This document shows positions 1 through 64,000 of a stretch of DNA of 64,000 bases, piece after piece (the first letter of the stretch is position 1; each line of letters begins with the position of its first letter). The position numbers were made by a program, and so were the translations under genes. The DNA is taken from positions 8,063-72,062 of the forward strand of contig KN834823.1 in assembly GCA_000827265.1 (NCBI GenBank), in the 5' to 3' direction. A model generated the notes under the pieces. That model ran no database searches. It saw nothing but the letters and a program-made list of their open reading frames with translations, and was not told the DNA's origin. The DNA is from Collybiopsis luxurians FD-317 M1. Lineage: Eukaryota; Basidiomycota; Agaricomycetes; Agaricales; Omphalotaceae.

Positions 1-1
1 T

Positions 2-466
2 TCACACATTATCTCTGGCTCAGATGACAAAACTATCTGTATTTGGGATGCAAAAACTGGAGTGAATTTGCAGACACTAGAAGGTCACACAGATTCTGTT
101 CACTCTGTTGCATTCTCCAATGATGACTCTCACATTGTATCTGGCTCATTGGACAAGACTGTACGCATCTGGGATGCAATCCCAAGAGCCAATGTGGCAA
201 CATCCAGAGCCCTGAGCAATGATGTCCCTCTTGATCCACCCAAACACCTTTTTACTACTTCTGAGAGGGAGAGTGGCTGGCTGTTTGATTTTGATTCTTC
301 TCACCCAAATCGTATCATGTGGCTGCCTCCTCCTCTTATTGAAAGTTTGCCTATTTATCCCTGCCTTAACATCCTGTCTCGCTATGGCCACACATTTGTT
401 ACTTATGATCCTGATTTTGTTGGGACCAACTGGATGAATTGCTACAATCCTACTGGTACTAAGTGA
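2..466 (+). CDS. WD40-repeat C-terminus of an NLR-type (NACHT-WD40) protein, cut by the window edge
   Basis: The frame is open from base 2 to a TGA at 464-466. It shows one partial and one full WD40 repeat of the usual 42-residue period, with GH-type starts (LEGHTDSV), SVAFS strands and closing IWDA. A tail of about 90 residues follows, including FTTSERESGW and WLPPPLIESLP. The same repeat type and tail recur at 35965-36655, so this is the end of a sister NLR gene. In fungal NLRs the WD40 propeller is the ligand-sensing part behind a NACHT ATPase; the NACHT part here would lie left of the window. No stop or frameshift is visible, so this copy is better preserved than the second. Family assignment is firm; the ligand is unknown. 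Confidence 0.85.
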   Translation, partial: SHIISGSDDKTICIWDAKTGVNLQTLEGHTDSVHSVAFSNDDSHIVSGSLDKTVRIWDAIPRANVATSRALSNDVPLDPPKHLFTTSERESGWLFDFDSSHPNRIMWLPPPLIESLPIYPCLNILSRYGHTFVTYDPDFVGTNWMNCYNPTGTK

Positions 467-784
467 TGATATCCAAGTGTTTGGTTTTGTAATCTGGTTT
501 GTTGAGGTACTGAATTCTGGTTCCCTTTGATACTCGTGAATTGTACCTCTAACTGTTTTGTTGATGCACATGAATGATATACGTTCTGTTGAGCTTTGCC
601 TTTCACCTGCCAGGAAATCTATTCCAGCGTATACTACGAATTAAAAGATCACATGCAACATTCTTTGCTTGCCGAGCAAACACCGAGTCTTCAAATGTTC
701 TTCACTATTTGATATCTTTTTTACCACATGAAGGAAAGGTAAATTCTTCATTTATTCTCTCTGCTTCTTATCCAAAGGTCCTGT
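467..784. other. 3' flank of the first NLR gene
   Basis: No gene is seen. The sequence is alignable with 36656-36990 behind the second NLR gene, including a stretch starting TTTGATACTC and one containing GATATACGTTCTG. The duplicated unit therefore includes the 3' flank, not only the coding part. Confidence 0.6.
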
Positions 785-1230
785 GATCCTTGGCGCTTAC
801 TCTCGCAATCGATGAATCAGAAAACTGTGGTCTGTATGACCGGAAAGGCCCGAATAATCCGATATACATTCAGAAGCAAATGTGTATTTGGGAGACCTAC
901 GTACTTGTTCAATGTTCATATACTAAGATAAAACCAGCCGATCGAAAGCCATCGGGGAGGCCATATTTTGAGTTATTTCAAGGAAGTATATGAAGCGAAG
1001 ATGAATGACATAACACGGTAACTAAAGCTTCACCATTATTAGAGCCCAACGAGAGAGAGATAACATATGGAAACGGTCAGGCGGTTTACATATATCTTTT
1101 GCTCCGATTCGTTCTCCCTTCTTGCATTAATATCTTAGCAGCGATCAAACTCAGTGCGCAATTTGAGCCGGTAAAGTTATGGGATCCGATCCCGACGATC
1201 TCCTCGGATATAATTGGAGTGAGAAAGCGG

Positions 1231-1237
1231 CTATAAG
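1231..1237 (+). promoter_or_regulatory. TATA-like box in block A
   Basis: CTATAAGACGCC lies about 30 nt upstream of a pyrimidine-rich leader. The ATAAGACGCC core is shared with block B and as ATAAGACACC with block D. Block C has TAGACGCC. Conservation across diverged copies favours a real core promoter, but there is no direct proof. Confidence 0.4.
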
Positions 1238-1684
1238 ACGCCTTTTCTTTCCTGCTACCTGGATTTGCTTGCTCGGTTCCCGCTCGTTGCCTTCCTTTGT
1301 ATCGCCCTCCATCCATTTTCTGATCCCTCTTGCTTGCGTTCTCCTGCGGCCTTTGCCAGCGTCGAATTCAGCGCTCCAGCAACTCTATATCATTTGGAAA
1401 TTGGCCGTCCGCATGAAGAAACTCGCTGGTCAACGATGTGGTCAAAGATGCAGTCAAACAGTTTTTGGGTACTTGCCCCAGGTACGTTGCTTTCTGCCTG
1501 TACTTTGTATAATTTTCTCATCGATGCCTATCAACCAGGAGTTTTTTTACTGTTATACCTTCCAAGTCAGTAACGAAGTTGTATATCTGTGATGGTGGAA
1601 ATTGATTTTTGTAGCGAAAGGGCTATTCCGTTGCGTAGACCCTAGCCTTTTATTCACAAAGTTGATACCTCATTATCATTCCAT

Positions 1685-1903
1685 TCAGTCGTCCCGCAGA
1701 GTATATTCTATGGAACCCACAAACTCCTCATCCGAGTTATCAAATCTTTCAACGAGGATATAGCCGAAGCTTATCTTTCCATTCCTAGCCGTATTCTGCC
1801 CCAACTGAATCACTCGATCATACCTCGAAATAGTCAAACCTTCCTTGGAATCCTTCACAACGTGCAGACACGCATTTGCCCTTGACGATCTCGGTAACGC
1901 CAA
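1685..1903 (-). other. Minus-strand reading frame conserved between blocks A and D
   Basis: Read on the minus strand this gives a 72-residue frame containing ANACLHVV, KEGLTI and YILVERFD. The matching frame in block D (38049-38264) keeps ANACLHV, KEGLTI and YILVERFD despite many base changes. Block B has a weaker relative with ANLCLKV. I recognise no family. It could be an exon of a gene that runs against the acetyl-CoA hydrolase, or chance openness in a duplicated segment. It has no plausible intron evidence, so the call stays weak. Confidence 0.3.
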
Positions 1904-2260
1904 ATAAAGCGGAAGCTATGTTTGTGTTAAGATGCACCGGAGAGTGATAGGAAGAGCGATTAGACGGAGCTTTGACAGACTCAAGAGAGGTTATAGAAGG
2001 GAGATCACTCGAGTCGTTGTCGCTCTTACAATCTGGGATCGAGAACATGTAGAGTTGGACGACAGCAAGGATGGCGAAGGGACTATTCGATTGCGTGTGG
2101 GTTTGGATGGGAGTTTTGTGGGATACGAGTTCATTTGTGCTTTGCGGGATTTGTGGTCCATATCTCATACTTGTGTGTTCCGATAGGTACGTTCTGTCGG
2201 TTCGTCGATTCCGGCTAGGTTATTTCAAGTATCGAGCCGCCAACTATTCAAGTTTGTACG

Positions 2261-2640
2261 GGTAATACTTTTGGGGATGAGTTACAAGAGTTTAATCTTT
2301 TTTTTTCACTGTATTTCTGTATAACCACTTTTCTTCGACGCTGGTTCCTCCTTTGTACCCGTTTTTCATGTATCGCAACTGCCGAAAGAATCTCCGATAA
2401 GAGTTGAGGATGAGATAAGATATAGATAAGATTAGTTGTGCCGCCCGGGACTTTCTGCCGGAACTCACTCTTACGCCAACCAACTCACTCAAATTCAGTC
2501 GATTCTTGGTGCTCAAAGTGGTGATGTATATACCCCGCAGTATTGCCCCGCACCTGTGCCTCGTTGTGGTTCCTAACCCGTAAATGACTTCGCGCCCAGT
2601 TAATATTCAATCAACGTCCTTGCCGCACCATTGGTTTAGG
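2261..2640. other. No gene seen
   Basis: This sits between block A and the acetyl-CoA hydrolase pseudogene. Block D lacks the corresponding segment (from about 2000 to 2680) and joins directly to the hydrolase part at 38340. It is therefore either an insertion in A or a deletion in D. Confidence 0.4.
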
Positions 2641-4296
<1,656 letters not shown>

Positions 4297-5560
4297 GGGG
4301 ATCGATGGATGATAGCGGTATCAACGGGTGTGGTGGCGATTGAGAGATGAAGTTTACGAAGTAGTAACTGTGACCTGCTGACCCAACATGAGGCAATTGC
4401 TATTAATGACATCGCAAATGGAACCCGTGTCATGTTCAGGTTCCCCTGGTGTAATTCAGGAGAGGAACCGTCCATAAGACGCCTTTTCGGTCCGGCCACC
4501 TGGACCCGCTTGCTCGGTTCCAGCTCGTCGCCATTTTTGTATCCAGTTCCATCCATTCTCCAAATCTTCTTGCTTCTGTTCTACTTCAGCTCTTGCCAGC
4601 TTCGAATTCACCCCTCCAGCCTTATGGTTTTCAAATCTTAGTAGCCGACACGCAGAAGAATCTCCTTTATGGTTAGAGTCGATATTGAAGATGTAGTTAA
4701 AAATTATTGTGTACTTGCCGCAGGTACGTTTCTTTCTGCCTTGACTGTGTATTCTTATCGATGCCCATCAGACAGGAGCTTTTGGCCCCTGAGCCTTCTA
4801 CGACATGTGGATATCCATGCTGAGGGAAGTTAGTTTTTTCGGCAGAAGGCCGATTCCGTTGCGTAAATTCTGGTCGCTTTGAAGCACACATAGAATATCT
4901 AATCAACATGTTCCTTCAACGTTGCGAGATCTCACCTATTGAAACCTCAACCTCCCGCTCCAGCAAACCACCAAATCTACGAATCTCTCGAATATAATAC
5001 TGTCGAAGCTTGTCAGTCTATTCTTAGGATCCGCTGTACCAACTGACTTGGTTGGTTTGACTCCAAAATAGCCAAATCCTCGTCGAAACTCTCGCTGACT
5101 TTCAGACATAAATTTGCCCCGGAATTTCGGCGTAACCCCAGATCAAGCGATGGCGGCATTTAGGTTTGGAATCGTCGGCTAATAATGGGTAGAGGGATCA
5201 GGCGGAGCGTTTAGAATCTGGAGTGAGGTCGTAGAAGGGAGGGGGACTACTCGAGTTGTTGTTGACCCTGCAGAGTGTAAACAGTAGAGTTGGATTACTG
5301 GAAGGTTGGCGAAGGGATCGTATGATAACGTGTGGTTTTGGGCTGGAGTTTTTGCAGGATGGAATGATTGATTGCTGCATGGGATTTGTGGCTCTTAATC
5401 CATATTTGTGAGATTAAACATGTATTCCGTCTGTTCATTGAATAGAGCAAGGTAATATTGAAAATTAACCTGAAAACTCTTTGTCCTGGGACGCGGAACG
5501 GTTTTCCGATAAGAGATAAGCAAACATGAGAAAGATAAGATATTGATAAGATCTGTTATG
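4297..5560 (+). repeat. Block B, second copy of the duplicated segment
   Basis: After a short hydrolase 3' flank (also seen at 62150-62290) the block starts again at about 4430: CATAAGACGCCTTTTC at 4472, a CTTGCTCGGTTCC leader at 4511, TGTACTTGCCGCAGGTACG at 4710, then a diverged match to 1685-2100. Frames are broken throughout. No hydrolase core follows, so this copy is truncated on its right side. Confidence 0.5.
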
Positions 5561-6578
5561 CTGCCCGCGGAACTTGCTCTTTTTTACCTTGATACGCCAC
5601 GTTTATATTCAGTCTTTTGATACTTAATACGCTCAAGCGATAAAGCCAGAATCGATACCAGCCTGCCCTGATCCGCTAATAATATAGGGATGTTACCTTC
5701 ATGGTCTGCTAATACATCTCCCTCTACGTTGTCCACCACTGGCTTAGACCCAGGCTATTTTTTTCGTTTTAAATCGCCCAGTGAATAAAGATTTGTAGGG
5801 GAACCCCGACTAGGAACAGGATCTATCGATCATAACAAGGCTGAAAGTGCTAAATTTATGGATGAGGGCTTCAGCTCCGTGCGTTATACTACTAAAATTT
5901 CCTCACCAACGAAATGCCTAATTAATTTTTTGACCTGTGCTCATGCCTAACCTTAAACAACATTTCAGGTCTAGTATTCATGTTTACTACAGGCCTATAT
6001 GGATTTCTTAAAAGACGCATTGTTGTTAAGGGAAGAGGGGCATGGGGAGTCATTGAACAAGGGGAATTCTTTGAATGCATGCGCAATTTCCTCCAAACTT
6101 GCCTACATGGGGATCAAGAAGGGGCTCTCCTCCTACTATCCCCGCTCAGATTCTAAAGATAATTGGTTCTGGAACACAATCCCCCTTCTAAAATCCGAGG
6201 AATTTGTGTTCCTTCTTGAAGGGCGCGCGATGTAATGTAACTCTTGTCAGTGGGGCGCAGTCACGAGTTTGAATTTCTTAAGCGCTAGGGCGCTAATGTC
6301 ATCTGACGTGATCGACTTCATGTCATTCTTTTTATGTTTCCTTCCTAATCATGACAAAGGTTCCTTTGCCCTCAGATGTCATCACCGAAAATGGCAAAGA
6401 TGTTAGGAACAAATCTAATCGCACTGAAAAGGGCAATGGTGTCGGGACCCTGAAAAAACGGTGCGCCCGTGGATATATATGGTAAGGAAACGGAGCTTGC
6501 TAATAGTAAGTCAATAATTATAATGCCTCTTGCTATACCCATAGATTTTAGATTTTCTTACCCAATTGGTTATTACAA
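5561..6578. other. No recognisable gene; one 78-codon frame
   Basis: A frame at 5999-6235 (+) begins MDFLKDALLLREEG and ends before a TAA. It has no motif I know and no relative elsewhere in the window. The rest is unassigned and mostly AT-rich. Confidence 0.4.
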
Positions 6579-7949
6579 CTATGATGTTGCTGGGTGCAAC
6601 ATCTCGCGCGCCGTAGCGCTCTCCCGTATAAGGGCATTTTTACTAGGACCAGGTGTCGAAGGTTCCTCGTCTTCTGGAATGGTGCCTTCAGTACTCTTGT
6701 CTACAATGTCAGTAGGACTGGTCCCGTTCAGAGCCTGCTCTAGAGCTGTAGTAGTTGCATTAGTGCATAGTGTATATCCACCTAGGCACTCACTTGCCTT
6801 TTTCACTACATTTCTTGAGTCGGAGCGACATGGCAGCTTGGAGAGAGTCAATATACGAATCGTACTTGAGTATCTCCAACAATAAATATTCCGATTTCTT
6901 TTCCCAATTACTCATAGCTTTGATGGCATTACCCGTCCGGGGCTGGTACTAACAAACAGAATGAATCAGTACTGGTAACCCACCAGGAAGTTAAAAGCTG
7001 GCAACATACCAACGCCGCCATGGGCTCGCGCAGTTCATGATGTCTCTGTATATCTCTCTTCAATGACCTGACATGTTTCCGCAACGCATCCAACTGAGTC
7101 TCTTAGTCGTGCAGACTAGAGACCGTTTGCGGCACGGGCGGTTTCCAATCATTGATAAATATCCGTTCATTCCAAGGCGACTGTCCAGAACGGACAGTAG
7201 CCTCCCCTTCTCGCCAATTGAACCTGCTGCGAGCGCTGCGGACGCTTGTTACGTCATTATCTCGTGTAGTTTCGCTATCTGGTTGAAAGCGGGCGGTTCC
7301 AGCCGTATTCCATATTGGAAACACCGCCAGCCAGAGGTTCTTTGCTGGTTCATGCCGCCCAATAGTTGCATGTGGACACCCACTCTTTGACTAGTGCTTC
7401 AGTTCCTGCTTGAAAGAAGTATACACTGCCGTTGGCGAGCGTAAGAACCATACAATGAGGTCTTTGTCGGTTATACCCGGGAGGCGGTAAGACGTGTGCT
7501 AGAGAGTGTGCGAGTTGCACGATACCAACACGATTGGCATTGGACTGACCAACGTCAGTATTGCATCGCATCCACAATTAAACAAGCTGTCAACTTACCA
7601 ACCAATTACCTCCGCCAAAGACGCCCGACCCGTCCGCGCCATTCTCACCAAAAGTGAACATATTGAGCTCTCGCTTTTGTATGACAACAAACACATCCAG
7701 CCATGCCTTGTCTTTCGCTCGTTTGTTGGTGGATTCCCAGTACTGTTTCCGACATAACATGCCCTCCTTTGCCCAGGGAGCACCTAGTAATGCCAGCTCT
7801 TCATTGGTGATGCTGATAGTCGTTGCAGCCGAATTAGCACTCCGTACGCTGCGGTCATCGTCTTCCTGTGTTTCACAGATGATTGTATGGTTCAGGTTTG
7901 ATGCAAAGCCAAGAGTCGGGCAAAGGAAGGAGGAGCTCGAACCTTGCAT
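6579..7949 (-). pseudogene. C-terminal fragment of a PH-domain protein, probably a Sec7/PH ARF-GEF
   Basis: On the minus strand the exons give, in order: SITNEELALLGAPWAKEG and YWESTNKRAKDKAWLDVFVV (PH start), NANRVGIVQLAHSLA, PPPGYNRQRPHC, VYFFQAGTEALVKEWV and CNYWAA (PH end), then INDWKPP, a coiled-coil stretch with LRKHVRSLKRDI, WEKKSEYLLLEI and DSYIDSLQAAM, and a Pro/Glu tail ending at a TAG (6579-6581). A clean intron lies at 7545-7598 (54 nt) and another of about 58 nt near 6950-7010. In the family the Sec7 domain precedes PH; here it is missing, so the fragment is 5'-truncated near 7950. A TGA follows CNYWAA where family members have arginine, and a frameshift follows. It is dead, but its CpG content is high. 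Confidence 0.6.
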
Positions 7950-8117
7950 GACCTGAGGGCAATTGGATTAATTCGTCTTTTAGAATCGACTCACTTCGTT
8001 GTAAAGGCAAGTTAGTGGACTTTAAATTTGCCAAGTGACTTTGTCAACACCCGTTCAGTAGTTCATATACGAAAATAAAACCAGCAGATCGGAAGCCTCA
8101 GGAAGGTTACAGCCATT

Positions 8118-8334
8118 TGCAAAAAGTCTTGCCCACTCGAGATTCAACTGCTGTTTATCTGTATTTAGTATTTTGATAGGATTCCTATATAATTCAAGTG
8201 CTGGTATGCCCGAAGATAGCGATGGGCTCATGGTCGGATGGTGGTTCCATACAATTTGGTGGGCCTAGGCCTCGAAATGTATAGGATGAGTAAATACAGC
8301 TGTTGAAAACTTGAGTGGGCAAAACTTTTTGCAA
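8118..8334. mobile_element. 217-bp inverted-repeat element (MITE-like) in block C upstream region
   Basis: The left end TTGCAAAAAGTCTTGCCCAC and the reverse complement of the right end TTGCAAAAAGTTTTGCCCAC match over about 40 bp with a few transitions. Flanks read ACAGCCAT and ACAGCTGT, possibly a decayed 8-bp target duplication. The paralogous site in block A (around 950-965) has no such insert. The element has no coding capacity. An 8-bp duplication would suggest a hAT-type element, but that is inference. Confidence 0.6.
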
Positions 8335-8359
8335 ACAGCTGTATATTTAGAGTTATTTC

Positions 8360-8706
8360 AACTTGATGCCCTGTCGTTGGTAATGGGCCAACGCTGCCGC
8401 GTGGCAGGGACTCGTGCCCAGCATACATCTTCTCATATGCCGTCAAAGCCGTGCAATGATGAGCACAGGTTATATGACATCACAAAATGCAATCTTACCT
8501 TAATGTAGCTTAGTTCCATTGGACCGGATCTTCTCATATGCCGTCAAAGCCTTGTAATTTCAATTGCAATATGATAGTTATCCGTATCCACCATTTAGTT
8601 TGAGTAATCAATATTATGAGACTAATACAAAATTGCCTGTCTAGGATCAGGCACGGAATTCACCACCTCAAAAACTCGGCATTCCATTTCATTCCATGCA
8701 CTCGTA
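8360..8706 (+). repeat. Short structured repeat, copy 1
   Basis: Nearly identical copies lie at 55565-55923 (+) and, shortened, at 57943-58241 (minus). All begin AACTTGATGCCCTG. The first 60 nt fold on paper into nested stems: GTTGG/CCAAC and CTGCC/GGCAG inside CCCTGCC/GGCAGGG in copies 2 and 3. A 22-nt segment starting CTTCTCATATGCCGTC occurs twice within each copy. It interrupts GAGTTATTTCAAGGAAG, which is intact at 968-984 and near 37310. It has no open frame. Confidence 0.75.
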
Positions 8707-9410
8707 AAGAAGAATATTAAGCGAAGATGAATGACGTAACATGGTAACTAAGGCTTCACCATCATTAGAGCCCATCAAGAGGGAGATAAGTTATGGAAAC
8801 GATCAGACGTTCTACATGCATCTTTTGCTCAGACTCGATCTCCATTTTAGCAGTGATCAAACTCAGTGCATAATTTGACACAGCATCAGATATGGGATTC
8901 GATCCCAACTATCTCCTCGGATATAATCAGAGTGAGAGAAAGCGGCCGCAAGAGTCTAGACGCCTTTTCTCCCCCGCCACTTGCTTGCTCGGTTTACGCC
9001 CTCCTTCCATTTTCTGATCTCTCTTGCTTGCGTTCCCCTGCAGCCTTTGCCAGTGTCCAATTCACCGCTCCAGCAACTTTTATATTATTTGCAAATTGAC
9101 CATCCGCAAGAAGAAATTAGTCCGAGGCGTAATCACAGATGCAGGCAAACAGTTTTGGGTCCTTGCCGCAGGTACGTTGCTTTCTGCCTTCACTATGTAC
9201 AATTTCTCATCGATAGCTATCAAACAGGTGTTTTTTCTACCGTTATCCCTTTTGAGTCGGTAACGAAGTTTCGTACTCATGATGTTGGGGGAAATCGGTT
9301 TTTGTGGCCAAAGGGCTATTCCGTTGCATAGACCCTGGCCTGTCATTCACAAAATTGATACCTGATTATCATTTTCATTCAGTCATCCCGCAAAGTCTAT
9401 TCTTCGGAAC
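8707..9410 (+). repeat. Block C, third copy of the duplicated segment, cut by a gypsy fragment
   Basis: The landmarks of block A recur: AGATGAATGACGTAAC at 8724, the ATCTCCTCGGATATAATC stretch at 8910, the leader with CTTGCTTGCTCGG, TTTTGGGTCCTTGCCGCAGG and GTACGTTGCTTTCTGCC. Similarity to A stops near 9410 within GGAACTGACAAAC, where Ty3/gypsy pol begins. CpG is retained, so this copy has escaped the decay seen in block D. Confidence 0.6.
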
Positions 9411-11190
9411 TGACAAACCTAAAAACCAATATCCTCTTCCATTAATTCAGGAACTTATCAATAAACTAAAAGGCACTAAAGTATTCTCAAAAATGGATAT
9501 TCAATGGGGATACAATAACATTCAGATAAAAGAGGGTGACAAATGCAAAGCAGTTTTTAGAACCAATCATGGACTTTTTGAACTGACGGTTATGTTTTTT
9601 GGACTTACAAATTCCCCAGCAACATTCCAGGCTTTTATGAACCATATATTAAAGCCTTTAATCAATGAAAGACATGTTATTGTAAATGAAATTCTTGTGT
9701 TCAATGTTGACATCACAGAACACCAATGTATTATTCTCAGAATTCTCGAAGAAAACAAATTATATCTTAAACCTGAGAAATGTACCTTTCAGTTTTCATA
9801 TGTTGATGACTTAGGAATTATTGTAAGAAATGGTATTGTCCAAATGAATCCAAAGAAAGTGGAAGCTGTAGCAAGATGGCCTACTCCAGAAAAGAAATGA
9901 GACATACAATTGTTTTTAGGCTTTTGTAACTTTTTCCAATGATTTATCAGAGAGTTCAGTGAAGTCATCCATTCATTGAGTCATATAACAGGAAATTCAG
10001 AATGGTCATGGGGATCTGCAGAACAGCAATCATTTGAAACACTTAAATCATGAATTGCTGAAGACATTACATTATTGGTTCCATGAGATAATGGAAAATG
10101 CTGTGTAGAAGCTGATATCTGATTTTGCTAATGGTGCTGTCTTATTGCAACAAATAGATGGTAAATGGTATCCAGTAGATTTTAGATCTAGATCTCTTAA
10201 TGAAGTCGAATGAAACTATGAGATCTATGACAAAGAAATGATGGTTATTATGGATTCATTGGATGAATGGCATCAGTATCTCCTTGGAGCACAACATACT
10301 GTGGAAATTTGGATAGATTATCAGAATCTTCAATATTTTCAAAAACCACAGAAGCTTAATTATCAACAAGCACACTGGGTTACAGAATTATCTGAATATT
10401 CTGTTGAATTATATCATAAACTGGGCAAATCTATGAGCAATTCAGATGCCCTGTCACAGATAATAGGTCTTGAGACAGGGGTAAATGACAATAAAGATAT
10501 TGTTTTGCTTAAACCAGAACTTTTTATCCAAGCAATACAATAGGAAATCCCAAAGATAACCTGATTAGTGAAATTCAAAAGAACACCCAAACAGTAGATG
10601 GACTGGACTTTTGGGGATGACATGTTTTATTGGGAAAACTGGATTTATGTACCTAGAAACCAAGAATTACAAGGAAAAGTCATAAAAGTACACCATGACT
10701 TGATTCTTACTGGACATCCAGGACAATATAAAACACAGGAACTTGTAACTTGTACTTATTGGCGGCCCAGTGTAAACAGGGATATAGCTTGATATGTGAA
10801 AGGATGCAAGAAATGTTAGGCTACAAAAGTACATAGGACAAAACCAGTCCAATCACTTAAACTGCATGACATACTGTCAGAACCATGGGAAACTATTAGA
10901 GCAGATCTTATTGGAGAATTACTGGAATCTGGATATAATGTGGTTGCTGTAGTCACAGACAAATTTATGAAATGACTTAGACTTGTTCCAACCAGTATGA
11001 GTCTTATGTCAGAAGGCATGACTAGAATATATCAAGACAAGATTTTTCCAATTCAGATTACCATGAAAGATCACCCATGATAGAGGACCACAGTACCATT
11101 CCCATTTCATGAAGGAATTATAACAAATGTTGGGCATAGAGACAAATTACACCACAGCATATCCTCCTAGGACCAATGGATGTCAGTTCT
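9411..11190 (+). pseudogene. Ty3/gypsy pol fragment: reverse transcriptase, RNase H, integrase
   Basis: The frame opens inside RT with YPLPLIQELINKL, FSKMDIQWGYNNIQI and FGLTNSPATFQAFMN. The catalytic YxDD position reads IVNEIL, so the polymerase is dead. RNase H landmarks follow (NYEIYDKEMM, WIDYQNLQYF), then the integrase zinc-binding region (GHPGQYKT, CKKC region near 10810) and a degenerate core to about 11180. Gag, protease and the first part of RT are missing. At least six in-frame TGAs sit where the family has arginine (for example before DIQLFLGFCNFF, FIREFSE, NYEIYDKE and YVKGCKKC), as expected from CGA to TGA change. The left junction is with block C; the right junction is with an LTR-like sequence. 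Confidence 0.85.
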
Positions 11191-11195
11191 ACCAT

Positions 11196-11563
11196 TGTTT
11201 TGGATATTATGATCTAATGATTGGATCACTTACTACTTACAACAGGATTACAATAAGGAATACATACATTCTTTGATTGGAGATTGTTTCATATTATTCA
11301 TAGTACTTACATTCTTCTACCCTTGACAATAAGCATATGATATTTATTATTCCAAGACAGTATAAATACTTGTAGTTTTAGTAGTTTACTCTTTAGCTTC
11401 AATCTTGTCTTTTCTCCTTTACTTTCTACTCACTACATTCTATATACTTTGTTCTTGAAGTGACACCTAGTAACTCTAGCATCTATACTGAGGGCCTCTG
11501 TTGCTATATCTCAGTAGCTGAGTTTACCGTTGCTGACAGAGAGTCCCTTTGAGAAAATAACAG
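11196..11563 (+). repeat. LTR-like sequence, possibly a solo LTR
   Basis: It starts TGTTTTGGATATTATG and ends AAAATAACA, giving short inverted ends, with a TATA-like GTATAAATAC at about 11361. The bounding pentamers ACCAT and GTGCT do not match, so neither the boundaries nor the solo-LTR status is secure. Confidence 0.35.
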
Positions 11564-11742
11564 TGCTAGAGAGTAAAAAATGGCAATTGACAGAGCAAAA
11601 GTTTACATTGGATATATAGATGGGAAAAAAATTAAAAATGAGTGAAAGGATCAATCAAGGAGGGTGAGGAAGTTTTCGGCACTCATAAACTGATAAGTAA
11701 TTATTTCATTGTATTATACACATGTTTTACAGGCAGTATCAA

Positions 11743-11815
11743 GGATAGGGTTGCGCACATGGGCGCCATTGCAGGAAGGATAGGGTCGCGCACACACAGG
11801 GCACCATTGCAGGAA
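11743..11815 (+). repeat. Two tandem copies of a ~36-bp unit
   Basis: AAGGATAGGGTTGCGCACA and AAGGATAGGGTCGCGCACA each lead to a copy of CACCATTGCAGGA or CGCCATTGCAGGA. The surrounding 11564-12049 holds no gene I can see. Confidence 0.6.
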
Positions 11816-12049
11816 AAGTAGCCCAGAATTCAGAGTGCTAATTTTTGCTTAGTAAATATTGGTTAATTAAGTGGGCATCTATACCGAGCTAGTTTCATAT
11901 ATAGGATCAATGTCTCGCTGGGATCCCCCAGCTCCTCGATTATGGTTTTTACTTGGTATTTGAGGCTTTGCTATCCTGTCTGATTTTTTATTTTGTTGCT
12001 CTCAAAGCCATTATTGTGGCTTTATGACCTCTGCCTGAACCTTATACAA

Positions 12050-12390
12050 GGGGCTGCCAGTATTGCAGAAGCCCAAATCAGCAGGTACAAGGGTATCCAT
12101 GAGAATATCCCTATTTCGGACCCCATTTGTATGCAGTGCCAATAGCTGCCATAACAAGTGGTGGCTTTTATTTGACTTATATGTGAATTATGTGAACTGG
12201 GATGCTGATAATGGTGTATAACCTGCAGCTTATCTGAGAGTTGTCATTATATTTACTTCTAACCTCTTGAAATTTGACAAAGAGGTATCTTTTGACCAAT
12301 TCTCAAAATATTGTAAGGTCACCAAAAGAGCTACTCCCATGGATACCCTTGTACCTGCTGATTTTAGCAAATGCAATACTGGCACCCCCC
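12050..12390. mobile_element. 341-bp segment with 56-bp inverted ends (MITE-like)
   Basis: The left arm contains CTGCCAGTATTGCA and AATCAGCAGGTACAAGGG followed by TATCCATG. The right arm (12335-12390) is its reverse complement with about 8 differences in 56. The centre is non-coding. No clear target duplication was found, so it may be an old element or a fold-back. Confidence 0.55.
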
Positions 12391-12928
12391 TGATGTTATA
12401 TCAGTAAATACTTTTAATCTCTGCAGTTGCTATCAACTATCAACTGCACATGGCGACCCTGATTTTGCAGAGCACACTACATATTTTGTATATAATTACA
12501 CTAGACCTGTACCTATGACCATTTATGTCTCAAAGGACCAGGTCCTAACAGTAGTGCTCTTCCAGAATGACTGTGAGTCAGATGGACTGAACTGAATTTC
12601 CAAAGTATCATACATCATCTAAAACATGAGCCATTGTGGCATTAAGGACAATTCCTCATGAGGCATTTTTATTCCAGCCTTGTCAGTGTTATCATTTAAA
12701 CAAAATTGACTGAGACTTTTAATACATTATTTGTAAGTATCCACCTATGGGCCACTATTAGTATCATATCCAGTAATGTGACTAGCTTTGAGGTGGGGAT
12801 GTTCAAGATTCATGTTTGAGACAGGCAAGACATCCCCAGCAGCAGCTAAATTCAAATGTCCAATTTTGAACTCCATATTTGAGCTTCTCTCTGAGTAAAT
12901 GGCTATCACAATGCCCCAAAACAATGAG
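12391..12928. other. No recognisable gene
   Basis: A short frame overlaps 12371-12595 but has no motif. The remainder lies just 3' of the DUF6534-like gene on the minus strand and may include its 3' UTR. Confidence 0.4.
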
Positions 12929-14986
12929 TTACACAGTAGAAGAACACCATTGTGCTACACTCACCTCTATGAGGTAAATCTCTCCCGAAGTGTAATGTGG
13001 AAAAGTGTTCACAGTTGAATCAGCATGAGTGGGATCTGTGAATCCAATGCTATTCAATCTGTCATCCATTTCTGTGGAAATCCAAGGAGGGACATTCAGG
13101 GTGATGTGATCATCACTGGTACCAAAACTAGTTTGTTCATTGTCAATGACATGACCTGCAATCAGTTTCCGGGTGTTGAGGGTACACATAAATGATACGG
13201 CAAAGGCTTAACAGGTGAGATTGGAAATTGTTAATTGCATGAACATCCCTGAGACAACACATGCTTACCTTTCATGAGGATGGAGTATGGAGCTATAAAG
13301 TCAAATGTGTTGGGCCTCACAGTAAACTAGAAATGATATGCAATTTTTGAACATTACTTCAGAAAAGGTTTAATAGGCCCATACAAAGATAACTGCCAAA
13401 ATGCTCAAAGTACTGGGTACCAAAAAAAGGGTCAGTAAGTGATGGCCAATACAGGAAGACAGACAATTTACCTTGTCAGTGCCCCGGAATGTATTGCATA
13501 TCGAACCAAGCTTCTGACCAATGAATCAGGTCTGGAAAAGACCGATCAATGAATGGATCCAAGAATTACAACTTCAACCAACCTACTTTGCATAACCAGT
13601 GCGCATTTTACGAAGATAAAACATTAGAGCAATGGCCGCAATTATGTCTGCCAATGCTCCTGCACCCAGAGCCACTGACCCTTGCACCTGATTGTGAAGG
13701 GTGCACAAGTCAGGAATCAGTAACTGGTAATTACTGCCCTTACCTTCAGGGTTGAAAGGTCTAGAATGCTTTCAAGCTGGTATCTGGATTTGAGATAAAC
13801 ATTTGACTCAGCCTTCAGGTTAATGATGTGGCAAGAGACAGTAAATTTACGCTTCAAGAAGACAAGCTAAACACAATGCTAAGACCTTGTCAGTACCGTA
13901 ATGCAGACCATGGAGAAACAATGTAAGCATACAAAACTGGAATATAATAACAATGGCCTGCAAATATACAGAACGCCACAATAAAGAGTGGAACGGCAGG
14001 CTGTCAGTCCCTTTATATAGAAACAATCAAAAAGGCTTACAAGGACAACAGTAATAGAAAGATTGTGGTGGCTGACTTCAACTGCAGCTAAGCAAAGTTT
14101 GGAGAAATGTGAACAGATCAAATACATACTTCTCCAGATTCGTAACACGAAACAACTGTTGACTTTGATCAAACTCGAGCAAATATTCCAGAATACATTT
14201 CGCACAATTTGATAACAGTATTAGATATATTCTAAAAAAGGCATGGGTCAGTTTTGAGAGCAGCAGCAGGAGAGTTCAAATAAATAGTAAATCAAAACCC
14301 CGATTTTATTGGTGGAATAATAAAAGCAACATGAATGATATTCCTAAACTTACAGCAACCAAGCTTGCAGTCTTGAAGGTCAAATATTGTCAGCTACATG
14401 TGCAATGCTAGGTTGTATCATGTAGGCTTACCACCAAAGACCAGATCATAGGATGTTCAATAATGGTGAGAAATTCCCCGAATAGGCTTCCAGACGGAAG
14501 CAAGAAACAACAGTTATGGTCAGAGAGATTTCTTTGAAGGTAAAGAAACAAGGTAAAGAACTAACGACACGGTGTAGTGATATAAAGCATGAGAAGCCAA
14601 TGCCACCTGCAGAGTTTCCAGACTCCTGTTGAGGTTCAATAAGACATGCCCTACAAGTTCATATATCAAGCAATTGGTACCAAATTATTCCAACCTGTCA
14701 ATATGAGAGCTAGGTGTGGATCAGTAATCATTGAAGATAAGAAACATACTACTATCTTCAGGGCAAAAGGATCAATAGTATACTGCTGGTAATAGTTTGC
14801 TACTTGGGCAGTCAAGATACCTAAGATCGCACAGGAGATGCTGTAGCCAATAAATATGACACCAAAGGTGTCATTCAGGAAAGTTCCCAAAGGAGGAGAA
14901 GCAGTTGTGGGGCATGCACTACTTGTCTGGTTGACAAAGGTCATGTTAGACAAATAGATGGAGCGAGAGCGGTGGGGGACAAACAT
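12929..14986 (-). pseudogene. DUF6534-like multi-pass membrane protein gene, decayed
   Basis: On the minus strand the pieces appear in family order. A first exon (ATG at 14986 or 14943) has a predicted membrane helix DTFGVIFIGYSISCAILGI followed by QVANYYQQY and DPFALKIVV. Next comes an exon with QVALASHALYHYTV, then SLTITVV and NFSPLLNIL, then YLTFKTASLVA, then a middle helix region near 14100. A last exon has PNTFDFIAPYSILMK joined across an intron (about 13208-13270) to AFAVSFMCTLNTRKLIAGHV, and a hydrophilic tail ends at 12929. This is the pattern of the mushroom-specific seven-helix DUF6534 proteins, whose function is unknown. One TGA and possible frameshifts break it. A second copy lies at 55381-56750. 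Confidence 0.55.
13905..13978 (+). pseudogene. 3' remnant of a Mutator-like transposase, shared with 55305
   Basis: The plus strand reads MEKQCKHTKLEYNNNG and ends IYRTPQ before TAA, matching VEKHCKHTELEHNDNG at 55305. There it continues directly from the transposase gene. It marks the left edge of the duplicated segment. Confidence 0.4.
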
Positions 14987-15182
14987 ACCACGGGAGCACT
15001 AGCTTTTTAAGAAAAATATTCAAAGGATGATAAAGGCATTAAAATGATATTGATTGCTAGTATTATTAATGTATGTCACATAGTGTACTGCTTACAGGCT
15101 GTACTATGATCTAGGGTTCATTATGCTCTGATATCGTTACATATACATGTTTTAGGGTATGATATATGTTTGTATAGCGTTT

Positions 15183-15371
15183 GTGTAATGGGGCTGTATC
15201 TTTAAGATATGAGTTCTTAACCACACGAGATGAACACGACCAGGTTTATGGCCAGTTGTGTAGGTTACGGTAAGAATAGAACTATCTATGTATATGTAAA
15301 AGGGTGATTATAAAGGGAGCAAATAAGATAACTTAGATAAGATATATGATAACGAGTTAGAGGGTGTTACA
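15183..15371 (-). repeat. 3' LTR of the minus-strand gypsy element
   Basis: On the minus strand the LTR begins TGTAACACCCTCTAAC right after a purine tract AATGGGGGAGGG (15372-15383) and ends CCATTACACA. The right neighbour segment 15116-15182 still aligns with 56990-57050, and this alignment stops where the LTR starts. No target duplication can be tested because the other end of the element is lost. Confidence 0.6.
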
Positions 15372-17090
15372 CCCTCCCCCATTAAATGAAGCTCATAGCG
15401 TTACAAATCAAGTTTCATTCGATGATAGCGCTGGCGCACCACTATAATTTGACCTCTATGTGAATGTGTGCTGGCATACCACAACCTTCACACTAATCGG
15501 CGTCCATAGCGATAGTATCAGAAGAATTAGCGGGATCAATGATTGTAGTTTCGGTAGGCATAGAAGTAGTGAGCTCGGTTGAGTTGAAGAGGTCATTTCC
15601 ACTGATAGTGATTTCATATCCGGGTAAACGGGCGCCGCAGTCATATTAGACGCACTCGCAGGTGTGTGATTATCGAGGGTACATTAGATACAGCGATCGA
15701 TGCGATGGGAGCAGCGGAAGATATAAAATTGGCGCTAGTGGCCGTAGTAACAGAGGAAGGGTTATACGAGTTGAACATCGGCATAGGAGTGGAGTGAATC
15801 CCCGCATTAACTCCATATAGATTGAGTAGCTGTTGTCCAGTGAGATGTACTTGGGGATCTGATCGGATAGGAGAAAATCACGATAAAAATTGGGGCATAG
15901 TATCACTTCGACAGCGGCCACCATGTATCGGATCCGTTCCGTGGGGATAGCTCCTTGATAGGAAAGTGGGTCCCAAGTCATGATACTCTGTCTTCCCCGC
16001 ACAGATCGCAGTGATATGGCGCTGTTAGGTCATGTGTAAATTCCTAGAATTCGACAAGTAGTCCCCATTGGGCAACTACCGAACCACAATGAAAGTACAT
16101 CAGCACCCGCATCAGTAGTAGGTTGAGTACGTGGTTCTCTACGAGAGTAGAGTTGTGGAACATGATAGCCCGGAATGTTAGATTGAGTAGATGGAATGGA
16201 AGGAGGGTTCTTGTTCTTTATAACCGAAGGTGTAAAGAATTGTTTGATGACAAATTGTTCAGTTGCAGTGCGTAAGTTTGCAGGTTTAGATTCGGCGCGA
16301 CACTTCATAGTGTTAAACATGCGATACACAGGGTATGCAGTTTTCTTTCCAGGCAATTGAGAATCTGTCAGGATACAATAATACTGGGCAGCTTGTGCAA
16401 TGCTAGTGGATTTGATTTGGGTATTATTTTAGGTGGAGTACGCGCATAGGGAACACTGCTAGTGGGGATCTGGGGAATAGAAGGAGGTATGGGGGGAGTA
16501 GCATATTCGACATCGACACTGGGTGACACACTCGGTGCACGGCTGACGCCTGTAGATTCAGAGGTGGAGGACACATCGATATCGAGATTCCTTTGTCGCT
16601 TTTTTTTTATGCGGATATTGTCTCTGTTGTGGTACTCATCGAGTTCAGTGGGTAATTCCTTGATCTCATGCTCTAGTCCACAGATAGTGTCGATATCCTT
16701 GACACAATCCTCCAAAAGAGTATGATTTTCCCTCTTCAGCTCCTCAGTGCATCATACACTGCCTGAATCTTGCCATTGCGATGCATAAGTTCTAGAATTT
16801 CAGGGCTCGTTTGACCACTAGAGAACTTCGCAGTTAGATGCTCAGTCCTAGCCTTGTCCGCGGTTATCCTAGGCTGCTTACTCAAGACCAGGGCCAATGC
16901 AGCATGGGCAGAGAAAGGGTTACTCATCCCATAATTAGTTTTGGGAGTATGAACGATACACATGATGTGCAGCTTGTATGTCCATTCAGCGGTATTAGAC
17001 ATGCCGAGTGGAGTGTTAGACTCAATGGTTCCAAAAGTTAAGGGGTGAGGAGCACCCTGAGACATAGGAATATCTTTGTTAGACATTTAG
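15372..17090 (-). pseudogene. Accessory reading frames between integrase and 3' LTR of the minus-strand gypsy element
   Basis: On the minus strand, downstream of integrase, a protein starts MSNKDIPMSQG (17086) and runs through SKQPRITADKARTEHL. After a one-base shift it reads ENHTLLEDCVKDIDTI and a basic and Ser/Pro-rich stretch (KKKRQRNLDID). Further frames to about 15670 contain KKTAYPVYRMFNTMKC and SQGAIPTERIRYMV in spirit of one long protein. I recognise no domain. Its place 3' of pol, in the sense direction, makes it a third ORF rather than gag. The whole stretch has stops and frameshifts. Confidence 0.4.
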
Positions 17091-17400
17091 GTTTATAGTT
17101 ATTATGGAGATTTCTTTTTTCGTGCTTAATAGCACTGGCTGGGAATGAGGAATAGTGGTGGTACGTAGACACATTGGCCTAGTCACGTATAATAAAGTTG
17201 AAGAATTTTAAGTTGGGTTACCTAATATAGTCTTATCATTAATTGATTAATTGGAAGCGCGTGGCAACAGCTTTCAATCGCTAACTCCCTGTAGTTCAAG
17301 GTAACGGTCCAGAGCAGCCAATTCTTTGCAAGAATTGTAAGGTCCAATTGATGAATCCCCCAAATTCCACTTTATTTTGAAATATAGTTTTTGTCCGTCC

Positions 17401-18678
17401 AGAAATGATCAGTAATTTCATCCACCAGTCATTCAGCTTTTCGGGATCGCCGAAGTCATATGGTTCAGCGACTGTTCTGGATGGGAATATGATGTCATCA
17501 TTAGGGTAATATTTTCGTAGTAGACTGATATGGAAATTATTGTGTATTCCTCATTTCGCAAGTTCAGTAGGTAGCCTATCCAACAGTTAGAAATTTCCTC
17601 ATTAGTTTTGGTTATAGGGTATGGTCCGATAAATTTTGGAAGTAGTTTGATTGCTCTCCCTTTGGGTAAATTTAGGTTTTTTGTAGAGAGAGGTATCAAG
17701 TTGTTAATTATTATGATTGCGTCCTCCCCTCTCTTTTTATTAGCATTATAGGTTTGATAAACTTGAGATTCCATAATAGAATCGTGGGCACCGTTTAGAT
17801 GTTGTAATGCGCGTTCGGCAAACTCTCGCACTCCCGGTGAAGATGACTGGCTTTTAGGTATTTCGTGGATCATTGATGGCATGTATCCACCATCAAGTTC
17901 AAAAGGTGCGTATCCAGTAGATTCGTTGATGCTTGAATTGATAGCAAATTCGAGCATTGGACAACATTCTACCCAATTAGTTTGATCAGCATCAACAGTA
18001 GATCATAGTATTTGTCCTATAGATCGATTCACTCGTTCAGTTATACCATCTGTTTGTGGGTGGAATGAGGTAGACACTAGTAATTTTGATCCTAATAGTC
18101 AGTGTACTTCATGCCACCAGTGTGAAGTGAAATTGGAATCCCTATCTGATACTATGGATTTAGGTAACCCATGTAGCTGTACAATTTCCTTAATAAATAC
18201 CCATGATAGTTGAGTTGCTGTAGTCGTGGTATCAATTGGGATTATGTGTACTCGGGAGGTCATTCTACAGATGACTACCCATAGATAGTTTTAGCCTTGC
18301 GATTCTGGAAATGGACCGGTTTAGTAGGAATCGGGAGTAAATGTAGTTTTCCGGTTGGTTTTTGATTAGAAGTTTTAGCGCATTGACATTTGTCACAAGT
18401 CTTGCAGTATTCCTCGACGTGTCCATTGACACGAGGCCACCAGTACCAGCGGCGAGCATAACCAGATGTGCGTTGTCCCCCAAAATGTCCCAGTGTTTCG
18501 TAGGTCTGCTCAATTATCATACCACGTAGTGATTTTCCTGATATAGAAGAGCACCCTTTAGGAATGCAAGTTACGGATTCGCCACCGCAGTTCTTAGTAT
18601 ATATCAAATCTTTTTATACAGTAAATTCAGGGTGATCATTTGGGTTCTGTAATACTTTGGAGAATAGTGGATTGGATA
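17401..18678 (-). pseudogene. Ty3/gypsy integrase fragment, 5'-truncated
   Basis: On the minus strand, reading starts at the end of RNase H/linker (NPLFSKVLQNP) and enters the integrase zinc-binding domain (HFGGQRTSGYARRWYWWP, CKTCDKCQCAK). The catalytic core keeps its HPQTDG and TERVNRS region near 18060-18020. A C-terminal region follows with EFAINSSINESTGYAPFEL and KFIGPYPITK. A TGA before STVDADQTNW stands where arginine is expected. Everything 5' of this is missing; the sequence changes at about 18678 directly into the second NLR gene, so a deletion or recombination joined the two. Confidence 0.8.
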
Positions 18679-20723
18679 AATAGTGCCTTTTGATGTCTTT
18701 TATGAAATGAATCACTGTGTTTACATATATCACAAGTCATTTCTGGAGTTTCTTTTAGATTCTAAACATGCTGGAGAGGAGCTTGCATGTAATAAATTGG
18801 CCCAGCATGGAGTAATTGTTCAGCAGTGTTTTACAACTATGGAGTCATCATTTCATTTCAATATGTGCAAATTGCCTTCCTCATATTTCTTGGATGCTGA
18901 TGTAGAGGGTATAAAGGAGAGAGCTGCAAAGAACTTCAGTGAAACATTGAAGTATTGCTGCTTATTTTGAATGGATCATTGGATAGCCGGGTTGGGTGAT
19001 AGTCTAGGAGATGTGTTAATGAATTCACTGAAAAAATTTGGGGATATCCAGGCTTTTTTTTGGATAGAGGCCACGAATCTTATGCAAACCGGTAGAAGAT
19101 CTTATGAGGCAATGAGGAAGCTTAGGAAATGAATGTCAAAGATAAGTATACAGTTCTCATTTAGTACAAAATATCTGACTGGCTGTGATAGAAAGCAATA
19201 GGATCGGACAGTCTTTTGACCACGGTAACAGCACTGGAAAGATTAACACAATCCTTTACTGGTTCACCAGCAAGACTGTCCAAACCACACCTTTATATTT
19301 CCAGTCTGCCTACTGAGATTGCAACAAGCAAGGTGCCAAGCACATGGAGGGATTACTGCAACAGGTGGTCTGTGAAGGTGTTTCAAATCAAAGTGGAGCA
19401 AAAATGGGAATATACCCTGGCAGTGCTGTTAATTCTGTTGCATTCTCTAATGATGGTTTAAGCATTGTCTCCGGCTTAAATGACAATACTGTTTGCATCT
19501 GGGATGCAGATACAGGAGCAAAAGCTCAAGTATTGGAAGGTCACTCAGGATCTGTGCAGTCTGTTGCCTTCTCCTATGATGGCTTTTGCACTGTCTCTGG
19601 TTCATATGACAGTAGTATCTGCATCTGGGATATAAACACTGGAACAAATTTGTGAACTTGGGAAGGTTATACCGAAGTGGTTATGTCCGTCGCATTCTCC
19701 ACTGATGGCTCTCGAAATGTCTCTGGTTCAAAAGATAGGGCTATCAGCATCTGGGATGCAAACTTGGGAAGGAGTTTACAAACTCTCGAAGATCCCACAG
19801 AGGAAGTTCAGTCGGTTGCATTCTCCAATGATGGGCTGTACATGACTTCTGGCTCACGTGACCACACTTTGTGCATCTAGGATGCAAGCACTGGAGTGAA
19901 TTTGCAAACTTTGCAAGTCATAGAGATTGGGTTTGGTCAGTTGCCTTCTCTCATGATGGCTTCCGCCTTGTCTCTGGCTCTAATGATGGGCACATCTGCA
20001 TCTGGGATGCAAAAGACTGGAGAAAATCAGCTAACTTTGAAAGGCCTCACAACCTGGATTAGGTCTGTTGCATTGTACAATGATGAATCCTGTATTATTT
20101 CTAGTTCAGATGACAAAACAGTTTGCATTTGGGATGCAAGCAGTGGGGAAAAATTGCAGACTCTGGAAGGTCACACAGATTATGTGTACTCTGTTGCATT
20201 TTCCAGTGATGGCTACCACATTGTTTCTGGCTCACAGGACCAGACTATCTGCATCTAGGATGCAGACCGTAGAGTGAATCTTCATATTTCACCAGGTCCC
20301 AAAGATTCTGTTAACTCTATTGCATATTCCAATGATGGCTTGTACATTGTGTCTGGCTCAGGTGACCATACTGTCTGCATCTGAGATGCAAATACTGGAG
20401 CCTGTTTACAGACTTTAGAGGGTCACACAGAATCTGTCCTGTCTGTTGCATTTTCAATTGATGACTCTTGTATTGTCTGTGGCTCACAAGATCAGACTGT
20501 CTACATCTGGGATGCAAAAGCCGGAGTCACTTTGCAGATGTGATGGAGTATATTCTGTTGCATTCTCCAAAGATGGATCCCTGATTGTCTCTGGCTCAAG
20601 TGACAAGACCATTTATATCTGGAGTGCAAACACTGGAGTGAAAGTGCAGACTTTGGAAGGTCACACAAGCTGGGTTTTCTCTGTGGCATTCTCCAATGAT
20701 AGCTCCCCTATTGTTTCTGGCTC
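18679..20723 (+). pseudogene. NLR-type (NACHT-WD40) gene, first part, truncated at 5' end and split by an LTR element
   Basis: It begins in the region after NACHT with YIYHKSFLEFLLDS and FTTMESSFHF. From about 19410 come some 11 WD40 repeats of 42 residues, each with SVAFS and CIWDA-type ends. The NACHT domain itself is gone, replaced by the gypsy fragment to the left. Several tryptophan codons of IWD have become TAG or TGA (for example at 19877 and 20257), and frames shift near 19920. The gene resumes in phase at 35965 across a clean retrotransposon insertion. Together the two parts give about 14 repeats. It is clearly non-functional. Confidence 0.85.
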
Positions 20724-20728
20724 ACTTG
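20724..20728 (+). repeat. Left target-site duplication ACTTG
   Basis: ACTTG precedes the 5' LTR. The same pentamer follows the 3' LTR at 35960-35964. Removing the element restores the WD40 frame (GSL-DKTVCI). Confidence 0.95.
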
Positions 20729-21423
20729 TGTTATGCCAACACTATTTTTTCCGCTCTTTCCAACCAGTACACTCACCCCACGACTCGATAATAGTCTTAC
20801 CAACCAATTCGGCTCCCCAAATCCAACACGCATTTTGTGAGGCGAACTAACCAGTCGCTCATTCCAAACTTCTATTCACAAGACCACATGTCTTCCCACA
20901 GAAGTATAAAAGCCTTGTACCTACATCTCTCACAATAATGCTGTTATTACCTGAACTATCTTGATCTGTGTTGTTTCTGTTCTCTTGTTCACTAGTCTAT
21001 AATATTATTCTGCTTAACACCGAGTCGAGCAAACCCCATTGACACCAAGTCACTGGCCTACCCACTTCTCACTTGTCGAGCCAATTGACAAGACTATTCG
21101 ATTGCCGTAGCCTTTTGAATATTCTGTCTCGTAGGGTAAACGGACACCGAGTCACGAACCTTCCAAGTCAACCCTTGTTAATACTGTCTTAATGAGTTCT
21201 TTTGATATACAATCTCTAGTTGCACCGAGCTACTAGAATTGTTATTCGACACTTGAGGTTCATTCCTCTATATCAAATACTCAAACTGTACAGGACTCGA
21301 TCACTTGTTGTATGTAGCGACTCCCCATCACGTACTCTGTCTCAGCTGTGGTATAATAAATTACTTTCTACTCACTGAACCTGCTACAAGCTTCTAACAA
21401 CAAAGGTAGTAAAGGTCCTAACA
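20729..21423 (+). repeat. 5' LTR of the 15.2-kb gypsy element
   Basis: 695 bp, TGTTATGCC to GGTCCTAACA. It matches the 3' LTR at full length without gaps. Confidence 0.97.
20904..20948 (+). promoter_or_regulatory. LTR core promoter and predicted RNA 5' end (self-primer)
   Basis: GTATAAAAGCC at 20904 is a TATA box. About 32 nt downstream, AATGCTGTTATT (20937-20948) is the exact complement of the site just after the LTR (21425-21436). A transcript starting here could fold back and prime reverse transcription. The 3' LTR has TATCAAAG in place of TATAAAAG. Confidence 0.6.
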
Positions 21424-21424
21424 A

Positions 21425-21436
21425 AATAACAGCATT
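21425..21436 (+). promoter_or_regulatory. Predicted self-priming primer-binding site
   Basis: AATAACAGCATT begins one base after the LTR end. It does not start with the TGG expected for a tRNA 3' end. It pairs perfectly over 12 nt with the predicted RNA start in the LTR. Confidence 0.6.
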
Positions 21437-21451
21437 CTCTCCATCACCGAG

Positions 21452-24400
21452 ATGTCTGGGGAATCTGCGAAACATTTTGTAAGTGAACAAGAAAGACGGC
21501 GTCAAGAACAAGAATGCCAAAGAGCAACAAGAGCTACAAGGTTCCAGCAAAGAGAGGAGCGACGTGGAGCTTCTACACTGGACAACTGCTCAGTTTTATC
21601 AGCACCTGCGAGAGGTGCCATACCCTCAAGAACAGGGGAAATTTTGGAACATAATGATAGAGACCTGTTTGACCTGGAAAATCCTGTCGAACATGGGTCT
21701 CCTCATGTTCCGGGACACCTGGTCTCGACACCATATGTTTCAAGTCACTCCCAGCGAGGTCAGCCATATCATATGGCAGCTAGAGCTGACTCAAGGCTAG
21801 CCATGAAAGTGCCCCAATAACACCCAAAAAAGGAAGGGAACAAGAAACAATTCATTTATCGGAATTAACTCATTCCCTGGAAGTTCCTCGAGGTTTTAGT
21901 GTGGGAGTCAGCTCGACATGCCCCTTCCACACACCAACCCATCCTGAGAATGAGGATTATTATGGAGATATTGGCATATCTCCAACGACACAATATACAT
22001 CTATAGGGGCGAGATGCGAGGTCATCTCCCCATTAGAACATATCAGACATCCACTTCCTCTCACACCAAGAGAAGAAGAATCTAAATTTGCATTCCAACA
22101 ATCAGAACGAGAGATGAGTCAGGGGTTACACTCATTGGTGCCACTCTCATTAAGGGGCCCACGGTCTCTGTTCAATTTAAAATGGTCTACTCCAATAGTA
22201 GAAAGTGATGCGATACAGGCTCAGGGATTGTTGAGCCCAATCCATGATATAGGTAGAAGAACTGTCTTGTCGCTGGAGCAAAGCAGTCCATTACCTGCTC
22301 CTCCAATGACAGAAGAATTCATGAAGGAGACACAGAATTGGAACCGCGAGAGTTCCTTAATGTCCCCTCCCTATCAGAATGTTTGTGTCGTACTGTCGAC
22401 AGAATTAACACATCAATTGGTTGATTTACTTCAAATCAATCAATGCACATGTTTCGAATTAATAAAGGCAATGCAATATTATATTTGAATTATTAATGGT
22501 CGAGACCCAGAAACGAAGGACAATTTCTGGGTTCTAGCTGCCTATTTTCGGAAACGTCTAATGCAACGACCTTCCCAGTTACCTAATGGGATAAATAATG
22601 AAATATTCCAGTCGAAAGAAGTATACGAGGGAGCCCTATGGCTATCACAGCTGATTATGGATCCTGAACAAATGGAAATGGTGAATGAGGCCACCATGAG
22701 GCATCTCGAGTCGATATGAAAATTGTGAATCGATTTTCCCCTCAATACAATAGTGGACAATGAAGAGAGAAAAAATCTGAACTCTCCTATGTTATCACTA
22801 TTAGATAAAGTGGAACAAGGACGATCTGCAAGAGCAGACAACCTTACTGGGGGTTACAGTTATACAAGTCAATTTCAGGACCAGCAGAAAATAGCTCAGG
22901 TGGCAAAGGAGTATTGTAATTCTATGGGAAATACTAATACTCCAAGCTATGAGGATCTGGAAGAGTCGAGACAACTTCCACCCACTGAACTGGACTGCAG
23001 GCTGCTGATAGTACCTGAAGAAAGGAGTGAACACCAGGTGAGGACAGCAGATGGGGTTTGGGAACTCAAACCCTCCTCAGGAAAGGCTTGAGGGGAGGAA
23101 AATGAATTCTTTTCAGAAAGAACTGTGAGACGTTTGGCATTGCAAAATGCTAGCGACACACTGATGAGTGCGATAAATCCTTGAACAAGGATATTTGCCT
23201 AGCGAAGCAGTACAAGGAGAGAATCCATGGGGATGTGGGAGGCTCCTGGGTAATAAAAGCCCAGGTGGACTCAATGACAGATGAGCCAGAAGCTGCTAAG
23301 ACCACAGGGGATCCTCATACGAGTCTCAAAACCCAAACCAAGCAGGAGATTTTCTTTCCCAGAGCAGAACATTTGCAAGCTGGAAGCTCAAAAGTATGTA
23401 TTGGAGGAGAAATTCCTCTTGATGCAGCCTTACAATTGGAAAGATGGGCTGCCTGAGACAAGTATGCTGTATTGACGACTTGTTTTGCTAATGAAACTCA
23501 CCCTGTGGGCCAATATCCTGAGCAAACAGTGACAGAGCCTGATTTGGGATGCTCTTTATGGCCAAATCATTTAGGATTTAGGACTGATGGTCTGACATAC
23601 CATAGGAGAGAAACACCCAAAGCTTTCCATGAGAATAATCGCTTGGAAGGACCCAGTTGGAATGCCAGGAGTTTGGTAAACTCCCCAAACACCACCGGAC
23701 TGGGAATTCCTTTCTCGTCTCGATATTCAGATCCTGGAAACATGGCCCGAGTCAGTGAACAGCAAAACCAATGGGAGACGTCAGGACCTAGTCAGGTAAA
23801 ACAGTGGAATATGGCATACGCCCCACCTTCAAGGGAAAAGAATGAATTCAATAATGAAGGATTTAACTTCGTGAGAAGTCGAGATAACTGGGACCTTTCA
23901 TTTTCTGAAGATCAGCTCTGCCCTTCAGCTCTCGAGACTCATCACCCAATGCCCCCATTAGAGAAAAAGGAATTCACTCCCCTACAAAATGTAAAGGGTA
24001 TAGGGAAAGTGGTTAATCCTTTTGCTAAGGAATCAAGTCGCCAGATTTCCCAACCACTGAGAGCCTCAGAAGTCCTCCCTCAGCAGCCTGCAGTTCAACA
24101 AACAGTGCATGCCCCACCACCAGTAGTTGTGGAAACCATTCTGCAGGCCGCAGGATTCACTCCACCTGTATTTACAGCTGCTCCTAGGCAATATGTCCAT
24201 CCGACTGGCAGAAATTTTGACTCGATACCTGCAATTCCACATAGATCACCGGGACAAGTAACAAATGATTATCACCCTATTGTCTCAACACAGCAAGAAC
24301 CAGCAAGAGTTCCAGCTGATCAATATTGGAGATCGGGGACTCGAGAGTATAGACCCTATATAGCTGAGCCAATGTATGACTACTCGAATCGTGCCAGTAC

Positions 24401-24603
24401 CTATAGAGGGTACGGAGTAGCAGGAGCTCCAGGAGGACCTCCATATGGGGGAGTCATGCAGACGGGAGGAATTAGTGAGGGAAATTTGGAGAGAGAAAGA
24501 GATAGTAGAAATGGCAGTTTTAGAGGGGGATCTGGAGGTGGTGGACCAGGGGGACCAGGGGGACCAGGTAGTCCCGGAGGACCACCTGATGATCCTGACA
24601 ATT
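21452..24603 (+). pseudogene. Long N-terminal Gag extension of the gypsy element
   Basis: It starts at an ATG 28 nt after the LTR (MSGESAKHFVSEQERRRQEQ) and runs through three frames joined by indels for about 1,050 codons. It is hydrophilic and Pro/Gln-rich, and ends in a Gly-rich stretch (GGSGGGGPGGPGGPGSPGG). Four TGAs in the middle part (after MQYYI, RHLESI, KL and PSSGKA) stand where CGA would give a continuous frame. No domain is recognised. The frame of its last part is the frame of the capsid region that follows, so it is probably one polyprotein. Its length is far above usual fungal Gags. Confidence 0.5.
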
Positions 24604-25799
24604 GAGGGTCAAATCACAATGCATATTGGCACCCGGCAAACAGATGGGTAGCTGTACAAGGCCCCAGAGGTGAAAGAGGAGAACCGGGTCCCGCAGGATG
24701 AGACATGAGTCAGATTCTGGAATTCGATCAGCAAAAAGATCGATTAAATAAGGAAGTGAAACTTGATGTCAAAAAACCTGACCCTTTTGATGGCTCTGAT
24801 AGGTGGAAATGGGAACCTTTCCTCTCGCAAGTCCGTCGCACTTTCATGGCCAAACCTACTATCTACAAGAACAACTCAGATACAATTGGTTTTGCTGTCT
24901 CGTATTTGACAGGGGCAGCGGCTACTCATTACAATAATTTGTTGAAACAGGAAGAAGCTGGAATCCCTGTCCCTGCTCTCCATACTTGGATTGACTTTGT
25001 CGCAGAGTTTACATCATATTTTGGACTATTCGATCTGGCACAAGACGCACAGGTAAAACTGGCCTGGATCAAGCAGATGGACAACGAATCGTTTGCAACA
25101 TTTATCATTTGATTCCAGGAGTATGCTTTCAAGATGGGATACAACGACACGGCATTAGTAGCAATGCTCCAAGGGGCAGTAACCAGGAGTCTTGACGTTA
25201 CAGTAGCAGCTCAAACTCATCCCCCTCAGAATTATCCACAATGGGTACAGCGATTCCAGGAGTTGGACAATTCGATTCGTGCAACCAACACAGCTCATTC
25301 TCGTGGAGGAAATTCTGGTTTCAGGATGTATAATCCTATGGCCCCATTGAATCCTCAAAACTCTAACCTGCGACAAGGATCCAATAATAATAATGCCCAG
25401 CAAGCAGGGGGTCAACAAGGTAGGAATCAAGGTAATTGGACCAATCGACAAAGAGGAGCTGCAGCTTGGGACAGTAATGTAAATTCGGACAATATTAGTG
25501 GTACAGTATATGGACAATCTGAAGACTTTGTGAGCGCCTTGAGTCAGAATGGAAATAGTGGAAAAGGCTTAGAAAATCAGGGAGGAAATGACAGAGTCTC
25601 GAAAAACCCAGGAGACAAAGAATTCCTATGGGCAATTCGAGCCGCCAGGACCCCTGAGCAAGTCAAAGAGTTCCGTCAATGTTGTAAACTAGGACTCTGT
25701 TATAATTGTGGCAGATCAGACCATATCGGTAAAGATTGCAAGAATCGGGAGAATTGGGACCCTCCAAAAAATGGAACTTTGAGTATAAACAATCAATGA
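24604..25799 (+). pseudogene. Gag capsid and nucleocapsid of the gypsy element
   Basis: After a TGA the frame continues with a collagen-like GPRGERGEPGPAG. The capsid region (PDPFDGSDRWKWEPFL, VSYLTGAAATHYNNLL, DFVAEFTSYFG) follows, then a Gln/Asn-rich linker and one CCHC zinc knuckle CYNCGRSDHIGKDC at 25698-25739. TGA at 24702 and at 25110 (within IIxFQEYAF, arginine in relatives) interrupt it. The knuckle would bind the element RNA in virus-like particles. The order and the knuckle make the call safe. Confidence 0.85.
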
Positions 25800-26950
25800 A
25801 GTGACCAGTTGAGGGCTGCAACCTTCACTCTAGAAGGGGACCCGTCGAACAATGAGATTTGGAATGTCGAGATAGAGAACGACTCAGGAAAAGCAGAGGG
25901 TATTCCAGAGACACACTGAGAGCAGCCTGGAATCCAAAAAACCCTGCTCAAGCGGTCTGTCATGGGGCAGTAATAGAAAAAACATCCCCAGCTCATCTCT
26001 TGTCTTGCTCTAACAACTCATTTCTCGTCTCGACACATTTCCCTTTCTCCAATTCTGAAAATCTAAGCTATAATACTCTTATTGGCTTGGGCGCAACTCA
26101 TTCTTTTATTGATAAAAACCTTGCAGAAAAATTCCCAAAAAATATCTCCAATTTAGATACTCCAATTCCACTTGAACTATTCAATGGTCAACCAACTTTG
26201 GCAGGGGATATAACAAAAATCTTTAAAGATACTATCAGCTTCACCAACGGTTCAATTCAAACAGTCAAATTCCTAATAACCCAACTACACCCAATGGCTC
26301 CTATTGTGTTAGGTTTACCATGGCTCAAAGAATTCAATCCTGAAATAAATTGGAAGGATTTGACTTTGACATTCCAAGGAAGAGAACAAATTTCAGCTTC
26401 ACTAGTTGATTTGTTCACCGGTACATGGAACTTGAATACTAGCGAGAAGCAGGATACCTCAGTCCCTGACTTGAAACACAAATCAGCTTATAAAGAACAA
26501 GAAAATGTGGATGTAGACTTGTCAGTTTTGGAGTTCAATGAATGGTTGCTTTATACAAATTGGGCTCATGATTACAACAAAGATCTTGAAAAATGGAAAA
26601 ATAAATACAATATAGGGGACAATGGAAATGGATACTCCAAGAAAGCATTGAAAGCTTGGGCAGAAAGGATTGACAAAAGAAGTTCGAAACTGCCAGCATA
26701 CAAGCAGAAATGGAGGTGGATATATAAACGAGTCAGAAAATTGCATCAGGATTCTATTCCACAAGGCCTGCCAACAAGGGTATTAAATATCTCGAAAACC
26801 TCTGCACTCCAACAACAGAGAAAACATACAAAACGAGGGATGAAGATAGGAAAACCTGAAAAGGTCGAAAGGAGAATGGGTCCAAACCTCCCAGGCAAGG
26901 CAGTAAGTCTCATCAGTGCAGCTGCAATGGACACTATAATATGAGACAGG
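25800..26950 (+). pseudogene. Aspartic protease region of the gypsy element
   Basis: A linker in the Gag frame is followed by a shift to the frame that carries LIGLGATHSFIDKNLA (26078-26125). In this family the active site reads D-S/T-G. Here the codons at 26084-26092 give G-L-G, so both catalytic aspartate and the serine are lost; the serine change fits TCG to TTG. The flap and C-terminal part (PIVLGLPWLKEFNPEINW) are well kept. A basic spacer (QQRKHTKRGMK) leads to RT. The protease is inactive in this copy. Confidence 0.85.
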
Positions 26951-28168
26951 ATGCCTGCCTATTTCCTGCATATCACCACAGTATCGAATCAAGTGAATAA
27001 TGATGATACCACTAATACAGAAAAATCTGCAACTCACAAATCGATTCAAGGAAATAGGGAAGCTACAGAAAAACTTCTGACAGAAGCAGCAACTGGAGAA
27101 TCTCAAAAGGATGAAGAAGAGATACTCAAACATGTTCCCGAGAAGTATCAAGACTTCTTGGACATGTTCTCCCCAGGAGAAGCGAAGGTCTTACCTCCAC
27201 ACCGTCCATACAATTTAAAAATTGAGATGGAAGGAGACTCAGCCCCTCCCTTTGGGAAACTCTATAACATGTCGGAAATGGAGCTAAAAGCCCTAAAGGA
27301 TTATATCAATGATATGCTAGGGAAAGGGTTTATTTGAGCCTCCAACTTGCCTGCTGGAGCTCCAGTTCTATTTGTAAAAAAGAAGGATGGAAGCCTAAGG
27401 CTTTGTGTTGACTATTGGGCCTTAAATTGAATCACAAGGAAGAATAGGTATCCCTTACCCCTTATAGGCCCACTTGTCAACCAACTACGAAAGGCAAAAT
27501 ATTTTACGAAACTCAATTTGAGAGCAGGATATAACAATGTCCGAATAGCGGAAGGCCACAAGTGGAAAACAGCATTTTGTACATGATATGGATCCTACAA
27601 AATGTTGGTCATGCCTTTCAGGTTAACAAACGCCCCCTCGGCTTTCCAATTTTTTATGAACAACATTTTCCATGATTTACTGGATGTATGTGTGGTTATT
27701 TACTTGGACAACATTCTCATTTATTTGGATGACGAAAAAACCCATGAGGAACAAGTCCGAAAGGTATTACAAAGGCTACGAGACAACCACCTACACGCAA
27801 AACCAGAAAAATGCAGTTTCGATACTGACACAGTTGAATATTTGGGGGTAATAATAAATCCTAAAGGAGTGTCGATGGATCAGTCCAAAGTCAAAGCCAT
27901 AACATCTTGGCTGGCTCCATGGAATACAAAAGAACTGCAATCATTCCTGGGTTTTGCAAATTTCTATTGCAGATTTATTGACAATTATAGCGGCATAATG
28001 AAAGCCCTAACGTCACTATTGCAAAAGGATGCCATTTGGCATTGGGACAAGTTATGTCAAAGGTGTTTCGATTTATTAAAAATGCCTTTACACATGCCCC
28101 GGTGCTATGACATTTTGACCCAGAACTTCCGATTATTCTGGAATGTGATGCATCGGATTGGGCAATAG
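26951..28168 (+). pseudogene. Reverse transcriptase of the gypsy element
   Basis: Landmarks in order: [53 protein letters not shown],  [37 protein letters not shown] and the catalytic motif YLDN at 27701-27712, followed by PEKCSFDTDTVEYLGVI and SFLGFANFYCRFI. The second catalytic aspartate is N (D to N), CVDYW replaces the usual CVDYR, and MPFR the usual MPFG, all explicable by C-to-T or G-to-A changes. TGAs at 27336, 27428 and 27585 stand at arginine positions. The polymerase is dead. Confidence 0.9.
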
Positions 28169-28560
28169 CAGGAATATTGTCTCAACTGGATCTGAAAACT
28201 GGAGAAATACATCCGATTGCTTTTCATACTAGGTCCATGATACCAGTGGAAATAAATTACAATATTTACAACAAGGAGCTACTGGCTATTGTGGAATGTT
28301 TTAAAGTTTGGAGAGCCTATTGTGACAGTTCGAGATTCCAAATCCAAGTTTATTCTGATCACAGTAACCTGCAGTGGTTTATGACTACCAAACAGCTGTT
28401 GGCGAGACAAGCGAGGTGGTCAGAGGCCTTATCAGGATTTGACTTCCGAATCAACTATAGACCTGGAACTTTGGGAGCAAAACCAGACACTTTGACGAGA
28501 TGAGCAGATGTATACCCAAAGAAAGGAATCAATAGGGACTCTGCCAGAGCAGGAAGAGAT
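28169..28560 (+). pseudogene. RNase H of the gypsy element
   Basis: Starting one base shift after RT, the frame gives LECDASDWAIAGILSQ, IAFHTRSM, NYNIYNKELLAIV, VYSDHSNLQWFM, RQARWSEALSGFDFRINYRPG and PDTLTR. These are the Ty3-type RNase H motifs with the D, E and D residues present. TGA after PDTLTR lies at an arginine position. The enzyme would remove RNA from the RNA-DNA hybrid. Confidence 0.88.
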
Positions 28561-29772
28561 CAGATATTGATTCCTCCAGAACAACTCAATGCAGCATTGC
28601 TCTTGAATGAGGATTTGTTATTAGAACAGATTCAAAAGGCAGAACAAGACGAATTCATGCGAGACACAATAAAGCAGATTTGAGAAGGAAGGATTAACAA
28701 TGTGGTATTTGAAAATGGGTTACTTAAATGACAAGGTCAGATATATGTCCCTAACAATACAAACCTTCAACGAGACGTATTATCTGCCTATCACAATCAT
28801 GCACTCAGAGGACATCCAGGCGAGAAGAAAACAAAAAAGATACTCAATCAGTTGTTCTTTTGGAAAGGAAGCAGCAAAGATGTACATCACTATGTACAAA
28901 GCTGCCATACTTGTATAAGATCCAAGGCTAGAAGAACTCTCCGTTATGGGAATCTGAAACCTTTACCCATTGGGCAAAGACCCTGGAGCTCAATTTCAAT
29001 GGATCATATAGTACAACTCCTGAAAGCAGGAAAGGAACAATTCGATGCAATCCTAGTAGTAGTAGATCGGCTCACAAAACAAGCCATCTATATTCCCTGT
29101 CACATGACAGACACTGCAAAGGAATTTGCAAGACTATTTCTCAAAAATGTATTCTCAAAACATGGGCTACCAGCAGATATCATCTCTAATCAGGGAAGCT
29201 TGTTCATCTCCCAGTTTTGGAAGGAATTGTATAAGATACTTGGTATCGAGTCTCGTCTCTCGACGGCATATCACCCTCAAATGGATGGGCAGACAGAGAG
29301 AACTAATCAAAGCCTCGAAGGATACCTAAGAATCTATATGTCTTATGACCAAGACAACTGGGATGCCTTATTACCTATTGCAGAATTTGTATACAACAAC
29401 ATGCCCCATTCAACTACAGGATTAACACCCTTCTTTGCGAATAAAGGATACCACCTGAAACTTTCAATTAACCTTTCAAAGGTGAATGACTCGGAAGCAA
29501 ACCAGTATGCTACCGAGTTAAAAGAAATACACAAATATTTAAAACAATGCATATACGAAGCAAACAAGGCAGCAGCGAATCAGTTCAATTGCCACTGTGC
29601 TGGAAATCCTGATTGGAAAAAGGGCAACCAAGTCTGGTTGGACATGGGTAACATCCGAACAAGAAGGCCTACCAAAAAATTGGATCACAAGTGGGCAGGA
29701 CCCTATACGATACTCGATAAAATAGGATCTCATGCCCATCGACTCAAGTTACTGGGGGACCTATAACAAATC
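28561..29772 (+). pseudogene. Integrase of the gypsy element
   Basis: The zinc-binding domain is complete (HNHALRGHPGEKKTKKIL, CHTCIRSKA). In the core the first aspartate is kept (SISMDHIV) and the glutamate region is kept (HPQMDGQTERTNQSLEGYL), but the second aspartate reads N in ISNQGSLFIS (SDRGS in relatives). YNNMPHSTTGLTPFF and KLDHKWAGPYTIL mark the C-terminal part. TGAs near 28680 and 28730 break the first third. Catalysis is therefore lost. Confidence 0.9.
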
Positions 29773-30141
29773 CATAATGTATTCCATGTCGATAGACTAA
29801 AACCCCATCATCCAGATCCTTTCCAGCGAGTCATATCACCACCGCCACCAATCTTCATTAAAGGGGAACCGGAATATGAAGTCGGGTCGATAAAAGACAG
29901 TCATCCAATGGGAGAAACAGACAGAGGAATCCAGTACTTGATCAAATGGAAAGGGTATGACGAGGAGTCCTGGATTCCCTGGAAAGGTATGGTAGGAAGT
30001 ATTGATTTGATTCGCGAGTGGGAGAAAGCACATCTGAGGAAACAAAAGTTACCTCTCGAGCTCCTCAAAGAACTCGAAAGCCTAGCCCTGCAAGACGAGG
30101 AGGAAAGGGAGTTGAGACAAGCAGCTGAAGCTGTCATTTAA
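29773..30141 (+). pseudogene. Integrase tail with chromodomain
   Basis: HNVFHVDRLKPHHPDP is followed by a chromodomain: YEVGSIKDSH, IQYLIKWKGYDEESWIPW and a closing acidic/basic helix (REWEKAHLRKQKL). Chromodomains of Ty3-type integrases direct insertion to chromatin marks. This places the element among chromoviruses. The frame ends at a TAA at about 30139. Confidence 0.9.
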
Positions 30142-30346
30142 TTGGGAGAAATGACTCTCGAAATTGAAACCTCAACCTTAAAGGGGGGTAAAAGCAATAC
30201 TTCAAGTTTCTGTTTCCAATTTCTCAACACGTTTCTCTCTATTATTATCAAAAATCATAACAAATTCATAATTCCATTTCAGGGAAATAAAGCATACAGT
30301 GGGCATAGATTGGGATATACAGGTACAGAAGGCTGGAATGGAAGGA

Positions 30347-30979
30347 CTAATCAAAGGACAACTCAATTAATTTGTCATGTTCAGCTCGAACATTGAAAGG
30401 GATTCCAAATACTTCCTCCAGTTCCCAGGCATATAAATCCTCAACACGCTCGATCTCCATCTGTTCCCATATATCCTGCAGGGTCAGAGCCATATGGAGG
30501 CTGGGATCTGCCAATTCATCTTCATTCTTTTCGACCAATGAATAGGTCAAAGGATCCTCCCCAGTGCAAACAAAGTAGGCATTAGGGTGACCAGATGAAA
30601 AGATCACTACAGGAGATGTATTGCGAGTCTCGACAAGAGTACTGGGAAGGGAAGTGGTATTGAGAGAAGGAACAAAATTGGATAGGGAATCAGGAGTAGA
30701 GTCACTCTTAGTCTCGAAAGGAAAGGATTCAGATGAAGGACCACCCCATACGTCCATAGGGGCAATGGTGCTAGTAGTTACTGGTCCCAAGGGCAGATCT
30801 TCAATATTCAAGATACGACAAAGCTCCTCATAAATGCTGTGAAATCGAGATAATTCAACTCCACGTCCCTGGGCCAAAGCTTCAGTGTTATGACCAGTTT
30901 CTAAACCTATGAGATATTGTGCAATGTATGCAATATGTAAATTTGAATGTAAGAGTCCAAAATTGTACTGTGTAGACAA
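30347..30979 (-). CDS. Antisense gene AS3 inside the gypsy element, unknown protein (at least 200 residues)
   Basis: An uninterrupted minus-strand frame of 210 codons with residues such as YIAQYLIGLETGHNTEAL, FHSIYEELCRILNIEDLP, PLTYSLVEKNEDELADP and LYAWELEEVFGIPF. The first codon of the frame is TTG and the first ATG is near 30764, so an upstream exon is likely. It is acidic and has no signal peptide or helix. I recognise no family. It lies opposite to gag-pol, just 3' of the chromodomain. Unlike gag-pol next door it has no stop over 630 nt. Confidence 0.5.
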   Translation of the reverse strand: MSTQYNFGLLHSNLHIAYIAQYLIGLETGHNTEALAQGRGVELSRFHSIYEELCRILNIEDLPLGPVTTSTIAPMDVWGGPSSESFPFETKSDSTPDSLSNFVPSLNTTSLPSTLVETRNTSPVVIFSSGHPNAYFVCTGEDPLTYSLVEKNEDELADPSLHMALTLQDIWEQMEIERVEDLYAWELEEVFGIPFNVRAEHDKLIELSFD

Positions 30980-32382
30980 TAGCTTTCAAGACAATTTGTT
31001 AGTGTGTATGGTTAGTATGAATGGTTTGTATGAAGACAATTGTTGAGTGGAGATAAGAGACTTAATACCTATGTGAGTTCTTATTACTTACAAGCCTTGG
31101 TTATTGGAATGGTCACAGCAAGTGTAGGTGACTAGGATGCTTGATGACACAATGCCAATTGAGTAGTAGATGAACTATGGGAGGAACAGTTACTAGAGTT
31201 GTAACTGTTTGTGATTGTAAAAACCCTTGGTGTACTTGTGATATGACAGTGTTGGACTAGTTGTGGCAAATGTCACTGGATTAATGCCCTTGATGATTAT
31301 GGAAACAATTAGGGCAAGTGTTGGGAATTGCTTTGACAGTGATGCAATTTGTATGTGGAGTGCAACAGAGCCAAAGGAAGTAGTTACTTCAGTAATAATC
31401 TTCTTATAGTGTGATATCCTCTGCATTTGCTAGCTATAATTGTTGGAATGATTGTAGAGAAGGTAGGCGACAACCTTATGCAGTGACAGCAGGTATGGTT
31501 GACCTAAACAAAGTGACTATAATTGATATAGTCACTTATAACGTGATGTTCTCAGTGGTAATTGTTTAACAGTTATGGAAAATGTGAGCAATTCTCAGTG
31601 ATGGTGACAACTAAACAAGTTGTAATGGCTGGTTTGGTGACGATGCAACTTATTTATGTGTTCAATTGGTTAAAAGAAGTGGTTACTTTGACTATGGTTA
31701 CCCTTCAGATAATATTGCTGATGTTTAGTAAGAGTAATTGTTGAAACGACCTTGTTAAATGCAAGTGGTTAGTAAACAATTTGATACAAGATATACGAGG
31801 TGATGTAGGGAAATAGATTGATGTGACTACGGCTAGAATGATTCTGTTGAAGTAGACAAGTGAAACAAAAGAAAAGAGATAAAGAGACGAGGTTGCAAAC
31901 TGCAACTTTGAGAGTGAAATGGAATAGAGAAAAGACAAGGAAAAAGGAATAGATTTAGAATCAGTATTTACGACAGGATATTCGAGCTGGGGATTCGACG
32001 AGAATCCCAGTGGCTTATATACAGATTTATCACATAAATACTGGCAAACAACTAGCAGCCACCTGTTTGTCGGCGACTTCTTAGTCCCGCATTTTGGTAT
32101 TGATAGTCAGCACTTCCAAATTCTGATGTCAGTTGACAAATATATTTGTAGTTCATTGGTGAGCCATTTGTCGGATTATTGGGTCCGACAATTGCAGATA
32201 TTGTAAGCAATGTATCTCAACAGCTTTGCGTACCAAATTTGCGTAACGTTGGCAGTTAAGATTTATAGGAACTGAATGTTTTGTCTTTCGTTATGATAGG
32301 CAATCCACGTAGTTTATAGATTGTACTGAAAATAAGGAGTTAATTAGCAGGGGAAGTTGAACATACTGAATTGGAGTGGTTC
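30980..32382. other. Non-coding internal region of the gypsy element
   Basis: No frame longer than about 80 codons is convincing. The stretch is rich in TG and CA and has very few CpGs. It may hold the promoter and first exon of AS3 and the 3' end of AS2. Confidence 0.4.
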
Positions 32383-32798
32383 CTAACATTCAGCAGCAAG
32401 TTGGAGGTTGTGGGACTCAACGAGAGAGTCTCGCAACTCCTTAATAACCCAATCTTGCTCCTTAATGGTCACTTCAGCAGTTTTGTGAAGATATCTGGCT
32501 TCCTGGGCATCTCGCTAGGAAGGATCAGTGAGCCATGGAAACCCCACAACAAGTCGAAAAGACATACTGATGACTCAAGCATCTTATCTTCAAACTCCCA
32601 TGTGGTTCGACTCAAGAGTTCTCCCAACTCGTGAATCTCATCGGATTGACCTTTGACAACCCTCTGCAGTTGCCCAAACTCACAACGAGCTTGGTTCACA
32701 AGGACATCCTGATCAGATACAACTTGAGAAATACTCTCAGCAGCATCAGCGAGATGATCTAGGAACAAAGCAGAGTCAAAGGGAGAAGGGGAAGCCAT
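32383..32798 (-). CDS. Antisense gene AS2 inside the gypsy element, small coiled-coil protein
   Basis: Two exons, 32798-32568 and 32514-32383, are joined across a 53-nt intron with GTATGT and CTAG ends (32515-32567). This gives a continuous 120-residue protein starting MASPSPFDSALFLDHLADAA. The second exon reads RDAQEARYLHKTAEV and ends LQLAAEC before TAG. Splicing in phase between two coding pieces, neither with a stop, is the main evidence. The protein is mostly predicted coiled coil (heptad Leu/Ile in QVVSDQDVLVNQARCEFGQL and VIKELRDSLVE). An AATAAAA lies 53 nt upstream of the ATG. Function unknown. Confidence 0.6.
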
Positions 32799-32850
32799 GA
32801 CAAGGGAGGATCTCGAAATGAGGATAGGGAAATAGTCTTGAAAAGTGTCC

Positions 32851-32857
32851 TTTTATT
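32851..32857 (-). promoter_or_regulatory. TATA-like AATAAAA upstream of AS2
   Basis: On the minus strand AATAAAAGG lies 53 nt before the AS2 ATG. Position is plausible; the sequence is only a weak TATA. Confidence 0.3.
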
Positions 32858-33143
32858 GAGACAAGGATGCCCGATACAAACCTAATAAGGGACAAAACAT
32901 GCAGCCACATGCATATGCCTCATGGAAATTTTTGAACACTTTGATTCCCAGGAGATCTCTTATTTTGAACCTGGGGCAATTTTCTTATTCACACAAGAGA
33001 GGGGCCCAAAAAAGGAAAAGAATTAATTGGGGAGAGATATACAACCATTTAGCTAGCTAATGAGAGAAGAAATACAAGACAAGAAACTATCTACGCGATA
33101 AGGGATCTATCTAGGCACAAGGAAAGCTACAAGCCAAAAAGTC

Positions 33144-35076
33144 CTAGGAACTACTAGACAAAGGCTTCATGGGTGAAGCAGCTGCGAACTGTCCTCGAAC
33201 TGACTCGAAAAGTTGTCAGAGCTGGGAAAGTTCAGTGTCCCGCAACTGCAACTCCTCCGTGGCGACTCGTCGGGCCTCCTCACTTGCAGCCAATTTTGCT
33301 TCCAAACTCTTGATCTCGCTCTCTTGCCCCTCCAATGCCTCCCTTAATTGCTGAACCTCCTGTAAGAAATCCTATCAGAACACTAAACCAGTCAAGAGAA
33401 AAGAAAGAAACTTACCGTCAACTGAACATTGCCCATGAAATGCTGAACAAAGGACTTGAGACAATTCAGTTTGTCATCCCAATCCTTCAACTGTGCATCA
33501 CGTGAGGCCACCTGCTCCTGTAAACAAAGGTTCTCTGCCTTGGAATGCTCTGCCGAGCAAGTCAAAGCCTGGTATTCCCGGTACACTCGGAGGAGCTCGT
33601 CCTGTTGGGAATTGACGATGTTGGCAGACGTCATATTCACCACAGTTAGTGACTTGACAAATCGCAGCAGGGACTCGCTTGAGAAGGGAACAGGGGGTTT
33701 GGAAGGTGAGTGTTGCTAAAAGGGAACATGACAGAACAGGAATCAACATGATGAATGTGCGAAAATATGGAATTATGCACCAATTCTTCCTCAAGATTGT
33801 CGAATGCTCCTTGAAGAAGACCATCTGCCAACGCCCAAAGATCCTGCTCAAGCATCATCTTTCTGGAACCAGAAAGCAATGAAGATATCCTCTTGATGAC
33901 ACGGTCGATGGCAGCTCGTATCACTGAAAAAAGGAATTAGTTAGAACAGTGACATGAATGAAAGATGAGTGAACTTACTTTCATCCCGAGTCAGAAAAGA
34001 GCCTTCCGAGGGGTCTCGCTTAACAAGAGGTTCAAAAAAACCAGGTTTTCAAACTGGAAGCATCACGATAGACCCAGTTGTCAATGGCCTTCCAGACGGG
34101 GGCGGGAGGTGTCAGAACGGGAACAGGGGGAGGGGAAACATCTTCAGGATAATCCAACGTCATGGTGTCCAGCTCTTCCGGAGCTCCCATCTCCATGTCG
34201 TCATCTGCAGTGTCGCGAATGACCTCCTTCCCCTTACGAGACAGAGTCGGAACAACCTGTTCGTGACTCAACTCCCCTAAATGCAGTCCCTCCTCCCAAA
34301 GGAGCTGACTCTTTCAGAATGCATTTGAAGAAACAACTAGAAGGCTAATGAGTACTTATAATAACCGCAGACTCATTGGACTCACCAGCTTTCTGTTTAC
34401 CCTCTGAAACCCTCGGTCCATCCAACGGTAGTCCCAACTCCTCTGGATGGCTGCGATAGTAGGGAACGGTTCGTAACCCAGTTGTTAAGGCAGTCCATTC
34501 CTCGCCCCGAATAATAAACAGCCCCCGACTTGATACAATACGATAGGCAACAATGAGAGGGAGCTTAGTGAGAATATGGAACTGAAGAAGACGAAAGATA
34601 CTCTTGAAGGAACAAAATTTCTTGCTAGAAGGATAATTGGCTTCACAAGTACTGCACAATAAGGAGTCGGGGTGAAGGGAGCAAGAGGAGTGAAGATTAT
34701 GTGACTCGCAGTACTCACAAGACAGGTAGTTCCTGAAAATACTCCTCCACTCTTTGACATCTATCCTATCCAAAACCTCTGGACTCAAATTGGCCAGATA
34801 TGCATCCTCGTAAATGGGTTGGAGGCCAGTGGGAAGGGAATTGGGAACGCTGTCCATAATGGAAATGGAAGGATAGCGGAGATGCGTACTGCACTCAAAG
34901 GCCATGCGTCGCATCTTCTTCGCCATCGGGGGAGCAGAAGGAAGAGCATTGAAAAAAGGAACCAGGGATGCCAATTGGAAAGACTGCGGAACCTTAAGGA
35001 TGAGTCGGGGCCTCGACCCCCCCAAATTGCTGGAGGAGGCAGCTGGTTGGTCAGGGAACGATTGCAAAACAGACAT
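33144..35076 (-). CDS. Antisense gene AS1 inside the gypsy element: cysteine-rich plus coiled-coil protein, five exons
   Basis: Exons on the minus strand: 35076-34366, 34310-33979, 33923-33781, 33715-33416 and 33359-33144. Introns are 55, 55, 65 and 56 nt, all GT-AG. Summed exons are 1,702 nt, which is 3n+1, and the one extra base is seen as a seventh T in a T run near 34033. Allowing for it the protein has about 566 residues. Residues 120-155 hold C-x2-C-x8-C-x8-C-x2-C-x10-C, a likely zinc-binding knuckle. The last exons (ENLCLQEQVASRDAQLKDW, LREALEGQESEIKSLEAKL) are coiled coil. One TGA near the end (after ELSQL) replaces a probable CGA. A TATAAAG lies about 41 nt upstream of the ATG. I recognise no named family. 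Confidence 0.65.
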
Positions 35077-35116
35077 AGTGGTCAAAGTAAGAGAGGAAAA
35101 TGACTCAAAAACCCAG

Positions 35117-35123
35117 CTTTATA
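35117..35123 (-). promoter_or_regulatory. TATA box of AS1
   Basis: On the minus strand CTTATAAAGC lies 41-47 nt upstream of the AS1 ATG, well placed to start a short leader. Confidence 0.5.
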
Positions 35124-35248
35124 AGACCTTCAGACTTAGGATTTTTGATTGAAATCTGGCAGCCGGCACATCGAAACTCAATCTGACAGTGCAGCAGTCA
35201 CAACACTGTGTCGCATCAAAAGCTACGCATCCTTTCGAGGGCTCAAGG

Positions 35249-35264
35249 CCCTTGGGGGGGGTAA
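35249..35264 (+). promoter_or_regulatory. Polypurine tract of the gypsy element
   Basis: CCCTTGGGGGGGGTAA directly precedes the 3' LTR. A G-rich tract at this place primes plus-strand DNA synthesis. Confidence 0.75.
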
Positions 35265-35959
35265 TGTTATGCCAACGCTATTTTTTCTGCTCTTTCCAAC
35301 CAGTACACTCACCCCATGACTCGATAATAGTCTTACCAACCAATTCGGCTCCCCAAATCCAACACATGTTTCACAAGGCGAACTAACCAGTCACTCATTC
35401 CAAACTTCTATTCACAAGACCACATGTCTTCCTGCAGAAGTATCAAAGCCTTGTACCTACATCTCTCACAATAATGCTGTTATTACCTGAACTATCTTGA
35501 TCTGTGTTGTTTCTGTTCTCTTGTTCACTAGTCTATAATATTATTCTGCTTAACACTGAGTCGAGCAAACCCCATTGACACCGAGTCACTGGCCTACCCA
35601 CTTCTCACTTGTCGAGCCAATTGACAAGACTATTCGATTGCCATAGCCTTTTGAATATTCTGTCTCGTAGGGTAAACGGACACCGAGTCACAAACCTTCT
35701 GAGTCAACCCTCATTAATACTGTCTTAATGAGTTCTTTCGATATACAATCTCTAGTTGCACCGAGCTACTAGAATTGTTATTTGACACTCGAGGTTCATT
35801 CCTCTATATCAAATACTCAAACCGTACAGGACTCGATCACTTGTCATACATAGCAACTCCCCATTGCATACTCTGTCTCAGCTGTGGTATAATAAATTAC
35901 TTTCTACTCACTGAACCTGCTACAAGCTTCTAACAACAAAGGTAGTAAAGGTCCTAACA
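35265..35959 (+). repeat. 3' LTR of the 15.2-kb gypsy element
   Basis: 695 bp, same ends as the 5' LTR. By eye 25 difference sites separate the two, 24 of them CG/TG/CA exchanges. Confidence 0.97.
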
Positions 35960-35964
35960 ACTTG
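35960..35964 (+). repeat. Right target-site duplication ACTTG
   Basis: Identical to 20724-20728. Confidence 0.95.
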
Positions 35965-36655
35965 ACAAAACTGTTTGCATATGAAATGCAATCACTGGAG
36001 TAAATTTGCATACCCTAGAAGGTCACACTCATTGGGTCCAATCTGTTGCATTCTCCAATGATGGATTCCTGCATTGTTTCTGGCTCAGATGACCACACTG
36101 TCTGCATCTGAGATGCAAAGACTGGAGTTAATTTGCAGACTTTGGCTGGTCACAAACATTATGTCTATTCTGTTGCATTCTCCAATGATGATTCACATTG
36201 TCTCTGGCTCAGCTGACAAAACTATCCAAATTTGGGATGCAAAAACTGGAATGAATTTGCAGACTCTGGAAGGTCACACAGGTCAGGTTTACTCTGTTGC
36301 ATGATCCAATAATGACTCTCATATTGTATATAGCTCAGCAGATAAGACTGTATGCATCTGGGATGCAGGCCCGAGAGCCAATGTGGTAAAATCCAGAGCC
36401 CCAAGCAATGATTTTGCTCTTGCTCCACCCAAACACCTTTTTACTACTTCAGAGAGGGAGAGTGGCTGCTATTTGATTGTGATTCTCCTCATCCAAACCA
36501 TATCATGTGACTACCTCCTCCTCTTATTCAAAGTTTACCTACTTATCCCTGCATTAACATCCTATTTCAGTTTGGGCACACATCAGTTACCTATGGCCCT
36601 GATTTTGTTGGGTCCACCTGGATGAAATGCTACAATCCTACTGCTACTAAGTGAG
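35965..36655 (+). pseudogene. NLR-type gene, second part: last WD40 repeats and C-terminal tail
   Basis: The WD40 frame resumes with DKTVCI and gives three to four more repeats (LEGHTHWV, SGSADKTIQIWDAKTG, LEGHTGQV). Then comes the tail PRANVVKSRAPSND and FTTSERESG, which ends CYNPTATK in a shifted frame at about 36652. Stops (TGA at IWD tryptophans, ATG-TGA in the tail) and an indel near 36453 show it is dead. The tail is the counterpart of 170-466. It is followed by block D, as the first NLR is followed by block A. Confidence 0.85.
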
Positions 36656-37024
36656 GATATGCAAGTGTTTGGTTGAAATCCTTTTCATTGAAGTACTAAA
36701 ATCTAGTTCCTTTTGATACTCATAAATTGTACCTGTAACTGTTGATGCACATAAATGATATATGTTCTGTTGAGAATGGCACTTCACCTCCCAGGAAATC
36801 TATTCCATTGTATACTGCAAATTGAAAAATCATACGCAAGATTCCTTCCTTACCAAGCAAACACTGAGTCTTCCAATGTTCTTCATTACTTGATATCTCT
36901 TTTACCACATGAATATAAGAAGAAAAGGTGGATTTCTTTATTTATTCTCTCTGTTTCCTTCCACAAACCCTGTGACCCTTGATGCTTAATCTTGCAATCA
37001 AGGAATCAGACAAATGTGGTCTGT

Positions 37025-37173
37025 TGTAGGCATCTAGGATCCGGCCACAATGCCACTGCACTAAAAGGCAGATTTAAGAATTGTCTCCAATTCTTAACCT
37101 GGATCCTATATATGGACACCACAGGTACAGGGCTGATACAAGGCCACGGCGTCGTAAACATGAAATGTTTACA
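37025..37173. mobile_element. 149-bp solo LTR or similar insert with 5-bp target duplication
   Basis: TGTAGGCATCTAGG to AAATGTTTACA is flanked by TCTGT on both sides (37020-37024 and 37174-37178). The paralogous site in block A (about 829-840, GGTCTGTATGACC) is empty. It has TG...CA ends, a TATATATGG in the middle and four CpGs, unlike its CpG-free surroundings. Confidence 0.75.
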
Positions 37174-38048
37174 TCTGTATAACTGGAAGGGCCTGAATAA
37201 TCTAATATACATTCAGAAGCAAATGTGTATTTGGGAGACCTATGTACTTGTTCAATGTTCATATATTAAGATAAACCAGTAGATCGAATGCCATTGGGTA
37301 GGCTACAATCTGAGTTATTTCAAGGAAGCATATAAACTGAAGATGAGTGACATGAAATGGTAACTAAGGCTTCACCAGCTTGAGAGCCCAGAGAGAGAGA
37401 GAGATAAGATGTGGAAAAAATCAGGTGGTCTATATGTATCTTTTGCTCAGAGTGAATCTCCCTTCTTGTACCAACATTTTAGCAGCAATTAAACTCAGTG
37501 CACAATTTGAGCCAGTAAAGTTGTGGGATCTGACTATGTTCTTGGATATAATCTGAGAGAGAAATTGGCCATAAGACACCTTTTCTTCCCCACTATCTGG
37601 GCTTGCTTGCTCAGTTCCCACTTGTTGCTTTCCTTTGCATCCACCTTCATCCATTTTCTGATCCCTCTTGCTTGTGTTCCCCTGCAGCCTTTGCCAGCAT
37701 CAAATTCACCACTCTAGCAATCTTTATATCCTCTGAGGATCAGCTGTCCGCATCAAGAAACTTGACTTGCTGGTCAGCAATGGGGTCAAAGTCACAGTGG
37801 AACAATTTTGGGTACTTGCCACAGGTACATTGCTTTCTCTCTTTACTTTGTACAATTTCCTCATCGATACCATCAAATAGGTGTTTTTTTCCTGTTATCC
37901 CTTTGAAGTCAGTAACAAAGTTGCATGCTCATGATGCTGGGGGAAATCAATTTTTGTAGCAAAAGGGCTATTCCATTGTGTATACCCTAGCCTTTTATTC
38001 ACAAAGTTGATACCTGACTGTCATACTTGCTCACTCATCCTACGATGT

Positions 38049-38264
38049 CTATTCTATAGAACCCACAAACTTCTCATCCAATCTATCAAATCTTTCAACA
38101 AGGATATAGTCAAAGCTTATCTTTCCACTCCTAGCTGTATTCTTCCCCAGCAGAATTGCTTGATCATACCTCAAAATAGTCAAACCTTCCTTCAAATCCT
38201 CAGCAACATGCAGACATGCATTCGCACTCAAAGATCTATGTAAACCCAAATCAAGCAGAGGCAA
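38049..38264 (-). other. Block D copy of the conserved minus-strand frame
   Basis: Frame with ANACLHVAED, KEGLTILRYD and YILVERFDRLDE. It corresponds to 1685-1903. Being still open after heavy CpG loss is suggestive but not proof of coding. Confidence 0.3.
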
Positions 38265-38340
38265 TGTTTATCTTAAAATGCTCTGGAGAATGATACGGAG
38301 CATGATTAAATTGAGGTTTGACAGACTTGAGGGAGGCTAT

Positions 38341-39430
38341 TCCTCCAATCTACCTCAAAAACCATCATCAAAGTCAACCTCCATATTCCCAAGCTCAAAA
38401 GGTTACACTGCATTCACCAAATCCTTCCTCCCATCTCACTGCCAACGCTACTTCATCACCCAGCCCTTGGGCCATGTCAGTTTAACAGCCATACCCATTG
38501 ATCCAGATTGAGTTGTGGCAATTTTCAAGACTCACAAACCAGATAACACAGGCTCGAATATGCTGGAGAATGATGACAGTTGGGTGATTGCGAGGGATTT
38601 GATAAATTTTGTGGTTGGGGAGGGAAGGTTGCCGAAGTGGTTATTGCCCTTGCAGTCGTGGATTGGGAATGCAGTGAACTCAATCATTGAAGGGATAGCA
38701 GAGGATCCATTTGATAATGTGCAGGTTTGGATGGAGGTGCTACAAGGTACAAAGTACTTGATATTTTTTTTTGGTTTTACTGAATTATTGATATCCAATT
38801 ATAACTGTGCATGAATAGATATGTTCCTATGGTACTTAGATTTCAGCAAGCTAGACTTTGCTGCAGCGGCATCCATCAAACTCAGCCTGGATGGTTTGAT
38901 CACTTCAAGTTTTACAAGAGTGCATTCCATTCTCATGTTCATACCTTGATTCCCTCATCAAATATCTGATCCCTTGCAGACTGGTTGAACAAAAGAGACT
39001 GACTGCTCCTCTGTTCCCAGCAAGTCCCCAACTTCCCCAAGATTATCCATCAAGTGTAAATTGTAGCAATCTACATGCTGTTAGTCTATATCTTTGAGCA
39101 TGCAAATTTGACAAATGCACTTGGGTCGAGGTGAGTATTGACCATTTTTGAGGGTAGATTCTGACTTTTTTGTGTTCAAATGAATCTTTCAGGGTGTTGA
39201 ATAGGTTAGGGGGCTCTGCTGATTTTTTGAGAAATGCAAAGATTTTGATTATGCATACCCTGTCCATGTGAGTTGTTGTCTATCTTCCATTTCTGTCTTT
39301 CATTCCATCTAGGTAATGGTAATGACACTGAGTATCAGCCCATTTTATATATGAACTTTTTGGAACATGGTCACAGGAAGGTGAAAGGGACTGAGTGGAT
39401 CAATGGACAATATCTGTAGTGGCAATTGAA
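38341..39430 (+). pseudogene. Acetyl-CoA hydrolase/CoA-transferase pseudogene, copy D
   Basis: Landmarks: FGLT-like start lost, then QRYFITQPLGHVSLTAIPID, DNTGSNMLEND, VIARDLINFVVGEGRLPKW, LLPLQSWIGNAVNSII, DPFDNVQVWMEVLQG and the intron at about 38747-38815. The second exon has TSIKLSLDG-type remains, and the 3' part breaks up after about 39010 with NAKILIMHTPSM near 39235 and LEHGHRKVKGTE near 39370. The central exon is better preserved than in copy A (the GRLPKWLLPLQSWIG stretch is complete). A TGA follows AIPIDPD and many frames shift later. The PFASHVDQT and SPRERA region is deleted. CpG is almost absent. Confidence 0.78.
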
Positions 39431-40440
39431 AGGTGAAATTTACATAGTATTCATTATGTTCTTTCAAGTGACCACATTGGTCATTTCTAGATTCACCTGC
39501 AGAAAGCCATTGTATCGTATATCATGTAACTTGTCCTTTTCTTTTACCATGAGCCCCCTCTTGCTCCCTATACTCTTGTCTAGTTGACTGATTTCATTTC
39601 TTGCTTATTTCCTTTCAACTACTAGTGTACAGCACCAGTACATGTAAGTATTCTGCTGAACAAGTGAACAAACATCTCTAAGGCTTTGATGTAATTGCAT
39701 TTTTCTGAAAATTTGACTACACCATAGCCTCACAACTTCACCGCCATTACTATTTCAAGATAAGTGAATGACTGGTCTCTCTATCTTCAAATCCTGCACA
39801 TAGCTACCACTCCTATATTCTTACCTATTTTCAAGTTAATATTGTCATTTTCTTCACTCTGCAAGTCAAGTTTGTTTTTTTCCTACTACCACACCATGCT
39901 GTTCCATAGTTGCTGTGACCAGCACCAACAGATGTTTGTACATTTTTTTACAGTATCTCTGATAAATTGATTGCTGCATCTCATAACTTTGAGTGTAGGT
40001 TGGCTTACCTGCCTGTAATGATTAAATCTTTGTAGGTTCTTCCTAATCAATCATTTTATTTGCACAAAAACACTCCTCCACCCATCAGTATATTGAGTCC
40101 CATTATTGTGCAAGAATGAAGAGCTCCACTGCTTTAATGCTACTTGATACTACCAAGTGCATTGCTCAGGTACATAGCCAGATTTATGCAGCTTTGACAT
40201 TGCCTTTATAGTTGTTCCAGATACTTTATCCTGCCCGCATGCAATGTCATCATGTTTTAGCCTCCTGCTGAATGTTTCTCTGTCCTCAGGCTTTATGTTT
40301 ATATTTTCTCCATATGTCCTTTTTTTTTTTACCCCTTCAACTCTTTGTTACTGTTCTCACTTTTGTGGTTCTGAACATACTTGATTTTTTGGTGAGTTGA
40401 TGGTAATCCATATACAAAACTCTGGCTCAAACTTGTCACA
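39431..40440. other. No recognisable gene; 5' flank of the Mutator-like transposase
   Basis: T-rich and CpG-free. A short frame at 39764-39970 has only hydrophobic low-complexity residues. The terminal repeat of the downstream DNA transposon should lie here, but I could not identify it. Confidence 0.35.
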
Positions 40441-42872
40441 TTTCCAGTGACACTTAGGAAATGCTATTGTGGAGCAGTTTATTGAGCCAAAACGCAAGCG
40501 AAAAAAGACACAGGATGCTTCTTTGTCCAAGGATGACACCTTGATTCAGGTCAAATGTCATGGCTGAGAGAAACACAAATGAAAACAGTGTAGAATTCAC
40601 ATGTCCACTTCTTCCCCAAGTCCAGAACAAAATAGGAAGGAGGTGCAGCAAGCTCAGAAACAAGTTCACTTTTCACCATCTTCCTCAGACAGTGATGACT
40701 CTGATTTGGAAGAATCTCAATACTCCAGCTGGAGTAGGCGCCAATGTGAGTCCAGTGATTCCAGACACCAGAAAAGGCAAGGGCAAAGATGTTCTCTCTC
40801 CCTATCTAAGGAAGAAACAGACTCAGACTTGAATTTGGCACAAAGAAAGTATAGACAGGCTCAATATTCTCAACAAATCAGTCTCAATCGCTTGACCGAT
40901 TCACAGATACTGTCTCATGGGCTAGTACCTGTTCTTGACAAAGATTCCAGTGGGCATAACATAGCTGTAGTTCTCTAGACAAATCTGATTATTCAAAATC
41001 AAATTGCAGGCCATGTCTTATACTATGTTCCAGCTGAAGCCCCTATGGTACCTGCTTCAATTGTACATCCTGATCATGCAGCTCACTCCTCTGACACTCT
41101 TTATTGATGAGACCCCTCTGGCATTTTTGTCCCCATTGCTCCTTCAGTGTCTACCAATAATCTGGTTCAGCCTAACACTGCAACATCCAAGGCATTGCAG
41201 CATACCACTCCAGTCCTGGCCAGAGCTTGACTTGTCCGATCCAGCACCTGTGACAAAATTCACACCTCTTGATATCCAACCTGTCCCAGCGGCACACTGA
41301 GATCTAGATAGTGGAGTTATCTTTACCTCTTTTGCACTTCTGAATGGCAGATCCTGGGATAGCTGGCCTTCTGGAAGATTTGCAATTGACCTGAACTTTG
41401 AGGAATTTAGAGCTTACAAAAATTTTTGAAGTTCACTGGGTCACCTGGGGAAATGGTGGCAATAAAAAGGGATCAGTGAAATCTACAACAGTCACTGGGG
41501 GGCTTATCTTCAACAATCAATGTCTTGGAGTTATTTGCTGTACTAACAAAGACTGTCCAACCATTCTCTGCCCAAAAATTCATCTTGCTTGACTTCAGCA
41601 GCAGCTATCACAGCAATGCCCTAGATGCAAGGCTTCAGCCCTTCTTATTCACCATCCTTGTCCCTCCCAATCATATCTTATCACTTGGGGATGTTCCGGT
41701 GAGAATGAAAGCACATCTAAATTCTGCTATATCAATGGTATTCCACATAATCATTCCCACATCCCTTAAGTCAAACATTTTAGTGCCAGGGAGCAAAAGG
41801 AATTTGAGGAACTTGTCAGGGCTCATCCAAAATTAGGCCCTACAGCACTGGTAGCTGGACCTCAGGTTCTAGGAGGGTACAGAAAAGGTGCAGTCAAAAT
41901 CAGTTAAGCTGGGAAGAACCAATCTTTTGTTGCTTACAGTGTGCGAAAGTTTAAATCCTGAGCCCTTGCTCAAAATGGACACTGGTTTGTTGATCAATTT
42001 GCAGACTGGCAGAAGAAGCATCCTGGGCTTGTGTGAAGTGCTGTACTCACAGGTGATGTTACTATTATCTCAATCCAAACAGGGTGGATGTGCCAGATGT
42101 TACTCCTTTCAGAAGCCACCATTGATGATCCTGTCAATGGCCTAGTTACTGATGCAGCTCATGGATACTGGTCAGTTGGATGTCACCTTCTCATAGTCAC
42201 CTCTGTGTTCTGTGCAACATTGGGTGTTGGGTTCCTAGACTGTTCACTGTTTCTGATGGTGCTATGAGAGATCATTACTGGCATAACTTTCTAGGGGTCT
42301 TTGAATTGATTTTAGATATCACACAGCAGAAGGGTATTGAGGTTAAAGATGAAATGTTTCTCATGGTAAGGTTTTAATCCAACAACTTGGCTTCATTATA
42401 CTTATCTGTTGTAAAGGTTGTGGACTTTAGTGATGCTCAAATGCTCAGTTTCAAAGATGCATTTATAGAGGTTTGCATAACTGCTGCATTTGGAACCAGG
42501 ACATACAACAAACTTGTCACAGTAGCTGATGGGCTACTTTGTGGATGTGACTATTATTTCTGGTCAGGAGTTACACCTGTTGCTCATGTAGGTGGAATAA
42601 TTCAAAAGGATGAACAAGCAGAGTTCAAGGCACTGGTGCTTCTACTGTGCAGCATCAAGTCCAAGGAGCGGTTTGACAAAGTAGTGTGTTTAATTCTCTC
42701 TCAGTGGTCTAACATTCAACCTTGGCTGGAAAGGTGGTTACAACCTGCTCACACTCAGATGCTCTTTGCCTCTCAGCATACCATGTCCCCTGAACTGGCA
42801 GCACAGATTCCATCAACTACAAATGCCAAGGAGTCCATGCACTTTACCATCTATCAAGTTACAGGTGGTCAG
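40441..42872 (+). pseudogene. Mutator-like (MULE) transposase with GCM-like zinc cluster, first part
   Basis: An N-terminal acidic/Ser-rich region contains a nuclear signal PKRKRKK (40487-40507) and SSSDSDDSDLEESQYSS. A zinc-cluster region follows (CLGVICCTNKDCPTIL, then HHPCPSQSYLITW in another frame, about 41520-41700), as in MULE proteins with a GCM/WRKY-type domain. The DDE core follows: VTDAAHGYW (42145), an intron of 51 nt at 42366-42416, VVDFSDAQ (42417), GCDYYFWSGVTPV, and NAKESMHF (about 42822). The triad D, D, E is visible. Frameshifts and stops in the first half inactivate it. A copia element interrupts it at 42872 and the frame resumes at 55086. Confidence 0.7.
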
Positions 42873-43272
42873 TGTTGAATTATATGCTTATGCCTGACAG
42901 ACATTCATCCTAGAGATTAGATGACATAAGCTAAGTTTCCTTTTATATCAATTCTATACAAACATGGACACAAGTATGTTACCACATAAACACATATAGC
43001 TACCTGAGTACTTTCCAACTTGTTCCATTCACTTCTCGCAGTATATATATTCATACCTTTACCCTGCTGCCTCAGATGCTTTGACTATCTTGTTCAGGCT
43101 CTGAGGCAAGTACCTACATTTCTCCTACATTTACCTTTACTTACAGTACAATAGTCTCTGCTATTTATTACAGGTAATTTAGACACTTCAATTATCTCAT
43201 TCAGGCTCTGAGTCTCTGCTGTTTATTTCAGATCCCCTGAGCCCACTTGAATGACCAAATACTTATTCAACA
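42873..43272 (+). repeat. 5' LTR of copia element 1
   Basis: 400 bp from TGTTGAATTATATGC to CTTATTCAACA, then the primer-binding-type TGTTATTGGGCCCC. A TATA-like GTATATATATTC lies near 43040. Confidence 0.85.
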
Positions 43273-43332
43273 TGTTATTGGGCCCCAAAACCTACTTTTG
43301 CTGTGCTGTCTCACTCTAGAAACCTTTTGCCA

Positions 43333-44490
43333 TGTCTCAAGTTGAAGATTCTGCCTTGCAGCATGCATCATTTCCTGCACCTAGTGATGGGGGCAGCTGT
43401 ATCCATCTCACAACTGTTCACCCTGCACAACCTTCTATTAGCACTGCCCATATAGCCACTACTGCTAAGGCTGCACCCTCAGGCTCATTCATTACCCCTG
43501 CTGTACCTCCTCCATCTCAGTCTACTTACACCCAGAGAGCTGATCACTTTGCCACTGTCCCTACAGTTAATGATGATGGCAAGAACTTCACTATCTTCTG
43601 TGTTAGATGGGAAGTTGCTGTCTCTGCCACTGGAATCTCCCACCTCTTTGATCCCAACTATGTTCCCCCAACTTATCCCCATAAACTGGATGACATTGAC
43701 TATGCTGCTGCCTTGCCACCTATGAACAGTATACTTGCCTTGACCCTCAGGCACATTCCCACCTGACCTCCTGCCTCACTGACAAGAGCTTCCAGAAAGT
43801 CACCTGGAATGCTGGGTGTGTTTATGATATTTGGCTGAACCTCATTGAGGAACTCTAAGTAAAGAGCAAAGTTGGCATATCCAAGATGAAGGGGAAATGG
43901 GAGGCTCACACCTGGACTAAAGGAGGAAATCATTGAATTCCCTGAAGAGGATGAAAAACTAGTCAAGGAGATCTGCAATGCTGGCAGTGAAGTTACTGAC
44001 TCTGAACAGTGTTCTCATGTGCTCAAGATTATCCCCTGGGAGTACAAGGAGCATATTGACAGTGTCCTCTCAATTGCTTGTATTGCCAGAATCACTATCT
44101 TGATGCCAGACCTTATCCATAATCTGAAGGACCATTGGTGGTATCTCAACCCCAATTCAAAATCCTCCAATACAACCTCAAAGCCAAAGAACCCTGATGC
44201 TTTCTGCTGACTCCCATATGCACTCCAGCAATGGCTTCCATGGTTGTGGTCATGACTGAGGCCAAGGTGAAAATCACAATGGTAAGGGATGCCAATGTTA
44301 CAACTGTAACAAGCAGGGACATATCTCAAAAGACTGCCCACTCCTGCATAAGGAGAGGAAGGATACTTCTAATGGGAACAGTCAGTCAGGGGGAGGGAAT
44401 AAGGATGGACAGGCTAATATAGCCAAGGATGATTTTGCTTACTTTGCCAGAAGCTCCAACTCCAACTCAAATCTTAGAGATTCCAATGTG
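43333..44490 (+). pseudogene. Gag of copia element 1
   Basis: It starts MSQVEDSALQHASFPAPSD at 43332. A Ser/Thr-rich N-terminus is followed by NFTIFCVRWEVAVSATG and HLFDPNYVPPTYP, then in shifted frames WNAGCVYDIWLNLIEEL, KMKGKWEAHTW and the zinc knuckle CYNCNKQGHISKDC at about 44297-44338. The Gag would coat the element RNA. At least two frameshifts break it. The sequence stops within DNI at 44495, where copia element 2 is inserted, and continues at 50423. Confidence 0.8.
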
Positions 44491-44495
44491 GACAA
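44491..44495 (+). repeat. Left target-site duplication GACAA of copia element 2
   Basis: The same pentamer follows the other LTR at 50418-50422. Confidence 0.93.
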
Positions 44496-44903
44496 TATTA
44501 GAGGTTATGGACTTGAGAATGAATTAGCTGAAGTGCACACAGCACTAAGTTGATCACACAGATCAAAAGGGGGAAAAAGCGCCACTAGATTGTTCATGTA
44601 TGTAGGTGGCTTTATATACAAGTACACAATGATATATGTGGTCAACCATTGGCTGGATAAAAGATAGATGAGAACATGTAACTAAGTATCATGAGAACTA
44701 GTACACAAGAATGGGTATATGTGATAGGAATCATGAGAACTGAGATGTGATGGTGGGATGAGATATAAGTACACTACTACTAAAGATAGAACAGTGTGAG
44801 ATAGCAAGGGAACATAAATATAAGTATAGTACAACTACGAGAAAGTGTTCCATAGATAGATATATCCAATCGTACCTTGTGAATACCTAATAATAATCCA
44901 ATA
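44496..44903 (-). repeat. 3' LTR of copia element 2
   Basis: 408 bp; identical in length to 50010-50417. Confidence 0.95.
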
Positions 44904-44910
44904 CTCCCCT

Positions 44911-46801
44911 TCAAACCTTTGCGAGTCCCATGGACATAGCAAAGTGTTTGGCCTTTAGAGAAGGTAAGGCTTTGGTGAAGATATCTGCTGTCATATCCTC
45001 GGTAGGACAATACGTTAAACATATTTTGCCTTCTTCAATTACATACTGAATAAAGTGATAGCGAATATCAATGTGTTTGGTTCGTGCATGGAACCGATCA
45101 TCTTTGGCCAAGGCAATAGCAGACTGATTGTCTGAAAGAACTTGAATAGGGGTTGTGATAGAACCAAAAATTTCTGATAGAAGGTTCCTAAACCAAATTG
45201 CTTCTTTTGCTGCATGGGTGAGAGCGATATACTCCGCTTCTGTAGTGGATAAAGAAATTGTATCCTGCCTTTTCGATGACCATGAAACTGCTCCTCCATT
45301 GAGCATAAATACATATCCTGAGATCACATGCCTGTCTTCCTGTGACATTCCATCTGCATCCAAATATCCTGTAATATCCTCCTGCTTCCCTCCAAAGGTA
45401 AGCCATATGTCTCTTGTGGACTTCAAATATGCATATACACACTTTAGAGTGTTCCAATGCACAATGTCAGGGTTTTGGGAAAAGCGTGCTAGAATAGACG
45501 CTGCATAGGTGATGTCTGGTCGAGTAGCGACTGAGAGATACTGCAATGCACCAAGGGCTTCTCTGTAGGGTTTGTTGCGCATCAGAGTGATTTCCTCAAC
45601 TGTGGTTGGCATTTGGTCTTTTGTAAGATAGACATGAGGGTCGAATGGAATAGTGAGGGGTTTTATATCAGAAAATCCATATCGGGAGAGAATAGCATCA
45701 ATGTATGATCGCTGTGATAGATGAATGGATTTTGAATGAAGAGATCTGCGAATCTCTATCCCAAGTAGCCAATGAATAGCTCCTGAATCGACCACTTCAA
45801 TTATATTCTTTATATCCCTTTTTAGCTGCTCCATGATAGATAGATTTTTGGTGACCAATGTCATGTCATCAACATGAATGAAGATGATGCTGAAGGGATC
45901 TGTGCGATAGAATACAGCATGATCAAAATCAGACCTTTTAAATCCTATTTTTGTCATGATTTCCCTGAATCGCTGGTACCATCGTCTACCAGCTTGTTTA
46001 AGACCATATAATGCCAATTTGAGGCGAAGCACTTGTCCTGGTTTAACACCTATATTTATACCTGGTGGTGCCTTCATGAANNNNNNNNNNNNNNNNNNNN
46101 NNNNNNNNNNNNNNNNNNNNNNNNNNNNNNNNNNNNNNNNNNNNNNNNNNNNNNNNNNNNNNNNNNNNNNNNNNNNNNNNNNNNNNNNNNNNNNNNNNNN
46201 NNNNNNNNNNNNNNNNNNNNNNNNNNNNNNNNNNNNNNNNNNNNNNNNNNNNNNNNNNNNNNNNNNNNNNNNNNNNNNNNNNNNNNNNNNNNNNNNNNNN
46301 NNNNNNNNNNNNNNNNNNNNNNNNNNNNNNNNNNNNNNNNNNNNNNNNNNNNNNNNNNNNNNNNNNNNNNNNNNNNNNNNNNNNNNNNNNNNNNNNNNNN
46401 NNNNNNNNNNNAACAGATGTGAAAGTCTCATCTGGGAAATAATCAACATCTGGGATTTGATTAAATCCTCGTACCACTAGTCTGGCTCTATGGCCAATGA
46501 CTTTTCCAGTTTCATCCTTTTTAGTCCTAAAAACCCATTTGGATGTGAGAATGTTTGCATCGTCAGGTGGAATAACAATATCATAAGTTCCTCGCTGTTG
46601 GAGTCTGGAAATTTCTTCCTTCATGGCTTCCAACCATTTGGGCCAATCTGGACATCGCATGGCTTCTGCAACTGATAAAGGATCAGACTCTATTTCTGAT
46701 GTTACCTGTGCAAGGGATGCTGTTAAATGACGAAGTTCCCTGTTTTCCTCGGCATTTCCTTCAATAATTTCCCTGACCTTCTGAGTAGGTCTCCTGGTTC
46801 A
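44911..46801 (-). pseudogene. Copia element 2: reverse transcriptase and RNase H, with assembly gap
   Basis: On the minus strand: MRCPDWPKWLEAMKEEI, TSKWVFRTKKDE and RARLVVRGFNQIPDVDY precede a run of N. After it come LRLKLALYGLKQAGRRWYQ, the catalytic FIHVDDM (about 45885-45865), IHWLLGIEIRR and then RNase H with GYLDADGMSQED, SKRQDTISLSTTEAEYIAL, SDNQSAIALA and HARTKHIDIRYHFI. The frame ends GLAKV at 44911. Apart from the gap this part is intact. A TGA at 46799-46801, before TRRPTQKVR, separates it from integrase where CGA is expected. Confidence 0.9.
46081..46411. other. Assembly gap (331 N) within RT
   Basis: The run of N removes roughly 110 residues of RT. The frame is the same on both sides, so the gap size is probably realistic. 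Confidence 0.99.
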
Positions 46802-48470
46802 TTTACCAGTGATTTCCTCTGGTGGAATTGGTTCTGCTATTTCAGCTGGAACTGGTATAACAGGCTGTTCCGACTCAGTGATTGATGTTTCCAAATTTCC
46901 TAAATTTCCATCCTCCCCTTCAACGAGTTGGATCTGCCTGTCAGAGAATACTACATTTCATTCAGTTGTTACCGTTTTTCTTTCTGGCCAATAGATATAG
47001 TGTCCTTCTGACTCTGTGTCAATACCTATCCATTGTCCTTCATGTGCCTGTGGTTCCAATTTTCCAGGGCTGACTTCCCTTTTAACATAAACTGTACTAC
47101 CAAAAATGTGAAAGTTAGAAATATCTGGAACTTTACTAAACCGTTTTTCAAATGGGGTGGCCATTCCTATGGCTTTATTTGGTGTCCTATTCCAGACATA
47201 GATGGCATAGCGCATCATAAAACCCCATAGCCATTTTGGGAGTCCTGATGAAATCATAATACTTCGGACTGCATTAAGCAATGTCCGATGGGTCCGTTCA
47301 GCAATTCCATTATGTTCCGGAGTGTCATGAACTGTTAACCTCCATCTGGTGCCTAGTCGCTCCAAGTATGCAGTAAATTTGTGGCTGAGAAATTCTCCTC
47401 CTCAATCAGAGTGAAGAATTTTGACAGTAGTGCCGTATTGGGTTTGGAGACTGGTTTGAAGGATGACATACTGAGTAAATGCTTCATCTTTGCTTTTAAG
47501 CAAAGGTTCCTCCAACCATATGGTAGCTTCATCCACAATGGTGAGTGCATAAGTGCAGTGATTTATGGTATGAACAGAAGCTGGTCCCCATAAATCCATA
47601 TGAAAAATATCACCAAAATTTTCTGCATGGGGGGATGATCTGATTTTGGCAATAGGAAATCTTGTAGCTTTGGCTAGCATACAAGCACGGCATTCTGGTT
47701 TGTCCATCTGTTTAGGATTCAGTTTGATCCCACGAACCTGGTTTTTCTGGAACATATGCTTCACATAAGTGTAATTCTGATGTCCAGAAATGCAATGGGC
47801 TTCATAGAGTGAAACCTGTCTGTCAGCTTTAGTTGCATAAGCATACTCTGTGGGACAGATTTGATATAGTCCATCGACTTTGGGAATTATTCCCACTTGC
47901 TCCCCTTGTTTGTTAGCAATCTCCATAATGCCATTTTCAATATGGATGGCATATCCTGCATCATCAAGTTTCCCCAATGAAATGAGAGTGTTGGGGGTGT
48001 TAGGGCATAGCAAAGTGTTATATAGCAATAAGGGTTTTACCATGCCCTTATGGGTTATGGGGAGATCAAGGTGAAGCGTACCAGATATGTTGGCTGTGAA
48101 AGTTTCACCATTTGCTGCTTGAATGGTCCTAGTATAGGTAGGTCTGCAATTTTTCAATTCATCACCAAGGGGTGTCATATGGGAAGAGCATCCGGAGTCA
48201 AACAAGATGGCTCCATAGCTATGAGAAACAGAGTGTGCCATTTCTTTGTGATTGGCTTCATGCTCCTCTAGTTGTTCTGAAGCTTGTATAGCAGGTCCTG
48301 CTTCCACCATAGAATTAGCAATGTCAGAGAAGTCAAAAATTACTTGTCCAGATTCCCCTTTTGAAATTTCAGCAGCTACCCATGATGATTCTGGAATTTC
48401 TTCAATTGTAGATGAAGAAGCGACCTCTGTGTTTTTGGATGTTCTCCAGTTTCTGTCACTAGGCTTTTTA
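46802..48470 (-). pseudogene. Copia element 2: protease and integrase
   Basis: On the minus strand the protease site is ILFDSGCSSHMTPL (about 48210-48170), intact. The GAG-pre-integrase part (EAHCISGHQNYTYVKHM, CRACMLAKATRFP) and the integrase core (FHMDLWGPASV, ILHSD-stop-GGEFLSH, TVHDTPEHNGIAERTHR) follow, then WNRTPNKAIGMATPFEKRF and HIFGSTVYV. TGAs at 47402-47404 (after ILHSD, where HSDRGGEF is the family motif) and 46958-46960 (before NVVFS, usually RNVVF) are explained by CGA to TGA. Otherwise the protein is complete. Confidence 0.9.
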
Positions 48471-49942
48471 CCTTTTGGAGATTCTCCTTTTGTCTCCTTT
48501 GCCTGGTATGCTTGGTTTCTCTGTTGTTTCTGCGATGGACATTGACTAGCAAAATGTCCTTTGCCTCCACAATTATAGCAAGTGGAGTTGTCAGATTGAC
48601 TAGGTCCTCCTCCTCTGCTATTACCTCTGCCTCTGGTATTACCTCGGAAATTACCTCGGAAATTACCTCTATTATTTCCTCGGCCTCGAAAATTTCCTTG
48701 TCCTCGATTATTGTTACCAGCATAGTTTGCCGATTCCTTCTTGGCTGGTTGATTTGTCCTTACATGCCCCATTGCTTCAGCACGTATGGTGGATATTAAC
48801 TCCTGTGGAGTTAGTTTGGTACCTGTTTTCTTGGATACAACAATCAGGGCATTGATTGTTGGTAGAAATATTTTCGGGATGGAGGCAATAATGGTGTTAA
48901 TGAAAATATCATCAGTTATATCGATACTCCTCTTTGCAAGGTTGTCCCGAATTTCTATCATGGTGTCAAGGTGAGTGTTAACCTTTGCAGGGTCATAGCA
49001 CATAAGAGAGTGAAGTTGTCTTTGCAAATGCAATTCAGCAAGTGCATTCTTGGAATCGTAGTCTTCCAGCAAGTTTCTCCACAACGCTTGGGTAGAGGTG
49101 TGGTGTTTGTACCTTCAGAAAATTCCATCCGATAGCCTACCAATGATAGTGTTTAGCAAATCACTATCCTTTTCTTTATCCTCATCTGTTGGTTTCCTTT
49201 CATCATCGTCATCTAGACTAATCCCATAAGGATTCCAGGTCAGATAGTCTCCATATTTAATAGACTTAGCTGCCAATTCCACTTGAGTTTTCCATGTGTC
49301 CCAGTTAGACCCATCAGCTTTAAGGATGGTTACCTTATCGAATGCCTTTATAGCTTTGGACATGTTGTCGTCACTTTCTGAGTTAGAATCTAAGTCAGAA
49401 TTATCACTGTCAGATGAATCAGGGTCAGGATCTGGCTCTGGTGGAGTAGGTGATCTGCGCGGTAGATTTGGGACTGGGTTGGAGGCTGGTGGAGGTGAGG
49501 GTGGGTTTGTTCCTGGATATGGGAATTCTGGTTCAGGATCTGGGTCTGGTTTTGGAGTTTCTGGTGGTTCCAATAATGGAGATGAGTGAGGTACTTGAGA
49601 AGATACTTCCTGGGTAGATATATGACAAAGATGACTCCTAATAACTTCTTCTTGCCCTTTCTCAGTTGGTTTTCCCCAGTGTGGGAAAGGTCTGGTATGT
49701 GTTACATTGTACCTATTTGGGCAAGGCTGTGTATTACAGCTATAATATTTTTTGTCAGTTTGGTTCCAGGCAAAATCTTTTAGATCTTTGTCAATATCAA
49801 AACAATGCTCTGCTAGTGCACAAGATGCTTCTGGATCTGTAGCTCGAGGGGGCAATGGTTGCCTCTGTGGTGTGCTCCTACCTGATGGAGTTCTTATTCC
49901 GGATGGTTTTCGTGATGCTGGCAGGTTAAGCTTTGGTGGCAT
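48471..49942 (-). pseudogene. Copia element 2: Gag
   Basis: ATG at 49942 (MPPKLNLPASRKPSGIRTP). An unusual N-terminal region with CNTQPCPNRYNVTH is followed by a Pro-rich and then Asp/Ser-rich linker (SSDSDNSDLDSNSESDD). The capsid region is DKVTILKADGSNWDTWKTQ, WRNLLEDYDSKNALAELHLQ and INTIIASIP. An Arg/Gly-rich stretch (GNFRGRGNNRGNFRGNFRG) precedes the knuckle CYNCGGKGHFASQC at about 48580-48540. A single TGA at 49115-49117, after LSDGIF, stands where arginine is expected. The leading ~190 residues before the capsid are longer than in typical copia Gags. Confidence 0.88.
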
Positions 49943-50009
49943 GAAAAATTTATAGTTACCGCTGTTATACTCCCTTCGATGGTTAGGGCTTTAAGCGGGG
50001 CCCATAACC

Positions 50010-50417
50010 TATTAGAGGTTATGGACTTGAGAATGAATTAGCTGAAGTGCACACAGCACTAAGTTGATCACACAGATCAAAAGGGGGAAAAAGCGCCACT
50101 AGATTGTTTGTGTATGTAGGTGGCTTTATATACAAGTACACAATGATATATGTGGTCAACCATTGGCTGGATAAAAGATAGATGAGAACATGTAACTAAG
50201 TATCATGAGAACTAGTACACGAGAATGGGTATATGTGATAGGAATCATGAGAACTGAGATGTGATGGTGGGATGAGATATAAGTACACTACTACTAAAGA
50301 TAGAACAGTGTGAGATAGCAAGGGAACATAAATATAAGTATAGTAAAACTACGAGAAAGTGTTCCATAGATAGATATATCCAATTGTACCTTGTGAATAC
50401 CTAATAATAATCCAATA
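50010..50417 (-). repeat. 5' LTR of copia element 2
   Basis: 408 bp, followed at 50418-50422 by GACAA. Confidence 0.95.
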
Positions 50418-50422
50418 GACAA

Positions 50423-51617
50423 TCTATTTGAAACTTGTAGCACTGCTTCCACTGACACTGATCTCAATGACCCCTTGTTTGGTCTTGCTGATGAAGATGA
50501 CAATGGACCACTGCCTCTTGTTCCTGTCTCTGACTCTTCCAATGATGATGAACCCCCATCCCTCCAACCTGTTGATGACTCTGACAATGAATACTATGCT
50601 CACAGGAGCCCATGCTATCCCTTTGGGAGAGCTACTCTAGACTGCGCTGAAGCATGTGCCAAACTTATGCTCAAGTTATACCATTGGGATGCTGAAACTG
50701 ATGTATGGTATGATCAGTCATCTACCACAAAGCCTGTGGAACTATCAAACCTACCTGTGTGGTAGCTGCCAACAGAAATCTCCATGATGTCTATATCTCT
50801 TCTGACAAACTTGCTTTACTTGATCTGGCAAATCACATTACTCCAGAAGATGAGAGCTGTACCTTTATGCACATCCTGGACTTGGGCTGTACAAAACATA
50901 TATCCCCTGATCCATCACTCTTTGAGAGTATTGAGCACTGTCCTCTGAGGTGATTGAACACTGCCAAGAAGAAGTTCTTTGAAGCTACTCATTGCAGAGA
51001 GGCTTCCATTCCAATCCAGTCCAATGATCTCATGCTACTGAACACTCTCTATGTTCCCAAGTTAGCCAACACCCTCATTTCTATCAGATGTCTTGATGAT
51101 GCTGGATATACTGTCACCTTTGGCAATGGGAAGGCTGAGATCAGATACAAAGATGGCACACTTGTCAGTACCATACCCAAATCTAATGGACTGTATTGTA
51201 TCATCAGCACTGAGGAAGCTGATGCTGCCATTGAGATGCTCACCTTCAATGAACTCCACTGATGTATGGGTCACATCTCCCACTGAGCTGCAGAAAATCT
51301 TGTCTGTGGAGGCTTTGTCAATGGTATTGCTTTAGAGAGCAATGATGCACCACAGTGCAAGACATGCATCCTTGCCAAGATGTCATGCAAACCAGTTCCA
51401 AAGGTGCACCAAGGGGAGTGCACTATGGAATTTGGTGAACAGATTCATTTGGACATTTGGGGACTGGCAACCATTGAATCTAAAGGAGGAAAATGTTACT
51501 TTGTCATGGTCACCAATGATCACTCCCAACTCACTCACCTGTTCTTGCTCTGTGCCAAGAGTGAAGCCTTTCAAGCTTATGTCCAATATGAGTCCCTCAT
51601 CTGTAATCCCCTGAAGC
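50423..51617 (+). pseudogene. Copia element 1: end of Gag, protease and start of integrase
   Basis: Reading resumes with LFETCSTASTD and an acidic linker. The protease site is HILDLGCTKHISPDP (50870-50914): D-S-G has become D-L-G. NTLYVPKLANTLISIRCLD and GAG-pre-integrase (LH-stop-CMGHISH) follow. In relatives the latter reads HRRMGH, so TGA-TGT replaces a likely CGA-CGT. Integrase start: CKTCILAKMSCKPVPK, FGEQIHLDIWGL and TNDHSQLTHLF. It is interrupted at 51617 by an inverted-repeat element and continues at 52544 in frame. Confidence 0.85.
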
Positions 51618-51619
51618 AT

Positions 51620-52541
51620 CAGGAAAAAGGCCCTATAGCCCAGGCACATATGGGTTGTTATGGGTTGTCCTCAGGCAGTTTAAGGCTTCTCAGGAGTCCT
51701 GGGCTACATAGGCTGTCCAGGATGCTAAGGGACACCCCCCAAATCCTGCAAAGCCTGAGAGTGCCTGGGGATCCCTGAGGATCCCTGAGGCTGCCCTGAA
51801 GATCCCTGGGGATCTTTCAGGTGTCCTGAGGCTTCAATACATAAATGTGAAATAATAAAATATACTTTCATCTGTTCTTCTATTTACCCTACTCTTGTAT
51901 TGCTTTAATGTACTGTAGTATTGTATTTTATTATATAGCTGTAATGGTTTATTGCTACCTATTACTTTAGTTTTACTAGTCAGTTATTATACTTTAAGTA
52001 CAGTTTGTTATACTAATATAAGCTCTGTATTGACTTAACATACTTGACCACAGTATATTTGTGTAGTACAAAGCCTATACACATGTACATAGTATATATA
52101 CAATAAGTTATAATAATATTGTGCATGTTTGGACCATGGGAAAATTTTTTTGATTGTAGACAGTTCACAGTGAGCTCATCAGGTGATTCATAAAAAAAAG
52201 TGAAACCTCTGTATAATTCTCACCAAATAAATATTCTGGTTGTGCATTTACACAAGAATAATGCATAACTATATATTTGCAATCTAATTTTATATAATTT
52301 ATAGCATTTAGAATATTTCTGCTTCTGTGATCCTCAGGGAGCCCCAGGGAGCCCTCAGAGACTCTCAGGTTATTTTCAAACATCTTCCAGGGAGCCTAGA
52401 AATTGGCCCAAAACCTGGGAATCCTAAGCAGCCTAAGCAACTTGAAGTACCTGAGAGTGCCTGAAGGGTCCTAGGATTTGTCCATTTTCCTGGGAATCCT
52501 CAGGATTCCTGTATTTGCCTGGGCTTAAGGTACTTTTCCTG
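51620..52541. mobile_element. 922-bp non-autonomous inverted-repeat DNA element
   Basis: Ends: CAGGAAAAAGGCCCTATAGC and, reverse-complemented from the right, CAGGAAAAGTACCTTAAGCC. Both continue into GCCCAGGCA. AT flanks both sides (51618-51619 and 52542-52543) and occurs once in the rebuilt integrase frame (KHKVIIKI). Both ends have dense CCTGAGG/CCTGGGG subterminal repeats; the centre is AT-rich and non-coding. A 2-bp duplication with subterminal repeats would fit a CMC/Plavaka-like family, but that is inference. Confidence 0.75.
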
Positions 52542-52543
52542 AT

Positions 52544-54917
52544 AAGGTCATAATCAAAATTTTCCACTCCAATGTTGGTGGAGAATATGTCAATGAAGAA
52601 TTCAAGACTCACCTGAAGAATCATGGTACCATCCACCACTTCACTGTCCATGACACTCCTGAAGAGAATGGCATAGCTGAACAGCTTAATCTTACACTCC
52701 TTCAACGAGTCCATGCCATGCTACATGAAAGTGGTCTGCCAAGGTCACTCTGGGCAGAAGCAATCCACCATACTGTTTGGTTGAAGAACTGCACCTTTAC
52801 TAGTGCTCTTAGTGGAAGGACACTGTATGAAGTTGCATATAAACAAAAGCCAAATCTGGCTAACATTCCAGTGTGGAGTACTGAAGGTTTTGTCTTGAAG
52901 AAGAATCTGGCCAAACTTTTTGTTTGAGCTTGAATTGGACAAAGTTGAACAGGGTTTAACAATGGTGAATAGCATTATGAGGTCAGCCAGGGGCACAGAG
53001 TTTATTAGAAGGATACAAAGACTGTTACAGTGGAGAGGTCTATTATCTTTAGGAGAGAGGAAGGGAAGATAAAGGGTTTCATCAAAGAGGAGGAGATTGG
53101 TATTGAAATTGAGCGGGAGAGGAATGACTCACTGGATTCCAATTCCAATCCCAACACAGCCACACCAGAGCCCAGCCTGGAATCTGCTCTGGAACTTGCT
53201 CTACCAGAAACCCACAATGTAGTTGCTTCACCACCAAGTAGCAAAAACTCCAGATACTCACAATGTCATTGCCAAATCAACAAAAGCCATGACATCATGA
53301 GCATTCCTCCCACTCCTGCACCAGCCCCACCTCACCACAGTATGAGGGAATGACATCCACCTTCCAGATATAACCCAGACCTTTTATATGGCATCCAGAA
53401 TACTGTATATTTTGCTCCCACAGTAACTCCACCAGCCATTCCAGAAGATACTACTGCTGAACAAGCCCTCCTTGCCAACATTTCTCAAACTGAAGGCCTG
53501 GAACCTGTAAACCTCACTGAGGCCAGGTGCTCTGTGGTTTGGCCAAAATGGGCTAAGGCCATAGAGGAAGAATTAGAAAATCTGCAAGAGCACCATACCT
53601 GGGATGTTATCAATATGCCGGTTCATGCCAATCTAGTTGGTACCAAATGGGTATTTCATATCAAGAAGAATGCCAAGGGCTGTATTGAGCACTATAAGGT
53701 GTGTCTCATTGCTCAAGGCTTTACTCAGGTTGAAGGTATTGATTTCTTTGAACATTTCCCACCTCTCCATTATCCATGTTTGTGTTGCCTTAGGTGCCCA
53801 GCTCAATCTTGAAATTCACCAAGTTGATGTAAAAGATGCATACCTCAATGGCAATCTCATTTAGAATGAAGAAATCTACATCAAACATTGTCCTGGTTAC
53901 CCTCTGTCTCCAATGCCATCCACTATATGCTTAAAGCTCAACTGTCCTATCTATGGTTTATGTCAAAGTGGCTGTTACTGGTATATCAAGTTTGGCACTA
54001 CAATCAAGGCACTATTGGGGATGGAATGTTGTGATGTGGATCATGCTGTCTTTTATAGACACAAAGACAGCAAGCTCATTATTATTATCTGTTCAGTTGA
54101 TGATCTGACAATTCTCACCTCTTCTGTAGAGTTGATTGAACTAGTGAAAACAAAGCTCCAGGAAGCTTTCATTATCACCAATATGGGTGAAATTCACTGG
54201 ATCCTAGGGATCAAAGTCAAATGCAACTGCACCACTCATACCATCTCTCTTTCCCAAAAATCCTATATTGACTCTATTGTTTGCCTATTCAAGCTTGAGA
54301 ACTCTCATCCATCTGCTATTCCTCTTGATACCCACAAATGTCTATCCATCATGCAATGCCCACAGAATCCTGCTGAAGCTGCTCTTATGCAGGACATTCT
54401 GTATTGTACCCTTATTGGGAAGCTTATGTATGCTTCTATCAGAACTCAAGTCAACATTGCATTTGCTGTCCACATCTTATCCCAATTTCTCACCAATCCT
54501 GGAATGGTGCACTTCAATGAAGGAAGGTGCACAATCAAGTATCTCAAGGGTACTAATGATTGGGTAATCATCTATGGACTCAAATCCAATGATGTTACAG
54601 GATGGGTTGATGCCAATGGAAATATGGCTGAGGACTGCCACACTGTTACTGGTTGGGTCTACACTATCAATGGTGGAGCTGTTAGTTGGGGATCACATTC
54701 CTAGACCCTGGTCACTCTCTCCACTGCTGAATCTGAATATGTTGCTGCTACTGATGCCACCAAGGAAGGCCTTTGGATCTGGTCATTTATTGCTCAAATC
54801 TTTGAGCCCACCTTCACACTCATTCAGAACCCAACCATTCTTAACTCTGACAACCAGGCCACTATTGCTATCTCAAAGGACCATCAGTTCCATGGTCATA
54901 CCAAACATATTGATGTG
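52544..54917 (+). pseudogene. Copia element 1: integrase core, reverse transcriptase, RNase H
   Basis: Integrase continues with NVGGEYVNEEFKTHL and TVHDTPEENGIAEQ, then WAEAIHHTVWLKNCTF. A diverged acidic linker follows. RT begins WAKAIEEELENLQEHHTW, TKWVFHIKKNAKG and AQGFTQVEGIDFFE. After a shift come EIHQVDVKDAYLNGNLI, YGLCQSGCYWY and the catalytic CSVDDL (tyrosine lost). RNase H has TGWVDANGNMAED and LSTAESEYVAATDATKEGLW after a TAG, then SDNQATIAISKDHQFHGHTKHID. At 54917 it meets the LTR remnant. Multiple stops and frameshifts make it inactive. Confidence 0.88.
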
Positions 54918-55085
54918 GGCAAGTACCTACATTTCTCTTACATTTACCTTTACTTACAGTACAATAATCTCTGCTGTTTATTACAGGTAATTTAGACACT
55001 TTGACTATCTTGTTCAGGCTCTGAGTCTCTGCCATTTATTACAGATCCCCTGAGCCCATTTGAATGACCAAATACTTATTCAACA
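54918..55085 (+). repeat. 3' LTR remnant of copia element 1
   Basis: GCAAGTACCTACATTTCTC to ATTCAACA matches 43103-43272. The first ~230 bp of the LTR and the end of RNase H were deleted together. GTCAG follows. Confidence 0.85.
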
Positions 55086-55380
55086 GTCAGAACTTTGAGC
55101 TGATTGATCAGCTCAATGGCTTGATTCATGTCAAGGAATGGTTTCATGGATGTTTTAATCACATATTAGGTTTGCTTCATACTATTTATTTAGTCCATTC
55201 TCTGCATCTCACTCTCTATAGTGGGTGGGGAAGGATGGATATGGAATCTCTGGTATGGAGTTCTGTAAAAATAAATATGCAAAATATGGCCATACCAAAG
55301 CTACTGTGGAGAAACATTGTAAGCATACAGAACTGGAACATAATGACAATGGCCTGCAAATATATAGAACACCACAATAA
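55086..55380 (+). pseudogene. Mutator-like transposase, second part after the copia insertion
   Basis: With the copia element and one GTCAG removed, QVTGGQ continues as NFELIDQLNGLIHVKEWFHG. YLVHSLHLTLYSGW follows and, after a shift, CKNKYAKYGHTKATVEKHC and ELEHNDNG. The last piece resembles the GRTK...NDGRAPDT region of this transposase family. It ends near a TAA at 55378. From 55305 on it is shared with 13905-13978. Confidence 0.6.
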
Positions 55381-56750
55381 AGAGTAGAATGGCAGGCAGT
55401 CAGTCCTTTTACATAGAAACAATCAGAAAGGCTTACAAGGACAACAGTAATAGAAAGATTGTAGTGGCTGACTTCAACTGCAGCTAAGCAAAGTTTGGAG
55501 AAATATCTGAACAGATCAAATACATGCTTCTCCAGATCTGTAGCACAAAACAACTGTTGACTTTAACTTGATGCCCTGCCGTTGATAATGGGCCAACGCT
55601 GCCGCGTGGCAGGGACTCGTGCCCAGCATACTACATCTTCTCATATGCCGTCAAAGCCGTGCAATGATGAGCACAGGTTATATGACATCACAAAATGCAA
55701 TCCCACCTTAATGTAGCTTAGTTCCATTGGACCGGATCTTCTCATATGCCGTCAAAGCCTTGGAATATCAATTGCAATATAATCCCATGATAGTTATACC
55801 ATATCCACCATTTAGTTTGAGTAATCGATATTATGAGACTAATACAAAATTGCCTGTCTAGGATCAGGCACGGAATTCACCACCTCAAAAACTCGGCATT
55901 CCATTTCATTCCATGCACTCGTAATCAAACTTGAGTAAATATTCCAGAACACATTTCGCACAATTTTATAACAGTATTAGATATATTCTAAAAAAGGCAT
56001 GGGTCAGTTTTGAGAGCAGTGGCAGGAGAGTTCAAATAAATAGTAAATTGAAACCCTGATTTTTTTTGGTGGAATAATAAAAGCAATATGAATGATATTC
56101 CTAAACTTACAGCAACCAAGCCTGCAGTCTTGAAGGTCAAATCTTGTCAGCTATGCGTGCAAAGCTAGCTTGTATCCTGTAGGCCTACCACCAAAGACCA
56201 GAATATAGGATGTTCAATAATGGTGAAAAATTCCCCGAAAAGACTTCCAGATGGAAACAAGAAACAACAGTTATGGTCAGAGAGATTTCTTTGAAGGTAA
56301 AAAAACAAGGTAAAGAACTAACAACATGGTGGAGTGATATAAAGCATGAGAAAACAATGCCACCTGCAGAGTTTCCAGAGTCCTGTTGAGGTTCAATAAG
56401 GCATGGCCTATGAGTTCATATATCAAGCAATGGTACCAAATTACTCCAACCTGTCAATATGATATGGATCAGTAATCATTAAAGATAAGAAATGCACTAC
56501 TATCTTTAGGGCAAAAGGATCAATAGTATACTGCTGGTAATAGTTTGCTACTTGTGCAGTCAAGATACCTAAGATCACACAGGAGATGCTGTAGCCAATA
56601 AATACAACACCAAAGGTGTCATTAAGTGAAGTTCCTAAAGGAGGAGAAACAGTTATGGGGCATGCACTGCTTGTCTGGTTGGCAAAGGTCATATTAGATG
56701 AATAGATGGAGCCAGAGTGGTGGGGGACAAACAGACCATGGGAGCACTAG
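55381..56750 (-). pseudogene. DUF6534-like membrane protein gene, second copy, truncated
   Basis: It repeats the first exons of the gene at 12929-14986: MTFANQTSSACPI (56692), DTFGVVFIGYSISCVILGI, QVANYYQQY and DPFALKIVVHF, and the middle region near 55400-55550 (AAVEVSHYNLSITVVLV). The last exon with CTLNTRK is absent. The splice region after KIVV has a small deletion (CATAT in place of CACCTAGCTCTC). A short structured repeat (55565-55923) is inserted in it. The function of the family is not known. Confidence 0.5.
55565..55923 (+). repeat. Short structured repeat, copy 2
   Basis: It interrupts GTTGACTTT/ATCAAACT, which is continuous (with one G between) at 14156-14175 in the duplicate segment. 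It is 359 bp and keeps all its CpGs though the surrounding segment is CpG-poor. Confidence 0.8.
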
Positions 56751-57010
56751 CTTTTTAAGAAAAATATTCAGAGGATGATAAAGCTGTTAAAATGATATTG
56801 ATGTTTGTGGGTATCATTTTGGATCATCTGATCAATACATATACATCATTTCAAATTTATAGATAGTCAATTACTCATTACATCAACTCTCTTATAGCTA
56901 CATTTATGTTATTCGCTTGTATTATTAATGTTTGTCACATTGTGTGCTGCTTACAGGCTGTACTATGATCTAGGGTTCATCATGCTCTGATATCTTTACA
57001 TATACATGTT

Positions 57011-57942
57011 TTAGGGTTTGATATATGTTGTTATAGGGTTTGGTAGCTTTAGTATATATACTGTAACTCAACTCATATTACAGACAATTCACATAGTTCT
57101 TCTAACTACTTGAGTACTTGCTCATGTTAGGACTCTGTTTAATTTTTCACTTTGAATGCCCTACTCAGTGATGAACAGCTGTCTAATATTTTGGTAGCAT
57201 CATATTTTGTTCCTTACATTTAACTAACCATATTCGTGCTAGCACTTAAATCATTCAAGCGGCAGTACATAAGATCACAGTGATGCCGCAGCAGAACTTA
57301 GCTATACTGCACAGCAACTATTTGAGCTGCGCTACGCAATTGACAAGCTGACATGACTGTTTTGCACAGTAATATAAAGCTCCTCAGTTTGAGTATTTTA
57401 ACCTGTCAATAAGTATCATAGTATTTACAGTTGTATTCTATAGCTAAACAATCATTACTGTTATATCTTTGAAATTGCTCACCAAATACTTGAATGAAGG
57501 TCTATCTCTAAGACTATACATTTGAGTAGCTCTATTAAATTGCATAATATCCACCATTAGTTGACTACAAGTCCACCTAAGTCATTGTTTACCAAATTGC
57601 ATCCATATTAAAATGCTGTAGTCATAGCCATTGTTTACATACAGCAAAAATCTGCATTACATGTCCAGCCATCCAGTACGAGTACATAACACTTCACTTC
57701 ACAGCTCTAACAACATCTCTCATCTCTCTATCTTCACGTACACTCAGTGAGTGGAGTCTTAACTGCTCTTATTCTGATTGCTGTTTCAACCAAAGGGGTG
57801 GTTGCATTGTCCACAGCCATCCAAGTTTATTGTCAGTCTGATGGGAGAATTCATACTAATCAACTTGAGGAAGATTTAAAAATAGCTATGCCCTGGTAAC
57901 TGACAGCATAGATACAGTACAGTACTAACAAGCAACAACAAG
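57011..57942. other. No gene seen
   Basis: AT-rich, CpG-poor, no frame of note. The duplication with 15116-15182 ends at about 57050. Confidence 0.4.
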
Positions 57943-58241
57943 TCCTAGACAGGCAATTTTGTATTAGTCTCATAGTATTGATTACTTAAACTAAATGGTG
58001 GATACGGTATAACTATCATGGGATTATATTGCAATTGAGATTCCAAGGCTTTGACGGCATATGAGAAGATCCGGTCCAATGGAACTAAGCTACATTAAGG
58101 TGGGATTGTATTTTGTGATGTCATATAACCTGTGCTCATCATTTCATGGCTTTGACGGCATATGAGAAGATGTAGTATGCTGGGCACGAGTCCCTGCCAC
58201 GCGGCAGCGTTGGCCCATTACCAACGGCAGGGCATCAAGTT
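57943..58241 (-). repeat. Short structured repeat, copy 3, inverted and lacking its last ~60 bp
   Basis: On the minus strand it runs from AACTTGATGCCCTGCC through both CTTCTCATATGCCGTC segments to GCCTGTCTAGGA, where similarity to the other copies stops. Confidence 0.8.
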
Positions 58242-60014
58242 ATAATGCACGGTCATGGATGTACTCATAGATTGAGTGGTAGTGGTCTTATCCTGCATAC
58301 ATTGAGAAGGAGCTCAGCTTATCAGGGAGGCTGATTGCCTTAGTCCTTGTTGCACTTTCCTTGAAAATGTGGTGGAAGGTGAGTTATGGCTGAAGAATGG
58401 AAGCAAGTGTTGCGTTTTAAAAAGTTATTGCCTCACCGGACTCGTTACATTCTGTCGGTCGAGGACTGAGTAAAGCTCAATCAAATCTTTAGTCCGTTGT
58501 TAGTCAAGCTGTTCATAGTAGATTATCTACCATCATCTAGCCAGCATGGGCACCTCCACTATGTTAACCTTTTTTGCTGTACTGATTCATACTCGCTCCA
58601 TGCTCTTTGCTATAATTCTATTGGCAGTTGAGGATTACCGTCAAATATTTCTGCACTGGAACACCCCTCCTCACCGTTTAGGCATGCACATTGTCCACTA
58701 CAGCTTCAAGCCTCAAGCTCATCCGTCAATTTATCTGGGGGCAGTAATGCTAAGAGGAAGCTAGGAGTGCCGAGCAAATTGCCCCAATAAGGTATCTAAT
58801 CAATTTGTCGTCTAGTATGCTGATGCCTGCCAGATTTTTCGCCGGACCAATGCCCTCACTATAACTTTTAAGGGCCGCATTATCTCAAATTTCTCTCTCT
58901 CAGTATCACCCCCATTGAATATGCTCCAATGATTATCCTCAATGTCCAGACAGGCATATGCAGCCTCGGGAAGCTACAAAATGTTGATCAACCTTTTCTC
59001 TCGCACCGTTGGGAGGGTGTACCTCACCGATGCCGTTGGTAGTCCGCAGTCAACGAAGATATAATCCGGCAGGACTTCGTTTAGTGACTTACTTGTGTTG
59101 TGACCAGGGGAGCAGTGCCGCAGCCCAAGGTCGGAAGCAAGAAAATGAGGGAAGGGCTGTTAATAGAGTTATTAAAATTCAACAAAACGGATCGGCTTAA
59201 AGTGTGGTGTAGTAATTCCACTTGAGACCGATCTTGAAGAAAAACATTGTCACTGGTTAATACACAACACCTCCGTCTATACTAGCACCTGGATCATCCA
59301 GTAAATGGATATCAACAACAACCATTGTGGTTACAATGATCTATTTGGCTTGACAGGTAGTATGGTTATCAACTTAGCCCCCCGTCACAATCGCACCTTG
59401 CACGCGCATAGCTTGGTGCACATGTCACGGATAGTACGGCTTGTCCTTAATCTGGTACTCGTGGCTCGTGCCATTTCATCAAAGTTCTTTCCTTCACCCC
59501 TGAGTAGGACTCATTCTCGGACGACTTCATTTGGAATGATTAACTACCTCCATTTCCTCTTCTTTCTCGTGAAAGGCACCTTGATCACCATAAGCATGGA
59601 TGGACATCATAGGAATGTAGGCAATGATGTTGAAGAGGGGGAACTGGAAGGATTTACGGAAGAGACAGGATTGATATGCGATATGCGGAGCTTTAGCGAA
59701 GAAGCGAGCTGGGAAAGATTAAGTTTGTGATGCGAAAGTGTGTACGGAGTTGAACCGTTTTGGGCATTGACTTACTGGTTGACTTCCCGCAGCAAATAAC
59801 GGTCCAAATAAAAGATTCAGCGAATATTTCAAATCAGATTATCTGGAGGGTTATCTGCCTTATCAGTCCCGCAGAAGGCAGACTTTCACCTGACTTCGTT
59901 GATTCAACTTCACTCGGATCTACTCGGCTTGAGGTGATGCATATGCAAATGTCAGCCGGAATGCCCATATATGGGCGAAAAACTGTCATTCAAGGTTCAA
60001 AATGCGTTTCCAAC

Positions 60015-60048
60015 AGTTTACAAAGGGGTCCCGACCCCTTTGTAAACT
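60015..60048. repeat. Perfect 16-bp palindrome arms with 2-nt loop
   Basis: AGTTTACAAAGGGGTC, then CC, then GACCCCTTTGTAAACT. Perfect complementarity over 16 bp is unlikely by chance. Confidence 0.85.
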
Positions 60049-60116
60049 CAGAACTTGCAGCACCTCTGAAATTTCAAATTCTGTCATCCGGACCTTAATC
60101 CGAGCTCTCCAACTCG

Positions 60117-60144
60117 ATTAATTGTCAGATTTTTGACAATTAAT
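60117..60144. repeat. Perfect 11-bp inverted repeat with 6-nt loop
   Basis: ATTAATTGTCA, GATTTT, TGACAATTAAT. It lies 69 bp after the first palindrome. Confidence 0.8.
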
Positions 60145-60540
60145 GCCTACGGGAAGTCATCCACTAAATGTGTAGGTAAAATTTGCCATGGACTATTGAA
60201 TGCGCCGGAACTTGATCGGCAGTGATGCGGGCGATTACATACTTCATCTTTGTTCACTACGGTTTCGACCTCTTACCATCTAGTAACCTAGCTCCAATCA
60301 ACAAGTGAACTAACCATGACGTTTCCAAACTCTGCCCCATATATCCCTTTTCTCTCCTCACTTGTAATACAAGGAGGACATCGGGAACGCCTTCGACTGC
60401 TGTCCTTGAATGCGTAGACGACTGGCGTATCTGAATGACCAATTGGGTTAGCGCAAAGATTATGTTGATTGACTTTGATATAGGTTCATTTACGGATGAT
60501 TTCGGCCAGGTAAAAGCGAATAACATGTGGAGCGAAGAAT

Positions 60541-62150
60541 TTTTAGGCTGATCCATCGACGAAAGGGAAATTAATGCAGCTTTGGGCTGGCCTGCAGGAG
60601 AGAACTGTTGGGCAGCCCTCATATGTGCGTGGTTTCCGCTTTCTGGCTGCTTTTTTCTCATCAACATCCATGACAGTATCGCTTGCCGCTATCCCCGTCA
60701 AGCTGGCGAAGGAGTCGTCAAAGGGATCGATGCCCGAAGAATCGAATTTGCAGACAGGCCTCCATTTGTCCCAATTTATTCTGCAGAAATCGTTTGACTT
60801 TTCGTTTAGGGTTTCCGCAAGGTCTCACGTACGGGCTTATAACCTGCACAAGAAACACGAGGAACGTAACACACCCTTCGACAAGACTATCGTCGAAGCT
60901 ACCGCAATCAAATCCGAAGGCCATATTGTTCCAGGTGCGTCGGTTTGTGCTACCCCCGAAATCCTCTAATCCGTTCCAGATATCATCATCAAAATCAACA
61001 CCCGTATACCCAATTTGGAAGGCTTACACGAAATCAACCAATCCTTTCTCCCACCTCACCCCCGACTATACCTCATCACCCACCCCTTGGACCGCATCGG
61101 TTTAACCGCCATACCCGCCGATCTAGATCGAGTCGCGGCGATTATTGAGAGTCTCGAATGCACCGGAGACCTTCCTTCAGTTTTTCGATCCCGGCAAGTT
61201 GGATTCCGCTACAGCGACCTCTATAAGGTTCAGTCCTGACGATTTTGATCACTTTCACAAGAGTATGTGTCTATTCTGTCGACTCTTGCCTTTTTCCCTT
61301 GAGTTCCCCTTCATACGTCAATCACTGATTGAGCAAATTAAAAACACCGACTCCTCCTTCGCTCTCAGCAAGTTGCCAACTCCCCTGAGATCATTCGTCC
61401 CATGGGTAGCCATGAACACGCCATTAGAGGTTGACATCTATGGGAATACGAATTCGACCAACGCGCTGGGGTATTGACCTTTTTAAGCGTAAATTCTGAC
61501 TTTTGCGGCTCTGGTAAATTCATCGGGTGTTAAATGGGTTGGGGTTGGTACGGATTTTTTTGGGGAATGCAAAGATTTCGATTGTGCACACGCCGTACCT
61601 GAGTTGTGTTTTGACTTTCGTTCTGTCGAGATATGACACCTATTATCCATTCGGCTCGTATTCCTTTATACAGCCGACCCAACAAGAGTGATCCGACGGG
61701 AATGAGCTGCAAAGAGCCCTTTGCTTCTCATGTCGACCAGACCGGTCAGTACTCCGTGTTTTTCGACCGTCTTCTAGTTCTTTCCATCCTTCATACTCGT
61801 TTTAGAGCGTGGCCGGGACGTCGTTGTCACCGAAAAATGTATCGCTGATATCCGTGCCTTATTGCGACGTGACGGGCAAAGTAATGATTGGGAAATGGGC
61901 GCATCCGGATTAGAGTGATTTGTTGCGAGATCCAAGTTGCAAATTTTACCGCGACGTATGATAACAACTGACTGATGGGGCTTTCTCTCAGGGCAGCTTC
62001 ACAATTATGCCTTTCATTAATCTATGAAGAGAGGTGCTGGGCCTGAGCACGTCTTTTCAGGTCATAGTTCTTCTTCGTACCTGATACCCTAACTTCGGAT
62101 TGTATTCATTCACGAACTATTTGGAACATGGTCATATGAGGGTGAAGAAT
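60541..62150 (+). pseudogene. Acetyl-CoA hydrolase/CoA-transferase pseudogene, copy E (most complete N-terminal part)
   Basis: It adds upstream exons missing in the other copies: GVVKGIDARRIEFADR (60711), LHLSQFI in a shifted frame, KKHEERNTPFDKTIVEATAI, KSEGHIVPGASVCATPEIL and DIIIKINTRIPNLEGLHEIN. QSFLPPHPRLYLITHPLDRI and GLTAIPADLDRVAAIIESLE follow. A deletion removes the DNTGSN to VWTEVLQ part. Then come TATSIRFSPDDFDHFHK, WVAMNTPLEVDIYGNTNSTN, CKEPFASHVDQT, RGRDVVVTEKCIADIRAL and LEHGHMRVKN. A probable intron of 53 nt lies at 60624-60676. Frames shift several times, so the copy is dead, yet CpG is kept. It ends 220 bp upstream of the third NLR gene. Confidence 0.82.
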
Positions 62151-62322
62151 TAGGATGGGTGAATGGATAGACAATAGCGGCATCACCAGGTACGAAGCGG
62201 CGATTAGGAGATTAAGTTTACAATTGGGACATTGAATAAGCAATTGTGACCCCCGGACCCAATACGAGGCTATGAATGACACGGATAATGGCGCCGCGTG
62301 TCGTTCACATATACGCTGGCAT

Positions 62323-62329
62323 ATATAAA
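62323..62329 (+). promoter_or_regulatory. TATA box of the third NLR gene
   Basis: CATATATAAATTG lies about 40 nt upstream of the ATG at 62369. Confidence 0.5.
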
Positions 62330-62368
62330 TTGAAGATGTACACATCGTTTTCTTCCTGCTACATCACT

Positions 62369-64000
62369 ATGTCGGACTCCCGCGATGGCATTTTCAAAAA
62401 ATTGCGCATAGGCTTTCGGCACAATAGGTCCAACGCTCTTACACGTTCTAAGGCACTTGCACAAAAAGCAAAGCAGTTACTGGATGTTGTCCATAGCCTC
62501 ACAAAGAGGATTGAACCTCTTTTGGATAATACTCCAGCTAAACCAGCTTTTGGTATATTTAATACTTTGGTTGATGCTTTAGAGGTGTGTCCGCCGACGT
62601 TAATGTCCAAAATAATTGTAACACAAAAGGACACTGCACAGACCTATGAACAGAAGAATGATCAGGTTGATACATACTTGTCTCAGATCATGGGTCATTT
62701 GAAGATTGTGGGTGAGAATATGGCACTTGGAGATGGAGTTATAGGAGAAGGAATGCAAAGGAGCATAAGGGATTTTGAAAGGTTTTGCATCTATTGATAT
62801 AAAGTTCCACTTTGAGAATCTGACTGAGAAATCTAGGAACCTTCAAGAAATCAAGCAAAACCTGGAGAAATTTAAAGGAAAGAAATCTTGGAAAAAAGTG
62901 TTGAAAATGGATCAAGCCTCTGGGATAATCACTGATTCGATTGGTAAGATTAATGAGTCCACAAAATCATTTTCGGTGAGTTTTATGCAAGTCAATAATA
63001 GGATAGTGCTGATCACATAATTAGCTTCAAATTATGATTGCCATTCAAAAGGACACAAGCTTCATGAAGAGAAGGATTGAGGTAAGGGTACCATATGCTC
63101 TGCCGGAGTTTCGCTAATAAATAAAGCAGATGTTGCATTTGGAGAACTGGCCAATTTCACACTCTGCATGGTATGCAACGGATGCGGGACTTCAGGTCCC
63201 CAGAAACAAATGTACAGATGGAACGCGCAAGGAAATCCTCAAAACCATTCAGGACTGGGTACTTGAAACAAAGGACAATAGTCCACCTGTGTTCTGGTTA
63301 ACTGGGATGGGAGGCATGGGAAAGTCAACCATTGCTTATTCCATCTGCAATTACTTCGAAAAAAAGGACAAGGGGCACCGGCTTGGAGCCTCATTCTTCT
63401 GCTCCAGACAGATCGAGAGTCTGCGCACACGTCGGTTTATCATTCCCACCATTGTGCAACAGTTGGCATACTATTCGGCGGTATTTGCAGATGCTCTATC
63501 TGGCATCAAGTCAGACATGCCATATGTTGTTGAGAAGCAGATAGATGAGCTTCTCATCCGACCATGGCAAAGCTGCTTCAAGAAGCAACTTTCAGATAGG
63601 CTGCCTGTATTGATAGTTATTGATGCTTTGGATGAGATTGAAGGTGGTCAAGGATCAACCTTTGTTTCTGATCTTATCCAAAGTTTGAATCAAGCTGGGT
63701 CCGGCATGCATGGAATTAAATTCCTCATTACCAGCAGACCCGAGCCCAACATAGTAGAAACTTGGAAAAAATTAGGAACAGAAGCTACATATAGGTTGGA
63801 GGATGTCAAACCAGCAACAGCAGTGCAAGATGTCAAGTACTTTCTTGGAGATGCTCTATCTCAAGTCCCTCGAATTGAGACTGGGATCTTGGATAGGATT
63901 GCTATGCAGTCCCAGGGCTTGTTCATTTATGCTGCTACAGCAGTCCGATATATCCTTCCAAAACCAGGCTGTAAATTGTCTGATAGCGAAATACTTGCCC
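62369..64000 (+). CDS. NLR-type protein, N-terminal region and NACHT domain, running off the window
   Basis: ATG at 62369 (MSDSRDGIFKKLRIGF). A helical N-terminal region contains DVVHSLTKRIEPLLDN, CPPTLMSKIIV and GEGMQRSIRDFER. Introns at 62976-63024 (49 nt) and 63082-63129 (48 nt) join KSFS to LQIMIAIQKDTSF and RRIE to MLHLENWPISHSAWYA. NACHT follows: Walker A GMGGMGKST (63304-63330), Walker B VLIVIDALDE (about 63607-63636) and FLITSRPEP (63721). The frame is open to the window end. One extra T in GGTTTT at 62783 would put the first exon out of frame with the next; this is either a real frameshift or a sequencing error. By analogy the missing C-terminus should carry WD40 repeats like those at 1-466. 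Confidence 0.88.

Follow-up and report, generated by a model that had tools for sequence, protein, structure and literature searches.

A lineage of Ty3/gypsy chromovirus in Collybiopsis luxurians carries two intron-containing genes antisense to gag-pol, here called gene A and gene B, each with a TATA-like box and read from the 3' LTR towards pol. Both are under purifying selection over many transpositions. On balance, we favor the view that they are accessory protein genes of the element's own, driven by promoters, spliced and regulating the element, with the different types of gene A kept by a changing target. A preliminary description of this DNA had proposed spliced antisense protein genes within a chromodomain Ty3/gypsy element, and they were found in nearly every copy examined.

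Structure of the element and its antisense genes

The element is 15.2 kb long and lies within a stretch of 64,000 nucleotides (the window). It was assigned to the chromoviruses from Pfam matches and a reading of its LTRs (Table 1), having LTRs with a target-site duplication, the order gag-protease-RT-integrase, and a C-terminal chromodomain whose match to PF00385 (E 4e-5, 23.9 bits) is slightly below the 25.1-bit cut-off. Judging purely by place, RNase H would sit between RT and integrase. The two LTRs differ by 34 substitutions in 696 positions, 15 of them within a CpG of either copy.

Table 1 Features of the chromovirus and its antisense genes, in window coordinates
Feature	Position	Strand	Basis
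Target-site duplication ACTTG (5 bp)	left 20724..20728, right 35961-35965	.	direct reading
5' LTR, 696 bp	20729..21424	+	comparison with 3' LTR
gag and zinc knuckle, two open pieces	24702..25799	+	Pfam PF03732, PF00098
pol (protease, RT, integrase), several open pieces	25856..29766	+	Pfam PF08284, PF00078, PF17921, PF24626
Integrase end and chromodomain	29767..30141	+	Pfam PF00385
Gene B exon 2, 3' portion including the stop (third proposed unit minus its solo-LTR part)	30347..30885	-	copy alignment
Solo LTR (1,503 bp) from a different element, nested in gene B but no part of the cassette	30886..32388	.	ends TGTTATGACC...TTCCTAACA
Gene B exon 2, 5' part	32389..32514	-	copy alignment
Gene B intron, 53 nt	32515..32567	-	GT..AG in 31/33 copies
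Gene B exon 1, ATG at 32798	32568..32798	-	copy alignment
Gene B TATA-like ATAAAAGG	32849..32856	-	kept in 31/33 copies
Gene A exon 5	33144..33359	-	copy alignment
Gene A exon 4	33416..33715	-	copy alignment
Gene A exon 3	33781..33923	-	copy alignment
Gene A exon 2, with an additional base in window copy	33979..34336	-	copy alignment
Gene A exon 1 with start codon at 35076 and six-cysteine motif	34386..35076	-	copy alignment
Gene A TATA box TTATAAAG, between gene and LTR	35117..35124	-	kept in 33/34 copies
3' LTR	35265..35960	+	LTR reading

Gene A runs antisense to gag-pol from 35076 to 33144, between the chromodomain and the 3' LTR. Its five exons and four GT-AG introns are as first described, except that the introns, given as 55-65 nt, measure 49, 55, 65 and 56 nt in the window copy. 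The exon sum there is 1,708 nt, the 3n+1 noted before, versus 1,707 in most copies, and it is divisible by three in 28 of 34. The predicted TATA box, six-cysteine motif and coiled coil were all present; in 33 of 34 copies the cysteines are spaced alike (CX2CX8CX8CX2CX10C), and the protein also has a long C-terminal coiled coil. The window copy contains 12 stops, and the single stop-free row among the 34 aligned has an internal deletion. With nearly all sampled copies broken, the function would have been exercised before decay or by copies outside the sample.

Gene B has two exons (32798 to 30347, also antisense) and encodes a long N-terminal coiled coil followed by a conserved C-terminal piece. 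Three antisense units had originally been proposed, but the second and third are the halves of gene B, split in the window copy by a solo LTR that is bounded by TTCAG at 30881-30885 and 32389-32393. About 100 bases at the upstream end of the third proposed unit fall within this LTR. The halves are contiguous, with no solo LTR, in 35 of the 38 loci compared, and in the remaining three (L041, L044, L046) the chromodomain-side match is absent. The solo-LTR stretch had one other match, with no cassette listed beside it, among the 40 of 101 candidates that were scored. Three separate antisense genes are therefore ruled out.

Conservation among copies and relatives

Splice, TATA and stop counts were taken from 34 aligned copies (33 at some sites). 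The GT..AG ends of the four gene A introns are kept in 33/34, 33/34, 33/33 and 34/34 copies, and intron lengths vary out of phase while the splice ends hold. With CpG sites masked, dN/dS was 0.17 for gene A and 0.27 for gene B, well below the controls (other frames, 0.80-2.03; spacer, 0.69-0.74; introns, 0.59). Diversity in gene A by codon position was 0.123, 0.072 and 0.267. Gene B lies antisense within 3 kb behind the integrase at 54 of 55 near-complete integrase loci of at least 77% identity, and the 3' LTR adjoins the cassette in the 38 compared loci. Two of the three checks suggested at the outset, a search for homologues antisense behind integrase and dN/dS across copies, did not refute the proposal of protein-coding antisense genes within the element.

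A sister family, with integrase 77-79% identical, has both antisense genes in the same order and orientation, with four of five introns recognizable by eye. The six-cysteine spacing is kept at both of its loci, where that domain is 49-51% identical. Antisense genes of similar architecture also occur in some elements with integrase about 64% and about 53% identical. At L050 the motif reads CX2CX6CX8CX2CX9C. At L051, of the family at about 53%, no six-cysteine motif was found in the 5.5 kb read, and the coiled coil gave a weak bZIP_1 match (E 0.08, below cut-off). No antisense genes were recognized in 5 kb each of the still more distant L052 and L053.

Searches with the antisense-gene proteins returned almost exclusively C. 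luxurians sequences (73/73, 53/57 and 58/58 matches), the four others being unnamed metagenome proteins; scoring in the 73-match search was confined to the 7,992 candidates with the most words in common. In Pfam, no family reached its cut-off for either gene. Neither PF00172 (Zn(II)2Cys6) nor a bZIP domain was matched by gene A or B, and PF04195 (Retand TRP28) was not listed for them at E<=1. A gene A profile gave only six weak, unconvincing matches among PDB sequences at E<=1, and 24 pattern matches to gene B in IMG/VR contigs yielded no confirmed case. Structure models of A and B had low mean pLDDT values (53.7 and 59.6), below the quality needed for a fold search, so that metal binding and nuclear action remain guesses.

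Likeness to known antisense genes

Canonical Zn(II)2Cys6 spacing is CX2CX6CX5-12CX2CX6-8C. Fungal transcription factors of this type share with gene A six cysteines, the order CX2C..C..CX2C..C and a coiled coil, but the spacing in gene A departs from the canonical one, to which that of L050 is nearer. Among fungi, Zhao et al. 2011 reportedly described an antisense gene, brtn, in Boty of Botrytis cinerea. According to the available text of two sources, Boty is a gypsy element with brtn as an additional antisense gene (PMC7264820, PMC8365987). By description only, it resembles the C. luxurians element as a fungal gypsy element with an extra antisense gene, but it is from an ascomycete and has one such gene named, whereas the C. 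luxurians element has two.

The preliminary description could name nothing comparable, which was too strong: plant elements have a known class of additional antisense ORFs that lie between pol and the 3' LTR, and Boty is a fungal case (PMC7264820). Plant examples of this class, aORF-3R, given there include Grande gene23, RIRE2, Retand (TRP28) and PvRetro13, and an own promoter and a nuclear protein are reported for the Grande ORF (PMC7264820, PMC11963269). Like the C. luxurians genes, they are antisense, between pol and the 3' LTR, and present in most copies. Retand, however, belongs to a non-chromovirus plant lineage. The same excerpts describe no spliced antisense gene or hypervariable member among plant aORF-3R, and the word "intron" has 0 occurrences in that of PMC11963269. 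What such additional antisense genes do for LTR retrotransposons is acknowledged as an open question (PMC7264820, PMC11963269), and a search for spliced antisense transcripts is called for (PMC7264820). In the literature covered, largely outside subscription journals, no fungal element was described with antisense genes that are spliced or hypervariable as a set. A mushroom chromovirus with two spliced antisense genes, one of them hypervariable, looks like a new form of this known arrangement.

The antisense proteins of HTLV offer a further parallel. As far as the accessible text goes, HTLV-1 HBZ and APH-2/3/4 are antisense, spliced and regulatory, and their coding regions lie close to the 3' LTR. 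A bZIP coiled coil is present in HBZ, and the antisense proteins of HTLV act as repressors of LTR activity (PMC10186651). HTLV is an unrelated retroelement, however, and its antisense promoters are inside the 3' LTR, whereas the TATA boxes of genes A and B are outside it.

Gene A diversity and the proposed role of the antisense genes

Silent-site divergence in gene A is about ten times that in its neighbor (dS 0.57 versus 0.06 for gene B; LTR divergence 0.044). Its copies are strongly divergent, mosaic types; at a threshold of 0.06, exons 1-4 separate into 9 to 15 clusters and exon 5 into 6. Distances between gene A copies are weakly associated with LTR distances (rho 0.09-0.33), as are those of gene B (rho 0.16; 24/500 permutations). 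So many versions hint at a job needing constant change, although old subfamilies, and not selection for diversity, could account for the variation.

Genes A and B most likely encode regulatory accessory proteins. Each would be transcribed from its own internal promoter and then spliced, and the introns would survive because the reverse-transcribed sense genomic RNA does not present them as introns. The proteins might, with less certainty and by comparison with HTLV, act on the element's transcription, its chromatin or host silencing, the six cysteines of gene A perhaps binding metal. A changing target, either a host repressor or rival copies, would maintain the gene A types, and recombination at reverse transcription may shuffle them. 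A bolder version, which we put forward tentatively, makes gene A a specificity gene subject to diversifying or balancing pressure. The chromoviruses of this mushroom would maintain a polymorphic set of spliced antisense regulators and swap pieces of them by recombination at reverse transcription, with the remainder of the element homogenized again and again, and would in this way track a changing host repressor or tell own copies from rivals. Gene A would then be a retrotransposon counterpart of a hypervariable viral gene, on the antisense strand. The fungal case offers numerous copies with a clear exon structure, strong constraint on coding and a sister family for comparison, and with one gene so much more diverged than its neighbor, it points to type-specific regulation as a role that can be tested in a saprotrophic mushroom.

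A rather improbable alternative is that A or B represses its own family, as copy-number control or superinfection immunity, with the gene A types as immunity groups. Many coexisting types, their weak association with LTR distance and the HTLV precedent would suit this, but the association could be plain linkage, and gene B shows it too. Slightly less probable is a role mainly at the level of RNA, in which antisense transcripts of these units regulate gag-pol through dsRNA or interference and the proteins are incidental. The position of both genes agrees with this, and dsRNA regulation is suggested as a possible role for such ORFs in the available part of PMC7264820. Yet an RNA-only role needs neither the amino-acid constraint seen in both genes, nor the conserved splice ends, nor a six-cysteine spacing shared between families. 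An RNA role and a protein role are compatible with each other.

Less probable again is the capture of host genes, suggested earlier and taken here as a recent transduction with drift still under way. Introns and own promoters do resemble host genes, but no host homologue appeared among the protein matches, all named ones being from C. luxurians itself, and gene B stands beside gene A at 68 of the 79 gene A loci listed. One of the other 11 was inspected and adjoins an LTR of the same chromovirus family. Since the sister family has both genes, their acquisition was not recent, and neither protein searches nor loci support capture.

An artefact of gene prediction is barely conceivable despite the many broken frames of the window copy, chance open frames being ruled out by splice conservation and dN/dS below controls, together with in-frame indels and the same two models in the public annotation (P0022, P0080). 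There, genes A and B are labeled hypothetical proteins; dozens of such C. luxurians proteins (73 and 57 database matches) are retrotransposon genes or their relatives.

Gene structures and a nested LTR

The chromovirus lies in contig 75 of a 64.3-Mb genome whose annotated proteins carry the name Collybiopsis luxurians FD-317 M1. Its two 696-bp LTRs show 34 differences, of which 15 fall in a CpG of either copy, and the duplication ACTTG stands on both flanks. Gag, zinc knuckle, protease, RT, integrase and chromodomain were recognised, in separate open pieces.

Coordinates of the chromovirus and its antisense genes in the window
Feature	Coordinates	Strand	Details
Ty3/gypsy element	20729-35960	plus (gag-pol)	two LTRs and target duplication
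Gene A	35076→33144	minus	exons 34386-35076, 33979-34336, 33781-33923, 33416-33715, 33144-33359
Gene B	32798→30347	minus	intron 32515-32567; interrupted by solo LTR 30886-32388

Three antisense units had been proposed in the preliminary description. The first, with five exons, four GT-AG introns and a TATA box of its own, was borne out as gene A, but the other two are halves of a single gene B, split by 1,503 bp. This insert starts with TGTTATGACC, ends with TTCCTAACA and has TTCAG flanking both ends, and because of these features it is identified as a nested solo LTR of another LTR element. In a DNA search (40 of 101 candidates scored), 30347-30885 and 32389-35076 were repeated across the genome; the insert matched one other place only, at 96% identity and without a listed cassette next to it. 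The flanks of the insertion site were contiguous in 35 of 38 fetched loci, and in the remaining three the chromodomain-side match was not seen. Public gene models P0022 and P0080, annotated as hypothetical proteins, are genes A and B and agree with the two-gene structure, P0080 having additional residues where the solo LTR is located. It apparently models most of the LTR as an intron and retains a few residues from its edge.

Coding, splicing and divergence

The copies demonstrate coding, splice signals, selection and diversity for genes A and B. Across the alignment of 33 copies and the window (five of 38 fetched copies were excluded for length), GT..AG was kept at the four gene A introns in 33/34, 33/34, 33/33 and 34/34 rows and at the gene B intron in 31/33. 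Intron lengths vary regardless of phase, and the gene A exon sum is divisible by three in 28/34 rows. Gene B measures 891 nt in 28 rows and 890 nt in four, with L025 truncated and L041 reading N. TATA-like boxes are also conserved (TTATAAAG, that of gene A, in 33/34 copies; ATAAAAGG in 31/33). No clean intron loss was found in the aligned rows; the one lacking intron 3 (L045) carries a larger deletion.

Internal stops are predominantly TGA (156/184 in gene A, 46/53 in gene B) and CpG-mutable columns hold 57% of LTR differences, a pattern that decay of CpG sites in inserted copies would produce. Once these columns were masked, dN/dS between copies, a check proposed earlier, came to 0.171 over 561 pairs of gene A and to 0.270 over 528 pairs of gene B, where L041 drops out; unmasked values were 0.22 and 0.38. 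Controls gave 1.15 and 1.93 in other frames of gene A, 0.80 and 2.03 in those of gene B, 0.69-0.74 in the spacer and 0.585 in introns, which places the neutral level of the method nearer 0.6-0.7 than 1, with both genes well below it.

Gene A is far more divergent than its surroundings. Over 32 rows (all but L025 and L041), CpG-masked divergence between pairs averaged 0.13-0.22 across its exons. The gene A leader gave 0.072, the spacer ahead of gene B 0.049, gene B itself 0.022-0.026 and the chromodomain end region 0.031; the 3' LTR gave 0.044 (38 of 39 copies). The high-divergence block runs from near the gene A start codon to approximately 120 bp beyond its stop, and dS is 0.57 in gene A versus 0.061 in gene B. 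Compared with the window, integrase-chromodomain DNA was 92-95% identical and the stretch preceding gag mostly 88-93% (40 candidates scored for each).

Gene A may be under selection for diversity, though recombination among old subfamilies would leave a similar pattern. Cluster membership shifts from exon to exon: copy L036 is nearest to L028 over the first half of exon 1, to L012 across exons 2-4 and to L029 in exon 5. L030 belongs with L028/L029 through exons 1-2, at 0-1.4% difference, and departs from that type in exon 3 (nearest 7.8%). Gene A and gene B distances had rank correlations of -0.08 to 0.25, with one of 0.41 (exon 5 against gene B exon 1), which is weak evidence alone since pieces of gene B correlate no better among themselves (0.07-0.16). 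For gene A, dN/dS was 0.42 (4 pairs) and 0.31 (58 pairs) in close pairs and 0.16 in distant pairs, a trend of recent decay overlying long purifying selection that speaks against simple positive selection. Correlation with LTR distance was weak for gene A (rho 0.09-0.33, reached by 0 to 27 of 500 permutations) and slight for gene B (0.16, reached by 24 of 500); linkage may explain both.

Occurrence of the cassette

The aligned copies were found via the cassette and cannot tell how regularly it is present. An integrase-based survey (117 of 298 candidates scored) kept 55 loci with at least 77% identity covering at least residues 36-344, shorter fragments being excluded. In answer to a check proposed in the preliminary description, homologues lie antisense behind the integrase of other gypsy copies: gene B was at most 3 kb downstream at 54/55 loci, the exception being C47:103093. 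At least 79 gene A loci were typed. At 68 of them gene B follows downstream in the same orientation, and at 11 it is not listed there; one of the 11, on C7 (L049), adjoins an LTR of the chromovirus family; both locus lists are lower bounds. On contig C26 (59000-72850), two oppositely oriented antisense cassettes leave only about 5 kb between them for what should be two gag-pol regions, and are possibly truncated copies.

In the sister family (L047 and L048, integrase 77-79%), both genes keep their order and orientation. Identity to the main family is 49-51% in the gene A domain and 36-37% in gene B, the six-cysteine spacing is unchanged, and GT..AG introns were recognised by eye at 4/5 places, intron 2 being ambiguous. 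At 64% integrase identity, L050 carries an antisense ORF with CX2CX6CX8CX2CX9C 2.7-3.3 kb beyond the chromodomain, the position of gene A exon 1 in the main family once the solo LTR is discounted; this type of motif appeared in none of 200 mononucleotide shuffles. The ORF has antisense relatives behind two other integrase loci, C7:1019341 (88%) and, as a weak match, C78:199472 (33% over 75 residues), giving 3/10 integrase loci among the matches listed at 57-68%, L050 included. For five further matches to the ORF, integrase was not among the matches listed beside them. More antisense frames close to the L050 chromodomain (L050:915-1836) are possibly a decayed gene B counterpart. L051 (integrase 53%) has an antisense coiled-coil ORF adjoining the chromodomain, repeated in C54 and C26, thus at 3/8 integrase loci among the matches listed at 50-53%. 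A search for sequence homology of the L050 and L051 groups to genes A and B detected none; position and architecture link them to the cassette. In two elements with 41% and 38% integrase identity no such antisense genes were recognised over 5 kb of each. Beyond this genome, all 73 matches to the gene A protein (58/58 for residues 60-235) and 53/57 to gene B were from C. luxurians, the other four being metagenome proteins (66-90% identical).

Proposed working and genomic surroundings

Genes A and B would be transcribed independently on the antisense strand and yield proteins, and their introns would persist since sense RNA alone gets copied. Least certain is that these proteins might act in the nucleus as regulators, as suggested by the six-cysteine motif, the coiled coils, the nuclear location reported for the Grande gene23 protein (PMC7264820) and the example of HTLV, which has antisense regulators that are spliced (PMC10186651). 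The motif described earlier for gene A was found, and its coiled coil is predicted at residues 392-522, with that of gene B at 9-122, in models of low overall confidence. The portions available of PMC7264820 and PMC11963269 leave antisense-ORF function open, and the former calls for a search for antisense, spliced transcripts; neither a spliced cassette of two genes nor a hypervariable member is described in these portions. Literature searches likewise brought up no spliced or hypervariable antisense set in a fungal element, though this absence is not proof.

Approximately 3.2 kb (21425-24605), mostly 88-93% identical among copies (40 candidates scored), separates the 5' LTR from recognisable gag, and may be an extra gene or a leader of unusual length for gag; three long frames tried there had no Pfam match. 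The chromovirus interrupts a WD40-repeat stretch, which continues on either side (19317-20723 and 35966-36370). Further retroelements in the window include Ty1/copia-type frames at 44911-49114 (minus) and 53865-54704 (plus), with PF14223 gag and PF07727 RT. Another RVT_1 reverse-transcriptase frame lies at 9283-9900 (plus).
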